Source: Rubellicoccus peritrichatus (GTDB lineage Bacteria > Verrucomicrobiota > Verrucomicrobiia > Opitutales > Cerasicoccaceae). From it: a stretch of 64,000 bases of DNA. Under the pieces are notes generated by a model. That model searched no databases and was not told the DNA's origin. It saw only the letters and a list, made by a program, of their open reading frames with translations. Location: NCBI RefSeq assembly GCF_033100135.1, contig NZ_CP136920.1, positions 4,335,001 to 4,399,000 of the forward strand. The letters run 5' to 3'. Positions within the stretch are counted from its first letter, which is position 1, and each line of letters opens with the position of its first letter. Shown piece after piece: positions 1 to 64,000 of the stretch. The position numbers and the translations under genes were made by a program.

Positions 1-129
1 AGAAGGTATGGTGGCCTTTATCTGTTTCTCGATGGCTGCTGCCAGAGGAAAAGGCGTGTTTGCCGCAGCTTTATTCGATTTGGATGTCGAACTGTTTTTA
101 TCCCGAACTTGAGCATGCTTCCTTTTCAT
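1..129 (-). CDS. N-terminal fragment of an unidentified protein (runs off window)
   Basis: On the minus strand an ATG at 129-127 opens a reading frame of 43 codons that reaches the window edge without a stop. The encoded start is basic and rich in Lys, Ser and Asn (MKRKHAQVRDKN...), followed by an Ala-rich segment. There is no clear Shine-Dalgarno sequence upstream, which is common in this window. I do not recognise the family. It could be a chance open frame; only the neighbouring sequence would decide. Positions 130-258 hold nothing I can name. Confidence 0.3.
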   Translation of the reverse strand, partial: MKRKHAQVRDKNSSTSKSNKAAANTPFPLAAAIEKQIKATIPS

Positions 130-258
130 AACAGGATTTTAGTTCGGAATTTAAGAGCCACTCAATGTCGAAATTGAAACGCATTTAAGGCAAAAGAAGC
201 ATAGTTTAATCTGTGCAGGAAATTCTGTCTAAAAAATAATGGCGCCATATAGGCAGCT

Positions 259-1092
259 CTAACTCTCTTTCCGGCTTTCCAGAACTTTTAGGCGTTCGAG
301 GAAGTCCTTGGTGCTCCAGCGTGAACCGTCTTTGCGGTAAATGATTTTGCTGTTCTTATCGATAATGAGCGTGGCCATGGTGTGGTTCAAAGTATCGTCC
401 TCCGGAATCACCAACACTCCAAGCTGCTTGATGATGTTCTTGATCGCAGTCGGGTCACCCGTCAGCAATGTGTAGTTGGCAAAATCGAGGCCACGCTGCT
501 CACCATAAAGTCGCATCACACCGGGAGTATCGTACTCCGGATCAAAGGAAAAGGTAACCAGCTCGACATCCTTCAGGTCGCTTTCCTTAATCTCACGCTG
601 TAGTCTTGACATACGTGCAATCGAAGCCGGACACATCGTGGCCACGGCACAGCGGGTAAAGATAAAGTTCATAACAAGGTTTTTGCCTTTCAAGCTATTG
701 GCTGTCACAAGATCTCCGTCTTGGTTGTATAGGGCAAAATTGGGGATATTTTCGCCGACAGCACGGAAAGCCTTTCGCCCGCGAACCACCGTATCGCGAT
801 GAAGCTGTTTGTTGATATCATTCGCCACCTGAACATCAACGGGATCATCAGGCCAGATAAAGTCCAAACGCTTTGAGTCTCCCTCCTCAACCAAATCACC
901 TTTAATCTGTCTTCCAATATAGCCAATCTGTGCGTCGCCGAGGGAAACACTCACAACAGTGTCATCTTCCAGAGTCAGGGTGCGTGCGGTCGGATCAGCG
1001 CTTTTCACCGTCGTCACTATCTCCTTGGCCGAGAGAAATGGAATTCCAATGAAGAATAAGAGAGAAATGGATATACGTGTGTAGGTTTGCAT
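259..1092 (-). CDS. SCO1/SenC-family copper chaperone for cytochrome oxidase
   Basis: A 277-aa exported protein with an N-terminal hydrophobic signal (about residues 7-22) and a thioredoxin-like SCO domain from about residue 105. SCO proteins bind copper with two Cys and one distal His and help assemble the CuA centre of cytochrome c oxidase at the outer face of the membrane. The Cys pair is Cys148 and Cys154, in FTRCAVATMCP, so the spacing is CX5C instead of the classical CX3C. The distal His is His237 in NHTM. Residues 25-100 form an extra N-terminal region like those of longer SCO proteins. The gene lies 51 bp from, and divergent to, ctaA, which fits a role in oxidase biogenesis. The family call is firm; copper binding with the wider Cys spacing is inferred. 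Confidence 0.88.
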   Translation of the reverse strand: MQTYTRISISLLFFIGIPFLSAKEIVTTVKSADPTARTLTLEDDTVVSVSLGDAQIGYIGRQIKGDLVEEGDSKRLDFIWPDDPVDVQVANDINKQLHRDTVVRGRKAFRAVGENIPNFALYNQDGDLVTANSLKGKNLVMNFIFTRCAVATMCPASIARMSRLQREIKESDLKDVELVTFSFDPEYDTPGVMRLYGEQRGLDFANYTLLTGDPTAIKNIIKQLGVLVIPEDDTLNHTMATLIIDKNSKIIYRKDGSRWSTKDFLERLKVLESRKES

Positions 1093-1143
1093 TTTACTAA
1101 AAGCTTAATAAGGTCCCACAACTTTTAGGATTTTCAACATTAG

Positions 1144-2187
1144 ATGCGTATTCGCAATCGAACAACCAATTATAAACCACTTTTCTTCGCATTTTCCGTC
1201 TTTGCGATGCTATGGGTGACCCTGCTTTTGTATGCCGGGGCCTACACGACCAGTATCCAGGCCGGAATGGCTTTTCTTGACTGGCCATTGTCCAACTCAT
1301 CGGTCAATCCCGACGGCTGGCTGACCAATGAAGACATGCGGGCGGAGCACAGCCACCGGTTGCTTGGAGCAAAACTGGGCATGCTCGCGATTGCCATGGT
1401 CATCTGGACCCAGCTGCGGGAAGCACGCGTTGGCGTCAGACGGCTGGCCATCACCATACTGGTGGTCATTGTTCTCCAAGGCTTACTCGGCGGAATGAGA
1501 GTCTTATTTGACCAGCTGAATACAGGGTGGGACCACAATATCGTGGCGAGAACCTTTGCCGTGTTCCATGCCTGCGGAGCCCAAATTACTGTCTGCATGC
1601 TGGTTGCAATGGCTGCAATCAATTCGCGGGCCTGGATTGAACGCCAGGCAGGGCTCAAAGCGCCGGTTTCGCAGAACATCCGCCGCTGGGGTTATGCATC
1701 CGTTGCCGTGCTCTTTGTTCAGATCATCCTTGGTGCTGTCATGCGTCACTCGGGGGCTGGACTGGCGATACCAACCTTTCCACTCACTCCAGATGGCAGC
1801 ATTTTTCCAGCTTTCTGGAATTTCCCAATTACTATCAACTGGCTCCACCGCGCTGGAGCCGTCGCTGCGACTATTGTGCTGGTTATTTTCGTTGGAAAAA
1901 TCCTTGGTTCTTCGATCACCCGAAAACCACTGGGCTGGCTGGGCTGGACAGTCTGTGCATTGCTCGTAATCCAGATATTTCTGGGGGCTGCGACCATTTG
2001 GACCCATAAAAACCCGGTCATGGCGTCAAACCACATGGTTGTGGGTGCTTTTCTACTTGGGAGCACATGGTTATTGACATTATTGACCCTGAGGATACCC
2101 GTTTCCGTATCCGTTGTTCAAAAAGGGGCTGATTCTGTTGGGAAAAAACAGCAAGACTCCAGCTTTGGACAGCCAGCCAAGACATGA
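1144..2187 (+). CDS. ctaA: Heme A synthase (COX15/CtaA family)
   Basis: A 347-aa polytopic membrane protein. Heme A synthase oxidises the C8 methyl group of heme O to a formyl group, giving heme A for aa3-type oxidases. About eight hydrophobic segments are visible, with the family's internal two-fold layout. Conserved-type histidines lie in AEHSHRLLGA (about residue 63), in DHNIVARTFAVFHA (about residues 125-140), in NWLHRAGA (about residue 235) and in ASNHMVVGA (about residue 297). The gene leads the operon, and its stop overlaps the ctaB start by 4 nt (ATGA), which indicates translational coupling. Confidence 0.93.
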   Translation: MRIRNRTTNYKPLFFAFSVFAMLWVTLLLYAGAYTTSIQAGMAFLDWPLSNSSVNPDGWLTNEDMRAEHSHRLLGAKLGMLAIAMVIWTQLREARVGVRRLAITILVVIVLQGLLGGMRVLFDQLNTGWDHNIVARTFAVFHACGAQITVCMLVAMAAINSRAWIERQAGLKAPVSQNIRRWGYASVAVLFVQIILGAVMRHSGAGLAIPTFPLTPDGSIFPAFWNFPITINWLHRAGAVAATIVLVIFVGKILGSSITRKPLGWLGWTVCALLVIQIFLGAATIWTHKNPVMASNHMVVGAFLLGSTWLLTLLTLRIPVSVSVVQKGADSVGKKQQDSSFGQPAKT

Positions 2188-3125
2188 GTTTGCCTTCGAC
2201 CAACCATCCGCGGGTTGCCACTTCTGGTTCCCACATAGCGAGCAATGATGATGCTCGTAGCTCCGTTCTGGGCGAGTATTGGGAGCTGACCAAGCCACGC
2301 CTCAGCATGCTTTCGGTCATTACGGCAGTTGTCGGCTACCTCGCTGCAGACCCGAACAAGAATTTACTCGCACTGGCCTCAGTCCTGATCGGAACAAGCT
2401 TTGCCGCTGGTGCAGCCGGAGCACTCAACCAGTATCTGGAGCGTGAAGTGGACAAACGCATGGCCCGCACCCGCAACCGCCCTCTTCCAGCTGGTGTTAT
2501 ATCGCCGGAACGTGCTCTGCTCTTCGGGATGACACTTGCCTTCCTGGGAACACTGATTCTCTGGTTTGGCGCCAACCCTCTCTCCGCAGCTCTTGTCTTG
2601 GTAACTCTGTTCAGCTATTTACTGGTTTACACGCCGCTCAAGCAAATCACATCCTGGAACACCATCATCGGTGCAGTTCCGGGGGCCCTGCCACCATTAG
2701 TTGGTTGGGCGGCCGCCCGTGATTCTCTCGGTGCATTGGGCTGGGTCCTCTTTGGCATCCTCTTTTGCTGGCAGATCCCGCACTTCATGGCCATTGCCTG
2801 GACTTATCGCAAAGATTACGCCGATGGCGGCTTTGTTATGGCGACCAAAACCGACCCAAGTGGGCGTTCGGCTGGATACCAGTCCATTGCCTTTGCCGCC
2901 CTCTTAGTCGCGATTTCCGTCGTTCCCTGCTTCTATGGTTACAACAACTGGCTTCCCTACGGGATTGTAGCAGTGATTACAGGCGGTTGGTATCTTTGGC
3001 TATCGATCCGTTTCACCTTCGCGGAAAAGAAGGAAAAACCAGCCCGCAAGCTCTTCTTCGCCTCGATTTCTTACCTGCCACTGGTTTTGGCCGTGTTTGT
3101 TGTCGATCGACTGTTCCTCATCTAA
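2184..3125 (+). CDS. ctaB: Protoheme IX farnesyltransferase (heme O synthase)
   Basis: A 313-aa UbiA-superfamily membrane prenyltransferase that adds a farnesyl group to heme B to make heme O, the substrate of the upstream CtaA. Diagnostic motifs are visible: NQYLEREVDKRMARTRNRPL at about residues 82-101 (the N-x3-D-x3-D-x2-M-x-R-T-x-x-R-P-L prenyl-diphosphate site), YTPLKQITSWNTIIGAVPGA near residue 150, and WQIPHFMAIAW near residue 195. Nine or so hydrophobic segments follow the cytoplasmic N-terminus. The start overlaps the ctaA stop, and 6 nt separate its stop from the next gene, so the genes form one operon. Confidence 0.95.
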   Translation: MSLPSTNHPRVATSGSHIASNDDARSSVLGEYWELTKPRLSMLSVITAVVGYLAADPNKNLLALASVLIGTSFAAGAAGALNQYLEREVDKRMARTRNRPLPAGVISPERALLFGMTLAFLGTLILWFGANPLSAALVLVTLFSYLLVYTPLKQITSWNTIIGAVPGALPPLVGWAAARDSLGALGWVLFGILFCWQIPHFMAIAWTYRKDYADGGFVMATKTDPSGRSAGYQSIAFAALLVAISVVPCFYGYNNWLPYGIVAVITGGWYLWLSIRFTFAEKKEKPARKLFFASISYLPLVLAVFVVDRLFLI

Positions 3126-3131
3126 GGTAAA

Positions 3132-3605
3132 ATGACAACCGAGTCTCTCGTCCACTGGTTGCCGGGAATCAATGCGAGCCTGAATGGCTTCGCCACGATT
3201 TTGCTGACCATCGGCTTTATCCTGATCAAAAAAGACAAAGTCGGGCTGAAAAACACGCATCGAGCCGTCATGCTATCGGCTTTTTTTGTCTCAGTCGTGT
3301 TTCTTGCCTGCTACCTCTTGCACAAGTCCCTCAAGGCTTCAATGGGCGATGCGGTGAATACGAGTTTTACGGGGACTGGTATCTGGCCATGGGTTTATTA
3401 TCCGATGCTGATCACTCACGTCATTCTCGCCATGGTAATCGTTCCGTTAATTTTTGTAACGCTTTGGCACGCAATTCGCGGTAGATACGAAAAACATCAA
3501 GCTTGGGCTCGCTGGACCTTCCCGATGTGGTATTATGTCAGCGTTACCGGAGTTCTGGTCTATTTCTTCATTTACCAATGGTTTCCCGCATCCACCGCAT
3601 CCTGA
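3132..3605 (+). CDS. DUF420 membrane protein (CtaM-like, oxidase assembly)
   Basis: A 157-aa protein with four hydrophobic segments. It matches DUF420, whose Bacillus and Staphylococcus members (CtaM/YozB) are needed for active heme A-containing oxidase. Family-type features are the LPGINASLNG start, the KNTHRAVMLSAF segment with its His, the LLHKS motif and YPMLITHVILAM. The ATG lies 6 nt after the ctaB stop, behind an AAGG-type ribosome site. It probably acts in the membrane with CtaA and CtaB; its exact step is unknown even in characterised relatives. Confidence 0.85.
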   Translation: MTTESLVHWLPGINASLNGFATILLTIGFILIKKDKVGLKNTHRAVMLSAFFVSVVFLACYLLHKSLKASMGDAVNTSFTGTGIWPWVYYPMLITHVILAMVIVPLIFVTLWHAIRGRYEKHQAWARWTFPMWYYVSVTGVLVYFFIYQWFPASTAS

Positions 3606-4921
3606 AAAACATCACAGCCGCACTGTTGCTAGCGGTATCGATGGCGAGCCCCAACTGGGGCCAGCAACCAACCAATGCCCAACTGCTTGACTTCGACTAC
3701 CTGCTGACAGCAACGACGGCGGATGACAACCTCGATATCTGGCACCGAACATTACGCAACACGGCGCTAGCTATCCCTCCAACTTATCACCTTTACAAGG
3801 AACAGCCTTTCCAGGTCCTGCTCATATTTCAAGGCTTCGGACTAGGCCCCAATGGCAAAGCAGATGTCACTTTTGACATCAAAATCTTCGATCCGGATGG
3901 AGAAGAAATTCTTCAACAAAAAGGGATGACCGGGATTCGAGGAGAGGATTTTCAACCCGGGGTCCTTGCCCTTGGTTCCAGCCAGATATCCCTAATGTTT
4001 GAGCCCACTGATCCATTTGGTGTCTATCGAATAGAAACGCTGGCTCATGATAATATCAGTGGAAAAAAGAAAAAACGCCGGATCGACCTCCAACTCGTTC
4101 CCTTCGGCTATGCTCAGCCACTTGGGTCAATGGCTCACTACAAACAATGGCTCTCAAGCTACTATCAAAACCCTGACCCAGCCAGAGCTCTTCTCGCCTA
4201 CCTGCAATTTGCTGAAGTCGAAAACAGCGTCACCGGGCAGCTCGATTTCACCCAAATTGCCTTCTTCAGCTATCTTCTGGAAAAGCACCCTTTTCTACTG
4301 AAAGCACTGGCCGATTCCTACCCGAACTCTGATCCCGACATGAAACTGAAAATACTTTTCATGCTAGCGATCATGGACTACCGGGATGCTCCTTATCTGG
4401 GAACCCTTTCCGAGCCTGAGAAAGCTTTCTTTGAAGCCATACGGTTTATCTATCCTCCCAACGGCTACGACCCCATCATTTCGCCCCAGCAACTTGATGT
4501 GCTTTGGGCAGAGTTCTACGCCAGCGGTCGCTATGAGCCCATTGCACAGATCGTCTCAGGGCTCGAGCTGGCTGAGTTCGAAGGCTCACTAATCGAGTAC
4601 GGTAACCTGAATGATGCGGAAGACGCCGATGAAAAAACCAAACAAGATGCCTTTCGGGAAGTGCTTTTCCAGTCTGTTCGCTGGTCCTTATTGAATAACA
4701 TCCGGCAGCATCCACTGGTACGCGCCTACTGCGAGTATCTACTCCAGGAAGGTGGGCTTGATGAGAACCAACGAAACCAACTGGCAGGTATTCTGGCAGC
4801 GGCAAACGAAAACCCATCCCGTGTTGGTTCTGGTAACACAGGACGCGGTATTCCTCAATTGGGCATACCAAACCCATTCCGCATTCCGACTCCCAGCACT
4901 CCAGGCATGCCGCAGCAGTAA
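3578..4921 (+). CDS. Secreted protein of unknown function in the oxidase assembly operon
   Basis: About 447 aa when started at the ATG at 3578. I chose this start over the upstream in-frame ATG at 3503 because it begins with a good signal peptide (MVSRIHRILK, then AALLLAVSMASP) and overlaps DUF420 by only 28 nt. The mature protein starts with a beta-rich domain of about 150 residues (including EQPFQVLLIFQGFG and KADVTFDIKIFDPDGEE), then a largely helical domain, and ends with a Pro/Gly-rich tail. No catalytic motif is visible. The operon position suggests an envelope role connected with the oxidase or just co-transcription. I do not recognise the family. Confidence 0.7.
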   Translation: MVSRIHRILKNITAALLLAVSMASPNWGQQPTNAQLLDFDYLLTATTADDNLDIWHRTLRNTALAIPPTYHLYKEQPFQVLLIFQGFGLGPNGKADVTFDIKIFDPDGEEILQQKGMTGIRGEDFQPGVLALGSSQISLMFEPTDPFGVYRIETLAHDNISGKKKKRRIDLQLVPFGYAQPLGSMAHYKQWLSSYYQNPDPARALLAYLQFAEVENSVTGQLDFTQIAFFSYLLEKHPFLLKALADSYPNSDPDMKLKILFMLAIMDYRDAPYLGTLSEPEKAFFEAIRFIYPPNGYDPIISPQQLDVLWAEFYASGRYEPIAQIVSGLELAEFEGSLIEYGNLNDAEDADEKTKQDAFREVLFQSVRWSLLNNIRQHPLVRAYCEYLLQEGGLDENQRNQLAGILAAANENPSRVGSGNTGRGIPQLGIPNPFRIPTPSTPGMPQQ

Positions 4922-4968
4922 AACGATAAAGGAGGGGCGCAGGCTTCAGACAAACAGTTCGACGAATC

Positions 4969-4984
4969 TAAGCTCCCCAGCTTA
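4969..4984 (+). terminator. Short hairpin after the oxidase operon
   Basis: TAAGCT and AGCTTA form a 6-bp perfect stem around a CCCC loop. No run of T follows, so this is at best a weak terminator or processing hairpin between the secreted-protein gene and the small membrane protein gene. Confidence 0.25.
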
Positions 4985-5001
4985 AAACTTAGAAGAGCGC
5001 A

Positions 5002-5229
5002 ATGAATACAATTGGCACAATATTACTAACAATTGGAATGCCCTTGATGATACTTTCCTGGTTTTGTTTGGTTTTTTCAGGTTTTCGTATAAGCTTCAAT
5101 AAAGGCATTATTGTTTTGCTTTTTCCTTTCATGATCTGGTCATTAGGAGTGGACCGTTTTCCCAGATTGATGACATGCTTATGGGTAGGCCTCGCTCTAT
5201 CCATAACCGGAGGATTGCTGAGAGGCTGA
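5002..5229 (+). CDS. Small membrane protein of unknown function
   Basis: A 75-aa protein with two to three hydrophobic segments (MNTIGTILLTIGMPLMILSW, then FNKGIIVLLFPFMIW, then LWVGLALSITGGLL). An AGAAGAG-like ribosome site lies 6-12 nt before the ATG. It follows the oxidase operon in the same direction at a distance of 80 nt. The regular hydrophobic pattern makes it more credible than the antisense frame over the same bases. No family is recognised. Confidence 0.55.
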   Translation: MNTIGTILLTIGMPLMILSWFCLVFSGFRISFNKGIIVLLFPFMIWSLGVDRFPRLMTCLWVGLALSITGGLLRG

Positions 5230-5315
5230 ATCTTCACCAATGGAAACAACTCTTACGAGATGAGATAAATTCTTTTCCCTCATCCCTCACGGAGACACAA
5301 CGACACTGAGAAAAA

Positions 5316-7574
5316 ATGAAAAGAATAATATTACTTTCAATCTCAGTTTTATTTTGCTGCGCAACACTTCAGTTGAATGCCGAACTTTCGGCTGAGCATC
5401 AAGAGAAATTGGAAGCGATTCTTGAGGCTCATTTCACTGCAATTCCATTTGATCGGCTTAATATAGAAAAGCTATATCACTACGCTCGAGATAACAAGAT
5501 CGGCAAGAGAGACTTGAAGCAACTCAAAGGTCAATGGACCATGCAGAACTGGAAAAGGATCTGGCAAGTTAGAATTAATTCCATTGAAGACACGCCACTA
5601 GAAAGCTCATCAGATCCTCTAATTGCCTCAGGCAAAAAGCTCCCTCCTGAGTTTGTTGAAAACGACATGTGGATTCGTTTTTACACACAAAATCGTATGG
5701 GATTTGATGAGGTGAAATTCTCTAATGATGAAATGGCGGTAATGAATCTGATCAGTTCTCTTGCATATGTAGGGGGCTTAGATGAACTACCAGAGCAATT
5801 ACTCCCTTACAGCAATAACCTTCCACCAACTCAACGGGATCTCCTCATTGCCAGAGCAAGTAACTGGGTCATAACAACGATGGGACCTGGCGTGGGCTAC
5901 GATAAATACCCCGGTTCAAGTGTTTCAGTATGGGAACCTCTAGTACATTCTAAAAATCCAATGTATCGATGTATTGCTCTAAATGGTATCAGTGATGCAA
6001 TCCCCAAGCACCTGCAGCATCTTTACACTCCCTGGCCTTCTGAAGAGAAAAGAAGCATTCGTGATCTTTCAGCCCATCAAAAGTACGAACTTTATAAACT
6101 CTACTTTGAAGAAGAGTCCGAACCGATTCTACAAGCACTCTACAGCTGTCTTTCTAACCTTCCTATTTCAGAACCTCTCTCATTTTTAAAGTCTGAATTC
6201 GATCGTAGATCAAATGAATTATCGATCAAAGAAATTGATCAGATCGAAGCATTACAATCAAAAGTCTATGATCCATTTGCTCCTGCTGCCGCTCCCAGTG
6301 AAACTATTAAAATATCCCCCAAGCTCTATGCAATCCAGAGACTCTCAGAAAAGATCCCTGGCGGTGAAGCCAGGATCAAAAACATACCGAACGAATATAA
6401 GGAAAGGATGCGGCAATCAAAACAAAATGCTAGTATCCACCTGAAAGTATCTCATAATCAAAAGGAACCAACCGCTGCCGAAAGAATAGACGCACGTGAC
6501 TTTCCTTCGATATTCCAGGCATGGAATCCTGCTGAGAATCTTAAAAACGAAAGCAAACTAAAGACCGAGGCCCGGCATGATTTGATCTTTCATGCACCCG
6601 ACTTCTTTGGGTTACTTTGGGATACGAAACCTTACGGAAAAGCAACTGGTTTCACTAAAGACTCTCTCGAAGCAGGAAAGAATCGGCGGGACAATCTATT
6701 GGAGTTGAATCCAAACATGATAATCCTTTGCGAAATTCGCTACCGGGATGCGCATCGGTCATTTCTCGAAGAAGATAGTGATTGGTGGTGGCGAGACGAT
6801 AAAGGACAGCCAAAGGTCGGATGGGAAGAAGGCGACTATCTCCTGCTGGACTTCTCAAATCCAGACTATCGAAAGCACGTCGCTCAGCGTGCCAAAGCTG
6901 CCGTCGATTCAGGAGTCTTTGATGGCGTATTTCTGGATTGGTGGATGGAGGACGAAGACAGATTACTTTTGTTGCAAGAAGTTCGAGCCGCCATTGGTGA
7001 AGATGCGCTTATTCTAGTCAACGCAAATGACCGCCATTCCCCCAAGAGTGCCTCCTACATCAATGGCCATTTCATGGAATGCTATCGCAGCCAAGGGAAG
7101 AAGGATTGGAAGCGGATTGAAGATGCGCTGGTGTGGGCGGAAGCACATCTCCGCGAACCACGCATCAACTGTCTTGAAACTTGGTATGCAAAGTCACGGG
7201 AAGATCTCAGCTTGATGAGAGCCACAACAACACTCGGCCTCACACGCTCAAATGGCTATCTGCTTTTTGCCGATCCCAACCCACTACCGACTTCCGATCA
7301 CCTTCATGACTGGTATTCCTTTTGGGATGCCGACCTAGGAAAACCAATTTCACAAGGAGAGCAAAGGGCCGACGGCTCAGTCCTTCGTGAATTCACAAAA
7401 GGCTACGCAGTCTACAATCCGCCAGGAGAGACTACAACGGTCACATTCACAACGCCTCATCGACGCTATTCAAATGATGCGATTGCCCAAACGCATGAAA
7501 TTGAGCCGCTGGACGGAGATATCTTCATCGCCATTTCTGAAATGACGAAACAAACAAATGGATCTGCGCATTAG
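5316..7574 (+). CDS. Putative secreted glycoside hydrolase, GHL15-like
   Basis: A 752-aa protein with a signal peptide (residues 1-22). Residues 25-370 form a helical N-terminal region with no family I can name. From about residue 395 to 720 there is a TIM-barrel-like domain resembling the hypothetical glycosyl hydrolase family GHL15: PDFFGLLWDTKPYG, then LNPNMIILCEIRYRD, then DGVFLDWWMEDEDR and LILVNANDRH. The acidic cluster around FLDWWMEDED is the natural place for catalytic residues, but activity is inferred, not shown. The final 55 residues, coded by 7368-7531, have a degraded second copy at 34765-34928. The gene opens the accessory polysaccharide block and converges with the GntR/LacI regulator gene. 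Confidence 0.65.
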   Translation: MKRIILLSISVLFCCATLQLNAELSAEHQEKLEAILEAHFTAIPFDRLNIEKLYHYARDNKIGKRDLKQLKGQWTMQNWKRIWQVRINSIEDTPLESSSDPLIASGKKLPPEFVENDMWIRFYTQNRMGFDEVKFSNDEMAVMNLISSLAYVGGLDELPEQLLPYSNNLPPTQRDLLIARASNWVITTMGPGVGYDKYPGSSVSVWEPLVHSKNPMYRCIALNGISDAIPKHLQHLYTPWPSEEKRSIRDLSAHQKYELYKLYFEEESEPILQALYSCLSNLPISEPLSFLKSEFDRRSNELSIKEIDQIEALQSKVYDPFAPAAAPSETIKISPKLYAIQRLSEKIPGGEARIKNIPNEYKERMRQSKQNASIHLKVSHNQKEPTAAERIDARDFPSIFQAWNPAENLKNESKLKTEARHDLIFHAPDFFGLLWDTKPYGKATGFTKDSLEAGKNRRDNLLELNPNMIILCEIRYRDAHRSFLEEDSDWWWRDDKGQPKVGWEEGDYLLLDFSNPDYRKHVAQRAKAAVDSGVFDGVFLDWWMEDEDRLLLLQEVRAAIGEDALILVNANDRHSPKSASYINGHFMECYRSQGKKDWKRIEDALVWAEAHLREPRINCLETWYAKSREDLSLMRATTTLGLTRSNGYLLFADPNPLPTSDHLHDWYSFWDADLGKPISQGEQRADGSVLREFTKGYAVYNPPGETTTVTFTTPHRRYSNDAIAQTHEIEPLDGDIFIAISEMTKQTNGSAH

Positions 7575-7608
7575 AACATAATGTCAATGAGCACTTTGAA
7601 ACTTTAGC

Positions 7609-7628
7609 TGCGGTCGAATATGACCGCA
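7609..7628. terminator. Hairpin between convergent genes
   Basis: TGCGGTC and GACCGCA form a perfect 7-bp stem around a 6-nt loop. It lies in the 116-bp gap between the convergent GHL15-like and regulator genes, where a bidirectional terminator is expected. There is no strong T run on either side, so efficiency is uncertain. Confidence 0.4.
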
Positions 7629-7690
7629 AAACAGCATTAAAACTTCACACGCGATTGATGGAGTTTCACCCTAAGAGCCATAAAATCAAC

Positions 7691-8713
7691 TTAGGCACTC
7701 AAAGCATACTGATCAATCGATTCATTAGACCAGCCATAACCCCTCAGATTCACAGGGCACGGTTGTAATTTGTAATTCATCCCGGCTTCGCAGTTCAAAG
7801 TGCACCTCTTAATGTATATCTCCATTGAGCGCTCAACTATCTCTTCTACCGGCACGAACAAACCTTCAAGTCGATTCTTCTCAAGAAATTCCTTGCTACC
7901 AAATGATACAATTGGCTTACGTCTGCCAATGCCTTTCAAAACTACGCTCGTTATCTCCTCGTTTGTACTGAGTATCGCATCAAAATTATATCGACGCGCT
8001 CTGATAACAGCCTTTCGACATTCTTCCAGAGTTGAGTCTTCAGAAAAAATTGTCTCACACTTCGGCCAGGCATTTTTAAAACCTTCGACACGCTCTCTTA
8101 TCACCTTGTTAAACTTAGGTCCTGCAATAATAACTGGGTTATTTATACCATAGTACTCCCATACATAACGACCCAATTTTTCTGCACCTTCGAGCTGACC
8201 AAGCTCTATACAATCCGTAAATATAGCATTCAATCCCGCATGAACCTCCTGATTTAAAACTGTACAATAGTTAACATGAGAATTAAATGTCCGCAAATCC
8301 AAATCCACTCCCCAAATGACCGGATACCGATTTTCAGGGAACTTACGAAAACGCTTACAATAACTCACCTCAAAGGAGATGCTACGTTCAGCAAGCTGTT
8401 TCCTGAACTCAGATAGAATCTGAAACCCAAAGGAGTTCTTTTTCTTGGAAAGAGGATCCATAAACAAGGTAATACCGTCAAAAGACTGATCTGAACCAGC
8501 TAGATATGTCCCCGATGCCTTTGCCCGATGCAAATGCCCCTCATCAGCTAACTGTTTCAATAATCGATGGGCAGTTTGATAACTAACACCATACCGCAGA
8601 GAAAGCTCACGGTTTGATATAAAAAAGTTTCGTTGTCTACTATTTCTATCAGCTATTTTATCAAGTAAAGATTGCTTCACTTCGAGTATTCGCTTGGTAG
8701 GTTTTTTAGGCAT
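7691..8713 (-). CDS. GntR-type winged-helix regulator with LacI-type sugar-sensing domain
   Basis: A 340-aa cytoplasmic transcription factor. Residues 1-75 form a GntR-like winged helix (ISNRELSLRYGVSYQTAHRL, then LLKQLADEGHLHRAKASGTY). Residues 78-320 resemble the periplasmic-binding-protein-like effector domain of LacI/GalR factors (VIWGVDLD, NPVIIAGPKF, RERVEGFKNAWP, FDAILSTNEE, PIVSFGS). This hybrid layout, as in AraR, usually responds to a sugar released by the controlled pathway. It lies 79 bp downstream of the GH42 gene in the same direction and probably controls the surrounding glycosidase genes. The operator is not proven. Confidence 0.8.
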   Translation of the reverse strand: MPKKPTKRILEVKQSLLDKIADRNSRQRNFFISNRELSLRYGVSYQTAHRLLKQLADEGHLHRAKASGTYLAGSDQSFDGITLFMDPLSKKKNSFGFQILSEFRKQLAERSISFEVSYCKRFRKFPENRYPVIWGVDLDLRTFNSHVNYCTVLNQEVHAGLNAIFTDCIELGQLEGAEKLGRYVWEYYGINNPVIIAGPKFNKVIRERVEGFKNAWPKCETIFSEDSTLEECRKAVIRARRYNFDAILSTNEEITSVVLKGIGRRKPIVSFGSKEFLEKNRLEGLFVPVEEIVERSMEIYIKRCTLNCEAGMNYKLQPCPVNLRGYGWSNESIDQYALSA

Positions 8714-8792
8714 AACTAGTATCTATTTTGAAATCCTTCTATCTCTAATGCATCTTTTGCCCTATAAAATGACTATTACATATTAAAAATCA

Positions 8793-10820
8793 TTAATTCA
8801 TCACTTCCGCTTGAACCAGCTGGTGACGCTGGAGCGCTTCAATCACCACCCAAGATCTAGGCTGGAAAATAACTTCATCACCCACTTTCTTCACGCCGGA
8901 GGCCGACGTCACAATACGAACTTCTTCGAGTGGCAGTTTTCGCAATTGATCACTCCAGTTACATAAAGCCGTAACTTCCCTACCATCTTCGTCACAAAGA
9001 GGAATAACGGTCATTTTTTCCGGAAGGGTCTGTAACGCTATTTTCTCTCTTTCAAAAACACTCCGAATAAACGCATGGCGACTGTCTGTATCGAGATCTG
9101 TTCCTGGTAAATAAACACTTCCCTTACCATACCGGCGACGCAACCCCCAGGCCATGCCATCAAAACGTTCCGTAGTATAAACCCCAATAACTTCATCAGA
9201 ACTGCCAGCCTCGAACATTGTAGCCAGTTGATTAGTACGTCCTGGACGTCCTGCTATCTCGACATCCAACGACCCGATTTGCTGCTGATAAAGTGTCTTA
9301 AAACCAAGACGTTCCTCCAATCGGCCAAAAATGTAATCCGTGGGAACAGCGTTATCTCGAGTCCTAAAGCCACTGTAAGGGCCTGCAATCCAAACAGTCC
9401 CCTGTTCAACTAACGATAATGCCCGCTCGATCAGAGATTCCGAAAGGTAAGGCAAATAAGGTGTAAAAAGTAAGCGGCATGGAGGGATAAAAGCTTCATC
9501 ATATAAAACATCACGCCATACTCCCAAATCCAACAGCGTTTGATAACATGCATGTACATGTTGCGCATAGTTATAATGAGCTTCTAGGCCACCAGCTTTC
9601 TCCGCAAAAAAATAGTCTCCATTCACTTGAGAACGAACAAATACAGTTTCAGCGGGTTTAGGGCGGAATCTCCTTAATACAGAACCTAATGATTTAACAA
9701 CTTCTACAACTTCTTTGACATTCTGCCAACCAGTAGCCGGTTGGCCATTGGCATGCACAATAAACTTATTTAAAATCTCGGCACCACCTGGTTGTTGTTT
9801 CCAAGGCCAAAATGAGAGACCAGCGGCCCCCATGGCATAATTCATAAAGCTATAACAACCAAGCCAACCACGTTTGTAGAGCTCATCTTCGATAAAATCA
9901 TCACACCCTGTTTCCATGGTCCAGAAAGGCACACCTGGTAGAAGGTTGCGCATGGAATCAAAGCGGAAATGAATGTGAGTCGGAGACTTGTTATTAGTAT
10001 ACATATCCGACGCAGCAAAATCCAGAGTTCGAGACATCCGCCAGTCATCAGTTAACTCTGTACTGTTATGCGTAATCGGAGCATCACTATACTGTCGAAT
10101 TACCTGAGTCAGTTCACATTGAAACTCGGCAATTGCATCTGCCATAAATCGACGATAGTTCACATTCAGTGCAAGATTATGAGTATAGTAACATAAGCGA
10201 TATGGTGGCGGAACTTCCTCAAACCTCGAGTAGCGCTGACTCCATATTACCGTATGCCACTCTTCATTCAAAATATCAATGTCACCATACCTCTTTCGAA
10301 GCCAACGATGCCAGTTCGCAACCGAATAAGATGCCATACAACGCTGCTGATGAGAGCCGAGCTCATTATCCGTTTGCCAGGCAATCAAAGCAGGATGGTT
10401 CCCCAAAGCCTCGGCCACAATTTTGGTAATCTTGCGAGAGTAGCTGCGAAAAACAGGATGGTTGTAAGAAGCATGCTGCCGGGCTCCATGCTTATGTTGA
10501 TAGCCATCAGACTCGACATAGCCAATATCCGGATACTTCTGACTCAACCAAAAGGGAGGCGTTGCGGTCGGCGTACAAAGAATGCAATTCATATTATACT
10601 CCGAAAGGAGATCCATAGCTTCAATCAACCAGTTTAATTGATAATTTTCCTCCGATGGTTCAAGACATGCCCAAGCAAACTCTCCCACGCGTACGGAATC
10701 TAATCCGAGATCTTTCATCGCTTCCAAATCCTTAATCCAGGTTTCACTCGGATATTGTTCAGGATACCAGGCAGCCCCTAAATACAGATGATGATCTACT
10801 CTCGTTTTTCTCATATTCAT
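8793..10820 (-). CDS. Beta-galactosidase, GH42 family
   Basis: A 675-aa protein without a signal peptide, so probably cytoplasmic. GH42 enzymes release beta-D-galactose from the non-reducing ends of oligosaccharides. The usual three domains are present: a TIM barrel (residues about 10-390), a trimerisation domain (about 395-600) and a small C-terminal beta domain. The start motif LGAAWYPEQYP is typical. The predicted acid/base is Glu153 in WQTDNELG and the nucleophile is Glu303 in FWTMETG. The ATG overlaps the stop of the upstream gene (TAATG), showing translational coupling with the 242-aa secreted protein. A second in-frame ATG two codons later (10814) is possible. Confidence 0.92.
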   Translation of the reverse strand: MNMRKTRVDHHLYLGAAWYPEQYPSETWIKDLEAMKDLGLDSVRVGEFAWACLEPSEENYQLNWLIEAMDLLSEYNMNCILCTPTATPPFWLSQKYPDIGYVESDGYQHKHGARQHASYNHPVFRSYSRKITKIVAEALGNHPALIAWQTDNELGSHQQRCMASYSVANWHRWLRKRYGDIDILNEEWHTVIWSQRYSRFEEVPPPYRLCYYTHNLALNVNYRRFMADAIAEFQCELTQVIRQYSDAPITHNSTELTDDWRMSRTLDFAASDMYTNNKSPTHIHFRFDSMRNLLPGVPFWTMETGCDDFIEDELYKRGWLGCYSFMNYAMGAAGLSFWPWKQQPGGAEILNKFIVHANGQPATGWQNVKEVVEVVKSLGSVLRRFRPKPAETVFVRSQVNGDYFFAEKAGGLEAHYNYAQHVHACYQTLLDLGVWRDVLYDEAFIPPCRLLFTPYLPYLSESLIERALSLVEQGTVWIAGPYSGFRTRDNAVPTDYIFGRLEERLGFKTLYQQQIGSLDVEIAGRPGRTNQLATMFEAGSSDEVIGVYTTERFDGMAWGLRRRYGKGSVYLPGTDLDTDSRHAFIRSVFEREKIALQTLPEKMTVIPLCDEDGREVTALCNWSDQLRKLPLEEVRIVTSASGVKKVGDEVIFQPRSWVVIEALQRHQLVQAEVMN

Positions 10821-11548
10821 TACAAATTTTGATTGAATAAAGCTGCGCTGAAAATGCTTTGAGAGACGGCTTTTATCTCCACCTTGTCGGTTTTCTCATT
10901 AGTTAGAAAAAAAATGATCAACCTCTCTCCCTCCAAATAAGACCATCGTGAACTAAAAAAAGGCTCCCACTTATCCTCTAGATATATAGCCAGCTTTATC
11001 CCGAGCCCACCGAGCTCTTCATATGGCTGAGAATCTACTATTTCGAAATCCCCTGGCTTAAGATGCACCCTCTCGTTATCCATTACAGCAGCAACAGTTT
11101 TACCTGTAAGATTTACGAAACATATGTCTCCACCACCGAAAGACTCCAAACTGTCGTCCATAATGAAAATATTCCACGACAAACGCTCATTTGATTTGGA
11201 TGCTGGAAAGAAACAGAGTAGGGCCTGCTTTACACCATTTGGAATCAATGCATTTCCTTGTGGTAAGCGCTTTAATTCGTTACCGTTTCCAGGTACAAAT
11301 TGAAAGAATTCGATTAAACTATCCCCCGCATAAGACATCATAGGGCCTCGAACCTCTCCACCTACCGTCAACTCCATCAATCGACCCTCATTTTCATACC
11401 AAAGATTACGTGGCACCTCGCCAAAGCTTATAGTAGAAAACTGAATTGTGCGCAAATCCCCCTCAGCACTTGCAACGTACATGAAGATGAATAAAGAAAA
11501 AAAGAAAGTTAATAGCTTATTAAAAAAACTTAAATCAATCGATTTCAT
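10820..11548 (-). CDS. Secreted protein of unknown function, partner of the Verru_Chthon A-like protein
   Basis: A 242-aa protein with a signal peptide (hydrophobic core LLTFFFSLFIFMYVASA). The mature part looks beta-rich, with motifs such as GEVRGPMMSYAG, NALIPNGVKQALLCFFP and WNIFIMDDSLESF. No family is recognised. The gene overlaps the upstream giant by ATGA (11545-11548) and its stop overlaps the GH42 start, so all three genes are translationally coupled. That tight coupling suggests that the protein works with the prepilin-like giant at the cell surface. Confidence 0.6.
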   Translation of the reverse strand: MKSIDLSFFNKLLTFFFSLFIFMYVASAEGDLRTIQFSTISFGEVPRNLWYENEGRLMELTVGGEVRGPMMSYAGDSLIEFFQFVPGNGNELKRLPQGNALIPNGVKQALLCFFPASKSNERLSWNIFIMDDSLESFGGGDICFVNLTGKTVAAVMDNERVHLKPGDFEIVDSQPYEELGGLGIKLAIYLEDKWEPFFSSRWSYLEGERLIIFFLTNEKTDKVEIKAVSQSIFSAALFNQNL

Positions 11549-14500
11549 ACTTCATCCTTATTCAACCAACGAAAAGCAATAATTCTGTATTGACGGCCGA
11601 AATCCTGATTCACACTACTATTTAGAACTGGATTGCCAGACTCGTCATAAGGCTTAGAACTTGTATCGTCTATATCCGGCTCAATATATTCGGGTACGCG
11701 CTGCACGATAGCCTCACACCAGGCTCGGCCAATAACTCTGTCTGTCAATTGATCGATCGATTCACCATAAGCCCGGATAGTGAAAGTATCGGAGCGTACA
11801 TTGAGAAAAGGTGCTAACTGAGAAAGCAGATCTGCTTGAGTAAGAAAGCCTGCCGCACCAGTATCAGTAGTAACATTTGCAGCAATACTCTCAGGATAAA
11901 AATTATCGATCTGAGAAGCGATCACCTCCAGACTATCGCCATTAATATTCGCCTCATTGATAGCTGTTTGCAAAGCACCTGCCTTACTCAAAGCCGAGTC
12001 AGAAGTGATTTTCCGATTAACAAAATGAGCCATGGAAAAGAAAGGCCCGCGTAATTTCACTTGTTTGACCGTCTCCTCTGCGAGCCTCGTAATTTCTTCA
12101 TCAGAGAGAGCACTATAGCCAGCCCACTTATCTCCGGGATCACCAAGAGGTACAGCGTATCTACTTATTCTGTTATTAGTCGTATTTTCGCCAGCGACAA
12201 AACTACCGCTACTGTCTAACTTGGCTAATCTACCTTCACCCAGACTGGAAAAAAGTGCTTTCCACGCTTCGACCGAAGTGGAATTCACATTGAAAGCTCC
12301 CTTAACTCCTAAGTACCCAGCACTTTCACGATGTGCATTCCTATTAATGCTGCCATCAGCCTCCAGTATTGCATTACGCAACCCTGTTGCAGAATCGTTA
12401 ATATACTCGATTCTTGGATTAGGTAAATGGATAACCGATTCAGCTCCTGTAGACAGGCTCGCTCCTGTAAAATCATTAATAACTTCTTCAAGTCTTCTTT
12501 TATTGCCAGTAAAGACAGCGGCATCCTGCGGAGTTATAGTCGAAAAGTAATAGCCATCCCAAAGCGCATTGTTAGTTAGAAAAGAGATATCGATATTTGC
12601 ACGATCAGGAAGCTCAACTTGATCCAGATTGACCCACGGAGAAGCAAAAGAGTTACCAATAGCATGCGATGGTTCATAACCATAAATGGCTATATCCAAA
12701 TGCTGTAATTGGCCAAGTGAAACCAATGGCGCCTTCGGAATATCTGTCCCAGTCACAAAGTTGGTTGATTTACTCGAAAAGTCGCGTGTCGGCCCCCAAA
12801 AGCCCCTCAACGAATCAGGTTCTAGCGCGAGTGCCAGCCTCACATCTTGCAGTGGTTCACGAATAACTGCGTAAGGCGGGTTAATCACACCGTAGATTTT
12901 ATTCCATGCGGACTCTGGGTTCGTCGTAAACGCATTCATAGAAGAAAGGGCAAACATCGGATAAGGTCGCAATACATCGTCCTCGGTTTTGAGGCGCATA
13001 TCGATTTGCCCCAAAGCTTTCTTTACGCCTACAAGATCACTAAAACGAAATACACCATCTTCAGGCCGACGACCGATATTACCTGTCGTTTCCAAATCAC
13101 CAAAGTCTAAATTAGATCGAAGCCTTGAATAAAGCTGGAGCCGATCCGCAACAAACGTTTTATCAGTTTCAAAACGATGACTATAAGCACCTTTTTCCAC
13201 CAAGAAGGCTTCCACCGCCATTTGTTTACCCGCTGTTCGATATCGATCACTTACGCGATCACCAAGGAGACTTACCCATCGAGGTGCTTCATTACCAACT
13301 TCAAAATCAAAAGCAATTTGATCGGAAGCAGTTCCAATTACAATACTAGTTACATTGTCATCTTCTCTAGCTGGATCACCTGCTTCCAGTTCGTGCTCCT
13401 TATAATCTCTTTTGTGAATGCCTGGATCATTCCAATTCGCATCTCGGATGCTCGGGTCAGGGTCTAGACTATCGACATAAAATCCGCCTTTTAAGGGCCA
13501 ACCTTTAGCTGCATCAATTTCTGAAAAAAATGGTTCCGGTGATTCATTCCCGGGGGAGTATACAACAAGTTCCCCTGGGGCCAATGTCACCCCCTCAGGT
13601 GCACCGATAGACATCGTAGCGATACCTTTATCAATCAGATTGAAATCTCTGTTGTTTTGCAGATCAAAGCCTGGAAAGGATATTCCAAAAATCTCTTCCA
13701 AGCTAAAAACATTGGACTTTTCACCATTAAGTTCCCACTGTAATGAACTTACAATTTTATTTACATTAATCGTAACCCCTTGAAACCATAAATTAACCGT
13801 ATAAGGGTTGTAAAGAGTGACCACTGGATCCAAAATTATTCTCAATTTATAATAATTTTCACCAGCAATTGGCATAGGCTTAATGACACTGCTCACATCT
13901 ACTGGAACAGCAGTCACGCTCAAAACCAGCTGAACACGGGCAACAACCGGCGCAACTTTAAGCGTTCGCGGACGAAGCAGCGGGGTGTTGTTGGCCCCTA
14001 TACCTGTGTTATATGAATTTTGCCCGTTATCATACAGTCTCGGGATAGCAAGATTGTTACTACCTCTAGCTGGAAGTGGTAACACATTCCGTGCAATGAG
14101 AGTAGGTTCGACTGTAGGATTATCAACTTCATAGTATAAATTGTAATAGTCACGGAGTAAATGCCATGTAGGCCCTTTATAATAAGCTGGGCCGTCCTCA
14201 ATAGCATCCATGCTCTCATGCACCCACAAATGCTTTACTGGCTGGTTATCCGGATTCGTTGTTGTGTAAAGGCTTAATGGACCACCAGTACCAAAAGAAA
14301 AATCAGTGTGACTATCAAACTCCACTTCATCCATTTCGAAAGCCAGGCTCAAATCCTGCTTAAGCCCGCCATCTCTGGCATTGGTCAACAAACCTAGTGA
14401 ACTTAAAGAAAGATCATGAAAGCGTTTGCGAAAAGCAGAATCCAAAATATCCTGTGACTCTGTAGACGAAGCCACCATACCAGCTTCAGAACTATACAGA

Positions 14501-15276
14501 ATATCTTCGAGCTGGGAATGCGCCGCGTCGAAATTAACTTCAAAAGCGCTTGGCGAGAATGGATCGTTATCGTCATCAATAGATTCAATACTCCAACGCT
14601 CAGGTGCCGACAGATTGAAAGATTGCTTAGCTAAGGAAGGAAACTTACTAACCAATTCAGGCTGATTAAAGCGAGCTTTGACCCCCTCATCACCTACCCA
14701 GAAAGCATAACTACCTGAATCATCAATCATTTCCTTACCTGCATAAACCTGATCCTGCATTGACGGGCTCCGACCAAGAGTACCTTCCCCGACTAGCTGC
14801 ACCCAATTACGATCCCCACCCGCACTGACAGGTAATGTCAGGTCATTTGGATCTTCTCCAAAAGGCAAGGAGACCAACCACCCTCGGAACAAATCAATAG
14901 AATCAGCTAAGGCATCCGGACTCGAAGGGTTCCAAGCATACGAATCCCAAACCCCTAGCCAATGTGACTGTGAGACAGGATTCGCAGGATCGATCGCCAG
15001 AATAGATGAGGTGGCAGTGATACGTTGATCTGCACCGGTATGTTTCTGGAGCTCACCAAGCGCAACATTCAACCCATATAAAGCATTCTCACGTGCTACC
15101 TGCTGATCAGCCTTAGTTTTTGTTGTCGCAAGCTTAATACTGACTGATGTCGATAATGCGACCAGAAGCAACACCATGAAAGCCATGATACTTAAAGCAA
15201 CAATCACAGCAAAACCAGCTTCAAAGCCCATGGAGCAGCTATGTGGGGTATTAGCAACTCTGACGTCATTTCTCAT
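11545..15276 (-). CDS. Verru_Chthon cassette protein A-like giant with type IV prepilin-like N-terminus
   Basis: A 1243-aa protein. After a short polar leader comes a prepilin-like GFEAGFAVIVALSIMAFMVL segment (about residues 17-45), then a helix rich in Ala and Gln (ARENALYGLNVALGELQKHT) typical of Verru_Chthon cassette protein A, a family of very large pseudopilin-like proteins known almost only from Verrucomicrobia. The C-terminal quarter has FNVNSTSVEAWKALFSSLGE and a segment with RAYGES and GRAWCEAIVQRVPEY, also family-like. The usual cassette B, C and D pseudopilin genes are not next to it. It heads a three-gene coupled unit with the 242-aa protein and GH42. Its function is unknown; a secretion or surface-attachment role is inferred from the prepilin-like start. 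Confidence 0.75.
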   Translation of the reverse strand: MRNDVRVANTPHSCSMGFEAGFAVIVALSIMAFMVLLLVALSTSVSIKLATTKTKADQQVARENALYGLNVALGELQKHTGADQRITATSSILAIDPANPVSQSHWLGVWDSYAWNPSSPDALADSIDLFRGWLVSLPFGEDPNDLTLPVSAGGDRNWVQLVGEGTLGRSPSMQDQVYAGKEMIDDSGSYAFWVGDEGVKARFNQPELVSKFPSLAKQSFNLSAPERWSIESIDDDNDPFSPSAFEVNFDAAHSQLEDILYSSEAGMVASSTESQDILDSAFRKRFHDLSLSSLGLLTNARDGGLKQDLSLAFEMDEVEFDSHTDFSFGTGGPLSLYTTTNPDNQPVKHLWVHESMDAIEDGPAYYKGPTWHLLRDYYNLYYEVDNPTVEPTLIARNVLPLPARGSNNLAIPRLYDNGQNSYNTGIGANNTPLLRPRTLKVAPVVARVQLVLSVTAVPVDVSSVIKPMPIAGENYYKLRIILDPVVTLYNPYTVNLWFQGVTINVNKIVSSLQWELNGEKSNVFSLEEIFGISFPGFDLQNNRDFNLIDKGIATMSIGAPEGVTLAPGELVVYSPGNESPEPFFSEIDAAKGWPLKGGFYVDSLDPDPSIRDANWNDPGIHKRDYKEHELEAGDPAREDDNVTSIVIGTASDQIAFDFEVGNEAPRWVSLLGDRVSDRYRTAGKQMAVEAFLVEKGAYSHRFETDKTFVADRLQLYSRLRSNLDFGDLETTGNIGRRPEDGVFRFSDLVGVKKALGQIDMRLKTEDDVLRPYPMFALSSMNAFTTNPESAWNKIYGVINPPYAVIREPLQDVRLALALEPDSLRGFWGPTRDFSSKSTNFVTGTDIPKAPLVSLGQLQHLDIAIYGYEPSHAIGNSFASPWVNLDQVELPDRANIDISFLTNNALWDGYYFSTITPQDAAVFTGNKRRLEEVINDFTGASLSTGAESVIHLPNPRIEYINDSATGLRNAILEADGSINRNAHRESAGYLGVKGAFNVNSTSVEAWKALFSSLGEGRLAKLDSSGSFVAGENTTNNRISRYAVPLGDPGDKWAGYSALSDEEITRLAEETVKQVKLRGPFFSMAHFVNRKITSDSALSKAGALQTAINEANINGDSLEVIASQIDNFYPESIAANVTTDTGAAGFLTQADLLSQLAPFLNVRSDTFTIRAYGESIDQLTDRVIGRAWCEAIVQRVPEYIEPDIDDTSSKPYDESGNPVLNSSVNQDFGRQYRIIAFRWLNKDEV

Positions 15277-15379
15277 AAATACAGGGGATTAAGATAAAAG
15301 AGGGGAATTAATAGAAAAGAGTTCGGTAACTTATACGTCGGAAATCCTATTTGGGATTCCGGAAAGTGCGAACGACTAT

Positions 15380-15400
15380 CTATTCAACCAAGTGAATAAC
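15380..15400. promoter_or_regulatory. Operator-like palindrome TATTCA-N6-TGAATA
   Basis: A perfect 6-bp inverted repeat with a 6-nt spacer, 104-124 bp upstream of the Verru_Chthon A-like gene. A near-identical 20-bp copy in inverted orientation lies at 27948-27967, upstream of the two-hydrolase gene. Two matching sites upstream of separate units of the same island suggest one shared regulator, possibly one of the two regulators encoded here. Confidence 0.4.
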
Positions 15401-15405
15401 ATCGC

Positions 15406-15427
15406 AATTGGCAAACACGGGCCAATT
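15406..15427. promoter_or_regulatory. Inverted repeat AATTGGC-N8-GCCAATT
   Basis: A perfect 7-bp inverted repeat with an 8-nt spacer, directly next to the TATTCA palindrome and upstream of the Verru_Chthon A-like gene. It could be a second operator or a promoter-proximal hairpin. No second copy was noticed. Confidence 0.3.
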
Positions 15428-15638
15428 CAATCTCTCCGAAACTCAACATGGCATGACTCCAATATGCCTACACGTTGATACGCGACCTTATTTACCAAGA
15501 TAGCTTTCATAAAACCGATGACACAGAAAGTAACTGATATTATTAGCTAAATTATGTTTTTTAAAACATCCATAATTTACAAAAGTAGCCAACCCATTAT
15601 AGAAACAGCATCACTTTTTATAAGCATGGAGCTTCGAT

Positions 15639-15674
15639 AAAAAAAAGCCCCTCATTGTAGAACAAGAGGGACTT
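15639..15674 (-). terminator. Rho-independent terminator of the PEP-CTERM gene
   Basis: Read on the minus strand, AAGTCCCTC and GAGGGGCTT form a 9-bp stem (one G-T pair) around a 12-nt loop, followed by eight T. It starts about 30 nt after the stop codon of the PEP-CTERM gene at 15705. Confidence 0.8.
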
Positions 15675-15704
15675 TATAATCATTAATATCGATAATCACT
15701 ACCA

Positions 15705-16565
15705 TCAATTTCTCTTTCGACGCATAATGAGCATTCCACCTATTGTAATAAGAGTAAGGGCAACAACCGAATAAGCTGGTTCAGGTATTACAGTAACGAC
15801 ACCGTCAAATGTATTGGCAACACGAATTTCGTCTACATGAGCAATACTACCATTTCTAGTTCGCAAGGTAACTTGATCAGTTTCGCTGGCCCCAAAAGAC
15901 CCGCCTGTAACTGTCAAGGATGCTGCACCTAACTCACTTTCATCAAGAATAGGATTGATCCATAGGTCTAAAGTGGGATTTGTTGAAATACTAAAGGTTG
16001 TCCGACCTAGCAGGAAATAAACGCCGTCACTAAGTGTGGTAGTATTATCAAAGCCAGCATTATTAATCCTAGCCGACAAAACACCATTAGAATCAAGGAC
16101 AAAGCCTGGCCCACGGTTTTGACCATCACCAACATTAAAATCAAATCTAGTACTCGGGCCTGTGTTATCAACATCGACAATCAAGCTAAACCATGAAGTT
16201 CCTCCATTCTGAGGAACCGAGCTAGTGTACAGACTTTGATCTAGCGCCCTATTGATAGTCGTAGTAGCGCCTCCGGTCCTCTGAAGGCTACCATTTGTTG
16301 TCTGCAGAATATTCCCACTAGTATCCGTATAGTTCATCGAGGCAGACACAGATTTAAACTCACCCCCCACACCTGCCTGAACGGAACTCCAATCTCCTAC
16401 CCAATCACCAATTCCACCACTAGGTGACTGCGTCGTAATATCGATATCATTCGCGTAAGTACCAGGCGTATCAAAACCTTCGTATAATTGGAATTGCGCA
16501 CTCACGAAAGGTCCGCTTCCTAAGAAAATAAATAATAGCACTATTGAGGTTAAGTCTTTTTTCAT
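15705..16565 (-). CDS. PEP-CTERM sorted secreted protein
   Basis: A 286-aa protein with an N-terminal signal peptide (residues 1-23), a beta-rich body starting at LYEGFDTPG, and a C-terminal PEP-CTERM signal: VIPEPAYS, a hydrophobic segment and the basic end MRRKRN. Such tails are recognised by exosortase (EpsH family), which releases the protein to the surface or matrix; no exosortase gene lies in this window. The body resembles the LamG-like PEP-CTERM proteins common in Verrucomicrobia. It has its own terminator and lies between the LacI regulator and the Verru_Chthon unit. The cargo function is unknown. Confidence 0.8.
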   Translation of the reverse strand: MKKDLTSIVLLFIFLGSGPFVSAQFQLYEGFDTPGTYANDIDITTQSPSGGIGDWVGDWSSVQAGVGGEFKSVSASMNYTDTSGNILQTTNGSLQRTGGATTTINRALDQSLYTSSVPQNGGTSWFSLIVDVDNTGPSTRFDFNVGDGQNRGPGFVLDSNGVLSARINNAGFDNTTTLSDGVYFLLGRTTFSISTNPTLDLWINPILDESELGAASLTVTGGSFGASETDQVTLRTRNGSIAHVDEIRVANTFDGVVTVIPEPAYSVVALTLITIGGMLIMRRKRN

Positions 16566-16831
16566 AATTCACATACTGGGGATTATAAGAATGAAGCTTC
16601 TAAGCTACATTTTAGAAACGTTATGACTCCATCTCATCAATTCAACAAAATTGCCCTTACAAATCCTTTTAACTGATATGAAATAAACCTAGATATTTAG
16701 AAAAAATAGACCTCTCCGTGCAGATTCTATCTATCAATCTCGATAAAAATAGATTTCGCTGAAAGGCATTCTCAACACAAAGCTACTTTATTAAAAGAAT
16801 ATTCCAATGCCTGCCACCTAAACCATCTTAC

Positions 16832-17875
16832 CTAATCTGACATGGGCTTGTTTCTATTCAAAACGGTCTTTCCATCATGCCATGATCCTTCGACCAAATG
16901 CCTAATCGGATCTTTCGGACAACCACGCTGGTCCCTCATCATCATCATATGCAGGAAAGAAATGGCATGTGCTCCTGCAACCTTATAATCCATGTATATA
17001 CCAGCCACATTTTCAGCTGTATCTAAACATTGACAGCTAAATGCAACATCGTCAGGGATACGATAACCTGCGTCTTTAAGATATTGATAGAGCCTTAAAT
17101 CATTACTGATGATAACATCACATTGATTTTCCTGAAACCAATTCAAAAAAGGTTCTTTTTCGAGTTTTTCTGGCCGATGAATGGGGATCTGAGCCATCTC
17201 CGAAGTAAAATCATATTGTTTGGCCAAAAAAGAAGCCAACCATGTCGACTCGTTTCGTTTATTTTCTCTCTTCGCTGCGGCAAATCCTATCCGCCGATAG
17301 CCCATCACTCGCAGTATAAATACAATTTGATGCATTGCATTATAATGGTCATATGCCACAGTATTGACAATAGGCCAGTTCAATGTCCTCCCGACTTGAA
17401 CTACTGAAAACTTGGAAAAATCAAAATCAAGAGTGTGAACATCAGGAGGCATGGGAATCAACAGTATACCTTTAATCCCACGGTTATACAGAATAGAAGC
17501 AGTTCGATTCTCCCCCCCATGCTCCTTTATCCAGAACTCTTCGATTTTATAGCCCAACTGAGCAGCCATTTCCTTTGCCCCTTCATAATAATGAAGATTT
17601 ATACTTTGATTTCTCCATGCTCCTTTAGTCTCCCAATTTGTGACCATCGCAATAGTCATGTTCAAATCCCTTGGATAATCAGATCTACGATAAGATGATA
17701 ATGATGCTAACCATGGATCAGGAGCATATCCCATTTCAGTAGCGATTTTCTGAATGTGCTCAATCGTTTTTCCAGGCAATCGAGGGTCATTTCGAAGCGC
17801 TAAGGAAACAGCAGACCTCGACACATTTGCACGCAATGCTACATCTTTTTGGGTGACACGTTTTCCAAATGACAT
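16832..17875 (-). CDS. LacI-family transcriptional regulator
   Basis: A 347-aa regulator. Residues 7-55 form the LacI helix-turn-helix and hinge (VTQKDVALRANVSRSAVSLA, ending in ATEMGYAPDPW). The rest is a periplasmic-binding-protein-like effector domain with GIKGILLIPMP, VNTVAYDHYNAMHQIVFIL and CDVIISNDL. Members with the ALRNDPRLPGKTIEHIQKIA-type hinge and the PDPWLASL motif are common in Verrucomicrobia and are often numerous in one genome. It lies 141 bp downstream of the 1071-aa glycosidase gene in the same direction, so it probably senses a sugar released by that enzyme. Confidence 0.9.
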   Translation of the reverse strand: MSFGKRVTQKDVALRANVSRSAVSLALRNDPRLPGKTIEHIQKIATEMGYAPDPWLASLSSYRRSDYPRDLNMTIAMVTNWETKGAWRNQSINLHYYEGAKEMAAQLGYKIEEFWIKEHGGENRTASILYNRGIKGILLIPMPPDVHTLDFDFSKFSVVQVGRTLNWPIVNTVAYDHYNAMHQIVFILRVMGYRRIGFAAAKRENKRNESTWLASFLAKQYDFTSEMAQIPIHRPEKLEKEPFLNWFQENQCDVIISNDLRLYQYLKDAGYRIPDDVAFSCQCLDTAENVAGIYMDYKVAGAHAISFLHMMMMRDQRGCPKDPIRHLVEGSWHDGKTVLNRNKPMSD

Positions 17876-18016
17876 TTAAGAAATCTAGTAGTTTCAGGGA
17901 AGTATTCAAGTCACATCAGAAACCATCAATGTGCAACTCCAATTGCCCCAGATAAACTCAACTAATCAATCAGTTACACAGGTAAAGCCTGTACCCATTG
18001 GTTAGAATTAAACAAT

Positions 18017-21000
18017 CTAGATAGTTTCGACACAACTAACGTAGTATATATTCACTGGAACGTCGTTAAAATCGATGTCCACTTTACTATCCGAATCAGA
18101 TAATTCAATTTCCGTCTCTATCACTTGATCATCCTTGGTAATCTGAAACTTAGACAAGCTTTTTCCGCATCGAATAATCACATCAGTTTCGTCAACAAAG
18201 AAAGGTTCGGCCCTAACCACAAGTCTGTAAAGGCCTGGTTCTCCCTTAAAGCTAAACACCTGACCATTAACTTTAACCGAATCACGCTCCGCCTTTCGAT
18301 TTCCCATATACTTTCGATCTGTGACCGACTGAGCTCTTTTATCAAAACCGTATCCTTTTTCATCTTCCCAAAGCGTTTCATGCTCCACTGGCAAGTATGG
18401 CGTTTTATGGCCGTCTAGAAAATATGTTCCCACTTGCTCAGGAGAACCAAAGTCAAAGAGATACTTCCTCAAAGATGCAATTTTCTTAATGTGATTCAAC
18501 CTAATGGTTTCATTAGCCTGATACTCTATCTTTAAGTCACCAATGACACTCACATCAGAGAAGTTTTTGAAATAAACGGGAAAAGTTCCTAATTGTAGTC
18601 CCTCAGTCATTTCCAGCTCAGAGCTGGCTCCAAAAGCATCTGTTACCGTACATTCACCAAGATCCAGATTGAGAGTATTATTTCCTTCAACAGTCCATGC
18701 TGTAACCAAAGGGCTTCCTCCATCATTCCATAACAAAAGCCAAACATTCTCATCGGGATATGGCAGCCTGACAGCTCCACCTGTAACATCACGAAACTGA
18801 CGTGTCAGAGTCCCAAATGTATACCATGATGGCTTTTTACTACTATCATTCCTCAACAAACCTGCCGCCGCATGCCTGCTAGGAGTATCTCCAGCCTCAC
18901 GATAAACAAACACCCTTTCGACGCCATAGGCCAAGGCCAGCATTACTTGACGAGGCAAGCGTGCAGCTTGAATGGTTTCATTTGTTCCAAATGGCCCCGT
19001 ACTATCAAATCCAGTTTCTGTCATCCAAATTGGTTTCCCCGGACCATAACGATCTCGCCACTCGGATAGCTCCCGCATATTCTCAGGAAAAGTCTGTTCG
19101 GTAAGGATACGAGAATTCCCATCCACTTGAGAAGTCTCCGGCGCGTTGTGGCCAGCATAAAAGTGAACGCAGATAACGTCAATGAGATCAATCGGATGTT
19201 TTCCATCCTCATAAGTGTAAGTTCTCATTTCATCAACAACTTCTACGGTCATACCGGCAAGACTGGGGCCCGTAACAACAGCATCTGGGTCTGCTCTTCT
19301 GACTCCTTCCACACCATATCGCATCATTTCATAAAACAAATCCATGGGAGCTGCCCACCCTCCCCTGGGCGCGCCATAGTAAGCATTGAGATTTGGCTCG
19401 TTATACATATTGTATGCTTTGACCAAGTTCAATCCACTTACCTTATCATTAGTTTTAAGCACCTCCGGAGGATGTTGTTTGCTGCCATAGCGTGCCGCCG
19501 TCTGAAATGTAAATTCTCCATAATCAGCTAAGTTCTTAGGTGGTTGCGAAAGTTTGACTCGTTTTGGGACATCGGGCCCTGGCTCACTTGCCCACTCTGG
19601 TATAAGAAACATATAAGTTAAAGTATTGATCCCTAACTTTGTATACTCCGCAAAAACATCATCAAAATTCACATTCCATGGCGCTACTCCAGGATTATAA
19701 TGGTACTTGTGTGGTTCCGATGAGACAAATGGCCATTTACCATTCTCAAAACGTACCCAAGATGCTCCGACCTCAGCGATTTTTGATGCCAGCTGGGGAC
19801 GAGAAGTATTCAGGCCAATACGTCCACCAGAGTGGATTAGGTTCATATCTTGCGATAGCTTAGTAAAAATATTTCTTTTAACATACTGACGGAAATCACC
19901 AGCCTGAACATCCACTCCAAAAAGAAAGGCTCCTCCATCAACAGAAGGAAGTTCAATAAAGTCTGAGCTATAAGAACGCGCTGGTATCATTAATTCAATT
20001 TCTCCCTCATCCACGATTGTTCCAATAGAAGGAATTCCTTTATCCTCCTCTTCCGAGCCATCAAAAATCATAATTTCAGAAGGAAAGTGAATTGAGTTTT
20101 TGTTACTCCCATCGACCCAATAATGCAACTTTAGCCATCTTGCTTTAAATGGCTCAAAATCCGGAAAAACCTGTTCCCCCCATTTCTTATGCATATCGAC
20201 AGATTGTAATTCCTCAATTCTATCATAATTACTACCATCTGTAGATGCTAGCACATCTACATACCAGACAGCGTTCGCATTACCACTTTGCCATTTTATC
20301 TGCCTAATCTCACGCTCTTGCCCTAGGTCAATGATCTGAGATGCTTCTGTGTAAGAGTCTTTCCTATAGGGAAGAGGCTCGGCCACAGTCCAGGATTTAC
20401 CATCTACACTTTGATTGTCAGCCACGATTTTTCCTCCATACTCTGTCCAGCCGCGACTCCCGGGTGCATGGTTAGATCCATAAATCGGATCTGGAAAAGG
20501 CTCATTCCAAAAATGAGGATTCTTCTGCAAGCTATAATGCATTCTGACTCTCTGCGACTCGTCGCTATAATTAGTGATAAAAACTGAAGCAGTGGGTGAG
20601 TCTCCTATCCCCATCTCCTCAGGAACAGAAATGCTGACAGACAATGTTTTTTTCAAGTCGTTACTTAAGCGTGTCTTTGCAGTCAAGGCGTCAACAGTTA
20701 AAAAGCTCGGACCAGCCTCTCTTGCAAACCACGAAAGACGCACACTATTGATTGGGAAATCCAATATTTGATTCTTATCCTTTTGGGGCCGAGCCTGCTT
20801 AAGAGAAGAGCTTTTCAGATCAAACTCAAGTAGCTTCCACCCCACCCAATCCGCTGGAACGTGTAAGATAAAAACCTCCCCCTCATTGTCATAAAACTGA
20901 AGTCCCAATGTCCCAACATTTGCACTTTCCGACAAGTTGACGAACAACTCAATCTGCTGCACTTCTCCCGGAATTCTATCAGCAACAGTAAAATCCCCTT

Positions 21001-21232
21001 TAGCATTTTGACTTTTCGCATTACCACCGAAAGTCAAGGCAGTCTCTCCCATTTTCGCTCTTACATTTTCAGCAGGCTTGACATACGGATCATTTAGATT
21101 CCACACCCCTTTATGAATACCGGTACCGGATTCCAGTGGGTTGATAAGAACAGTATGCAAATCATCCTCAGCAAAAGCCAAACAAGGCAACAAAATCGCG
21201 GCAAAAAACTTTATGTAATGCATCTTTTTCAT
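18017..21232 (-). CDS. Secreted multidomain clan GH-A glycosidase with discoidin-type domain
   Basis: A 1071-aa secreted protein. Order of parts: signal peptide (1-21); beta-sandwich (about 30-190); F5/8 type C (discoidin) carbohydrate-binding domain (about 280-400, with YVDVLASTDGSNYDRIEEL); TIM barrel (about 470-845); C-terminal beta-sandwich starting at YLFDFGSPEQ (about 945-1050). The barrel has the clan-A pair: acid/base Glu612 in NMYNEPN and nucleophile Glu739 in WMTETGFD. It is most like the GH39/GH5-type branches, but I cannot assign a family number. The barrel is related to that of the protein at 23901 (shared ARYG...TNDKV-GL...NEPN). It probably cuts a polysaccharide outside the cytoplasm. 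Confidence 0.8.
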   Translation of the reverse strand: MKKMHYIKFFAAILLPCLAFAEDDLHTVLINPLESGTGIHKGVWNLNDPYVKPAENVRAKMGETALTFGGNAKSQNAKGDFTVADRIPGEVQQIELFVNLSESANVGTLGLQFYDNEGEVFILHVPADWVGWKLLEFDLKSSSLKQARPQKDKNQILDFPINSVRLSWFAREAGPSFLTVDALTAKTRLSNDLKKTLSVSISVPEEMGIGDSPTASVFITNYSDESQRVRMHYSLQKNPHFWNEPFPDPIYGSNHAPGSRGWTEYGGKIVADNQSVDGKSWTVAEPLPYRKDSYTEASQIIDLGQEREIRQIKWQSGNANAVWYVDVLASTDGSNYDRIEELQSVDMHKKWGEQVFPDFEPFKARWLKLHYWVDGSNKNSIHFPSEIMIFDGSEEEDKGIPSIGTIVDEGEIELMIPARSYSSDFIELPSVDGGAFLFGVDVQAGDFRQYVKRNIFTKLSQDMNLIHSGGRIGLNTSRPQLASKIAEVGASWVRFENGKWPFVSSEPHKYHYNPGVAPWNVNFDDVFAEYTKLGINTLTYMFLIPEWASEPGPDVPKRVKLSQPPKNLADYGEFTFQTAARYGSKQHPPEVLKTNDKVSGLNLVKAYNMYNEPNLNAYYGAPRGGWAAPMDLFYEMMRYGVEGVRRADPDAVVTGPSLAGMTVEVVDEMRTYTYEDGKHPIDLIDVICVHFYAGHNAPETSQVDGNSRILTEQTFPENMRELSEWRDRYGPGKPIWMTETGFDSTGPFGTNETIQAARLPRQVMLALAYGVERVFVYREAGDTPSRHAAAGLLRNDSSKKPSWYTFGTLTRQFRDVTGGAVRLPYPDENVWLLLWNDGGSPLVTAWTVEGNNTLNLDLGECTVTDAFGASSELEMTEGLQLGTFPVYFKNFSDVSVIGDLKIEYQANETIRLNHIKKIASLRKYLFDFGSPEQVGTYFLDGHKTPYLPVEHETLWEDEKGYGFDKRAQSVTDRKYMGNRKAERDSVKVNGQVFSFKGEPGLYRLVVRAEPFFVDETDVIIRCGKSLSKFQITKDDQVIETEIELSDSDSKVDIDFNDVPVNIYYVSCVETI

Positions 21233-21467
21233 TTCTAAACGTGTATATCACTATTCATGTTAGTATGTAGAACAAAGATTTCTAAATCATATCGGAAGCA
21301 AAACTCTCAAATTTGAGAACTTCAATTTCTCCATTCAGGAACTACGATCATAGAGCCATTCCAACTGTATAATTTTAAATCATACTAGAATTCACAATAG
21401 ATGACAATAAACCGACACAAACATAGAAGCATGTCATCGATGCGTGATTCATTGCCAACTTAAAGCG

Positions 21468-23867
21468 CTAATGGTATAGGTTTTCCTCAATACAGAATTT
21501 ATTGATACCAGCCCTAAGGGAATAACTATCGCTCCCACAGAACAAATAACCCGTGACATTTTCTGGTAAGACAATTTCGACGTAAGCACTTCCCCGAGAA
21601 TCTTTTACCCATGCCACTTGCAAACTCCCCTGAGGAATCATCACCCGAACCTTTGCCTTTAACCGAAAAGACATGTCAGGGCGAACTCCGACAGATGAAT
21701 AGCCATGAGTGAGCGGATAGACTCCCGCCAACCAACGTCGTGCAAAATACGGAAGCGGCGCACTCCATGCATGGTTTAATGAATCGCTATTCTCTCCCAG
21801 AAACGTTTCCCATGTTGTTGTTGCTCCGGCTTTCACCATTGGCAACCAGCGGTTACGAAGCTCAGTATAACCAAGTGCAGCCTGATTCGTTTCACCAAGC
21901 GCTTCTATTAGATAGAAGTAAGTATAAGGCGTCCCTTGAGAAACCCAAGGGAACTGTTCAACATCAATGACGGTTTGTATAGCCTGGCGAGCAGTATTGC
22001 CTTCGAGTACGCTCGTAATAATGGCAAGTGCATTAACAATCTGGCTGAAAGACTTACTATCTTCATTTGGCCTTGTCGAATCGACGACCAAACCAGCATC
22101 AATGTCAAAAAACTTTTCCTTGCACAAATTTCGTAATGAAGAAATTTCCTCATCAAGATTGAATGTGCTCTTCCCCAACAAATGATGAATTTCACATAAA
22201 GCTTGAAGCGCAAGTAGATAAAATAAGTTTAAACCCGCATTTGGCTCATTTCGGCTTATGCCAGTTGTTGTCCTTGAGTGCCACCCCAGTCCAGAATGGT
22301 CCAAAAAGATCATAGCATCCTCATACGGCTCTGGTTTTAATTCTTTAAGTCTCATCAAACTGACAAAACCAGCCTCATCTTTTGAGGCTCTAAAATCGGA
22401 AACAATAGCCTCACATGTAGGCAGGTGAGCATGAACCGTTTCCCAATCTGCAGTATAACGTGCATAGCGTCGCATCACCTCAACTGCTATCATACAGTAA
22501 TCAAGCATTGGTGGACCAAAGCCATACAGGCTTGATTTCAATGTTCCAATTGCGCGGTATTCACCTGTCATCGCTATACACAATTCTCGCATATGAGAGA
22601 AGTCACCTGTCATATGCCCAATCATATCCGTAACCCAAAGCCCATCTCCCCAATAGCTGCCTTGTTCCCGAGTGTTGCAATCATAACAACTGGCTTGAGT
22701 TGTAAGTTGAATACTCCGACGGGAGATGCTATAGATTGTACTAACAGCTCGATCATCAAGCTCAAGATAATCGCGATAGTTCAAATCACTCGAACATTCA
22801 TGGAAGCACAACTTATTTATTTTCAACTTGTTTTTAAATTTTTTTGCTATGAAAAAAATATAGCGAAAACCTGAGAATGCATATAATCGATATCGATTCA
22901 CACCTGGTGTCAGCATTAATCGCGTAAGATAATAACTTCCATTTCTAGAGATAAATGGGCGATTCCCAATAAGCCTCTCGGCCGTTGCTATCTCAACTGT
23001 AGCCACTTCATCAGCCTCAATTTCAATAGAGAAATCGCCTGCAGTCATCCGCAGTGCGTCATATAACAATGCATATCCTGGCTCACCCAAATCTTTACAC
23101 AACACGGGCTGACGTTCATCCAATACATCATAGGCTTCAGCATCCCAAGCTGGCTCCATGTATTCACGATCAAGTTTCAGAGGTGTGTCCCTCAGATTAT
23201 GAACTTCGTTGTTTGTCCTGAAAATACTTCTCAGAACAGGCGCTTTGGGTTTCTGCCAATGTAGCAATGGCACCCGTCTTCGTTCAAATTGAATCCCCTT
23301 AGGTTCCCGAGCTTGAACTGGAGTTTCAAGCCCATCGATTTGATCATAATTAGTTTTGTAATCTTCTTGAGCATACAAACTCAAAATTTTGTATGTAGGC
23401 AAAGCCATATCAACAGATTCCATTGGAGGTAGGGCCCAAGTAATATTAGGAGCGTCACACTCCCATGCATTAATATCAAAGGCTCTCCATTGACAATCAG
23501 TCTTGATGATTTCTTCACCATTTTTGATGACAGCAATAAATCCAGGCTCCCCTCTGATATTATACTTAACATCAGTTCCAATAAAGCGTGTTAAGACAAA
23601 GACACGATTCAAACTGCTGTTCATGTAATCTGATATGTCATATTCATCAACACGCATGATAGGGCGTCGAAATGGGGCTGGCCCTGCATTCACAAAACAA
23701 CCATTCACATATAGCTTATAATGCGTGTCAGCAGTAATGGCTAAACTAGCCCCCTCATCTCCCTTCAAATAAAATTCACGCAAGAAGCCCGAGAAAGAAT
23801 TAGCCCTTGCGCTGCCTGTAGAAATAAAACTTGAATGCTTAATATAATCATACGCTTCCATCACCAT
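21468..23867 (-). CDS. Alpha-L-rhamnosidase-like glycoside hydrolase, GH78 type
   Basis: A 799-aa protein without a signal peptide. GH78 enzymes remove terminal alpha-L-rhamnose by inversion. N-terminal beta domains (residues 1-350) include YKLYVNGCFVNAGPAP, typical of GH78 and bacterial family relatives. The (alpha/alpha)6 barrel carries DCNTREQGSYWGD at 396-408; Asp396, Glu401 and Asp408 have the same spacing as the essential acidic residues of characterised GH78 enzymes. Glu687 in TTTWE matches the position of the catalytic base. The beta C-domain ends the protein. Only 33 nt separate it from the upstream secreted glycosidase gene, so they form an operon. A cytoplasmic or signal-less exported site is inferred. 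Confidence 0.82.
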   Translation of the reverse strand: MVMEAYDYIKHSSFISTGSARANSFSGFLREFYLKGDEGASLAITADTHYKLYVNGCFVNAGPAPFRRPIMRVDEYDISDYMNSSLNRVFVLTRFIGTDVKYNIRGEPGFIAVIKNGEEIIKTDCQWRAFDINAWECDAPNITWALPPMESVDMALPTYKILSLYAQEDYKTNYDQIDGLETPVQAREPKGIQFERRRVPLLHWQKPKAPVLRSIFRTNNEVHNLRDTPLKLDREYMEPAWDAEAYDVLDERQPVLCKDLGEPGYALLYDALRMTAGDFSIEIEADEVATVEIATAERLIGNRPFISRNGSYYLTRLMLTPGVNRYRLYAFSGFRYIFFIAKKFKNKLKINKLCFHECSSDLNYRDYLELDDRAVSTIYSISRRSIQLTTQASCYDCNTREQGSYWGDGLWVTDMIGHMTGDFSHMRELCIAMTGEYRAIGTLKSSLYGFGPPMLDYCMIAVEVMRRYARYTADWETVHAHLPTCEAIVSDFRASKDEAGFVSLMRLKELKPEPYEDAMIFLDHSGLGWHSRTTTGISRNEPNAGLNLFYLLALQALCEIHHLLGKSTFNLDEEISSLRNLCKEKFFDIDAGLVVDSTRPNEDSKSFSQIVNALAIITSVLEGNTARQAIQTVIDVEQFPWVSQGTPYTYFYLIEALGETNQAALGYTELRNRWLPMVKAGATTTWETFLGENSDSLNHAWSAPLPYFARRWLAGVYPLTHGYSSVGVRPDMSFRLKAKVRVMIPQGSLQVAWVKDSRGSAYVEIVLPENVTGYLFCGSDSYSLRAGINKFCIEENLYH

Positions 23868-23900
23868 AAAAAAACCATATCAATGTTAAGCCAACAGACA

Positions 23901-26900
23901 TCAAGGCGCTGTATCTTTTGCCCCATTCGCAAGCTGCAACACTGCCGGCATTTCAAAAGGAATGTCGCTAAGAATGACGCTTGAGTGATCATCACCATAG
24001 AAGACAGCAGGATGACTTCCGCCTGTAAACTGGATCTCATCAATACCTAGGTCATTAAAAGGCCCAGCTTTGATTGAGTTAATCCGCATAAGGTAAAGGT
24101 AGGAGAAATCAAATCCCACTGGTAATGTCAGTGAAGAAAGCGGAATAGAGACTTTAACCCAGCTATCATTCACGCTTTCGACAATATAGTTGCCTAGTGT
24201 TATCGTCAAAAACGAGTTAGATTTAGTGCTTTTGAGTATAATCTGAAACTTATTCCAATCGATCTGAGTACTTAAATCAAAGCGCTTCAAATGAATCTCC
24301 ATCGTAGTATTAGGCTGATTACTACTTCCCAATGCATTCAGCGGAAACTTACTACCATCTATAGCATAAAGCATCTTAAAGAAACTATTCGTTTCTTCCG
24401 TATGGTCTATCTCCAAGTAGCCACCAGTATCTTCATAAACAAGAATCACATCATCCTCACCACGCTGGCCCGCATCATCCCAAGCATACAAACGAAAAAC
24501 GTAGGTTCCAAATGTATCGAAATCTATAGTCAATATAGGACTAGATGAATCGGAACTAGAAATTAAATCAGGGCCACTCATTTGGATCCATTCATAGTTC
24601 GTAATTGTTCCATTAATATCATAAGCATTCCCATTAAAAGTATGCGTGGAGACTGTGGGTCGAACAAGTTTATCTGGAGAGGCATCTACAAAAGGCGGCT
24701 CATCATAGAAACTACCACCAGCCCCTCCATCCGAAACAATACTCATAACAATACTGCTTGAAGAGGTCGGATTATTCTCATGGCTGTCTCCCAACCATAC
24801 AAACGGGGTAGCTCCGCCGTTAAAAGTTAGTTCATCTAATCCAATTTTGAATGACCCAGCTCGTGCAGAACGTAAATTAATACTCTTAAGATGCTGCAAA
24901 TCGAGGTTTGTCCCGTCAGTAAAATCGACTAATGGAATGCTGATTAAGGTCCAATTCTCACCGATATTGGTCAAATAATCGCCAATGCTAACCTGTCCAT
25001 AATTATTATTGATATCATAAATTGCCAGCCTCACTCTGGACCAGTCAGGTATCAAACTGATATCTAGATTCGTGATATAAAGATCTAAATGTGTATTGCC
25101 TCCCGACAGGACATCAATCTCCCCACCCTGAATGACATCGTAGAATATACGTAGTTCATGCCAATTGGCTGATGCATTATCGAAACGAAAGTAGTTACCA
25201 CCTGTAAATGTCGGCACAAACGGAGTAATGATGAACTTGTCGATTTCATAAACTGCATTAATGAATGTCAGTTTTAAGCTATGATCACCAGCTTCCAAAT
25301 AGAAAGGGCCCTCTCCCATATAAGACTGAAAGCCATTAGGATTATACTCAGGCCGAATAACACCAGCTAAGGCTACATCATTGATTTCAAAGCTGAGCCG
25401 CTTAACCGGAGCTGAATTAGCTGCATTTCCACGATTAATCAATGCTTCCAAGGTATATAAACCTGATTCAGCCACATTGACCGAATACTTAAGCCATTCA
25501 CCTTGAGCCAAATCAGTTATTTGAAAGCCACTTGGATTAGCCGCATCTCCAATAAACCTCACATCGACATCATCAATCGGTCGATACTGAGTATTATTAC
25601 CCTGTCGGCCAGGACTAGTATCATGATAAGCGATCCCCTCACCACCTAGATCATACGCTTCTGCCTCGATAACACCGGGAATCTGCAGGCGTGCTCCGAG
25701 ATATGGCTGGCGATTGCTAACAATGATCTTTATTCGATCGCGAGCAGTTGCTCCGTCGTTATCAGTGACTTGAAGCATAAACTCATAATTTCCAGCAATC
25801 AAATTGCTCAACACTAAATCAGCAGCATTAGTTGCTGACATCGGTACTTCAGGTCCTGAAAGCTGTGTCCACCGATAACTGACAATCGTACCATCCTCAT
25901 CAGAGGAAACGCTGCTTAAGGTATACTGAGGTATTGGCAGGATAAGTTCTTGGTCACTGTCCAATCTTACTTCTGGAACAATATTAAAATTTAAAATCTG
26001 GCTTCCTGTGAATTTCAAAAACAATGGTTTTTCGCTTAGTTGATCAATCGCAACCGAAGCCCCTATTTCGCCCGCTTGTGAAACACTCAAAATTGTTGAA
26101 ATGCCACCTAGCACCTGGTCCGCAGGTACGATCTGCTCACAACCTTCTACAAAGGGAACAGCAAACTCATAATTGGCAATAGTAGTTCCATTATCGATCT
26201 GCGCATCGCGTTCACGGCACCACATCATAACTACTTTATCAGTTGGGCTCTTTGAAAAGACATAAGCATACAGCTCCGGTGTTCCTTCTCCAAAAATGTG
26301 CGCTCCGTCAAAAGTGTATTCACCAATAGCAGCAGACATTGCAGTCATATAAAAGAAACCCGGCTTACGACGATGCGGTATTGAGTTATGCTTATGAGTT
26401 ATTAGCCCAGAACTCATATGAATGCTTGTGCTCATAGCAGTCCCATAACGCAAAGGATCAAAATCATAATAAACAAAAGCCTTCTCAAAACCTAGTTTCT
26501 TGAGGAGAGGAAAAGTTCTCATGATATAATTGCCCTGTGAAGGCTCGGGAGCATATGTCTCAGAATGAAGACCAGCTCCAGAAAGATGTGTATCCCAGCC
26601 GAACTCAGTTAGCCAAACCGGTGTTCCTGGAGTATTACGATCACGCCAATCCAAAGTCTTTTGCAATTCGTCCTTGCCGCTTTCCAAAATATAAAATTCG
26701 GGCGAAACTCCAAATTTCTCAATGGGATCGCCGAAGAATTTATTGCGAAAGTAAGCATGTATATTGATTGCGTCAAAAGTCTGTCTACCGGCGGCGAGAA
26801 ACGTGTGATCTAAAAAACCGAGATCAACGCCATTGTCGACCAAGCCAGCCATTAAATGATTCACATTAGGGTCTCCCTGCTTTGATCCGGCAATAGGAAG

Positions 26901-27587
26901 TCCTCCATCACGAATGACACCTCGTCCGTCAAAGGCTGCATTCATCCATACAGCATATGCAGCATCCGGCCATATCACATCATTTGTTTTCTGGTTGGGT
27001 TCATTAGCACCTTCAAAGTATCGAACATAATCAAGTCCCTGGACCTTATCATTGGTTTCCAGTTTTGTTTCAGAAAGTCCTCCTGTTGGCCCGTAGCGTG
27101 CTGTCAATTGTGCCAGAAATTCAGCCCTTTCACGATAGTCATTCGCATCAAATCCACTGCCCTCCGCCGGAAATCTTCGATCTCCAGTAAACCAAGGTAC
27201 AATATCCCTATAAAAACTATCACGTTCGACATGCTCTTGATTGGGCACGGTAATCAAGGTAGTCACAATATTTTGCCCATCCTCGTTTAAGCGGCGATAG
27301 TAATCATCATATCTACGCAAAGGGATCTCTTTAAAATCATTAAATTTATAAAGATCATTTTGAGGTTCAAGAGCAGCCCAAAGCATGTAATTACGAACCC
27401 ACTTAAACGACTGACTCAAATCGAAATCAGGATTCTCTGCAAGATATCGATACTGATAGTAAGGAACCTGAATGTTGATTCCCATAAAGTCATTCATCGT
27501 TCCTGAATAATCCGTATAGGCATTAATTATACGAATATTTGCAACCATAATGAATATAATCGCTAACTTTAAATTACTTTTTTTCAT
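23901..27587 (-). CDS. Secreted clan GH-A glycosidase with PKD, CBM6-like and CBM-like domains
   Basis: About 1228 aa from the ATG at 27587. I prefer this start to the in-frame ATG at 27635 because it begins directly with a signal peptide (MKKSNLKLAIIFIMVA). Parts: TIM barrel (about 25-420) with acid/base Glu196 in GANEPN and nucleophile Glu328 in LTEFGWDT; PKD-like domain (about 555-640); CBM6-like domain (about 650-800, starting PGVIEAEAYD); CBM-like jelly roll (about 810-960); a second PKD-like domain (about 985-1070); a second jelly roll (about 1075-1215) related to the first. No anchoring tail is seen. Probably an extracellular polysaccharide hydrolase; the substrate is unknown. The GH78 gene follows in the same operon. 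Confidence 0.78.
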   Translation of the reverse strand: MKKSNLKLAIIFIMVANIRIINAYTDYSGTMNDFMGINIQVPYYQYRYLAENPDFDLSQSFKWVRNYMLWAALEPQNDLYKFNDFKEIPLRRYDDYYRRLNEDGQNIVTTLITVPNQEHVERDSFYRDIVPWFTGDRRFPAEGSGFDANDYRERAEFLAQLTARYGPTGGLSETKLETNDKVQGLDYVRYFEGANEPNQKTNDVIWPDAAYAVWMNAAFDGRGVIRDGGLPIAGSKQGDPNVNHLMAGLVDNGVDLGFLDHTFLAAGRQTFDAINIHAYFRNKFFGDPIEKFGVSPEFYILESGKDELQKTLDWRDRNTPGTPVWLTEFGWDTHLSGAGLHSETYAPEPSQGNYIMRTFPLLKKLGFEKAFVYYDFDPLRYGTAMSTSIHMSSGLITHKHNSIPHRRKPGFFYMTAMSAAIGEYTFDGAHIFGEGTPELYAYVFSKSPTDKVVMMWCRERDAQIDNGTTIANYEFAVPFVEGCEQIVPADQVLGGISTILSVSQAGEIGASVAIDQLSEKPLFLKFTGSQILNFNIVPEVRLDSDQELILPIPQYTLSSVSSDEDGTIVSYRWTQLSGPEVPMSATNAADLVLSNLIAGNYEFMLQVTDNDGATARDRIKIIVSNRQPYLGARLQIPGVIEAEAYDLGGEGIAYHDTSPGRQGNNTQYRPIDDVDVRFIGDAANPSGFQITDLAQGEWLKYSVNVAESGLYTLEALINRGNAANSAPVKRLSFEINDVALAGVIRPEYNPNGFQSYMGEGPFYLEAGDHSLKLTFINAVYEIDKFIITPFVPTFTGGNYFRFDNASANWHELRIFYDVIQGGEIDVLSGGNTHLDLYITNLDISLIPDWSRVRLAIYDINNNYGQVSIGDYLTNIGENWTLISIPLVDFTDGTNLDLQHLKSINLRSARAGSFKIGLDELTFNGGATPFVWLGDSHENNPTSSSSIVMSIVSDGGAGGSFYDEPPFVDASPDKLVRPTVSTHTFNGNAYDINGTITNYEWIQMSGPDLISSSDSSSPILTIDFDTFGTYVFRLYAWDDAGQRGEDDVILVYEDTGGYLEIDHTEETNSFFKMLYAIDGSKFPLNALGSSNQPNTTMEIHLKRFDLSTQIDWNKFQIILKSTKSNSFLTITLGNYIVESVNDSWVKVSIPLSSLTLPVGFDFSYLYLMRINSIKAGPFNDLGIDEIQFTGGSHPAVFYGDDHSSVILSDIPFEMPAVLQLANGAKDTAP

Positions 27588-27823
27588 AAGAACTAATCTT
27601 GGTGAGCATCTCATGAATTTGATGAAAGAGAACATTCTACCAAAACCAATGGGATATGCTCTTAAAATATTCCTTGGTATTAATTCTTCGCGAGCAGATA
27701 ATGACAGTAAAGACTATAAAGTGATATGTTTTAAAATCAAACTGACCTGTCAGCTTCAACATAATGTCTTTGCGCATACACGACCACCGACATTCTTCTT
27801 TTTAATGACATGACCAAAGAAGA

Positions 27824-27900
27824 GGATGGACAAAGTGACCAATTCTTGAAGATATTGTAAAAACAATAAACTGCTCCAGTAACCAAATCTTTGTCCATCC
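27824..27900. repeat. 12-bp inverted repeat with 53-nt spacer
   Basis: GGATGGACAAAG at 27824-27835 is matched by its exact reverse complement at 27889-27900. The spacer is AT-rich. It could be a looping operator pair, a long hairpin, or the end pair of a small relic element. It lies between the two divergent units. Confidence 0.4.
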
Positions 27901-27947
27901 GTTACTAGGAAAACGATTCAGCTACCTCTAATTAGTTCATCGATTCA

Positions 27948-27967
27948 GTTATCACTTGGTTGAATAG
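27948..27967. promoter_or_regulatory. Second copy of the TATTCA operator-like palindrome
   Basis: The minus strand reads as the site at 15380-15400 with one base missing in the right half (TATTCA-N6-TGATAA). It lies about 195 bp upstream of the two-hydrolase gene and about 360 bp upstream of the divergent glycosidase operon. Confidence 0.4.
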
Positions 27968-28160
27968 GACAATAAGTTGTCTGAACTCCGCTCCTAATTT
28001 TTCATATAAGACTCCAAGAGGAGCAACTACATCAATCAAACCAGATAATAATTTTCAGTATGCACCCAATAGGGAACAACTGGATACACACTTCAGACAT
28101 TTGAATAACTAAGGTGAGAAGATTAACTACCTTACAGATTTCACCCCGAATTAAATATAT

Positions 28161-31100
28161 ATGAAACGCAAGAAGACATTTCCCCTTATCGCAATAATAA
28201 TGATGAATATAGCATTCATTAATCTGCTATCAGCAGTTTCGATAGATGACTTTGAAGCACGCATTTTTGATCCAGATAGCAATCCGGAGACACAAAATAT
28301 GCATCATAGACTATTCACACCGCAAAATTATAATGTAAATAATAGTTACCCTCTGGTGATACACCTCCATGGCCTGGGTGCAGGTGGAAATGACAACATA
28401 AAACAGATGCTGGACCATGGAACTGGAGGAATGTATTACGCAGAAGAAGAGCAACAAGCGATGCAGCCCTCTTTTGTCGTCTTACCCCAGCAACCAACAG
28501 GCACTACTCGTTGGCATCAAGGAGGGGTTAAGCAACTCCTCATCCAACTGATTGATTCACTTCTGATAGAATTTCCGAATATTGATCAGGATAGAATTTA
28601 CATATCAGGCATCTCGATGGGAGGGCTCGGAGTTTGGGATCAGTTAGTAACTCAACCCAATAAATTCGCAGCTGCTGTTATTATGGCTGGAACAGGAGAG
28701 GCAGAAGGTGCCAGCACAATATCTCATATCCCAATTTGGTTTCTTCACGGAAATGCTGATAATGTTGTTCCCATTAGCAAATCGATCAATCGTGTTAATG
28801 CACTCATCAACGAAGGAGGTTCCCCCATTTTTACCACTTTCGAAAATGTCGGCCACGCAATTGGCGCGCGATCAGGCAGAATTGCTGAAGTCTATAACTG
28901 GATGACTCAACAACAACGTAATAATGCTTCTCAAGGAAGTCCCTCCATCAGAATAACAGAATACAGAAGCGGCAACGACCTGAGCATATCAGGAATCGTT
29001 AATAACGAGACAGCTCAAGTCAACCAAGTGACGTGGTCAAATAATAATCTGGGTATCAGCGGAGATGCGATTTTAAAGCTTCCCCTTCAAGACCTGCGCA
29101 TTGATGAAACAAATCCTCAAGCTATAATTATCAACACCGCTCGCATTTTGGACGCAAACAGTCTCCCGTCATCATCACAATTCACATTAAGTGGTAGCCT
29201 AGGTACGGCCAAAATGGTAGTCTCACTAAATATCAATGCGAATAGCACCTTTGCCACTCTCATTTTCGATACAGCATTCGAAGCTGGTGATGCCCCGGTG
29301 CTCAGCTATATTGCTCCTCTGAGTAACCCAATTCAAGACATTGCAGGTAATCCATTGGATTCGTTTACGAGAATACCTGTAATAAACCCGATTGAAAACT
29401 CAGCACCATCGACATTCGTTAACTATTTTTCGAACGGAGGAGGATACTATGGATATGATTGGCCGTTTCCTGAAGATCGCCTTGGGTTCAAGGAATATCA
29501 CCCAGTTGGCTTTAACTCAAATAAGAAGTATCCATGCATTATTGACAGCCACGGCATTGGTTTTACTTCCCATGACCCAACTACTCTAAATGAAGGACTG
29601 GCTAAATTTATCAATAACGGTAATGAAGTCGAAGGAGTAAATGGCGAAAAATTTATCGCACTTTGTAACGCAGGTGGAAAATGGCTGAAAGATTTGGAAC
29701 TATGCAACATGATTGCATATGCTTATAATCACCCAAATGTAGACCAGTCACGCATCTATGTGGGGGGGCTTTCTGGCGGTGCAATGAGTTCCCTTGGCCT
29801 ACTACATGGTCCGATCGCCTCAGACGGAGTCACTATTCTAAATGAATACGTTGAAAAAGTGGCAGGTATTTATGGTTTCTCCGGAAGCCTCGGAGGAGGT
29901 TTTGATCCACAAATCGTGGCCTCAAAGCCCGTCTTTCTTAATCATGGAGAGCTCGACACCGTTAGAAAACCTATTAACTCTGCGAACATCAAGAGTGCCG
30001 TTGGAGACTCAGTCCTCTTTAACTGTTTTCAAGGGCTCGGGCATAATGGCACTATCTGGGATAGAGCATGGGTCGATGGCAACGCAACAACTCCGCTCGT
30101 GAGTATCGGCAATGTCCCTTCGGACCCCTACAAAAGTATTTGGACATTCTTCGATGAGAGTCGCAATCCAGCAACTAATGACAAACCGAATTCGATTACA
30201 AATATCCAATGGTCAGTAGATAACATAACGTTAGAAAATCGAATAAACCAGATCAACATAACGGCAACCGGCTGGTCCTATGATATAAATAATCCATCCG
30301 GCAGTACCATTTTCAATCAGGTTATTGATGTTCCCTCTTCTACAGTCAGCGGTGACATCAGTCCTCCCACTTTAGTCACTACCAATCCTGTCCATGAAGA
30401 TTTTTCGCTAACAACAAACCTGGATCAGATAACATTCACCGGGACTGCGACAGACGATGTCGCCATCAATACGGTAAACTGGCAAACTGACCGAAACCAA
30501 AGCGGTACTGCTACAGGCACAAGTGCATGGTCGGCTGATGTGCCATTAGAAATGGGTTTAAACCGCGTGAGCATTAGCGCAACCGACACTAACGGCAATG
30601 CCCATGTGCAAATCTTTTACATCTCCAGAGATTCAGGCATCAATCAGGCACCCGTTGTACGGACTGGCCCTGATCGATTACTTGCAATGCCAAATAATAC
30701 CGTCTCACTTAATGCCTTCATTGGAGACGATGGTCTACCCACCGAAGTAACATTGGCATGGAGCCAAGTATCAGGCCCTGGAAGCGCAACATTTTCTAAA
30801 GAAGATTCTGCAACGACGACAGCCACCTTCTCAGCCGAAGGAAGCTATGTCCTTCGACTAACTGCCGACGACGGTGAACTATCAGGCTACGATGAAGTCA
30901 CCGTGGTGCTTAGGGAAACTCCTGTTCCGACATCAGGTCCTGGACTAAAGGGGATCAATATCCATGGTGAAGCACTAACGACATCCGACGGCACGCAGTA
31001 TACGACTCACCACGACTACGTACTAGGTGGAAGTGCTCAATACAGTAACGATTCAATATTCGGGACACCTGATCCAGCCATTTACCAGACGAGAGTCTTT

Positions 31101-33572
31101 CCCAGAGGCTCAGTAGTCTGGCAAGGCATCCCGATCGCAAATGGAGACTATGTTGTCACACTTCAAATGATTGGTGTTGAAAACAGAGTAGGCGGAGCCA
31201 TAGGAGACTACTACATCGAAGACTACCTTGTCCTCAATGATTTTGATACTCGTGATCATGCTGAGAAGTTCAACGCAGTTGAACGTGATTTTCTAGTAAC
31301 GATTACTGACAATACTCTGGATGTAAGACTATTTGAAGTGAATGGAAAGCCGTTCCTTTCGGGTATCGTGATCCGCAACTCATCAAACACCCCAACCAAT
31401 ACCCCTCCCATAGTCGATGCTGGACCTGACCAAACGGTCATCCTCTCGACCGCAGCAGCTCTGAATGGAAGCGTAACGGATGATGGTACGCCTCCGGGCG
31501 ACCCAACTCCGTCTTCCAGCTGGAGTCAGGTCAGCGGACCTGCTGTTGTTACTTTTGCAGATGCCAATGCCGTAGATACTATGGTTACTTTCTCTACTAC
31601 AGGTATATATGTACTTGAACTCTTTGCTACTGATGGAGATCAAAATAGTTCAGATACAGTTACCATCACAGTAAATCTCCCTCCTCCACCTACTGCTCAA
31701 AGAATACTGTTTGACTTTGGTACTCAGGTTTTTCCTTCAACCGGCAATTGGAATCTAGTGCGCTATCCCGGACTGAATGAAGTTGTTCTCAATACAATCG
31801 ACACAGAGGGAAATCAAACTCTTATCGATCTTCGGATCACCGATGATTTCAAAAGCCGTGATCGAAGTGGACAGTCCGACACCGGCCTCTACCCCACTAA
31901 TGCGACCTTCGATTCATTTTACACCAATCTCGGTAATCTGGCTGAAATAACACTCGAAGATCTCGATACACAAGCGACATATGACATCACAATCTTTGCG
32001 TCGGGAGACAACACTGATGCAGTTGGAGAATATACTATCGGATCAACAGCATTAACACTGGATGGCACGAACAATTCAAACCAGACCATTACATTCTCAG
32101 GCATCCAGCCGGATCAGTCCGGAAACATTATGATACAATTCCATGCCGCGAATAATACAGGTTATGTCTATATCAACACGCTTGAACTTGTTAAAACCGT
32201 GACCAACCAGGCACCTCAAGCAGTCGCAGATAGCACCTCAGTTAATGAAAGGCAGAGTGTGACCATCAACGTCCTCGACAACGATAGTGACCCGGATAAT
32301 GGACCTAGTGCACTTGTTATCGATAGCGTAGACCTGGCAAGTAACGGATCAACCCAAATATCAGGCAATGATATCATATATACACCTAATCCGGGATTTT
32401 TCGGGAGCACCGATAGTTTCCTCTACACCATCAGCGATGGGGCGGATACAGCAACTGCTATAGTATCCGTGATCGTCAACGATACCTCTACAGCAAGTAA
32501 CTTAACATCTGTTGGACTTACTGCCAATGCAATTGGCACAGGTGCCAGTGGCAACAGTCGTATTCTTTCAAATGGCGAATGGGAGATCAGTGGCTCGGGC
32601 ACAGGACTTAACGGAATTACTGACAATCTTGTAGTTGAAGGTCAAATTGTAGCCGGTGACTTTCGTGTTCTGACCAATGTTCGTGATCTAGCTGGAGGCC
32701 CGGCATCGCAAGCAGGCCTAATGATTCGTGAATCATTGAGTGAGGATTCACGTGTGGTAGGAATCTTAACCAATTCAGGAACATCATATCAAATTGCTTC
32801 ACGATTGATGACCGGATCAGCATTAACATTGAATACACTCGCAGATACGTACACCTACCCTGATGCATGGATATTGCTTGAGCGAATAGGCGATGACATC
32901 GACGTTGCGATTTCGCCTGACGGCCTGACTTTTGCCGAAGTGGATGTAATCACATTAGCAGGACTGGCAACTGATCTACATGTTGGGCTCTTCACTAGCA
33001 GTGGATCAACAGAAACAGCTCATGCCTTGTTCTCAGACTACGACATCAACACTTTGGAGAATGTCACCACGGTAAATATCGACTTCGGAGTAAGTGCTTT
33101 AACAACACTTGGCAACTGGAACAATATCACTGATATTGCATCTGGCTCAATTGTAGATGCCATCGACACAAACGGATGGACTACTGGTATTGGAGTATCC
33201 ATCATCTCACCTTTTGCAAAACAAACCGATGGTGGTGTTGTCTCAAACACAGTCTTTCCGGAAACGGCCCAACAGGATGGCATGTATCTCACAGGGTCGG
33301 TCCCCACCGCCTCAATTCTTTTCAGCGGACTCGACCCAATGAAGACTTACAGCTTCACCTTTTTTGCATCACGAGATGCAAGTCAGGACAGAACTGCAAT
33401 CTACACAATCAATGGAAACTCAGTTGCCCTGGATGCCTCATTTAACTCAGACCAGACTGTCTCGCTGAATAACATCACCCCCGAACCATCAGGGAATGTA
33501 TCACTCTCCATTTCACGTGGTATAAATGTCAACTGGGCTTACATTAATGTCATCTCAATCGAATACCAATGA
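28161..33572 (+). CDS. Giant secreted protein with two alpha/beta-hydrolase (esterase-like) domains and many beta domains
   Basis: 1803 aa with a signal peptide (1-25). Hydrolase domain 1 (about 30-255) resembles phospholipase/carboxylesterase and polysaccharide esterases: HLHGLGAGG, nucleophile Ser152 in GISMGG, Asp in HGNADNVVP, His in VGHAIG. Hydrolase domain 2 (about 415-640) has Ser538 in GLSGGA, Asp in HGELDTV and His in GLGHNG. Then follow an Ig-like domain (about 735-815), PKD (about 830-920), a malectin-like domain (about 925-1070), PKD (about 1080-1165), an FDFG-type beta-sandwich (about 1180-1345), a cadherin-like Ig domain (about 1350-1440), a LamG/DUF1349-like domain (about 1446-1625) and a second FDFG-type domain (about 1635-1803). 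Both triads look complete. It may remove acyl groups from the island's target polysaccharide. No sorting tail is visible. Confidence 0.78.
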   Translation: MKRKKTFPLIAIIMMNIAFINLLSAVSIDDFEARIFDPDSNPETQNMHHRLFTPQNYNVNNSYPLVIHLHGLGAGGNDNIKQMLDHGTGGMYYAEEEQQAMQPSFVVLPQQPTGTTRWHQGGVKQLLIQLIDSLLIEFPNIDQDRIYISGISMGGLGVWDQLVTQPNKFAAAVIMAGTGEAEGASTISHIPIWFLHGNADNVVPISKSINRVNALINEGGSPIFTTFENVGHAIGARSGRIAEVYNWMTQQQRNNASQGSPSIRITEYRSGNDLSISGIVNNETAQVNQVTWSNNNLGISGDAILKLPLQDLRIDETNPQAIIINTARILDANSLPSSSQFTLSGSLGTAKMVVSLNINANSTFATLIFDTAFEAGDAPVLSYIAPLSNPIQDIAGNPLDSFTRIPVINPIENSAPSTFVNYFSNGGGYYGYDWPFPEDRLGFKEYHPVGFNSNKKYPCIIDSHGIGFTSHDPTTLNEGLAKFINNGNEVEGVNGEKFIALCNAGGKWLKDLELCNMIAYAYNHPNVDQSRIYVGGLSGGAMSSLGLLHGPIASDGVTILNEYVEKVAGIYGFSGSLGGGFDPQIVASKPVFLNHGELDTVRKPINSANIKSAVGDSVLFNCFQGLGHNGTIWDRAWVDGNATTPLVSIGNVPSDPYKSIWTFFDESRNPATNDKPNSITNIQWSVDNITLENRINQINITATGWSYDINNPSGSTIFNQVIDVPSSTVSGDISPPTLVTTNPVHEDFSLTTNLDQITFTGTATDDVAINTVNWQTDRNQSGTATGTSAWSADVPLEMGLNRVSISATDTNGNAHVQIFYISRDSGINQAPVVRTGPDRLLAMPNNTVSLNAFIGDDGLPTEVTLAWSQVSGPGSATFSKEDSATTTATFSAEGSYVLRLTADDGELSGYDEVTVVLRETPVPTSGPGLKGINIHGEALTTSDGTQYTTHHDYVLGGSAQYSNDSIFGTPDPAIYQTRVFPRGSVVWQGIPIANGDYVVTLQMIGVENRVGGAIGDYYIEDYLVLNDFDTRDHAEKFNAVERDFLVTITDNTLDVRLFEVNGKPFLSGIVIRNSSNTPTNTPPIVDAGPDQTVILSTAAALNGSVTDDGTPPGDPTPSSSWSQVSGPAVVTFADANAVDTMVTFSTTGIYVLELFATDGDQNSSDTVTITVNLPPPPTAQRILFDFGTQVFPSTGNWNLVRYPGLNEVVLNTIDTEGNQTLIDLRITDDFKSRDRSGQSDTGLYPTNATFDSFYTNLGNLAEITLEDLDTQATYDITIFASGDNTDAVGEYTIGSTALTLDGTNNSNQTITFSGIQPDQSGNIMIQFHAANNTGYVYINTLELVKTVTNQAPQAVADSTSVNERQSVTINVLDNDSDPDNGPSALVIDSVDLASNGSTQISGNDIIYTPNPGFFGSTDSFLYTISDGADTATAIVSVIVNDTSTASNLTSVGLTANAIGTGASGNSRILSNGEWEISGSGTGLNGITDNLVVEGQIVAGDFRVLTNVRDLAGGPASQAGLMIRESLSEDSRVVGILTNSGTSYQIASRLMTGSALTLNTLADTYTYPDAWILLERIGDDIDVAISPDGLTFAEVDVITLAGLATDLHVGLFTSSGSTETAHALFSDYDINTLENVTTVNIDFGVSALTTLGNWNNITDIASGSIVDAIDTNGWTTGIGVSIISPFAKQTDGGVVSNTVFPETAQQDGMYLTGSVPTASILFSGLDPMKTYSFTFFASRDASQDRTAIYTINGNSVALDASFNSDQTVSLNNITPEPSGNVSLSISRGINVNWAYINVISIEYQ

Positions 33573-34686
33573 ATTCTCAGCATGGCTTAAGGCCTCTCAC
33601 AAAAGTCATGCCGTGTTATGGCTATCCTTTAGTCTGATAGTTTCATTTTCAAATATCATATACGCAGAACATAATTTTGCAGAACAAGAATTTAAAATTA
33701 AAGCTGCGGTAAAAGGTATATCGAAAAAGAATAACATACCCTCAATCGGACTTGCCGTCTCCACAGCCGAAGGGGAGTTTAATTTTTTCTACAACCATCC
33801 CGAAGTATCAGAGCAAAGTATCTATGGTATAGGCAGCACAACAAAACTACTAGCAGCTGTGCTCATGGCGCACTACGCGGAACAGAAGCAAATCAATCTT
33901 AATGAAAAGGTTATCGGCCACATTAATGACACCAGTATGAACCATATAGATGGCCTCAATGACATAACACTGCTTCAATTGCTAAGGCACGAAAGCGGAA
34001 TATCTGATTACGCTAATAACTCAGACTGGCTCAAACTCATAGCAAAAAACAAAGCTCCCGAATCGTTAAATGAAAAAATAAAGCTCATTGAGCCAAATCT
34101 CACTTCTCCCGGTGAGTTCTCTTACAGCAATACCAATTATCTTATTCTCGAGAAAGTAGTTGAAAGCATTACTGGGTTTCATTCCTCAGAAGCCTTTAAT
34201 GACTACTATCATAAACTGGGGTTGAACATATCAATTGGAACCCCCAAAAACAACTTGCAGGCTTTCTTTGCGGAAACAGAAAAAAGCAGTAACGACGTAT
34301 CTGTATTTGATGAACATTATGGCTTTGATGGAGGAGCGTATACAACACCACAAGAATTGCTTAAACTGTTATCAATGCTGTTTCTTGAAAAATCGATACT
34401 GACACAGGACTCAATCAGTTCCATGAAAAACTGGAACCCGATGTCTCCACATGAAATCCCGATTGGTCCCGGTGTAATAACAAAATACGGAAATGGTATT
34501 ATGAATTTAACCTACAAAGGCAACTCACTGGTTGGACACATGGGAGGCACCTTAAAGTATCAGTCATTTGCCTTTTGCAATCCTGAGAATGAAACAATTA
34601 TTGTTCTAATGACAAACTCAAGCGGGCGGCATTATAATAATGCCTTTTTCCAGGAGTTGTTACCAGCAGTTTTAGATGAACTATAA
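33526..34686 (+). CDS. Beta-lactamase-fold serine hydrolase (class C / DD-peptidase like)
   Basis: 386 aa from the ATG at 33526, or 379 from the ATG at 33547; both overlap the previous gene. A long N-region is followed by a hydrophobic export segment (LWLSFSLIVSFSNIIYA). The three active-site motifs of penicillin-recognising serine hydrolases are present: SxxK with Ser104 (GIGSTTK), YxN (FSYSNTN) and HxG (VGHMGGT). Members of this broad family include esterases, DD-peptidases and class C beta-lactamases, so resistance should not be assumed. Overlap with the polysaccharide esterase gene suggests a shared transcript and possibly an esterase role. Confidence 0.8.
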   Translation: MSTGLTLMSSQSNTNEFSAWLKASHKSHAVLWLSFSLIVSFSNIIYAEHNFAEQEFKIKAAVKGISKKNNIPSIGLAVSTAEGEFNFFYNHPEVSEQSIYGIGSTTKLLAAVLMAHYAEQKQINLNEKVIGHINDTSMNHIDGLNDITLLQLLRHESGISDYANNSDWLKLIAKNKAPESLNEKIKLIEPNLTSPGEFSYSNTNYLILEKVVESITGFHSSEAFNDYYHKLGLNISIGTPKNNLQAFFAETEKSSNDVSVFDEHYGFDGGAYTTPQELLKLLSMLFLEKSILTQDSISSMKNWNPMSPHEIPIGPGVITKYGNGIMNLTYKGNSLVGHMGGTLKYQSFAFCNPENETIIVLMTNSSGRHYNNAFFQELLPAVLDEL

Positions 34687-34764
34687 AATATTTATAGTTC
34701 TGCGGCCCCAATCCATGACCAGGAACTGATCCCAGCCTGGACAAGCCGCCCCTTAAGAACGAAA

Positions 34765-34935
34765 GCCGACGGCTCAGTCCTTCGTGAATTCATAAAGGGC
34801 TACGCAGTCTACAATCCGTCGGGAAAGGCAACGACGGTCACATTCGCAATGCCTCATCAACGCTATTCGAGCGGCGAAGTTGCCAAAACCCATGAAATTG
34901 AACCGCTGGATGGAAATATCTTCATCGCACAATAA
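34765..34935 (+). pseudogene. C-terminal remnant of a second GHL15-like gene
   Basis: Bases 34765-34928 align without gaps to 7368-7531, the 3' end of the GHL15-like gene: 164 bp with about 24 mismatches by hand count (about 85 percent identity). The reading frame is intact (ADGSVLREF, GYAVYNPSG, THEIEPLDGNIFIA) and ends in TAA at 34933-34935. Upstream, to about 34715, the similarity fades and the frame breaks, so no catalytic part is left. The remnant fills most of the 321-bp gap between the beta-lactamase-fold gene and feoA; the rest of that gap holds nothing else I can name apart from the feoA upstream region. Confidence 0.8.
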
Positions 34936-35007
34936 AAGACCTCATTTCAAAATATCTCATTTCAATCTTGAGACTCACTTGCAAAGAACTCTAATCTATG
35001 AGGACCA

Positions 35008-35259
35008 ATGGTCTCAAACATCTCAACACTTAACGACCTTAAAATCGGCGAACGCGCTCAGGTAGTCTCCCTGGACGCGGATGATTCAATCAATCAGCGC
35101 CTGATGGTCATGGGATTACTCCCGGAAATGAGCGTCACGATGGTGCAAGTTGCACCACTTGGAGACCCGATTGCAATTGAGTTCGAAGGGCGACGCGTCA
35201 GCCTGCGACGAGCCGAGGCGGCAGGTGTGGTCGTTGAGTCAAAAAAGCAATCTTCCTAA
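35008..35259 (+). CDS. feoA: FeoA, ferrous iron transport accessory protein
   Basis: An 83-aa SH3-like protein. FeoA binds or modulates the FeoB transporter at the cytoplasmic face. The family pattern is visible: LNDLKIGERAQVVSLD, INQRLMVMGLLPEM, VQVAPLGDPIAIEFEGRRVS and LRRAEAAGV. A GAGG ribosome site lies 4-7 nt before the ATG. The feoB start follows 14 nt after its stop. Confidence 0.95.
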   Translation: MVSNISTLNDLKIGERAQVVSLDADDSINQRLMVMGLLPEMSVTMVQVAPLGDPIAIEFEGRRVSLRRAEAAGVVVESKKQSS

Positions 35260-35273
35260 GTGAGGGTTTCACT

Positions 35274-37508
35274 GTGACTACCGCGACCGCAGAAGTCGCC
35301 GCTCCAGCGCGGCCCTTGCAAATTGCCCTGATTGGCAACCCAAACACCGGCAAGACTTCCCTCTTCAATTCCATGACCGGACTGCGTCAGCGAGTTGGGA
35401 ACTATCCAGGTGTTACCGTCGAAAAGAAAGTCGGTATGCTATTCCTCCCAAGTGGGCCGGCCAATCTGGTCGACCTGCCAGGGACATACAGCCTTTCAGC
35501 CACCTCGCTTGATGAGCGTGTTGTGATTGATGTACTCAGTGGCCATGCAGCCGGTATGCCAAAGCCGGATGTCGTCATTTGCGTCGTCGATGCCACAAAT
35601 TTGCGCCGAAATCTCTTCCTCGCCTCCCAAATTGCAGACCTCGATCTGCCGATGGTCATTGCCCTCAATGTCTGGGATTCCGCGGTCAAACAAGGTATCA
35701 ATATAGATGTCGATGCCCTTTCCAAGCGCCTGGGCGTTCCTGTGATTCCAACTGTCGCCCGAAAAGGCACTGGTGTGAAAAGCCTGCCGGCAGCAATTGC
35801 TGATGCTGTAGACAACCAGCGCAAGATGGTAAAAATAGAATGGCCGGAAGCAGTTAGTAACTCCGTTGAGGAAATCCGCGACGCAATTGGAGACAGTGCC
35901 GATGTTTCTCTGACCGATGTGGAAATCCGTCGAATGGTTTTTGATGCGGACTCGGCAGTGCTGCGTCACCTTGATCAGGTCAATCCGGGAGTCCGCAAAG
36001 CAATCGAGAAAGCCCGGGAAGTCTTGAGGCAGCTGGGCTTGAACCCGATGGCCGCCGAGGCGGTGCTGCATTACAAGCATTTGGAGCAACTGGTCGAAGG
36101 CGTTATTCGCCAACAAGGTGAAACGGATGCTGGAGCAACAGAATCCATTGACCGTATCTTGATTCACCGGGGCTGGGGACTCGTTGTCTTCCTCGCCATG
36201 ATGTATCTGGTTTTCCAATCTGTCTACAGCTGGGCTGGACCGTTCATGGATTTGATCGATACAGCCAAGGGTTGGGTGCAGGGCATTGTCGGCGGATGGT
36301 TTGACAGCACACCAATGCTACAAAGTCTGGTTACAGATGGCTTGATCGAAGGCGTTGGCGCTTTTGTTATCTTTTTGCCCCAGATTCTGATTCTGTTTTT
36401 CTTTATAGCCCTGCTTGAAGATACCGGCTACATGGCACGGGCCGCCTTTCTAATGGATAAACTGCTGAGTTGGTGCGGTCTTAATGGCAAAAGTTTTGTC
36501 CCCATGCTGTCGAGTTATGCCTGCGCCATTCCTGGCATCCTGGCGACGCGAACGATTGAAGATCCCAAAACCAGGCTCGCCACCATACTCATTGCCCCAT
36601 TCATGAGCTGTTCGGCACGATTGCCGGTTTACATCCTGCTTATTGGAGCATTCATCGAACCGCGTTACGGGCCCTGGGTCGCCGGATTCACGCTCTTCGT
36701 CATGCACTTTGTCGGCCTGGCTGTCGCCATTCCCATCGCATGGATTCTGACGCGCTTTGTCCTGAAATCAAAAGCTCAGCCTTTTGTGATGGAGATGCCC
36801 CCCTACCGTATCCCACGTCTGCGTGATGTGGTCTGGCGAATGTGGGCGGGAGCGCAGGAGTTTATTACCCGCGCCGGTACCATCATTCTGGCCATCACTG
36901 TTATCGTTTGGGCACTGCTCTACTTTCCACGCCCACCTGAACTCGCAGAAACTGTCACTGCGGAATTCATCGCTGAAGCAGCATCAGCAAACGAGCTCTC
37001 CCCCACTCTGATTGCAATGGAGCTCGACGACCCTGATTCAGAACTGGCCACGGAACTGGGACATCGAGTCGACTCCGCCTACATTAATCAGAGTTATATG
37101 GGACGGATGGGCAAAGCCATTCAGCCGATCTTTGCACCAGCAGGATTTGATTGGAAGATCACAGTTGGCGTGCTGGCCAGTTTTCCTGCGCGTGAGGTAA
37201 TCATCTCAACCCTTGGTGTGATTTATTCTCTGGGAGGTGATGTTGATGAAGAGTCTGGCGACCTGCGCCAGACAATCGCCAATGCACACTGGACAGAAGG
37301 TCCGCTCATTGGAAAACCCATCTTCACCATTCCTGTCGTATTGGCTATCATGGTCTTCTTTGCGCTCTGCCAGCAATGCGGCGCCACTGTGGCTGTCATT
37401 GCAAAAGAAAGCAGCTGGGCCTGGGCCATTGGCAGCTTTATCGGAATGACCATCCTCGCGTGGATCGGTGCAGTCATCGTGTATCAGGTCGGCTCGCTCT
37501 TTGGCTAA
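35274..37508 (+). CDS. feoB: FeoB, GTP-gated ferrous iron transporter
   Basis: 744 aa, GTG start. The N-terminal G domain has G1 GNPNTGKTS (about residues 22-30), G3 DLPGTYSL (about 67-74) and G4 NVWD (about 132-135). A helical GDI region follows, then from about residue 300 the membrane part with the Gate motifs (FFIALLEDTGYMARAAF, and the Cys-containing VPMLSSYACAIPGI and MSCSARLPVY segments) and a second gate repeat. FeoB imports Fe2+ across the inner membrane. The start with GTG is supported by the 14-nt spacing to feoA. The length is usual for the family. Confidence 0.96.
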   Translation: MTTATAEVAAPARPLQIALIGNPNTGKTSLFNSMTGLRQRVGNYPGVTVEKKVGMLFLPSGPANLVDLPGTYSLSATSLDERVVIDVLSGHAAGMPKPDVVICVVDATNLRRNLFLASQIADLDLPMVIALNVWDSAVKQGINIDVDALSKRLGVPVIPTVARKGTGVKSLPAAIADAVDNQRKMVKIEWPEAVSNSVEEIRDAIGDSADVSLTDVEIRRMVFDADSAVLRHLDQVNPGVRKAIEKAREVLRQLGLNPMAAEAVLHYKHLEQLVEGVIRQQGETDAGATESIDRILIHRGWGLVVFLAMMYLVFQSVYSWAGPFMDLIDTAKGWVQGIVGGWFDSTPMLQSLVTDGLIEGVGAFVIFLPQILILFFFIALLEDTGYMARAAFLMDKLLSWCGLNGKSFVPMLSSYACAIPGILATRTIEDPKTRLATILIAPFMSCSARLPVYILLIGAFIEPRYGPWVAGFTLFVMHFVGLAVAIPIAWILTRFVLKSKAQPFVMEMPPYRIPRLRDVVWRMWAGAQEFITRAGTIILAITVIVWALLYFPRPPELAETVTAEFIAEAASANELSPTLIAMELDDPDSELATELGHRVDSAYINQSYMGRMGKAIQPIFAPAGFDWKITVGVLASFPAREVIISTLGVIYSLGGDVDEESGDLRQTIANAHWTEGPLIGKPIFTIPVVLAIMVFFALCQQCGATVAVIAKESSWAWAIGSFIGMTILAWIGAVIVYQVGSLFG

Positions 37509-37572
37509 GCGAGATTGATGCAGCACAATTACTTCGTCTGTGTAAGCGGCTTGGTACGCCTTAGTAAGCATG

Positions 37573-37662
37573 CTTGGTGTGCCTTACTCAGGGGCTTACT
37601 CTAACACACTCAGCCTGCTTGGTCTATCGCACCAAGGGGCTTACTCCGACAGACTCAGCCTG
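37573..37662. repeat. 45-bp tandem duplication
   Basis: Two adjacent 45-bp units, 37573-37617 and 37618-37662, both start with CTTGGT and end with ACTCAGCCTG and share GGGGCTTACTC in the middle. A third, partial unit begins at about 37549. It lies just after the feoB stop. Confidence 0.75.
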
Positions 37663-37713
37663 CAGACATTTTGTCACACCTGTGCCAGCCAGTATGGCCA
37701 CATGGCGAAAGCG

Positions 37714-38003
37714 AACGGACATTCAGAAACGTTTGTTTTAATGGCCTGAAGGGCCATGGCAAAACAGCCCAGGGTGGAATGAGGAACGAATGAAGCCCTG
37801 GGTAACAGGTATCATAAAAAGAAGGAGCCCTGAAGGGGTGCCGCAATGGAAGATATGCCTGCGTTCGTACGTCAGCCTTTCAGGCCTCTAAGTTTCCAGG
37901 TTCACGGGTCCCAGGGCTACGCTACGCTCCACCCTGGGCTTGTTTGCCTCAGCCCTTCGGGCCTGAAAACTGCAAAAGAAATCAAGCATCCTGAATGTCC
38001 GTT
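37714..38003. mobile_element. REP/MITE-like palindromic element with 13-bp terminal inverted repeats
   Basis: The outer ends are AACGGACATTCAG (37714-37726) and its exact reverse complement (37991-38003). Inside, two arms of about 95 bp are imperfect inverted copies of each other (37743-37840 and 37873-37965). Each arm contains smaller palindromes: GGCCTGAAGGGCC or its GGCCCGAAGGGCT counterpart, a CCCAGGGTGG...CCCTGGG hairpin, and a CCTGAA-G-GG type hairpin. There is no transposase gene, so it would be a non-autonomous element, similar in style to the REP/BIME sequences moved by IS200-like (RAYT) transposases. The mobility is inferred. Confidence 0.65.
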
Positions 38004-38074
38004 AGCCCTAAGGCGGTCTCAAGTCTGCTTGCATCATTAACGATCAGGCCTAAAGCTGCATTGCCAATTTGCCA

Positions 38075-39064
38075 ATGAAAGCCATAACCTACTCGTGCTA
38101 TGGACCGCCAAACGTTCTGAAAGTCAAGGACGTGGAAAAGCCTGTCCCCAAAGACGATGAAATCCTGATCAAAGTGCAGGCGGTTGAAGTAACCAAAGCC
38201 GACTGCGAAATGCGCAGTTTCAAGTTTCCGGTGAAGTGGTTCTGGCTGCCTCTGCGATGCGCATTTGGATTGAGAAAACCCAAAAGACAAATCCTGGGCA
38301 GTTATTTTTCCGGAGAAATAGTATCCATGGGAAAAGACGTTCTTAACCTTTCTGCTGGCGACGAAGTATTTGGTGCCGCCCAATTACGATTGGGTGCTTA
38401 TGGCGAATTTGTTTCCCTTCCCGCAAGTTACACAATTGTCCGAAAGCCTGAAAACATGAACTTCGAGGAAGCCGCATGTGTTCCGCTTGGAGGCTTGAAT
38501 GCGCTGCATTTCATGCGCCTTGCAAACATCCAGAAAGGAGAACGCATATTGATCAACGGCGCAGGTGGAAGCATTGGCGCTCATGCCGTGCAAATTGCCA
38601 AATCGCTGGGCGCGGAGGTCACTGCAGTTGATAAAGCCATCAAGAAAGACTTTTTGCTCCGCATGGGCGTCGACGCCTTCATTGACTATACCAAGGAAGA
38701 TTTCTCAAACGGCGACAAGACCTATGATGTCCTATTCGACATGGTGCCCCGGAGCGCCTATTCCAAGTGTATTAACGTACTAACCCCCAACGGCCGTTAT
38801 CTTTCGGGTAATCCCAATCTGGCAGTCATGCTGCGTTCGTTTTTCACAAGCCGATTCACGAATAAAACAGCTCGCTTTGCATTTGCTAAAGAAACCCGGG
38901 AAGAACTCCTGACACTCAAGCAGATGATTGAAGACGGCAGTATCAAACCCATTGTCGATCGGGTTTATACCATGCAGGCGGCACCTGAAGCACATCATCG
39001 AGTCGAGACAGAGGAACGCACAGGTGCCATTGTCATTAAAATTGGAGATCGTCAGTCCGATTAA
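38075..39064 (+). CDS. Medium-chain NAD(P)H-dependent oxidoreductase, quinone-reductase type
   Basis: 329 aa from the ATG at 38075; I reject a TTG two codons upstream because MKAITYSCYGPPNVL is the usual start. It is an MDR-superfamily protein: a GroES-like N-terminal domain (1-120) and a Rossmann domain with GAGGSIGAHAVQIAKSLGAE (about 165-185). The zinc-ligand residues of classical alcohol dehydrogenases are not evident, so it is closer to zeta-crystallin/quinone oxidoreductases, which reduce quinones or enones with NADPH. It stands alone after the repeat element. The substrate is unknown. Confidence 0.85.
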   Translation: MKAITYSCYGPPNVLKVKDVEKPVPKDDEILIKVQAVEVTKADCEMRSFKFPVKWFWLPLRCAFGLRKPKRQILGSYFSGEIVSMGKDVLNLSAGDEVFGAAQLRLGAYGEFVSLPASYTIVRKPENMNFEEAACVPLGGLNALHFMRLANIQKGERILINGAGGSIGAHAVQIAKSLGAEVTAVDKAIKKDFLLRMGVDAFIDYTKEDFSNGDKTYDVLFDMVPRSAYSKCINVLTPNGRYLSGNPNLAVMLRSFFTSRFTNKTARFAFAKETREELLTLKQMIEDGSIKPIVDRVYTMQAAPEAHHRVETEERTGAIVIKIGDRQSD

Positions 39065-39156
39065 TCCGAGCAATACAAAAGAGTAATGGGTTTGTCCGGA
39101 GGTAGGTGGCATCAAATGGAACCGTTAGACAAAGTAGCCTGTCAGAAAAGAGATAC

Positions 39157-39306
39157 ATGATCACAACACTCGAACTTGTAATAGTCATCCTGGCCGTTGG
39201 TACAGCAGCTTGGTTTCTGGCGCGATCATTTACCGGCAAGCACAAAAAGAAGAGTGGCTGCGGAACAGGATCCTGTGGCTGTGGGGAAAAGAAGCCGATT
39301 CGATAA
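39157..39306 (+). CDS. FeoB-associated Cys-rich membrane protein
   Basis: 49 aa from the ATG at 39157, chosen over an upstream in-frame ATG (39106) because the protein then starts directly with its membrane helix (TTLELVIVILAVGTAAWFLA) and has an AAAAGAGA ribosome site. After the helix come basic residues and a Cys cluster (SGCGTGSCGCGEKK). This matches the small FeoB-associated Cys-rich proteins usually coded just after feoB; they are thought to aid iron transport. Here the repeat element and an oxidoreductase gene separate it from feoB by 1.65 kb. Confidence 0.8.
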   Translation: MITTLELVIVILAVGTAAWFLARSFTGKHKKKSGCGTGSCGCGEKKPIR

Positions 39307-39313
39307 CGACGCA

Positions 39314-40405
39314 TTAAGGATATCGAAAATCTCCAGCGTTCAGATCGGTCTTTTCATTTATGTTGTTGTCTCGCGTCTTGAGGAACTTTGCCTCTTTTGA
39401 AACCAGTTGCTGGTAAAGTTCCGGACGGCGGTCTTTCAGATAAAAGTAATCCGGAGCCGGATGGGTCATCCCATAGAAACAAGGGACGCAATCCGTAACC
39501 AGCAAAGTATCCTGTTCGTTCTGCGCTCTAACGATTTCGTCACCATGCGGACCATAAACAGCACTGTTTCCGCGATAGTGCCAGACATCACCATCACGTT
39601 CTTCGTAACCACAGCGATTGGCATAAGCAAAGAACAGGTTGTTGGCATAGGCATGCCCGGGAAACATGATCTTTGCGGTATCAGGATAAGGCACCCGACT
39701 ACGATCACCACTCGGTAATCGATAGTAAGTGTCCGCTGCAGTTGGTCCGACAATCAGCTTTGCACCTTTGAGTGCAAGGATACGAACTAGCTCAGGGAAT
39801 TCACACTCGTAGCAATTAATAACACCGACAGGAAAATCAAAAAAACGATGAACGGGAAAATCACTATCGCCGACATCCCAGTTATCCCGCTCCTGCTGGC
39901 CGTATAGATGCGTCTTGCGGTAGCTGTCGAACAAGTCACCGTTTTCTCCAATCACCGCAATGCTATCGTAAAAAGCTGACTTACCATCTGCCTTGTCAAC
40001 ACGTTCACCATAAGGAACGACTAGGCCGATATTATTGTCGCAGGCAACTTCACGACAACGCGTGATACTGGGACCATCACAAGTCTCACTGGTTTCCTTG
40101 GCCGATTCCGGATCATGGGTGTACCCCTGAAGATAAAGCTCTGGAAATAACAGCAACTGTGTACCGTAAGCCTTGGCTTTTTGCACGGCCAATTCCAGAC
40201 GCTGGATGTTTTTACCCGCAGCCCCCTCCCCCCAATCAGCTTGGGCTTGATAAATAGCGACACGCAAACCAGCTCCACGCGAAACCGGCTCATCATAGAT
40301 GCGGGTAACGACCTGCAGCTTTCTGAAACTGTTTAGAACAACATCGTTATAATGCGGTGTCCCGTCATTGACATTATGGATATACAAATGATCTTGGTTT
40401 GACAT
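39314..40405 (-). CDS. Nitrilase-superfamily carbon-nitrogen hydrolase
   Basis: A 363-aa cytoplasmic protein. The superfamily cleaves amides, carbamoyl groups or nitriles through a Glu-Lys-Cys triad. All three are visible: Glu89 in LLFPELYLQGY, Lys164 in SYRKTHLYG and Cys198 in GVINCYECEFPE. About 45 residues precede the catalytic domain (LRVAIYQAQADWGEGAAGKN), and the C-terminus is longer than in minimal members. This resembles amidase/carbamoylputrescine-type branches, but the substrate cannot be read from sequence. The gene converges with the Cys-rich protein gene (7 bp apart). Confidence 0.87.
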   Translation of the reverse strand: MSNQDHLYIHNVNDGTPHYNDVVLNSFRKLQVVTRIYDEPVSRGAGLRVAIYQAQADWGEGAAGKNIQRLELAVQKAKAYGTQLLLFPELYLQGYTHDPESAKETSETCDGPSITRCREVACDNNIGLVVPYGERVDKADGKSAFYDSIAVIGENGDLFDSYRKTHLYGQQERDNWDVGDSDFPVHRFFDFPVGVINCYECEFPELVRILALKGAKLIVGPTAADTYYRLPSGDRSRVPYPDTAKIMFPGHAYANNLFFAYANRCGYEERDGDVWHYRGNSAVYGPHGDEIVRAQNEQDTLLVTDCVPCFYGMTHPAPDYFYLKDRRPELYQQLVSKEAKFLKTRDNNINEKTDLNAGDFRYP

Positions 40406-40457
40406 GGTTCTGGAAAAGAGCTCCGGATCAACATCTCTCTTTTCATTCGCTTTATCA

Positions 40458-40490
40458 AAACAATAAAGGCGCCTGAAATCAGACGCCCTT
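40458..40490 (-). terminator. Rho-independent terminator of the fibre-protein gene pair
   Basis: Read on the minus strand, GGGCGTCTG and CAGGCGCC pair in a stem with one G-T pair and a 4-nt AUUU loop, followed by TTTATTGTTTT. It lies about 150 nt after the PEP-CTERM gene stop at 40638, marking the end of the minus-strand cluster. Confidence 0.75.
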
Positions 40491-40637
40491 GAGAAGGTAA
40501 ACGTGTATTCGTAAATCGGGAAAAGTTTTCAATTCTTCAACATCAAGAAGAGTCTCGGATCGCGCCTTACAAGGCCATTTCTGTCACTTACGATAGGGAT
40601 CGTCGGCGCCCCCTTGGTTTCATCTATATTTATTTTT

Positions 40638-41393
40638 CTACGAAGTGCTCCGTGCCTCTCTAAGCTTTCTCCAACGGTGCAATCCGGCCGCGCCAAGGGC
40701 AAGGACTCCGAGACTGGTAGCAACAATGGTTGGTTCGGGAATTGGCGTTATTGATCCTGCCACGATTGGTGCGCCTGAATCTTCGTAGGCCCACTCAGTG
40801 ATGACGGCATAGCCGGTTTCGAAATTACTGACAACAAGTGTCGCCCAGCCGTGTTGATAATCATCTGACCCGCGCTTAAAGCGAAAACCGATTGTCCCGG
40901 ACAAACTACCAGGAATATACTGGCCGCTTGCTGTTTGGGATACATAAGCATAGGGTCCATTCTCCACAGCTTTGAAACCCAGGATGTTTTTAAACGAGTT
41001 GTCAGCGCCATTCACCAGGGCGACAGCTTTGCTGCTGGTGGCAAAATTGCCGGATTCCCAGTTGCCAAAAGGACGGACTATGTAAGCCGCCGTAAGATTA
41101 AGTGGTCCACGGCGCACCGTACCTCCTGGCGAAAGAACAGTGGTATCTGCCACCCACTGGAAGGTATTAGTGCCGGCGACGCCCAACATCACCGAGAAGG
41201 GATCACCGCGAGGCCTGAACTCTGCATCGGCCTGGCCGTCATTGTCAATGTCCCAACTTGAACCGGAAAAACTGGTTAAGCCGTAGCCAATTTTAGTATT
41301 TTCAAAATGCTGGATGATCGCCTCACTCTGATTGGCCATTGTGGTCATCAATGCCGCCAAAGAACTGAGCGTTGATAATGACTGCGAACTCAT
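40638..41393 (-). CDS. PEP-CTERM protein with atypical N-terminus
   Basis: 251 aa. The C-terminus is a clear PEP-CTERM tail: TPIPEPTIVATS, a hydrophobic segment, then LHRWRKLREARS. The body has WDIDNDGQADAEF, a motif seen in many PEP-CTERM proteins of this phylum. The N-terminus (MSSQSLSTLSSLAALMTTMA, then NQSEA) lacks the positive charges of a normal signal peptide, although its h-region-like stretch and the SEA ending could be a weak one. The ATG lies only 4 nt after the stop of the 1476-aa fibre-like gene, so the two are co-translated. Function unknown; a surface partner of that protein is plausible. Confidence 0.75.
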   Translation of the reverse strand: MSSQSLSTLSSLAALMTTMANQSEAIIQHFENTKIGYGLTSFSGSSWDIDNDGQADAEFRPRGDPFSVMLGVAGTNTFQWVADTTVLSPGGTVRRGPLNLTAAYIVRPFGNWESGNFATSSKAVALVNGADNSFKNILGFKAVENGPYAYVSQTASGQYIPGSLSGTIGFRFKRGSDDYQHGWATLVVSNFETGYAVITEWAYEDSGAPIVAGSITPIPEPTIVATSLGVLALGAAGLHRWRKLREARSTS

Positions 41394-41397
41394 ATCA

Positions 41398-44300
41398 TTA
41401 ATTATTTATCACAGCTAATTCCTCGTCTGGACTGGTAATGAGCTTTTCAAGTGCAGCCAAGCGTTCGCCTTGGAGGTTTATTTCAGCCTGCTGTGTTGTT
41501 AGGACTTTTTCCTGCAAGTCTGCTCGCAACTTAAGCGCGGCAATCTGTGCCCGCTGCCGATTGATGGTCGCCTCCTGTTCATTAATAATGGCCTGTTGCT
41601 CCTGGATAGCCTTGATCGCCAACACACCGAAGGCGTCGTAGTTGACGGAGAGCCTCTCACGGCCTTCGTTCACAATATCGGGGAATAGTGGCAGCACTTC
41701 CTGAGCAATGACGCCGATCTGTGTACCGCCGTCGGGGTCATGCTTCCAGGTAAAGCTCCTCGGCTCGATCTGGAGGATGTTATCCAGCACTGGATCGATC
41801 GATGAAATGTTTTCCTTCAGCTTACGATCCGAGAGTGGATTGTAACCATAGGCAAAGACTTGCCCGCCGTCTGTTACGACGAAGCCACTGTCAGGACTAC
41901 TGCTAGTGCCGATGCCGATGGTAAAGACGTGGTCAAATCCTCCGGCGTTGTACTTGCCAATCACAAACTGATTGTCGAGGTAGGTACGAGTGCCCAGACC
42001 AAAAGCGGCGGAGTTCGCATGTTCGGCCACCGTGTTTTGCCCGGCAGCAAAACTCTGTGGTGCGGAAGCGGCAGTGAATCGACCAACAGCGACCGTATTG
42101 CCATTGCTGGCGGTATTGCCATCGCCAACAGCGAAACTATTGCTGCCACTGATCGTGTTGAAGCCGCCGACTGCTATAGAGCTATTGCCCGTGATTTGAT
42201 TAGTGGTCGCAGTCACAATTCTGTTGGTTATTACACCTTGATTGGCCGTCAGCGTTCCCTGAAGCGTGGCGTCGCCCGAGAGACCCACGGCAAACGCATT
42301 GCTGCGACTGGTGGAAGTGCCATTGCCAACCATGAACAAGTTATGGGTGACGGTGTTATCGTTGTATTGGCCGACAGCTGCCGATGAATTTAAACTGGCA
42401 ATCGTATGAAGTCCTGTGGCAAACGAGTCATTACCGGAAGCTGTCGTTTGAAAGCCAGTGGCCAGGCTGGCGGGGCCACTGGCCACCGTACCATCACCGA
42501 TAGCAGTGGCGTTTGATCCGCTGGCTCGCGTCGCGTTGCCAAATGCCGTTGCTCGAGCGGCATTAGCTACCGTGTTCAAGCCCCAGGTCGTACTGTAATC
42601 GGCAGTTGCGCCACGTAAGATATAATCGTCAAAATCGACAAGGCCGTTACCAGTCACATCCACGGGCCAGCTCAGAAAATCACTGACGGCGCTGCCCCAT
42701 GCCGTGGCAAAAGCTCCGGTGGCCTGCGTGTTCTGGCCAAAGGCGCGAGCATGCGAGCCGCTGGCATTGACGGACGTGCCAAGGGAGAGCGTCGTCCCGG
42801 TCAAATTAGTGCTGGGCACACTAACGGCGAGCGTACCTGTGGTAATCTTACTGGCGTCCAAATTAGGGATTTGGCTGACACTGAGTGTACCAATCCTGCT
42901 GGCGTCAAGGGTGCCCGACGTAATGTTGCTGGCGTCTAGACCCTGAATCCCGCTGCCGTCGGCTACTGTCAGGCCAGCAACGTTCAACTGGCCTGAAACC
43001 GTCAAAGTCTCAGCACTCCAAGAGTCGCCAGTCAACTGGTAACCATTGCTAAGTGAGTAAAAGCGCAACACCTCTGACGTGCTGCTGAGTGCATCACGAG
43101 CGACAAAACCCGTGCCAATGGCTTCAACCTGTAAGAGTTCGGGGCTATTACTGGACATGGCGGCAATTGGTCCGCTGGAAAGTAGCGCGGGCGTATTGCC
43201 GGGGGTGGAGATGTCGTAGAATCTCGCCGCCAGCGCGGTGAACAAGCCCAGGGTGTTGCCATTGATGGCGGCGCTGTATTGCAAGCCGTTGAGACTATTG
43301 GTTCCCAGGGAAACATCTTCCTGACTGGTAATAGCCGCAGGAACGCCGACATTGTAAATAGCCATGGTATGGCCGTTCTGCGTATTCAGGTAAGGCACGT
43401 AGAGCCGGTCACCACTGAGGGCAAACTGTCCAGCAGCAACACCAAGCGTAACTGGCGTCAGGCGTGTGGGATTGCCCGGCGTGCTGACATCAAAAACCTC
43501 AATGGTCTTGGCTGCGTCATTCCATCCATAAAGGACGCCGTTATGGTACTGGAAATGACTTAAAACGGTATTCGCCAGCGGGCCGTAGGATACTTCCCCG
43601 AGCGGACCTGATAGATTCGAGGCATTATAGGCGGTTATTTTTCCAACGGTGTTGTAGAGCCAAACAGTGCTGCTGTCGGTGGCGAGGGCGCCATCGGTGA
43701 ATCCGGTCAAATTCACTAACGAATCAAAGGAAAGCGGGGGCGCGTTAACATCGACTCTGGCCAATTCATAGTCTGATGCGTTTCGTTCATAAATGACATA
43801 TGCGTTGCTGGCGGTTCCGGTTACTGCGACGAAGTCGCCAAACGTAGCAAATGGCGCCAAGTCCAACTCATCGTTTAAGGCGGGAGACGCTAGGTCTGAC
43901 CCGTCAATGTAAGATAATAGCTGACCATTGAAGCTGTAGAAATTGTTGCCGACGGTGACCATATCCGTCACGGCAGGGACAGCTGTCTGAGTGATCTCAC
44001 CTTCGGCGTTGATTGCGCTGGTGGTCTGATCAATGACAGGCTGATTGGTATTCGGGTCAGTTAAGGTGGAAACCTTCAGGTTGGTCAGCGCACTGCCGTC
44101 ACCGACAAAGCTGGCCGCTGTTAACTGGTTCTGCACGGTGGCGTTGCCATTTTGAAAAACGACGAAGGCGTTGCTCGCGTTATCGGGTTCACCGAAATTG
44201 TCTATGCCGTTACCCACCATAAAGAGCTCCCCGGATACGGCGTTCGCATCGTTGTTGACCCCCACAGCCAGGGAATAGGGTTCATTCGCAAAAGTGAGGA

Positions 44301-45828
44301 AGCCCATAGCCATGGCATAACGGGTACTAGCGGTCGCTTGTCTGCCCAACGCGATGGTGTAGTCGGCAGTTGCTGAGGAATTGAGACCGAGTGAGATCGC
44401 ACCGATACCATCAGCCGTGTTGTTTAAACCCATCGCAATGGAGTAACTACCACTGGCCGTGGCCTGATTACCCATGGCGACGGATTGATCGCCACTGGCC
44501 GTGCTGGTGAAACCCATGGCAAAAGATTGCTTGCCACTAGCTTGGGTGTTCAAGCCCATGGCAACGCTGTATTCCCCAATGTTACTTTCCTCCCAGTTCG
44601 TGCTGCCGTTAACATCGGTAGCGCCGGCGCGGAAGGCAGCCTTACCCGGATGCCAAAACATGCGGGTGCCGGTCCCATCACCGCCGTTGGCCACGGCGTC
44701 TGGATCTGGATTAGCCCCTGAGACGAGTGCTCCGCCCACTGCGAAGCCGAAGTTGCCAAAATCCAGGTTATCTAGCCCCAGCGCGGGGATGCGAGCGACG
44801 TCTAAGGTGCCGGTAATTTTGGATGCATCGATCTCCGAAATGCGATCTGGTTGCAGGATGCCTGAGGTGATCCTGGTGGCGTCAATCGTGGCAGAACTGG
44901 AAAGAGCGTCGGCCGTCAGCGCACGATGGGCGAAAGCTGTCGGGGTGATTTGGATCGTTTCCAGGATGCTGAAGGTTCCGTCGCTGCCGTCGGTGCTGTC
45001 TTCACTGTACCAGACGCGCAGGAAGAGTTGTTCACTTTGCCAAACCGTGGTTGGAATCCGATGCATATTCGGCAGCAAGGCATCGCCAAGATTGACAGAA
45101 AACAGCCCTTGATTGACGGACAGGGGCACACCCGTGATGGGCTCTATAGTGAAAGGAGCTAATGGCTGATTCGCCCAAAATGTGCTCGTACTGGTCGAGT
45201 CGCTGGTCAAAGCAAACTTGAAGTAGCGCGTGCCTGTCGGTAGGACACCATTTTCCGAGACCCGTCCCTGATAGGGATGCGTAGTCATGTAATCGAATGC
45301 AACAACTACCTGTATACTATATTCGACGATCGTATCAACGGTTTCCTGTAGCCAGAAGGTGTAGGTGTCCGGGGTTAGAAACGGGGTTGTAGTTGGCGCC
45401 CCATCAGCAAAAGACAGCGAGAAACCGGCAACGTCGAAGCCGTAAGCGGCTTCAAGATCACTCTGCTGAATAGCAGAGGCATCCGCCTGGGTGAAAGCCG
45501 AAGTGAGTGCATACCCCATGAAGGACTTACCAGGCGGATTAGCGCCAAGATTTCCATAGGCGCCGACGGCCAAGGTGGCCGTAGCCCCCTCCGGGATCGT
45601 GAAGGTGAAGAAGTCAGCGTCGGAGCCATTGGTCGCGCCGGCGTTGCCGTTATTGCCGATCGTGCCGCCAACCGTGTTAATACCAGCTTGGAGCACTATG
45701 GGGCTCGGCGCCTGTGGATTGCCGCTCAGCTCGCCATCGATAAGTTCATCATAGGTGGTCGCGCTAAGGGAGAATGGCAGGGCGATTATTTTGACTATAG
45801 TAAGGGGAAGAAGAGAGTATTTTTTCAT
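41398..45828 (-). CDS. Giant fibre-like protein with YadA-type head repeats and Peptidase_S74 chaperone domain
   Basis: 1476 aa with a signal peptide (1-24). Parts: pre-peptidase-like beta domain (about 35-180, with DADFFTFTIPEGATATL); shared N-terminal module (about 190-310, YQGRVSENGVLPTGTRYFKF to AHRALTAD); YadA-head-like repeats of AxGxxSxAMG type (about 413-553); propeller-like region (about 620-915); more head repeats (about 1015-1160 and 1215-1305); Peptidase_S74 intramolecular chaperone from Ser1333 (LSDRKLKENI); C-terminal coiled coil (about 1405-1470). S74 domains trimerise the fibre and then cut themselves off before the conserved Ser. This is a trimeric surface or secreted fibre by inference. 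It is followed at 4 nt by the PEP-CTERM gene. Confidence 0.8.
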   Translation of the reverse strand: MKKYSLLPLTIVKIIALPFSLSATTYDELIDGELSGNPQAPSPIVLQAGINTVGGTIGNNGNAGATNGSDADFFTFTIPEGATATLAVGAYGNLGANPPGKSFMGYALTSAFTQADASAIQQSDLEAAYGFDVAGFSLSFADGAPTTTPFLTPDTYTFWLQETVDTIVEYSIQVVVAFDYMTTHPYQGRVSENGVLPTGTRYFKFALTSDSTSTSTFWANQPLAPFTIEPITGVPLSVNQGLFSVNLGDALLPNMHRIPTTVWQSEQLFLRVWYSEDSTDGSDGTFSILETIQITPTAFAHRALTADALSSSATIDATRITSGILQPDRISEIDASKITGTLDVARIPALGLDNLDFGNFGFAVGGALVSGANPDPDAVANGGDGTGTRMFWHPGKAAFRAGATDVNGSTNWEESNIGEYSVAMGLNTQASGKQSFAMGFTSTASGDQSVAMGNQATASGSYSIAMGLNNTADGIGAISLGLNSSATADYTIALGRQATASTRYAMAMGFLTFANEPYSLAVGVNNDANAVSGELFMVGNGIDNFGEPDNASNAFVVFQNGNATVQNQLTAASFVGDGSALTNLKVSTLTDPNTNQPVIDQTTSAINAEGEITQTAVPAVTDMVTVGNNFYSFNGQLLSYIDGSDLASPALNDELDLAPFATFGDFVAVTGTASNAYVIYERNASDYELARVDVNAPPLSFDSLVNLTGFTDGALATDSSTVWLYNTVGKITAYNASNLSGPLGEVSYGPLANTVLSHFQYHNGVLYGWNDAAKTIEVFDVSTPGNPTRLTPVTLGVAAGQFALSGDRLYVPYLNTQNGHTMAIYNVGVPAAITSQEDVSLGTNSLNGLQYSAAINGNTLGLFTALAARFYDISTPGNTPALLSSGPIAAMSSNSPELLQVEAIGTGFVARDALSSTSEVLRFYSLSNGYQLTGDSWSAETLTVSGQLNVAGLTVADGSGIQGLDASNITSGTLDASRIGTLSVSQIPNLDASKITTGTLAVSVPSTNLTGTTLSLGTSVNASGSHARAFGQNTQATGAFATAWGSAVSDFLSWPVDVTGNGLVDFDDYILRGATADYSTTWGLNTVANAARATAFGNATRASGSNATAIGDGTVASGPASLATGFQTTASGNDSFATGLHTIASLNSSAAVGQYNDNTVTHNLFMVGNGTSTSRSNAFAVGLSGDATLQGTLTANQGVITNRIVTATTNQITGNSSIAVGGFNTISGSNSFAVGDGNTASNGNTVAVGRFTAASAPQSFAAGQNTVAEHANSAAFGLGTRTYLDNQFVIGKYNAGGFDHVFTIGIGTSSSPDSGFVVTDGGQVFAYGYNPLSDRKLKENISSIDPVLDNILQIEPRSFTWKHDPDGGTQIGVIAQEVLPLFPDIVNEGRERLSVNYDAFGVLAIKAIQEQQAIINEQEATINRQRAQIAALKLRADLQEKVLTTQQAEINLQGERLAALEKLITSPDEELAVINN

Positions 45829-45864
45829 TTCTTATAGTGGATTTTTGCTTTAAAGTTTAATCTG

Positions 45865-46824
45865 TCATGGAGCGATGAAACCTACATCGACGGTGCTGAA
45901 AGCAGCCCCAGCCACGGGTGCGACATCACGGTATATTTCGGTGATGGTGCCGTCGCCATTATCGATGCTTTGATGCAAGATGCCGTTACGCCGGTTTTGC
46001 GTGACGAGGACGTCATCGCCGAAACCAATCTCTACATTGAAGCTGACTGGCACATCGGCCACTCGGGTGAATTGAATAGCCAGATGATCATCACCGCCCA
46101 CATCTACTGTCGTCGCCGTGATGACACTCGCCAGATCATACCTCAAAGGACTGAGTAAAAAGTAGTATTTGAAGTAGTTTAACCGACCATCTAACGCGGG
46201 ACTGGCTTCCGGGGAAGCAGAACCGCTGCCGGGCCGGAAATTTGCCAATTGCCAGGCATCAGGAATACCATCTCCTGAGAAATTATAGGGCGAGGTAATA
46301 AAGTTGTCTGTGTCAATATCCAGAATCTTAATGTCAAGCGTTCCGGTTTCCCCCAAGTAGTCAGCCCGGATTGTAACGGTAGTTTGCTCAGCCACTCCAT
46401 TCGGCGTTAATAAGCCCGCAACGATAGAATTGACTGAAGCGTGTTGACTGGACCATGTGGCTGTATCGACCGCATCGTAAGTTGTTGCATCTGTATTGTT
46501 TGCTATCGCTGCAAGCTGAAGAGTGGCATTATCGGCAACCTCTGGACTGCCTCCTCCGGGTATTTCAACCGTCAGTGCATCTATGTCGAAGAGTTGCCCA
46601 GGATAACCTGAGCGCAGTGTATTTGAACCAACAGTATTGTTCCCACCAAGCGATGCGAGAGAACTATTACTAACCACATTGTTCGTGGAATTCATCCCAC
46701 CAGCACTGAAGCTGCTGACTTCCAGAGTCGCTCCCGATAAGTAGACTGAAGTGATTAATGTACTAATGGAAAAGACACATAAGTCTCTGTATAAGTTTTT
46801 ATAAACGCATATTTGATGATTCAT
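45865..46824 (-). CDS. Secreted Big2/TSP3-like protein, module copy A
   Basis: 319 aa from the ATG at 46824. This start matches the paralog at 59460 and gives the same 26-nt overlap with the upstream PEP-CTERM gene; the in-frame ATG at 46872 is less likely. An export segment (residues about 10-32) is followed by a Ser/Gly-rich stretch, a Big2-like Ig domain (about 80-165, with ATWSSQHASVNSI), and a Ca-binding-style segment (DIDTDNFITSPYNFSGDGIP, then DAWQLANF) like the TSP3/dockerin-like ends common in Verrucomicrobia. The protein ends in a beta-rich 100 residues. Function unknown; coupled expression with the PEP-CTERM protein suggests that they work together. Confidence 0.7.
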   Translation of the reverse strand: MNHQICVYKNLYRDLCVFSISTLITSVYLSGATLEVSSFSAGGMNSTNNVVSNSSLASLGGNNTVGSNTLRSGYPGQLFDIDALTVEIPGGGSPEVADNATLQLAAIANNTDATTYDAVDTATWSSQHASVNSIVAGLLTPNGVAEQTTVTIRADYLGETGTLDIKILDIDTDNFITSPYNFSGDGIPDAWQLANFRPGSGSASPEASPALDGRLNYFKYYFLLSPLRYDLASVITATTVDVGGDDHLAIQFTRVADVPVSFNVEIGFGDDVLVTQNRRNGILHQSIDNGDGTITEIYRDVAPVAGAAFSTVDVGFIAP

Positions 46825-47677
46825 ACTGATCGTGGGATAAAGCCCCCCGACGCAATCGCCTCTTAACTGCAACCGCTAATGCTAACAACGCAATGGTAGA
46901 TACCCAGAGGCTCGGTTCTGGGACGGCTTGTAAATTATCTAGATAGGCTTCTGGTGAACTACCGTCCCCATCCCCTCCCCCGTCAACCAGTGCAAGTCGG
47001 AAACTCTCAATCATTCCAGAGTACGTGACAGCCCCAAACTCTTCAAAAAAAGTCGTCCCGGATGCCAGACTCCCGATAGACAAACTATCCTGTATCAAAT
47101 CGATACCCCAGCTATTGGCTGCAACATCGATATCAATCGATACGGACATAATGCTATCATATGCAAAGGTTCCAATCTGCTGTGTCCCTCCATGGACCAA
47201 AATACGACCCGTGCCGCTAGTCCCAGTCGCAGCAAAATCAATACGCTCTACATTTGGTGTATCAATAAGGAGGGAAAAATAGTCCCGCTGATTGTCGGGA
47301 ATGAATGCTCCGCTCGCATCATCAACAAAATTACTCAATACGAGATCAAAAGAGATGCTCAGACTGTCGACCTCAGCAGAAACAAGATCGAACTCGTACT
47401 GAGAAATAGTAAAGCCCGACTGCAGCTGAGGAATAAGCGAAAGCGACTTGGTGGCAAATGGGGTTGCTCCAGCAGCCATAACTTCGGACGTCCCACCGAG
47501 TAAGGCACTTGGCGACGTACGGGGCGATGCACCGTTGTCAAGAGCAACGGGATTGCCAATAACATTAGAAGCATTATCAAAATCGATGAAATACTTGGTA
47601 CTCAACCCAATAGCGATCGAAGGGGTCGTCAAAAACAGGCAAGCTGCAGCCAGCCTATAAGTATTAGGGAATTTCAT
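46799..47677 (-). CDS. PEP-CTERM protein, module copy A
   Basis: 292 aa with a signal peptide (1-24), a beta-sandwich body starting LSTKYFIDFDNAS and a PEP-CTERM signal (AVPEPSLWV, a hydrophobic segment, KRRLRR). Unusually the chain continues 15 residues past the basic cluster (GALSHDQYESSNMRL); these are coded partly in the 26-nt overlap with the next gene. The paralog at 60400 has the same layout. Exosortase would be expected to cut at the PEP motif and discard the tail, so the extension may be harmless. The body resembles LamG-like PEP-CTERM proteins; function unknown. Confidence 0.8.
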   Translation of the reverse strand: MKFPNTYRLAAACLFLTTPSIAIGLSTKYFIDFDNASNVIGNPVALDNGASPRTSPSALLGGTSEVMAAGATPFATKSLSLIPQLQSGFTISQYEFDLVSAEVDSLSISFDLVLSNFVDDASGAFIPDNQRDYFSLLIDTPNVERIDFAATGTSGTGRILVHGGTQQIGTFAYDSIMSVSIDIDVAANSWGIDLIQDSLSIGSLASGTTFFEEFGAVTYSGMIESFRLALVDGGGDGDGSSPEAYLDNLQAVPEPSLWVSTIALLALAVAVKRRLRRGALSHDQYESSNMRL

Positions 47678-47848
47678 TTGGGAGCGTTTAACTCTGTAGT
47701 GGTGAGAGCAGTTCCAAATTGTTCTGCTATAATATTTTTCAACCTAAAATACACTTAAGTCAAGTCAATGTATTCATTTATGACTATATTATGATTATTA
47801 ATGAACTCATAAGCATCTAATAAATCATTTAAACATCTAAAAAAACAA

Positions 47849-50800
47849 TCATAAGGAACCATTATGAACATCCATCGTAGCAGAGACAATTGTGCGCTTT
47901 AGTTCCGATTCGATCTTTTCGAGACGCCGATTTTGTAGTTCCAACTGTGCCTTTATGGTACCCATATTATCGACTTTAGACTGTAAATCTATATTCGCGG
48001 CCTTGAGCTTTTGAATCTCATCTGCCATATTCGCAAGCAAAGTCTGCTGCTTTTCCTGATACAAATTCGGCAAACCGACGACAGCGTTTACCTTCTTGAG
48101 GCTCGCATCATTTGACTCATCCCAGGCGCGACCAATGATTAAATTGTACTGCACAGGCGTAATATTATCCGAACTGACGGCGATAGCGGTCCCATCATTT
48201 TGACCGGATGCGATGAGGTAATCGCCGAACGCGACTGGGCCAAGCGTCTTGACATCGACCTGACCAACGAAAGCCGTTATGACGTAGGCATCTTCGTGTG
48301 CATCTCCCGGATGGTTACCAACGACGATGGGACGCGTTGATGCGACCATCACCCAATCCGCGCCCTTTGTTTGTTTGCTGACCTTGCCTCCAAAGACGCC
48401 CACGACCTCAGCGTTGTCGATGACTTCATCCGGGTTTAAGCGTGGCAGATACTCGGCGTAGTCCGCCGAGCCAGATTGAAAAATGATACCACCACTACTA
48501 TTACCACTAATCTCACCTAACTGAATTGGATTAAAGCTATTGTCCCGCCCCAAGAAGGTAATGTATTGGTCGCCGCTACTAGGCGTGGGGTGGTTATGCC
48601 TAAGAGCCAACAAACCGGAATTGTCAGAGTTCGTATCAAAAATGTAAGCCAAGTGGTTTTCTATGTCTATAGGGTCGCCATCGAGGTCACCTTCGATATG
48701 CAGGCCTCGCAACGCCGGGCTGGAAGTGCCTACCGCGAATGACTCTGTTACGATGGATGCCGTTTCCTTATGCACGCTGAGTACCGGCTTGCGCATGTAG
48801 GTTGTGATATAAAAATCGGCAGTAGAAAAGATACCAGATCTTCCTCCTGAATAGGGGTTACCGGTTCCATAACCCAGGTTGAACCGGTTGGAGAAATCAG
48901 ATGTAAATTCGATGGTATACTCCACCCCGGCGGTTAAGGTCAACAGACTGCTCTCGGGGATCAAAATCGCGGTTGGGGCAGTTGCATTGATTGCAACCGG
49001 GAAATCAGCTAGCAGCGTGCCGCCGGTGCCCCGCCCGCTATAGACTCTGACGGTAATGTTCGCGACACCGCTGAAACCTCCGATTTCTGCATCAAAGTAA
49101 ATGAGCTCACCGGTTGCCGATGGCGTAAAGCTCTGCCAGGCACTCTGTACCCCATTGTCAATCGAACTTGCGGCACCTTCCGGGACATCAACATCGATTG
49201 CCGTGGCGATAAACTGGAAGTCATCTTCGGCGACGAGGTTGCTGGTGGCGATGGTCGTGTTCGTGATCGTTGTTGCGTTAACGTCCGCGGCATTGACGTT
49301 TGTCGCAGCGATCTCCGTGCTGGTCAGTGTGCCATCGACTTCCAGCTCGGTAGAGGGGCTTGTCGTGCCGATGCCAACGTTCCCTGACTGGGCAATCTGA
49401 AAGGTCGTCGCTGGCATGTAAGTCTGGAAAAAGAAGTCACTCGTAGCGCTGTCGTTGGAACGCCCACCTGCATATTGATTGGATCCATTATTCCAGCTAA
49501 AATCATTTCCAAGTACGACGATCTCATCTTCTGCCAGCTCGGGGTCATTGGGTGCAAGCGCGTCTGCTGCAATGGTGTAAACATTGCCCAACGTAAGCGT
49601 CACAACCTGATCATCTGGAATAGAAATATTCTTATTAGAATTTGAACTGGCTATACCGACGTTGAAGTTGGCCAGCTCTGCTCCGCCGGTTCCTTCACCT
49701 TCATAAACGCGGAATTTAATGCCGACGCTGAATGCGGTGCCTCTAATTGCCAGTCTCATAAAGCTTAGCTGGCCGCTACGCCCGGCGGTAAAGCTCTGCC
49801 AAGCCGAAGTTCGCCCAAGAAGGTCAATGCCACTGCTACCCGTGGGAAAACTATCCTGATCCAAGGCAACCGTCCTGATATCGAAATCGCTCGAGCTGGT
49901 GATGTTATTCAAATCGTCGGCATTCAAGCTGAGCCCGGAAAGGTCGGCGCTGTGCATCGTGCCGGCCTCGGTAATTTCAAGTGTCGAGCCGTTGAGTGAG
50001 ACGTCTGTGATGAGCTCGTTGCTGGGGCTGGCGTCGGCGTCGTTCGCAGCGCCAGAGACGAGTGCACTCGCGGGGATCGTGTTTGCGGTGATAAAGGCAC
50101 CGTCGAGATCCGTGATATTTGCGCCATTTCCTGCAAGCGTGGTGGCGTTGATAGAGCCGGCAGAGACATCGCTGATGCGCACCTGCAAGGTGCCGTCGTC
50201 GATGTCCAGCCGCGTGGGATCACTCACATAGGTTTGGAAAATGAAGTCTTCGTTGGCGCCTGTGTTGAAACCTCTACCTGGGTATTTGCTGTCCCCGCGG
50301 TGTGTCCTGAAATCAACCGAATTAGAATTCTGTCTCACAAAAGAAAAAGCGTATTCATTACCTTGGATGAGATTTATGGTGTCCTGTTCAGGGATGACCA
50401 GTTCAATGGAGTAGTCGCTGTTGCCACTCGGGTAATCAACCGTGAAGGTTGTCAACACGGGGTCTGACAAGCTATCGCCGTCATAAACCTTAACCTCCAA
50501 AGTATTCGGTAATGTAGCAGTCGCGCCGCCATAAATGACTATCCGCTGGAGCGTGCTGTCGGCTCCGGCAAAGAAGGTTTGGCCATAAGTTTTGGGATTA
50601 AAACTGCCAAATGTAGAATCAAGTTGGCCGTCTATGCCGATGGAAGTGTCAAAGGAGTCCTGATCGAGCATGGTGCCTGCAGTATCAATAGACAAGCTGC
50701 CATCGACATTGATGTCCGAGAGCTTGACACTACCGCCAAGGCTGAGGACATCCGTTGAACTGGGATCGGAACCGATGCCAATATTACCCGTGGCATCATC

Positions 50801-53329
50801 GATGGTCAGGCGTGGGACGTTATTCGTGTAGAAGTTTTTCAGATGGTAATCGTTGCTGCCACCGAGTGAGGAAGTGCCAGGGTAAGTGGAGTCGCTGCGG
50901 TACTGCCAATTGAAAAACACACCCGTGCCTAACGGATCGATTGCCGCCAGCTCGACGGTATATTCGGTGCCCGCCGTCAGGTTGGGGTAGCTACCTGCTG
51001 GTATGCTAATGGGGGTTGCGGTGCCTGTCATCGACGTGGTGAAGCTCAGGAACTGCGGTCCACCCGTTCCAGCTCCGAGATAAAAACGAACCTGAACATC
51101 TATCGGGCTGCCACTGGCGCTAACGGCATTGGTCTCGATACTGCTAAGGGCGCCGTCCTGCACCGCTATAAAGCTCTGCCAGGCATTACCGCTGCTAAAT
51201 ATATTCGTGTTCGAACCAAAGGTAGTAGTGTCGACGTCATCAACGCTTTGTTGGGTGGCAAAAACGATGTCGCCCGTGGATGCAAGGGTATCGACATTCA
51301 GGCTATCCAGGCTCAGTCCATCAAGCTCGACCGTGCGTGTTGTACCCGCTTCGGTCAGGCTGATTTGGCTGCCGTTGAGGGAGAAGGCGGTGATGAGCTC
51401 ATTGGCCGGATCACCATCCGCGTCGGATAATCCTGACAGGTCGACCGAAGTGGTGCCGCCAGCATCAGTTAGATCGAGGGTGGAGCCATTCAGTGTTGCA
51501 CTGGTTATGAGTTCGTTGGTTGCGTCCGAGTCACCATCATCGATGACTCCGGGAGCCAGTTTGGCCGCAGTGATGGTACCATCAGAGATGTGGCTTCCGG
51601 CCAAGTTCCTCAGGCTTGAGCCGTCACCAGCAAAAGCAGATGCCAGCAGAGTGCCCGTGACATCGAGCGCCGGGATATCTGACACCTCACTAACGCTGAT
51701 GGCTTGATTCACTCGGCTGGTGGCATAGATGAAACCATTGCTGTCGAAGACTACATCAGCGTTATTGTCCATCACAGTAGCTTGATAGGCATTATTGATA
51801 AGCGTGGGGCTAAGTGGGTCACTGATGTCGATCAAGGCAATGCCACTACCTACGTTATCCATCGAAACCACGGCATAATCTCCCTGTATGCTTACGCCGC
51901 TGGGATTACTGATCGAGCCGTCTCCCGGCACCAGGTTTGCCACTACGACAGGCGTTTCAGGGTTAGCAAGATCCATGACAACGAAATTCTGACTACCTCT
52001 GCAAACCGCGTATAGGTAGTTGCCGTCCACTGTCAGATCATAGACGTTATCCAGAGCCACGCTGTCCGTAATCTGGTTAGCTCTGAAAAAGCTTTTGGAA
52101 CCACTCACATCCATCACGAAGATGCTGTCGGCGGACCCATGAGTCACGTAAGCATAGCCATTGGCGTAGGCTACATTATTGTGGTCGGTGAAATTGCCGG
52201 TGTATCGATCGGTGCCAATTAAAAACGGGCTACTGGGATTTTGAATATCCACAACGTAGAAGGTGCCAAAGCCGGTTGAGACATAGGCGTTGATTCCGTC
52301 AACTGCGATCCCTCGACTGTCTCCTTGCAGGCTGGAGTTGGATCGATATCCACCTATTACGGCTGGATTGGTTGGATCATTAATGTCAATGACGGTAACG
52401 CCACTGTTGCTGCCACCACCAACAGTAACATAGGCATGATTGCCGTCTATGGCAATCCCCCAAGGTCTGTCCCAAATCGCACTCGTACCGCCGTTGCTTG
52501 TGACGGCGGCGACTTGGTGCGGCACTCTGGGATCACTGATATCATAAACGAAGAATGTATCGCTTTCTGAAGCGGCTGCATACAAATAGTCGCCACTGAC
52601 AGCGATACCGCGAAACCCGTTGGTTACGTTGGAATCAACGAGGCTATTAATGTAACGCACGCCATCGTTGACAGAAAGGAGGATACTGTCGTCGCTATGA
52701 ACAATCTGTTGGGCTGACACTGCGGAACCAACCGTCAGGCTGCCGGTGTCGCCAAGTTTCGCAACAGCAACCGTACCGTCCTGTAGGTTGCTACCATCGA
52801 TATTGACCAAACCTGAGCCATCCACGCCGTCAGCCAAACCGCTGGCCATGGTGGCGGTCGTAGCTGTTGCGGCAGTTGTCGCGTTGTCTGCCGTTCGGGC
52901 TCGATGCGCGTAGGCAACGGGTTGGAGTTCAATGGTGTCCAACAGCGCGAACGTTCCGTTGCTGCCGTCAGTGCTGTCTTCACTATACCAGATGCGCAGG
53001 AAGAGCGAATCGTAGTTCCAGACGTTCGTTGGGATGGGCGCATTCGTAGAGCTGTCGTCTCCAAGTTGAATGGAGAAAAGCCCGGTCGTCACACCAACGC
53101 CATGGCCGGTTGACGGCTCGGACCCAGCCGTCGATGAGTTATCATTGGACCAGTAAGAAACCGTTGGGCTCTGATCGTCATCAATGATGGCGAATTTAAA
53201 GTAGCGGGTTCCAGTTGGGAGGATATCGTTTTCGGAAACGCGGCCTTCATAAGGAAGCGTGGAGGGAAGGTCCGCATAAAGCATTGAAATACTTAGTATT
53301 GCGTATAACGCTATTGTAAGATTCTTCAT
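47849..53329 (-). CDS. Giant LVIVD-propeller fibre-like protein with four beta-sandwich repeats
   Basis: 1826 aa with a signal peptide (1-19). Parts: shared N-terminal module (about 22-145: LPYEGRVSENDILPTGTRYF to AYAHRARTAD); LVIVD-type beta-propeller (about 223-550, repeats of the GNHAYV...VIDINDPTNP kind); GDGSSLRNL element; D-x-D-x-D-x-x-NEL repeats (about 590-673); four copies of a beta-sandwich of about 165 residues (about 683-850, 880-1043, 1150-1326, 1370-1530) joined by GNVGIGTTSP-type linkers; DYAEYLPRL domain (about 1620-1750, with GKVSKQTKGADW and VGQVDVKTLGPV); C-terminal coiled coil (from about 1755). It looks like a trimeric extracellular fibre. The ligand and role are unknown. 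Confidence 0.78.
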   Translation of the reverse strand: MKNLTIALYAILSISMLYADLPSTLPYEGRVSENDILPTGTRYFKFAIIDDDQSPTVSYWSNDNSSTAGSEPSTGHGVGVTTGLFSIQLGDDSSTNAPIPTNVWNYDSLFLRIWYSEDSTDGSNGTFALLDTIELQPVAYAHRARTADNATTAATATTATMASGLADGVDGSGLVNIDGSNLQDGTVAVAKLGDTGSLTVGSAVSAQQIVHSDDSILLSVNDGVRYINSLVDSNVTNGFRGIAVSGDYLYAAASESDTFFVYDISDPRVPHQVAAVTSNGGTSAIWDRPWGIAIDGNHAYVTVGGGSNSGVTVIDINDPTNPAVIGGYRSNSSLQGDSRGIAVDGINAYVSTGFGTFYVVDIQNPSSPFLIGTDRYTGNFTDHNNVAYANGYAYVTHGSADSIFVMDVSGSKSFFRANQITDSVALDNVYDLTVDGNYLYAVCRGSQNFVVMDLANPETPVVVANLVPGDGSISNPSGVSIQGDYAVVSMDNVGSGIALIDISDPLSPTLINNAYQATVMDNNADVVFDSNGFIYATSRVNQAISVSEVSDIPALDVTGTLLASAFAGDGSSLRNLAGSHISDGTITAAKLAPGVIDDGDSDATNELITSATLNGSTLDLTDAGGTTSVDLSGLSDADGDPANELITAFSLNGSQISLTEAGTTRTVELDGLSLDSLNVDTLASTGDIVFATQQSVDDVDTTTFGSNTNIFSSGNAWQSFIAVQDGALSSIETNAVSASGSPIDVQVRFYLGAGTGGPQFLSFTTSMTGTATPISIPAGSYPNLTAGTEYTVELAAIDPLGTGVFFNWQYRSDSTYPGTSSLGGSNDYHLKNFYTNNVPRLTIDDATGNIGIGSDPSSTDVLSLGGSVKLSDINVDGSLSIDTAGTMLDQDSFDTSIGIDGQLDSTFGSFNPKTYGQTFFAGADSTLQRIVIYGGATATLPNTLEVKVYDGDSLSDPVLTTFTVDYPSGNSDYSIELVIPEQDTINLIQGNEYAFSFVRQNSNSVDFRTHRGDSKYPGRGFNTGANEDFIFQTYVSDPTRLDIDDGTLQVRISDVSAGSINATTLAGNGANITDLDGAFITANTIPASALVSGAANDADASPSNELITDVSLNGSTLEITEAGTMHSADLSGLSLNADDLNNITSSSDFDIRTVALDQDSFPTGSSGIDLLGRTSAWQSFTAGRSGQLSFMRLAIRGTAFSVGIKFRVYEGEGTGGAELANFNVGIASSNSNKNISIPDDQVVTLTLGNVYTIAADALAPNDPELAEDEIVVLGNDFSWNNGSNQYAGGRSNDSATSDFFFQTYMPATTFQIAQSGNVGIGTTSPSTELEVDGTLTSTEIAATNVNAADVNATTITNTTIATSNLVAEDDFQFIATAIDVDVPEGAASSIDNGVQSAWQSFTPSATGELIYFDAEIGGFSGVANITVRVYSGRGTGGTLLADFPVAINATAPTAILIPESSLLTLTAGVEYTIEFTSDFSNRFNLGYGTGNPYSGGRSGIFSTADFYITTYMRKPVLSVHKETASIVTESFAVGTSSPALRGLHIEGDLDGDPIDIENHLAYIFDTNSDNSGLLALRHNHPTPSSGDQYITFLGRDNSFNPIQLGEISGNSSGGIIFQSGSADYAEYLPRLNPDEVIDNAEVVGVFGGKVSKQTKGADWVMVASTRPIVVGNHPGDAHEDAYVITAFVGQVDVKTLGPVAFGDYLIASGQNDGTAIAVSSDNITPVQYNLIIGRAWDESNDASLKKVNAVVGLPNLYQEKQQTLLANMADEIQKLKAANIDLQSKVDNMGTIKAQLELQNRRLEKIESELKRTIVSATMDVHNGSL

Positions 53330-53401
53330 CTTATAATGAGTAAAGTTTGAGGTAATGATTCTCTTCCAAAAAATTACACTTTGACTGATTACTTGAGTGA
53401 G

Positions 53402-56400
53402 CTATTGATTATGGGCTAATTTATTTGATGGTTTTAGACTCGCCTCGATGGAGCTCAATCGATGCAGCAGCTCCTTTATCTGTTTTGATTGATTGGCATG
53501 CTCGACCTGTATCTGCTCTAATGCGTCAATCTGTTCTTTAAGCACTGCAATCTCTGCTTGTTGTTTTGCCACCTTTTTAAGTAAATCAGCAGACTCATTT
53601 CGCTGCATTTCGACCATCGCTTGCGGCAGGCCAACGACAGTATTGATCTTTTTCAGGCCGGGTTCGCTGGACTCGTCCCAGGCGCGACCAATAACCAGAT
53701 TGTATTGTGCTGGGATGAGGTTACCTGGACTGACCGCAATGGCAGTTCCGTCATTGCGGCCCGATGCAATCAGATAGTCACCGGCTTGCACCGGGCCGAC
53801 CGCTTTGACCTCAACCTGCCCGAGAAAACCGATGGCTTCGTAGTGGTCGACCAACGCCTCGCCGGGATGATTACCGAGAACGATTGCGCGACTGGACACC
53901 GCCATGATCCAATCCGCTCCCTCAGTTTGTTTGCTGACTTTGCCGTTGAAGACACCGACGACATCACTGCGGTTGATGTCTTCATCGATGTTTAAACGCG
54001 GCAGATACTCTGCGTAGTCACCAGTTGACGAGTTGAACTGCAACCCTCCCGCTCCATCACCTTTGATGGCGCCAACGGTACCAAGAGACCCTCTAAACGT
54101 GATGAAGTTTTGATTAGTAGCTGGGGCACTGCTGCCTAGCTCCAGCAATAATACATCTGCGTGACTCGACGTGCTTGGGTTACGGAAAATAGCGGCATGA
54201 TCACCTGGATTAAATGCTACGGTAGTTCCAGGATGATCATGCTCAACTTGCAGTTTGGTTGCTGGCCCTCCAGCGAGGCCTATGCCAACTGAAGACACTC
54301 TGAGATCACTGATATCAACCGTGTGGTCGACTCCACCTTCGGTGACGACGATATCAGAACCGCTTAAGGCGACGCCGGATATGGTTGCCCCGTCTAAGAC
54401 GCCATCAGCCAGCTTGGCCGCTGTCACGGAGCCATCGAACAAATGTAAGCCATTCAAGTTCGTTAAGCCAGAGGCATCGCCAACGAATGTCGCTCCCGCT
54501 TCGAGTCCGAAAGTCGAACTGATTTCCAGGACGCGTAATCCATTGGTTTGGTTGGCGACATATATGTAATTCCCCTCGACCGCCAAACCTATCGCACCAC
54601 TAGACTGAGCAATAGTAGCAACTCGAACTGGATTTGTAGGGTCAATGATATCATAGATTCGTAAGTCACTACCAGTGCGTGCCACGTAGGCATAGTTATC
54701 CACAATCTTAATGTCTTGAGTGCCACCGACCGAATCGTCAAGGGTGGTGACAAAAGCTGGATTAGCCGGATCAACCAGATTATAAACCCTCACTCCCTCT
54801 AACGAATCTCCAACGTACAGATGACTATTGGTCACCTCGATTGCTAAAGCGGTTCCTGAAAAATTCGTTTCTCGTATTTTTACCGGATCACTCTTATTCG
54901 TTATATCCATCACAGCAAAACCAAAACCGTGCAGGGGCAAATAGGCGTAGTTGCCATTGATCGCTACCCGACGGGCGCCACCATTGGTATCCTCATATCC
55001 TTGCGATCCGCCCAATGGTAGCACCGGGTTGGATGGATCACTGATGTCATAGATCTGCAGCCCCCCGCTACCATTTGCTAAATAAGCATAGTTACCTTCG
55101 ATCGTCACCTGATCGGCGTCTGCATCATTGCTCGGACTCATAGGAAAAGTGCGAACAAAAGTGGGGTTCGTGGGGTCAGACACATCGTAGATACGAACCC
55201 CATCATCGTCAGCGGAAAGATAGGCGTAGTTACCGGTGACAACAATCCCTTGCGCCGTGTCGTTGCCATCATCGATATGTCCAACCGATTGAGGATTCGT
55301 TGGATCGCTGATATCATAGATCCGCAGGCCATCTAGCCAATTCGCGACATAAGCGTAGTTGCCCGAGACAAAGACCTTGCGCGCTTGACCGCCATTAGCA
55401 TCACCAATACCGACCTCTCTAAGCGTAGAAAAATCGAGACTATTGTAAGTAAATGGGCCCGCCAAGTTTGAGGGGTTGAGGTTAGTCAGGCCTGAGCCAT
55501 CGCCCGTGAACACAATGTTGCTGTCGAACTTCGCCGCAGTGATCGTGCCGTCCTGCACATTGCCTCCATCCAAATTCGTCAGGCTGGCGCCATCCCCCAC
55601 AAACGACTGAGCGGTTATGGAATCCTGTGTGACTACTAATCCATCGTTGGCCAGTTCCATAAAGCTCGTCATAATATAGTCAGCTCCCTCTGGATCAAAG
55701 CTCGCATAGCCACTGGAATAAGCTCCGGGGTTCTGATAGCCAATGGAGATCAAGTTATCTGGTCCCGATGATGCGCTCACACTAAGTACCGCAAACAATA
55801 TTTTATCCGAGTTCAAACTGGGCCGATCCATCTCTGGAATATCAATGCATCCGCCGGCGCTAAGAAACTCGCTGACGCTAACCACAATATGTGCGAGATC
55901 GTTTAAGGCCTGATCTCGAACAAATAATTGGACGCTCGTGACATCTACACCCAAGGTAACTTGCTCGAACTTGATAGCGGCCAGTTTACCCGTTAGTCGC
56001 GAAGTAAATTGTTGAGCTATTACGGAACTCTGGCGTGTATCGTCAACTGTACCGTCCGCAGGATCACCGGTATACTGGTCAATCACAATGGAACCCGCTG
56101 GCATTAGTGTTAAGCTGCTATCGGGACTACTCAGATCCCCCAAAACCAAACTTGATAAATCCGCCTTATGCCCAACGCCAGCCTCGTTTACCGTTAAAGT
56201 AGAACCATCGAAAGAAAACCCCGTGATTAGTTCGTTCGCAGGATCAGCATCAGCATCATCCTCTAGTTGCGAAAGATCGGCAGTACCGCCTCCATTGCCC
56301 AACGACAATTGCGCCGTTGAGGTATTGAAACTTAGAACTTGGATTTCATTGGCGGGATCAAAATCGGCATCATTGATGAGGCTCGACAGTTCTGCTGTTC

Positions 56401-58591
56401 GCACATTCCCCGCCTCATTAATGCGCAACTGCGTTCCGTCCAGCTGAAGATTCGTAATGATCTCATTCGCCGGATCGGAGTCGGCGTCATCTACTAATGA
56501 CGACAAATTGACTGACGTGGCGCTTGTTAGTGACAACTCCATCGTGCTGGTATTGTAACTTAAGTTCTGAATCTCGTTGGTTGGGTCGGCGTCTGCGTCG
56601 TTGATGACGCTGGACATGTCCACGGTGTTCGTTGCTCCACCAAGGTAACTGAGCTCGAGATTGCCATTCTGAGCGAGGTTTAGCCCAGTCAACATCCCGG
56701 CGTTGACGGACCAGTCGATCATCTCACCCTGGAAAACCTTTATAGTATCGTTTGACCTGTCGTTGTAAGCAATGACAGGCTTTCCATTAATGAAAGCCAG
56801 AGCACAACTTTCCCCGACCTTAGCTGTGCTGCCATCCAATGTTAAATTTATAATAGGTTGTGTTCCGATGGGAGAGCGAATCGTAACCTTAAGATCATCC
56901 GTATCCGATTTATGGTGCGCGACCATCGGTTGACCATTGACCTCAATCAGAGAAGGGCTCTCACCAACGGAACCCGTATCCAACTGCACAACTGGGAGCC
57001 AATCGCTGGAGTCTGTCGGCGTTGCCTTGTTCGCAACGGTATACGCTAGAGTGCCTTGGTGAGGTTGATAGGCATAGGCGACCGCAGGGAATCCGCCAAC
57101 TTCGGCCAGAGAAAGGCCAAAAATGGATCCGCCAGCAATGGTGTATTTCGACCAGTTTGCAGCCGTTTCCGCAGCGCTCGAATTGGGAGCATGGGCAAAT
57201 GCCAGTGCGCCCCCATCGTAAAGAATCATTGCTCGGTCATTGATCAGAGCCAACGAAACCCCGCTAAAGCCATCGCCTGTATCAATCTGTTCGATGCTCC
57301 AAGTTTCACCAGCCTGGTAGTTCGCATCATCGGCCATTGCAAAGAATAGATTGATTCGATCTTGATCAAAATAAGCGATGGCCGCGCGCCCATCAACCAC
57401 AGCCAAGGCTGATGCATTGCTGGCCGTACTGGGATCAACCGAGATTATTTCCCAATCATTCCACTGGGTCTCGGTTGCAGGGTCGGTGACGTTGGCGATC
57501 GCGAACCAAAGAGAATTCGATAGCCCTGATGTTTCGACAAAAGCGATCCCCGGCTTTCCTCCAATACTAGCCAGCGAAGTTTGGAAAAATACATCCTTGT
57601 CACGCTCGACGACTACCCGTTTCCACGTGGTGGTTGAGGTTAACTCAGCATCATTGGCGATGGCAAACATGAGCCTGTTTCCGCTCCCATTGTCCTGAGT
57701 ATAGCTGATCGCCACGCGCCCGCCGATCTCGGCAATCGAAATGGACTGGGCGGGGCTTCCGGAATCAGGAACCACGACCACTGGAAAGCCGCTGCCGGTA
57801 ATATCCAGGTCAAATTGGTCGTTCGTTAAATTCGAAAATGCAGTAGTTTGACCTTCTCCGTGACCACTGAGTTTCACATGTGCCGGTGGTTGATTTACCG
57901 AGATATAAACCGGCCGCGTTACCCCCTCAAATACGGGCGCCAAACCTGAGCCTAACTCGTCAAAGGCGAGATTTTCCAACTGCACGGCATCTTCAGCTAT
58001 ATGAGATGCGTTAACCGCATCTTCGCCCAACGCAGCGTAATTAACCGATCCAGGGGCTAATGAACTTGAGCCGATGCTACCCGCAAGAATCGTTGCCCCA
58101 TCAAGATTGACTAAACTGCTGCCGTCAATGTTGCTACCCAAAAGCCCGGATGCAACTTTTGCACGGTGGGCGTGGGCGACTGGAACAATCTGAGTCGTCG
58201 TCAATAAATCGAAGGTTCCATCGGTTCCATCGGTGCTGTCCTTACTCAACCAAACCTTGAGGAAAAGCGTATCATTTTCCCAAACTGCTGAAGGTATGGG
58301 CGAGTTATCCGCACCTGGGCCATTGCCTAAAACAATTGAAAACAATCCGTTCGTGACGGTCACTCCAAGGCCATCCAATGGCTGAGTATGATCCGCTGGA
58401 TCACTACCGTCATTATGCCAAAGATGCGCTGAGTTAAGACCATCACTCAACGCGAAACGCATGTAGAAATCACCATCGAGTAACAAGCCATCGTCGGAAA
58501 CACGTCCCTGATAGGAGAGCGTGTTGGGGATCGCAGTGAGCTCAAAAGAGCAGACCAACAGCATCAAACATAAAGTAATGATCTTGTTCAT
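53402..58591 (-). CDS. Giant LVIVD-propeller fibre-like protein with DxDxDP repeats
   Basis: 1729 aa with a signal peptide (1-20). Parts: shared N-terminal module (about 22-140: LSYQGRVSDDGLLLDGDFYM to AHAHRAKVA); a region with repeated GGxPAVAY / RAAIAYFD motifs, possibly a propeller (about 250-640); DADxDPxNEI repeats (about 657-817); one copy of the beta-sandwich seen four times in the neighbour (about 825-990); GDGASLTNL and GDGSGLTNL elements; LVIVD propeller (about 1054-1364, GNYAYVANWLDGLRIYDISD-type repeats); DYAEYLPRL domain (about 1530-1655); coiled coil to the end. It lies 72 bp downstream-adjacent to the 1826-aa gene in the direction of transcription and is a clear paralog. Confidence 0.78.
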   Translation of the reverse strand: MNKIITLCLMLLVCSFELTAIPNTLSYQGRVSDDGLLLDGDFYMRFALSDGLNSAHLWHNDGSDPADHTQPLDGLGVTVTNGLFSIVLGNGPGADNSPIPSAVWENDTLFLKVWLSKDSTDGTDGTFDLLTTTQIVPVAHAHRAKVASGLLGSNIDGSSLVNLDGATILAGSIGSSSLAPGSVNYAALGEDAVNASHIAEDAVQLENLAFDELGSGLAPVFEGVTRPVYISVNQPPAHVKLSGHGEGQTTAFSNLTNDQFDLDITGSGFPVVVVPDSGSPAQSISIAEIGGRVAISYTQDNGSGNRLMFAIANDAELTSTTTWKRVVVERDKDVFFQTSLASIGGKPGIAFVETSGLSNSLWFAIANVTDPATETQWNDWEIISVDPSTASNASALAVVDGRAAIAYFDQDRINLFFAMADDANYQAGETWSIEQIDTGDGFSGVSLALINDRAMILYDGGALAFAHAPNSSAAETAANWSKYTIAGGSIFGLSLAEVGGFPAVAYAYQPHQGTLAYTVANKATPTDSSDWLPVVQLDTGSVGESPSLIEVNGQPMVAHHKSDTDDLKVTIRSPIGTQPIINLTLDGSTAKVGESCALAFINGKPVIAYNDRSNDTIKVFQGEMIDWSVNAGMLTGLNLAQNGNLELSYLGGATNTVDMSSVINDADADPTNEIQNLSYNTSTMELSLTSATSVNLSSLVDDADSDPANEIITNLQLDGTQLRINEAGNVRTAELSSLINDADFDPANEIQVLSFNTSTAQLSLGNGGGTADLSQLEDDADADPANELITGFSFDGSTLTVNEAGVGHKADLSSLVLGDLSSPDSSLTLMPAGSIVIDQYTGDPADGTVDDTRQSSVIAQQFTSRLTGKLAAIKFEQVTLGVDVTSVQLFVRDQALNDLAHIVVSVSEFLSAGGCIDIPEMDRPSLNSDKILFAVLSVSASSGPDNLISIGYQNPGAYSSGYASFDPEGADYIMTSFMELANDGLVVTQDSITAQSFVGDGASLTNLDGGNVQDGTITAAKFDSNIVFTGDGSGLTNLNPSNLAGPFTYNSLDFSTLREVGIGDANGGQARKVFVSGNYAYVANWLDGLRIYDISDPTNPQSVGHIDDGNDTAQGIVVTGNYAYLSADDDGVRIYDVSDPTNPTFVRTFPMSPSNDADADQVTIEGNYAYLANGSGGLQIYDISDPSNPVLPLGGSQGYEDTNGGARRVAINGNYAYLPLHGFGFAVMDITNKSDPVKIRETNFSGTALAIEVTNSHLYVGDSLEGVRVYNLVDPANPAFVTTLDDSVGGTQDIKIVDNYAYVARTGSDLRIYDIIDPTNPVRVATIAQSSGAIGLAVEGNYIYVANQTNGLRVLEISSTFGLEAGATFVGDASGLTNLNGLHLFDGSVTAAKLADGVLDGATISGVALSGSDIVVTEGGVDHTVDISDLRVSSVGIGLAGGPATKLQVEHDHPGTTVAFNPGDHAAIFRNPSTSSHADVLLLELGSSAPATNQNFITFRGSLGTVGAIKGDGAGGLQFNSSTGDYAEYLPRLNIDEDINRSDVVGVFNGKVSKQTEGADWIMAVSSRAIVLGNHPGEALVDHYEAIGFLGQVEVKAVGPVQAGDYLIASGRNDGTAIAVSPGNLIPAQYNLVIGRAWDESSEPGLKKINTVVGLPQAMVEMQRNESADLLKKVAKQQAEIAVLKEQIDALEQIQVEHANQSKQIKELLHRLSSIEASLKPSNKLAHNQ

Positions 58592-59459
58592 AATTAGTAG
58601 TAGTTTTATTTTTTGAAATCAATCCAACTGCACCAAGCATGGACAACAGCAACTGATACAGTAGCCCGCAGTAGTGCCAATGCCCTTAAGGCAAAACATG
58701 CAGTAGCCAAACTCCCCAAACATTTGGGTATTCACCTCAACAAGGAGTCTCCCTGTCATAATAGTTCAATCTCCGGGGTTAGAATATATTAGTAAACGTC
58801 TATTTCACTGATACCAATGACACAATAAGCCATCATCAAAAATCGATAGCTTATCAGCAAGGACCTGCATTGATTATCATTAATTTAATCGGCTACTACA
58901 CAAGAATATTTAGTTTTTATAAAATTTTATTAATACAATAAGGATTATTAAAATCATGAAAAGCCAAAATCAGAGTCCTTTATTCTTATTACATCAACTC
59001 TACTCGATTTCTATAGGAGTAACATAAAGTCAAACACCGACCATTCATTGATAATGGATCGAATGACTTAAGAATAAGCATCCGGAACAGCTCAAGGCTC
59101 TTGAAGTACCACCTCTTCATCTTTTTCCAGCAATAGCGCTTCAAATACTATAAGGAGTTTTCCTTGAGAAGAGAATGCCAACTGTAGAGAAAACCCATCC
59201 GCTTAGCTTAAGCCAAGTATATATCAATCTCCATCGACTAGGTCACGATAGCACTGTTGAAGGCATGATCAGATGGATAAGAGTACACAGAGAGAACCAC
59301 CTGCAGTTATCTCAACCTGGCAAAGCACCATTGTCGGATACGCTCCCTGGCAAGGAAGCGCATCCGAAATGGTTATTGAGTCGAAAACACTCATCGCAAT
59401 AGCAGTAGCAACAAAATGAACCTAAATGTATGTAACGATAAATAATAGTAGTGTGATAA
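58592..59459. other. 868-bp intergenic region, AT-rich, with a candidate operator
   Basis: This gap lies upstream of the 1729-aa fibre-like gene and should carry its promoter. A CCCAAA-CA-TTTGGG palindrome (58715-58728) and three CAGTAG repeats (about 58660-58710) are the only promoter-side structures I see. A hairpin with one mismatch spans 59335-59366. The short frames at 59175-59402 (plus) and 59312-59524 (minus) look like chance frames. No gene is supported. Confidence 0.5.
58715..58728. promoter_or_regulatory. Palindrome CCCAAA-CA-TTTGGG
   Basis: A perfect 6-bp inverted repeat with a 2-nt spacer, 124 bp upstream of the 1729-aa fibre-like gene. Its size fits an operator better than a terminator. 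No second copy was noticed. Confidence 0.3.
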
Positions 59460-60425
59460 TCAGGGAGCATTGAACGTAAGATCAACCGTACTAAAAGCAG
59501 TGGTAGAGATGGGAACAGCATCACGCCAAGTTTCAGTTACTGTCCCATCTCCGTTATCAATATTAGGCAAGACCTGCAGCCCAATTCTTTGATTCTCAGT
59601 AACCGCTACATTATCTCCAAAAATCACCTGTGGGACAATACTGGAAGGCACTTCTTCTGCTCGCCTAAAAGTGACGGCGGCATAGGTCTCGCCACCATCC
59701 ATTACCGTCGTTGCAGCTGTGACAGATGATAGATCATATGTCGTCGCGTTGAGGTCAAAATAGTATTTGAAGAAATTGACCCGCCCATCAAGAGCCGGAC
59801 TCGCTTCCGGCGAAGCATAACCACTGCCAGGACTAAAGTTAGCCAACTGCCAGTCATCCGGAATACCGTCTCCCGCGAAATTATAAGGCGAAGTGATGAA
59901 GTTATCTTTGTCTATATCGAGAACGGTAAGACCGAGATTAGCCGATTCTCCGAAATAATCGGCCGCGATCGTGGCTGCGGTATCTGCGCCAACTCCCAAA
60001 GGCCTTACAAGACCAGACACGACACTATCGATATGAGCATCCCCCGAAGACCACGCAGCAAGGTTCGATGCACTGTAAGTCGTGCCATCTGTATTGGTAA
60101 CCTTAGCGTCAAGCTGAAGTGTAGCATTGTCAGCAACTTCGGCTATGCCACCACCCGGAATCTCAACATCGATACTATCAATCTCAAAGAGCTGTCCCGG
60201 GTAGCCGGAACGCATTATAGTTGTACCTACGGTACTTTGGCCCCCAACTGAACCAAGTGAACTGTTCAGAGTTACACCTCCAGGACTACTGCTAACACTC
60301 CCCGAACTGAAAGTGCTAACTTCGAGAGTCACTCCAGTTAAGCAAACCGGGGCAATTAACATACTAAGGATAGAGATACTCAGGTCTCTGCATAATTTAT
60401 CATATACATATTTTTGGTGTTTCAT
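59460..60425 (-). CDS. Secreted Big2/TSP3-like protein, module copy B
   Basis: 321 aa, paralog of the protein at 45865 along its whole length. It has the same export segment, Ser/Gly-rich stretch, Big2-like domain (AAWSSGDAHIDSVVSGL) and Ca-binding-style segment (DIDKDNFITSPYNFAGDGIP, then DDWQLANF). It starts inside the 3' end of the PEP-CTERM gene with a 26-nt overlap, identical to copy A. No other motif gives a function. Confidence 0.7.
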   Translation of the reverse strand: MKHQKYVYDKLCRDLSISILSMLIAPVCLTGVTLEVSTFSSGSVSSSPGGVTLNSSLGSVGGQSTVGTTIMRSGYPGQLFEIDSIDVEIPGGGIAEVADNATLQLDAKVTNTDGTTYSASNLAAWSSGDAHIDSVVSGLVRPLGVGADTAATIAADYFGESANLGLTVLDIDKDNFITSPYNFAGDGIPDDWQLANFSPGSGYASPEASPALDGRVNFFKYYFDLNATTYDLSSVTAATTVMDGGETYAAVTFRRAEEVPSSIVPQVIFGDNVAVTENQRIGLQVLPNIDNGDGTVTETWRDAVPISTTAFSTVDLTFNAP

Positions 60426-61272
60426 TTTTATCGTGGGATAAAGTCCCCCGATGCGACCACCTCCTCACAGCAATCGCTAATGCTAACAACGCAATGGCAG
60501 ATACCCAGAACCTAGGCTCTGGAACGGCTTGTAGGTTATCCAAATATGCTTCAGGAGATCCTCCACCTGCATTACCGTCAACCAACCCCAAACGAAAGCG
60601 CTCAATCACACCAGAGTATGTGATTGCCCCAAATTCCTCAAAAAAAGTCGTCCCTGATGCAAGGCTTCCAATAGACAGGCCACCCTGCACCAAATCGATT
60701 CCCCAAGTGTTCGCTGCAACATCTATATTAATAGATACGTTGATGATACTATCATAGGCAAAAGTCCCAATCTGCTCCGTGCCCCCATGCACCAGAACGC
60801 GTCCAATACCTGTAGTACCAGTTGCAGCGAAGTCGATACGCTCGACCTCGGGAGTGTCGATTAAGATAGAAAAGTAATCTCGCTGATTATCCGGTATAAA
60901 AGCCGCACTTGCGTCATTTGCAAAATCACTCAGTACAACATCAAAATCGATGTTCAGGCTTTCCACTTCGTCAGTGACGAGATCAAATTCATACTGGGAG
61001 ATAGTGAAGCCAGAATCGACCTCTGGCAGTAGTGAAAGCGACTTCGTGGCAAATGGAGTTGCTCCTCCCGACATAATCATAGAACTGCCACTAAGCAGTG
61101 CACTGGAACCAATTCTAGGTGATACACTGGTATCAATAAAAGCAGGATTCCCTACAACATGAGAAACATCTTCAAAATCAACGAAGTATTTCGTGCTTAA
61201 GCCACTAACGCATGCCGGGGTCGAGAAAACTAGGCATGCAGCAGCATGCCAACTTGAAATAGAGGGTTTCAT
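60400..61272 (-). CDS. PEP-CTERM protein, module copy B
   Basis: 290 aa, clear paralog of the protein at 46799 (shared TPFATKSLSLLP, SGFTISQYEFDLVTDEVESL-type segment, FIPDNQRDYFSILIDTPEVE, SIGSLASGTTFFEEFGA). Signal peptide at 1-24 and a PEP-CTERM tail (AVPEPRFWV, a hydrophobic segment, RRWSHR) followed by a 15-residue extension (GTLSHDKNETPKICI). It begins module B, 868 bp plus one gene away from the giant protein genes. Confidence 0.8.
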   Translation of the reverse strand: MKPSISSWHAAACLVFSTPACVSGLSTKYFVDFEDVSHVVGNPAFIDTSVSPRIGSSALLSGSSMIMSGGATPFATKSLSLLPEVDSGFTISQYEFDLVTDEVESLNIDFDVVLSDFANDASAAFIPDNQRDYFSILIDTPEVERIDFAATGTTGIGRVLVHGGTEQIGTFAYDSIINVSINIDVAANTWGIDLVQGGLSIGSLASGTTFFEEFGAITYSGVIERFRLGLVDGNAGGGSPEAYLDNLQAVPEPRFWVSAIALLALAIAVRRWSHRGTLSHDKNETPKICI

Positions 61273-61653
61273 ACGAACAAGATTTAACTTGTTAAACTAA
61301 GAGCAGTTTTAAATTGTGGTTCTGTATTATTTTTTAAATTTACCTACCCCTAAGTCAAGTAAATATAATTATTTTATCATCTAAAAAAATCTAGTTCTTA
61401 GACACTAAATGAATATTGTATTTAATTATCGGATAAACTCAACTTTTATTAAGATTAATTTAGTTTTTATTCCTTTTTATCCATCGAAATCAGTGATCTT
61501 AATAATGAGAAAACGCACAGGAAGTTTTCGTAATTATCATCTGCACTCATCGACAATTAAACATTATCGATCACATATAAACCATCACTCATTGATCCGC
61601 ATATAAAAGACACAAAAGCGCGAGCCGGATAAGCCTATATGGCATTAATCCCT
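61273..61653. other. 381-bp AT-rich intergenic region
   Basis: This gap lies upstream of module B and downstream of the methyltransferase gene. It is strongly AT-rich at 61310-61500, as expected for the promoter of module B; a similar AT-rich stretch precedes module A (47700-47848). The plus-strand frame at 61409-61606 has no protein-like features. I see no RNA gene or repeat here. Confidence 0.5.
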
Positions 61654-62334
61654 CTATTTTTCAGACTTTTCTACTACATATAGTATGTAGGCTGCGCGCT
61701 TTGCTCGCTCATGTATTTTAGCAGGAACAGCTTCTACTTGAAAACCGTTCCTCTCTAGTCGAGCCACGAACCGTTGGTCCGGACTTGCCGACCAAAAAAC
61801 AGCACGACCACCCACTTTCAGAGCCGTACGAATAGAGCGAATTCCGGAGTTTGAATATAGCGAGACATTCGCCTTGGCCACCAAGGCAACAGGACCATTA
61901 TCAACATCCAACATAACGGCATCATAGGTGCCATATTTAGCTCTACGGATCAAGCTTGCCACATCGCCTATTATGACTTCTACACGTGGATCATCAAGCA
62001 GTGCACCATTTAGCTCTTTGAGATATTCGCGATTCCACTCAATCACTTCAGGAAGCAACTCAACCACCTCGACTTTCACCTCAGGGCCAACTGACTCCAA
62101 TACACTCTGAAGCGTAAAGCCCAGACCGAGACCGCCAACAAGAACACGAGCGGGATTATCACTTTTCAAATGTGCCACTCCGAGTTCGCCGAGTAACCTC
62201 TCCGAAGTGAATGATTTTGATTGCATCAACTCATTACCACTAACGTTGATACTAAAAGCCCCATCATGACTATAGAGGGCAAGAATTTTGCCATCTTCAG
62301 TTCTAGACTCAGCCAACTTAATTCGTGGTTTCAT
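61654..62334 (-). CDS. Spermidine-synthase-like SAM-binding protein
   Basis: A 226-aa cytoplasmic Rossmann-fold protein. The nucleotide-binding motif VLVGGLGLGFT (about residues 64-74), the acidic VEVVELLPEVIEWNRE (about 90-105) and YDAVMLDVDNGP (about 138-149) match the spermidine synthase-like branch of class I methyltransferase folds. The polyamine-specific residues are not evident, so polyamine synthesis should not be assumed; many such proteins have no assigned substrate. It is a single gene. Confidence 0.8.
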   Translation of the reverse strand: MKPRIKLAESRTEDGKILALYSHDGAFSINVSGNELMQSKSFTSERLLGELGVAHLKSDNPARVLVGGLGLGFTLQSVLESVGPEVKVEVVELLPEVIEWNREYLKELNGALLDDPRVEVIIGDVASLIRRAKYGTYDAVMLDVDNGPVALVAKANVSLYSNSGIRSIRTALKVGGRAVFWSASPDQRFVARLERNGFQVEAVPAKIHERAKRAAYILYVVEKSEK

Positions 62335-62879
62335 AAAAAAATGCCAGCAACCTTAGTCAGCACCATAAATTGACCAAGGATTAGCACGCCATATGCTGCC
62401 TGACCAGAAAAAGCTGTGCTACTTTAAAAATCTTTGATTCGCCTGCGCTGGAAAAGGAGGAGGTATTTGATAGGATAAAGCGGTGTTCAATGAAAAATTT
62501 ACGCCTGGATCAACAACACAAGAGCAGAATCGATATAATCCCACCAGTATTGTTGCCCCCAAAACCTGATTTTAGACCACTTGAAGACACCAAAGGAACC
62601 CCGTCTCAAAAACCACTCCCTAGCTCTCCTAGCGGCATGCCAGAAGCAACTGCATTTATGTCGAATAATAGAAACCCAGCTTTCCTTAGTGATCTTAATG
62701 GCAGCCCTGGCGTAGGCGGTATGGTTATATTCATTGACATATCCGCACCAACTGAACGAGATCCTCCCCTGCAAGGTTTTCCAAAGGAAATGAGTTTTGT
62801 AAAAATTCTTATTTCAGAGATTGACCTGAGGTAAATGTTTCAGCATTTTCCATCCCTTTCGCAAATTGAACGCGATCAA
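62335..62879. other. 545-bp region without a convincing gene
   Basis: The longest plus frame (62490-62834, 114 codons) gives a Pro-rich sequence with no recognised family, and minus-strand frames over the same bases are also open. A GGAGGAGG stretch at about 62455 is too far from the ATG at 62490 to serve as its ribosome site. On the minus strand ATG-starting frames with short hydrophobic ends exist but are broken by stops. It may be a decayed gene. I leave it unassigned. Confidence 0.4.
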
Positions 62880-62967
62880 GGAGAGATGGCAGAGTGGCCG
62901 ATCGCGCATCCTTGGAAAGGATGTGTACCGCGAGGTACCGAGGGTTCGAATCCCTCTCTCTCCGCCA
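62880..62967 (+). tRNA. tRNA-Ser (anticodon GGA)
   Basis: An 88-nt class II tRNA. Acceptor arms GGAGAGA and TCTCTCC pair over 7 bp. The anticodon stem CATCC/GGATG encloses TTGGAAA, giving anticodon GGA (codons UCC/UCU). The long variable arm is TACC-GCGA-GGTA. The T arm is GAGGG-TTCGAAT-CCCTC. The discriminator G and CCA end are encoded. The frame antisense to it shows the false RERDSNPRYL protein that commonly arises from tRNA-Ser genes. Confidence 0.97.
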
Positions 62968-63003
62968 TGATTGGGCGAGGTATCGTGCTGTTTTCATTCA
63001 TTA

Positions 63004-64000
63004 TCAATCTGGTTCATCAGCTTCGTAACAAACCTCCACGCCTTCCTCATCATTGAGCCGATACGCAATTGAATTCGATTTGCTCCTCAATCCGCCGGGT
63101 AAATCTACAGTTTGGCCGTAAGGATTAGCAATTAGAGTCCAATCGCCATATTCAACCACCGCTACTTCGTCATTATCTGAAAGCAGATCAACAGCATCGG
63201 CCAGAGTAGAGAGCTCGGCAGTATCCAAATCGGCTTCATGAGGAAGCAAAAAGGAATTAAATGATATGCGCTGGCCAGGATGCAGCGTGCCGGACCATTT
63301 TTGAAAAACAATCTCATTACGATAACTTGCCGTCTCTGGATTTGAAGAATTCTCTTGATCCGGATAGCCCGGCCTTATTGGCATCAAGACAAGTAAATCA
63401 CGCCTAGGACCATATGCATGTAATCGATACTGCCTATCCAAATCACTTCTGGAATAAAGATTCGAATAAGAGCGAGTATTTGCCCACTCATTAGTAGCTC
63501 CAGTAATATCGCCTACGTGCCAGAGTGGCCCAATCTGAAAAGTACCCGAATCACTGCCCTTATACTCGAATGAATCCCTGATCCATATCAGTTCGTTGGG
63601 CAAAATAAAGATATCTCGATACTGCTTGTGGTCAGCTCCGTCATAGCCAAATAGATCAACTTCAATCGAGGCTATATGAATATCATCAAAATCCTTTGAG
63701 TAGCGCACTGTGCTACTACGCCAATTGTTGAGCAGGAATTCATAAAAGCGCGTCGTCGTAACAGGACTACTGGAGTTGATCCAAACTGTCGGATTCTTTG
63801 GATCTGCGATGGGGTCATAGGACCACTCGAATTCAAGATAATCATGGCCACTGACATCCAATGGATATCCAAGTGAATTTTGATAGTTCATCCACTTATT
63901 GGACACAGGATAAGACTGAGGAGTTGTAGATATTTTGGTGCGCTCAGTTCCACTAACCAGATAAACATTCTGGATCAATGTGTTCTGAGCTGACGGATTG
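63004..64000 (-). CDS. 3' part of an unidentified gene (runs off window)
   Basis: The frame is open from the window edge to a stop at 63004, at least 332 residues; the TTG at 63978 is not a credible start since the frame continues upstream (NPSAQNTLIQN). The visible part is beta-rich with many aromatic residues: DYLEFEWSYDPIADP, PNELIWIRDSFEY, RDLLVLMPIRPGYPD, GTLHPGQRISFNSFLLPHEA. This style is like the C-terminal beta-sandwich part of heparinase-type or other polysaccharide-acting proteins in this phylum, but I cannot assign a family. The stop is 36 bp from the tRNA-Ser 3' end. Confidence 0.55.
   Translation of the reverse strand, partial: NPSAQNTLIQNVYLVSGTERTKISTTPQSYPVSNKWMNYQNSLGYPLDVSGHDYLEFEWSYDPIADPKNPTVWINSSSPVTTTRFYEFLLNNWRSSTVRYSKDFDDIHIASIEVDLFGYDGADHKQYRDIFILPNELIWIRDSFEYKGSDSGTFQIGPLWHVGDITGATNEWANTRSYSNLYSRSDLDRQYRLHAYGPRRDLLVLMPIRPGYPDQENSSNPETASYRNEIVFQKWSGTLHPGQRISFNSFLLPHEADLDTAELSTLADAVDLLSDNDEVAVVEYGDWTLIANPYGQTVDLPGGLRSKSNSIAYRLNDEEGVEVCYEADEPD

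Follow-up and report, generated by a model that had tools for sequence, protein, structure and literature searches.

The window analysed here is a 64,000-nucleotide stretch of the Rubellicoccus peritrichatus genome. It contains three large genes that form intact open reading frames on the minus strand, at 41398–45828, 47849–53329 and 53402–58591, exactly where a first-pass annotation had placed three giant proteins. These genes encode proteins of 1476 aa (fibre 1), 1826 aa (fibre 2) and 1729 aa (fibre 3), respectively. Fibres 2 and 3 each comprise a signal peptide, a conserved N-module, an LVIVD propeller, a G2-type chaperone and a coiled coil. Fibre 1 comprises a signal peptide, an extra region of ~155 aa, the N-module, YadA-head repeats, a weakly supported propeller, an S74 chaperone and a coiled coil. 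The GDGSGLTNL elements reported previously were found as GDG(S/A)xLTNL-like elements, numbering 2, 2 and 3 per protein. Read along the minus strand, the cluster begins with a PEP-CTERM-type protein of 290 aa (60400–61272) and a small secreted protein of 321 aa (copy A, 59460–60425), which are followed by fibre 3 and fibre 2. It continues with a PEP-CTERM-type protein of 292 aa (46799–47677), a second small secreted protein (copy B, 45865–46824, with its ATG start at 46824), fibre 1 and, 4 bp after fibre 1, a second kind of PEP-CTERM-type protein of 251 aa (40638–41393). The set of PEP-CTERM protein, small secreted protein and fibre occurs twice in the window. The PEP-CTERM and small-protein genes overlap by 26 bp, identically in both copies; the two small proteins are 59% identical, and the chaperone regions of fibres 2 and 3 share 57% identity. 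The cluster is a local duplication plus one extra fibre. Between copy A and fibre 3, 868 bp (58592–59459) hold no convincing gene, the other gaps in the cluster being <200 bp; a fibre promoter may lie inside this gap.

The N-module spans ~130 aa. In an alignment of the three proteins and their relatives, its copies in the window are 49–57% identical to that of fibre 2, and a six-frame search with the module profile recovered them with E values of 1e-51 to 1e-56. The module lies directly behind the signal peptide in fibre 2 (52883–53269, minus strand) and fibre 3 (58145–58531, minus strand), at residues ~20–145. In fibre 1 (44902–45285, minus strand), it occupies residues ~182–305. Because ~155 residues precede this internal copy, the earlier statement that the three proteins share one N-terminal start is right in content, but not quite in position. 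AlphaFold predicts that the fibre-2 module is a beta-sandwich (mean pLDDT 79, pTM 0.75). Foldseek searches with the module gave no match at E <0.001, and Foldseek combined with VIA-align pointed to generic Ig/FnIII-like sandwiches (best Z 6.3), which does not establish a new fold. Pfam holds no model for the module. At loci L024 (10612–12879), L093 (7605–10076), L158, L161 and L166, the N-module is split by an insert of ~60 or more residues that bears repeated 'GxGYTSxPxVTI'-like strands.

Of 40 module relatives, 27 match the NCBIfam model NF053851 (Bdello_MAT_N; "mosaic adhesive trimer family chimeric fiber protein"), with a best E value of 1.1e-6. However, this model did not match any of the three window proteins directly, which counts against the kinship, and no relative reached its curated cut-off of 60 bits, the top score being 34.5 bits. 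Elsewhere in the phylum, the module takes a classic form, 'NYQGRL...G..ydl.f.lYda..GG...v.v.nG.f.v.lG....LsPRq.l...PYAl.A'. Proteins carrying this form match NF053851 at 1.7e-8 to 2e-7, and the window-type and classic-form profiles align in hhalign at 99.1% (E 4e-19). These successive matches support a chain that runs from the window module through the phylum profile and the classic form to the mosaic adhesive trimer (MAT) N-domain. By these family profiles, the module is remotely related to the N-domain of the Bdellovibrio MAT fibres, although the link is weak when each window protein is taken alone.

The source genome contains nine module genes: two with an S74 end, five with a G2-like end and two with another tip. 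They are a mosaic repertoire behind one module. Two module proteins of this genome (L021:5504–11062 and L099:5078–10174, at 2.09 and 5.68 Mb) lack a chaperone and have a common tip of ~80 aa, a third kind of end with the pattern 'GxGYxI..T.NTTGxYxI.W...F......NA.F.F.AIGx'. A scan of genome contigs with profile A3 yielded one named relative, the metagenome-assembled genome Verrucomicrobiia Co_bin.226. Across the order (L131–L152), many module genes sit where a draft contig ends, which is to be expected of long repetitive genes; module counts from draft genomes are therefore too low.

All three fibres had been said to carry propellers. LVIVD repeats (PF08309) are clear in fibre 2 (residues ~215–560, 51650–52687, minus strand; 3.6e-17) and in fibre 3 (residues ~1067–1370, 54482–55393, minus strand; 7.6e-51), but the claim is weakly supported for fibre 1, in which residues ~590–960 are weakly similar to the fibre-2 LVIVD region (blastp 7e-6, two-sequence database) and Pfam gives no propeller match. 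The PDB contains no relative of the fibre-1 propeller region or of the fibre-3 repeat region. Fibre 1 also bears YadA-head repeats (PF05658, 1.7e-29), absent from the first-pass annotation, the first block of which lies at residues ~415–530 (44239–44586, minus strand). These repeats are shared with the trimeric autotransporter adhesins YadA, EmaA and Ata. Unlike those adhesins, fibre 1 ends in an S74 domain and has no YadA membrane-anchor barrel; Pfam matched the C-terminal anchor barrel in none of the three fibres.

Fibre 1 was correctly described as ending in a Peptidase_S74 domain (41503–41868, minus strand), which matches PF13884 at 3.4e-14 with 53.3 bits against a cut-off of 22 and is followed by a coiled coil. 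It contains the Ser–Lys dyad S1333-DRKL-K1338, with S1333 (41830–41832; SDRKLK) as the predicted cleavage serine, and SDxxxK is kept in 32/32 S74 fragments at related loci, one of which is a duplicate. The C-terminal position, the Ser–Lys spacing (S, K+5) and the coiled coil that follows are as in the Peptidase_S74 chaperones of endosialidase and the MyRF ICA, in which the dyad is S911/K916 (endoNF) and S587/K592 (MyRF) (PMC8326128). Fibres 2 and 3 had been assigned a different kind of end, a DYAEYLPRL domain plus coiled coil. Both elements are present (the domain at 48044–48646 in fibre 2 and 53600–54199 in fibre 3, minus strand), but the domain is not of an unrelated kind. PF11962 (Peptidase_G2) gives 16.7 and 18.8 bits with whole fibres 2 and 3 and 22.2 bits with the isolated fibre-2 domain, below its cut-off of 25, and is matched by 7/8 members of the DYAEYLPRL family (best 5.6e-7). 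When 177,635 PDB sequences were searched with the domain profile, the top three matches were all tailspike chaperones: Dpo31 (3e-4), phi29 gp12 (0.0096) and a C-terminal fragment of phi29 gp12 (0.055). The Asp, Ala and Glu of its D-x-A-E motif are invariant in the family alignment (A8), and the domain shares this motif, its C-terminal position and the subsequent coiled coil with Peptidase_G2 of phi29 gp12 (PDB 6qz9/3gqh) and Dpo31 (PDB 28nb). Judged from these profile comparisons, it is a divergent Peptidase_G2 relative of the phi29-tailspike chaperone type. Given the S74 match in fibre 1 and the Peptidase_G2 homology in fibres 2 and 3, both ends are phage-type trimerisation chaperones, expected to self-cleave and to do the same job rather than to form two functional classes.

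Such ends raise the question of whether the fibres are domesticated or resident phage tail fibres, from a prophage remnant or a tailocin, rather than a cellular adhesin. The S74 and G2 domains, the PHROG tail-fibre matches of fibre 1 and the occurrence of S74 relatives in phages all fit this explanation. However, unlike those of phage chaperones, the window domains sit in secreted cellular proteins, with signal peptides on all three fibres. Neither the module nor its partner is credibly matched in 50,697 phage records, a scan of viral contigs gave no module relative, and the module–partner pair is present in many families of the phylum. A phage origin of this sort is therefore highly improbable. 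Among 72,556 plasmids, the module had no credible match and the partner had two (E 0.1 and 0.5), covering its Ig-like middle part only.

The closest known counterpart is the MAT superfamily of Bdellovibrio bacteriovorus (Caulton et al. 2024; PMC10769870), whose trimeric fibres are displayed at the surface, bind prey or glycans and self-cleave, and for which the surface element that binds the N-domain was left unidentified. Like MAT proteins, the window fibres combine a signal peptide, one conserved ~130-aa beta-rich N-domain and a long fibre with a distal end that is either S74 or non-S74, and occur as several members per genome, here as nine module genes. The MAT arrangement of a domain right after the signal peptide is found in fibres 2 and 3, but not in fibre 1 with its extra region ahead of the module; the MAT mosaic of a shared N-domain and swapped C-terminal ends is found in the source genome. 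In contrast to MAT, the sequence similarity is remote, below the NF053851 cut-off, and the window fibres have G2-type chaperone ends, LVIVD propellers and YadA-head repeats. They are also accompanied by an adjacent conserved small partner, known here from Verrucomicrobiota genomes alone. Thus, the kind of fibre is known, and the variant, with its G2 ends, propellers, YadA heads and dedicated partner, is new. The first-pass annotation had suggested an undescribed surface appendage; a cellular, phage-like and probably trimeric fibre is well supported, but, as a variant of the Bdellovibrio MAT fibres, it is not wholly undescribed. Overall, most of what the first-pass annotation observed holds, and its interpretation holds in part.

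As partners of these fibres, PEP-CTERM proteins had been proposed, and the adjacency of the three PEP-CTERM genes holds. These genes are interleaved in the window cluster, and the source genome encodes five exosortases and has ~88 genes that score above the PEP-CTERM cut-off, as might be expected if the fibres were ordinary MAT-like adhesins and the PEP-CTERM proteins were their true anchors through the exosortase system. With so many such genes, however, an occasional PEP-CTERM neighbour is no surprise. In the set of loci examined, the 290-aa type was found beside fibre genes in the two window copies and otherwise at a single locus (L023), from another genus of the same family; its absence from nearly all other fibre loci led us to reject it as the conserved partner. 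Fibre loci L023 and L267 also have relatives of the 251-aa type nearby. Many fibre loci have no PEP-CTERM gene at all, and neither the fibres nor the conserved partner carry a PEP-CTERM tail, in which they differ from PEP-CTERM/exosortase surface proteins. Anchoring by these proteins is accordingly an improbable explanation; they are mostly local, copy A of the 290-aa type being a local accessory, and the conserved partner is a motif-bearing small protein.

This partner is represented in the window by the two ~320-aa proteins at 45865–46824 and 59460–60425, which the first-pass annotation had overlooked. A search with one small secreted protein (P0006) found four copies in the source genome and relatives in other families, and each full-length relative directly adjoins a module gene. 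Copy A consists of a signal peptide, a GGG/GYxGQL motif, an Ig-like domain, a GDGIPDxWQ element and a C-terminal beta region. The motif, ~50 aa just after the signal peptide, reads 'GGG..Y....SLG..GG....GY.GQL', whereas the C-terminal parts of the family vary widely (Ig-like, TSP3, a YFFRLRV-ended beta domain and others). Across the phylum, a full-length partner profile (A2) mostly matched a common C-terminal 'DGLPDxWE' region of unrelated large proteins, and we therefore used an N-half profile (A4) and a motif profile (A9). The latter is a 49-column profile of a shorter element following the signal peptide, which is common to neighbours at L093, L158, L166 and L130 that the N-half profile missed. 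It matches copy A at 60180–60329 (E 4.5e-15) and copy B at 46582–46728 (E 1.7e-13), both on the minus strand. No model in Pfam or NCBIfam describes the motif, and the AlphaFold model of the partner has a pLDDT of 37. One partner and two motif members gave a weak match, at best 8e-5 and far below the cut-off, to NCBIfam NF058579, 'CPR-type pilus protein PamT'; at L254:4772–5683, the N-terminal ~90 residues of the partner are the part that matches, which we treat as a lead only. A literature search found no paper on PamT. The motif, as 'GGG...Y.L.GTIGQP....Y.L.GGFW', and the module presumably also occur in Chloroflexota, Bacteroidota and others.

Linkage between partner and module genes was assessed in 223 genomes of the order and 240 genomes of the phylum. 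In the phylum set, the N-half profile gave 20 full-coverage matches at E <1e-15. A module gene lies within ~6 kb on the same contig for 19 of them; the remaining one, at a contig start, has an S74 gene right beside it that is cut by the contig end. In the order set, about two thirds of 31 strong matches have an adjacent module. Nearly all of the others belong to one family, f2, whose partner has a different C-terminus and stands at a fixed place beside other genes. The chaperone-free module proteins of f2 often have no adjacent partner and its partners are often alone, which counts against the interpretation given below. At the f2 loci (L221–L229, L151, L146 and L159), the partner N-half is joined to another C-terminal domain (WFGxFY...W..H...GWLY...), usually near recF/ruvC/queA-like genes, and some f2 module genes continue into parts that resemble formylglycine-generating enzyme; these names come from reading the sequences, not from a family search.

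With E values up to 0.01, the motif profile A9 gave 26 matches in the order; with E values up to 0.001, it gave 29 in the phylum. Together, these correspond to 46 distinct loci. We inspected 44 of these, leaving out two weak loci (E 0.008 and 0.009), and all 44 adjoin a module gene or, at contig ends, an S74 gene. Since the A9 seeds were themselves picked by adjacency, the fair test consists of the partner-driven genome searches and the nine loci found only after A9 was fixed, all nine of which also comply, some with a classic module. Automatic scoring placed a module within 1.5 kb of the motif in 44 of the 46 fragments, 43 of them on one strand; in the other two, a classic-form fibre is the immediate same-strand neighbour. 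The open frames are mostly separated by tens of bp, and one pair (G421) is divergent. Because a module gene with its 1.5-kb surroundings makes up ~1% or less of such genomes, as estimated from gene numbers and genome sizes, chance does not explain this strict linkage of motif and module genes. Moreover, partner and module distances are correlated (r 0.62, n=27, permutation p 2e-4, with the species tree not corrected for).

All S74-ended module proteins with complete surroundings have a partner. In the source genome, a G2-ended trio at ~2.943–2.962 Mb and the module protein at 5.676 Mb have none in reach; evidently, not every copy requires an adjacent partner. As fibres with S74, G2 and other tips all keep the partner, its presence goes with the module rather than with the tip. 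The first-pass annotation had named as a point against its own proposal the possibility that the module occurs alone, with no conserved partner; instead, a partner was found to be conserved phylum-wide. In several families of the phylum, S74-ended YQGR fibres also have giant secreted proteins (~2600–2840 aa) as neighbours (L095:10869–19394, L097:3–8183, L084:11391–19499, L130 and L142, the last of 2587 aa), those at L084 and L095 sharing an ending (DIKxxFxTYSYSGN). They are absent from the window and are possibly a further component.

Taken together, these observations suggest that the cluster is a duplicated MAT-type surface adhesin locus, in which self-cleaving trimeric fibres are encoded next to a small secreted cognate partner that serves as base or anchor, and we consider this interpretation probable. 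Each fibre would be exported through its signal peptide. Its C-terminal phage-type chaperone, S74 or G2-like, would help trimerisation and then cut itself off. The propeller or YadA-head domains and the distal stalk would point away from the cell, with the shared N-module at the fibre base, and the small secreted partner would probably dock on the N-module and so keep the fibre at the surface. Gene order and co-conservation are what point to this binding. The partner is a natural anchor candidate, because the linkage is strict and because its sole constant part, as in the fibre, follows the signal peptide.

Alternatively, the partner might be a secreted accessory, such as a folding or export helper, a tip ligand or a co-expressed adhesin, that does not bind the N-module. 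Linkage alone cannot separate binding from co-regulation, and the highly variable C-terminal parts of the partner would suit such a role. On the other hand, the only conserved piece of partner and fibre alike is the one right after the signal peptide, and the partner follows the module through every change of tip. We therefore regard an accessory role as rather unlikely, although it is the alternative to be taken most seriously. A broader version of the anchor proposal is that the motif protein supplies the base or anchor still missing for MAT-type fibres. Its ~50-aa motif would capture, at the outer surface, the N-domain of a trimeric fibre that cleaves itself, and this dedicated two-gene adhesin system would extend across Verrucomicrobiota and possibly operate in a similar way in Bdellovibrio and other phyla. 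We put this forward tentatively, as an idea somewhat more likely to fail than to hold.

MAT fibres serve prey recognition by a bacterial predator (PMC10769870). A strictly co-encoded family of small proteins, unmodelled by Pfam and NCBIfam, provides a concrete and testable first candidate for the element that holds such fibres. The fibre architecture, in which either of two phage-type chaperones is combined with exchangeable heads, is spread over Verrucomicrobiota. Genes of this type are commonly annotated as just 'tail fiber domain' or hypothetical, and many of them would gain a role.
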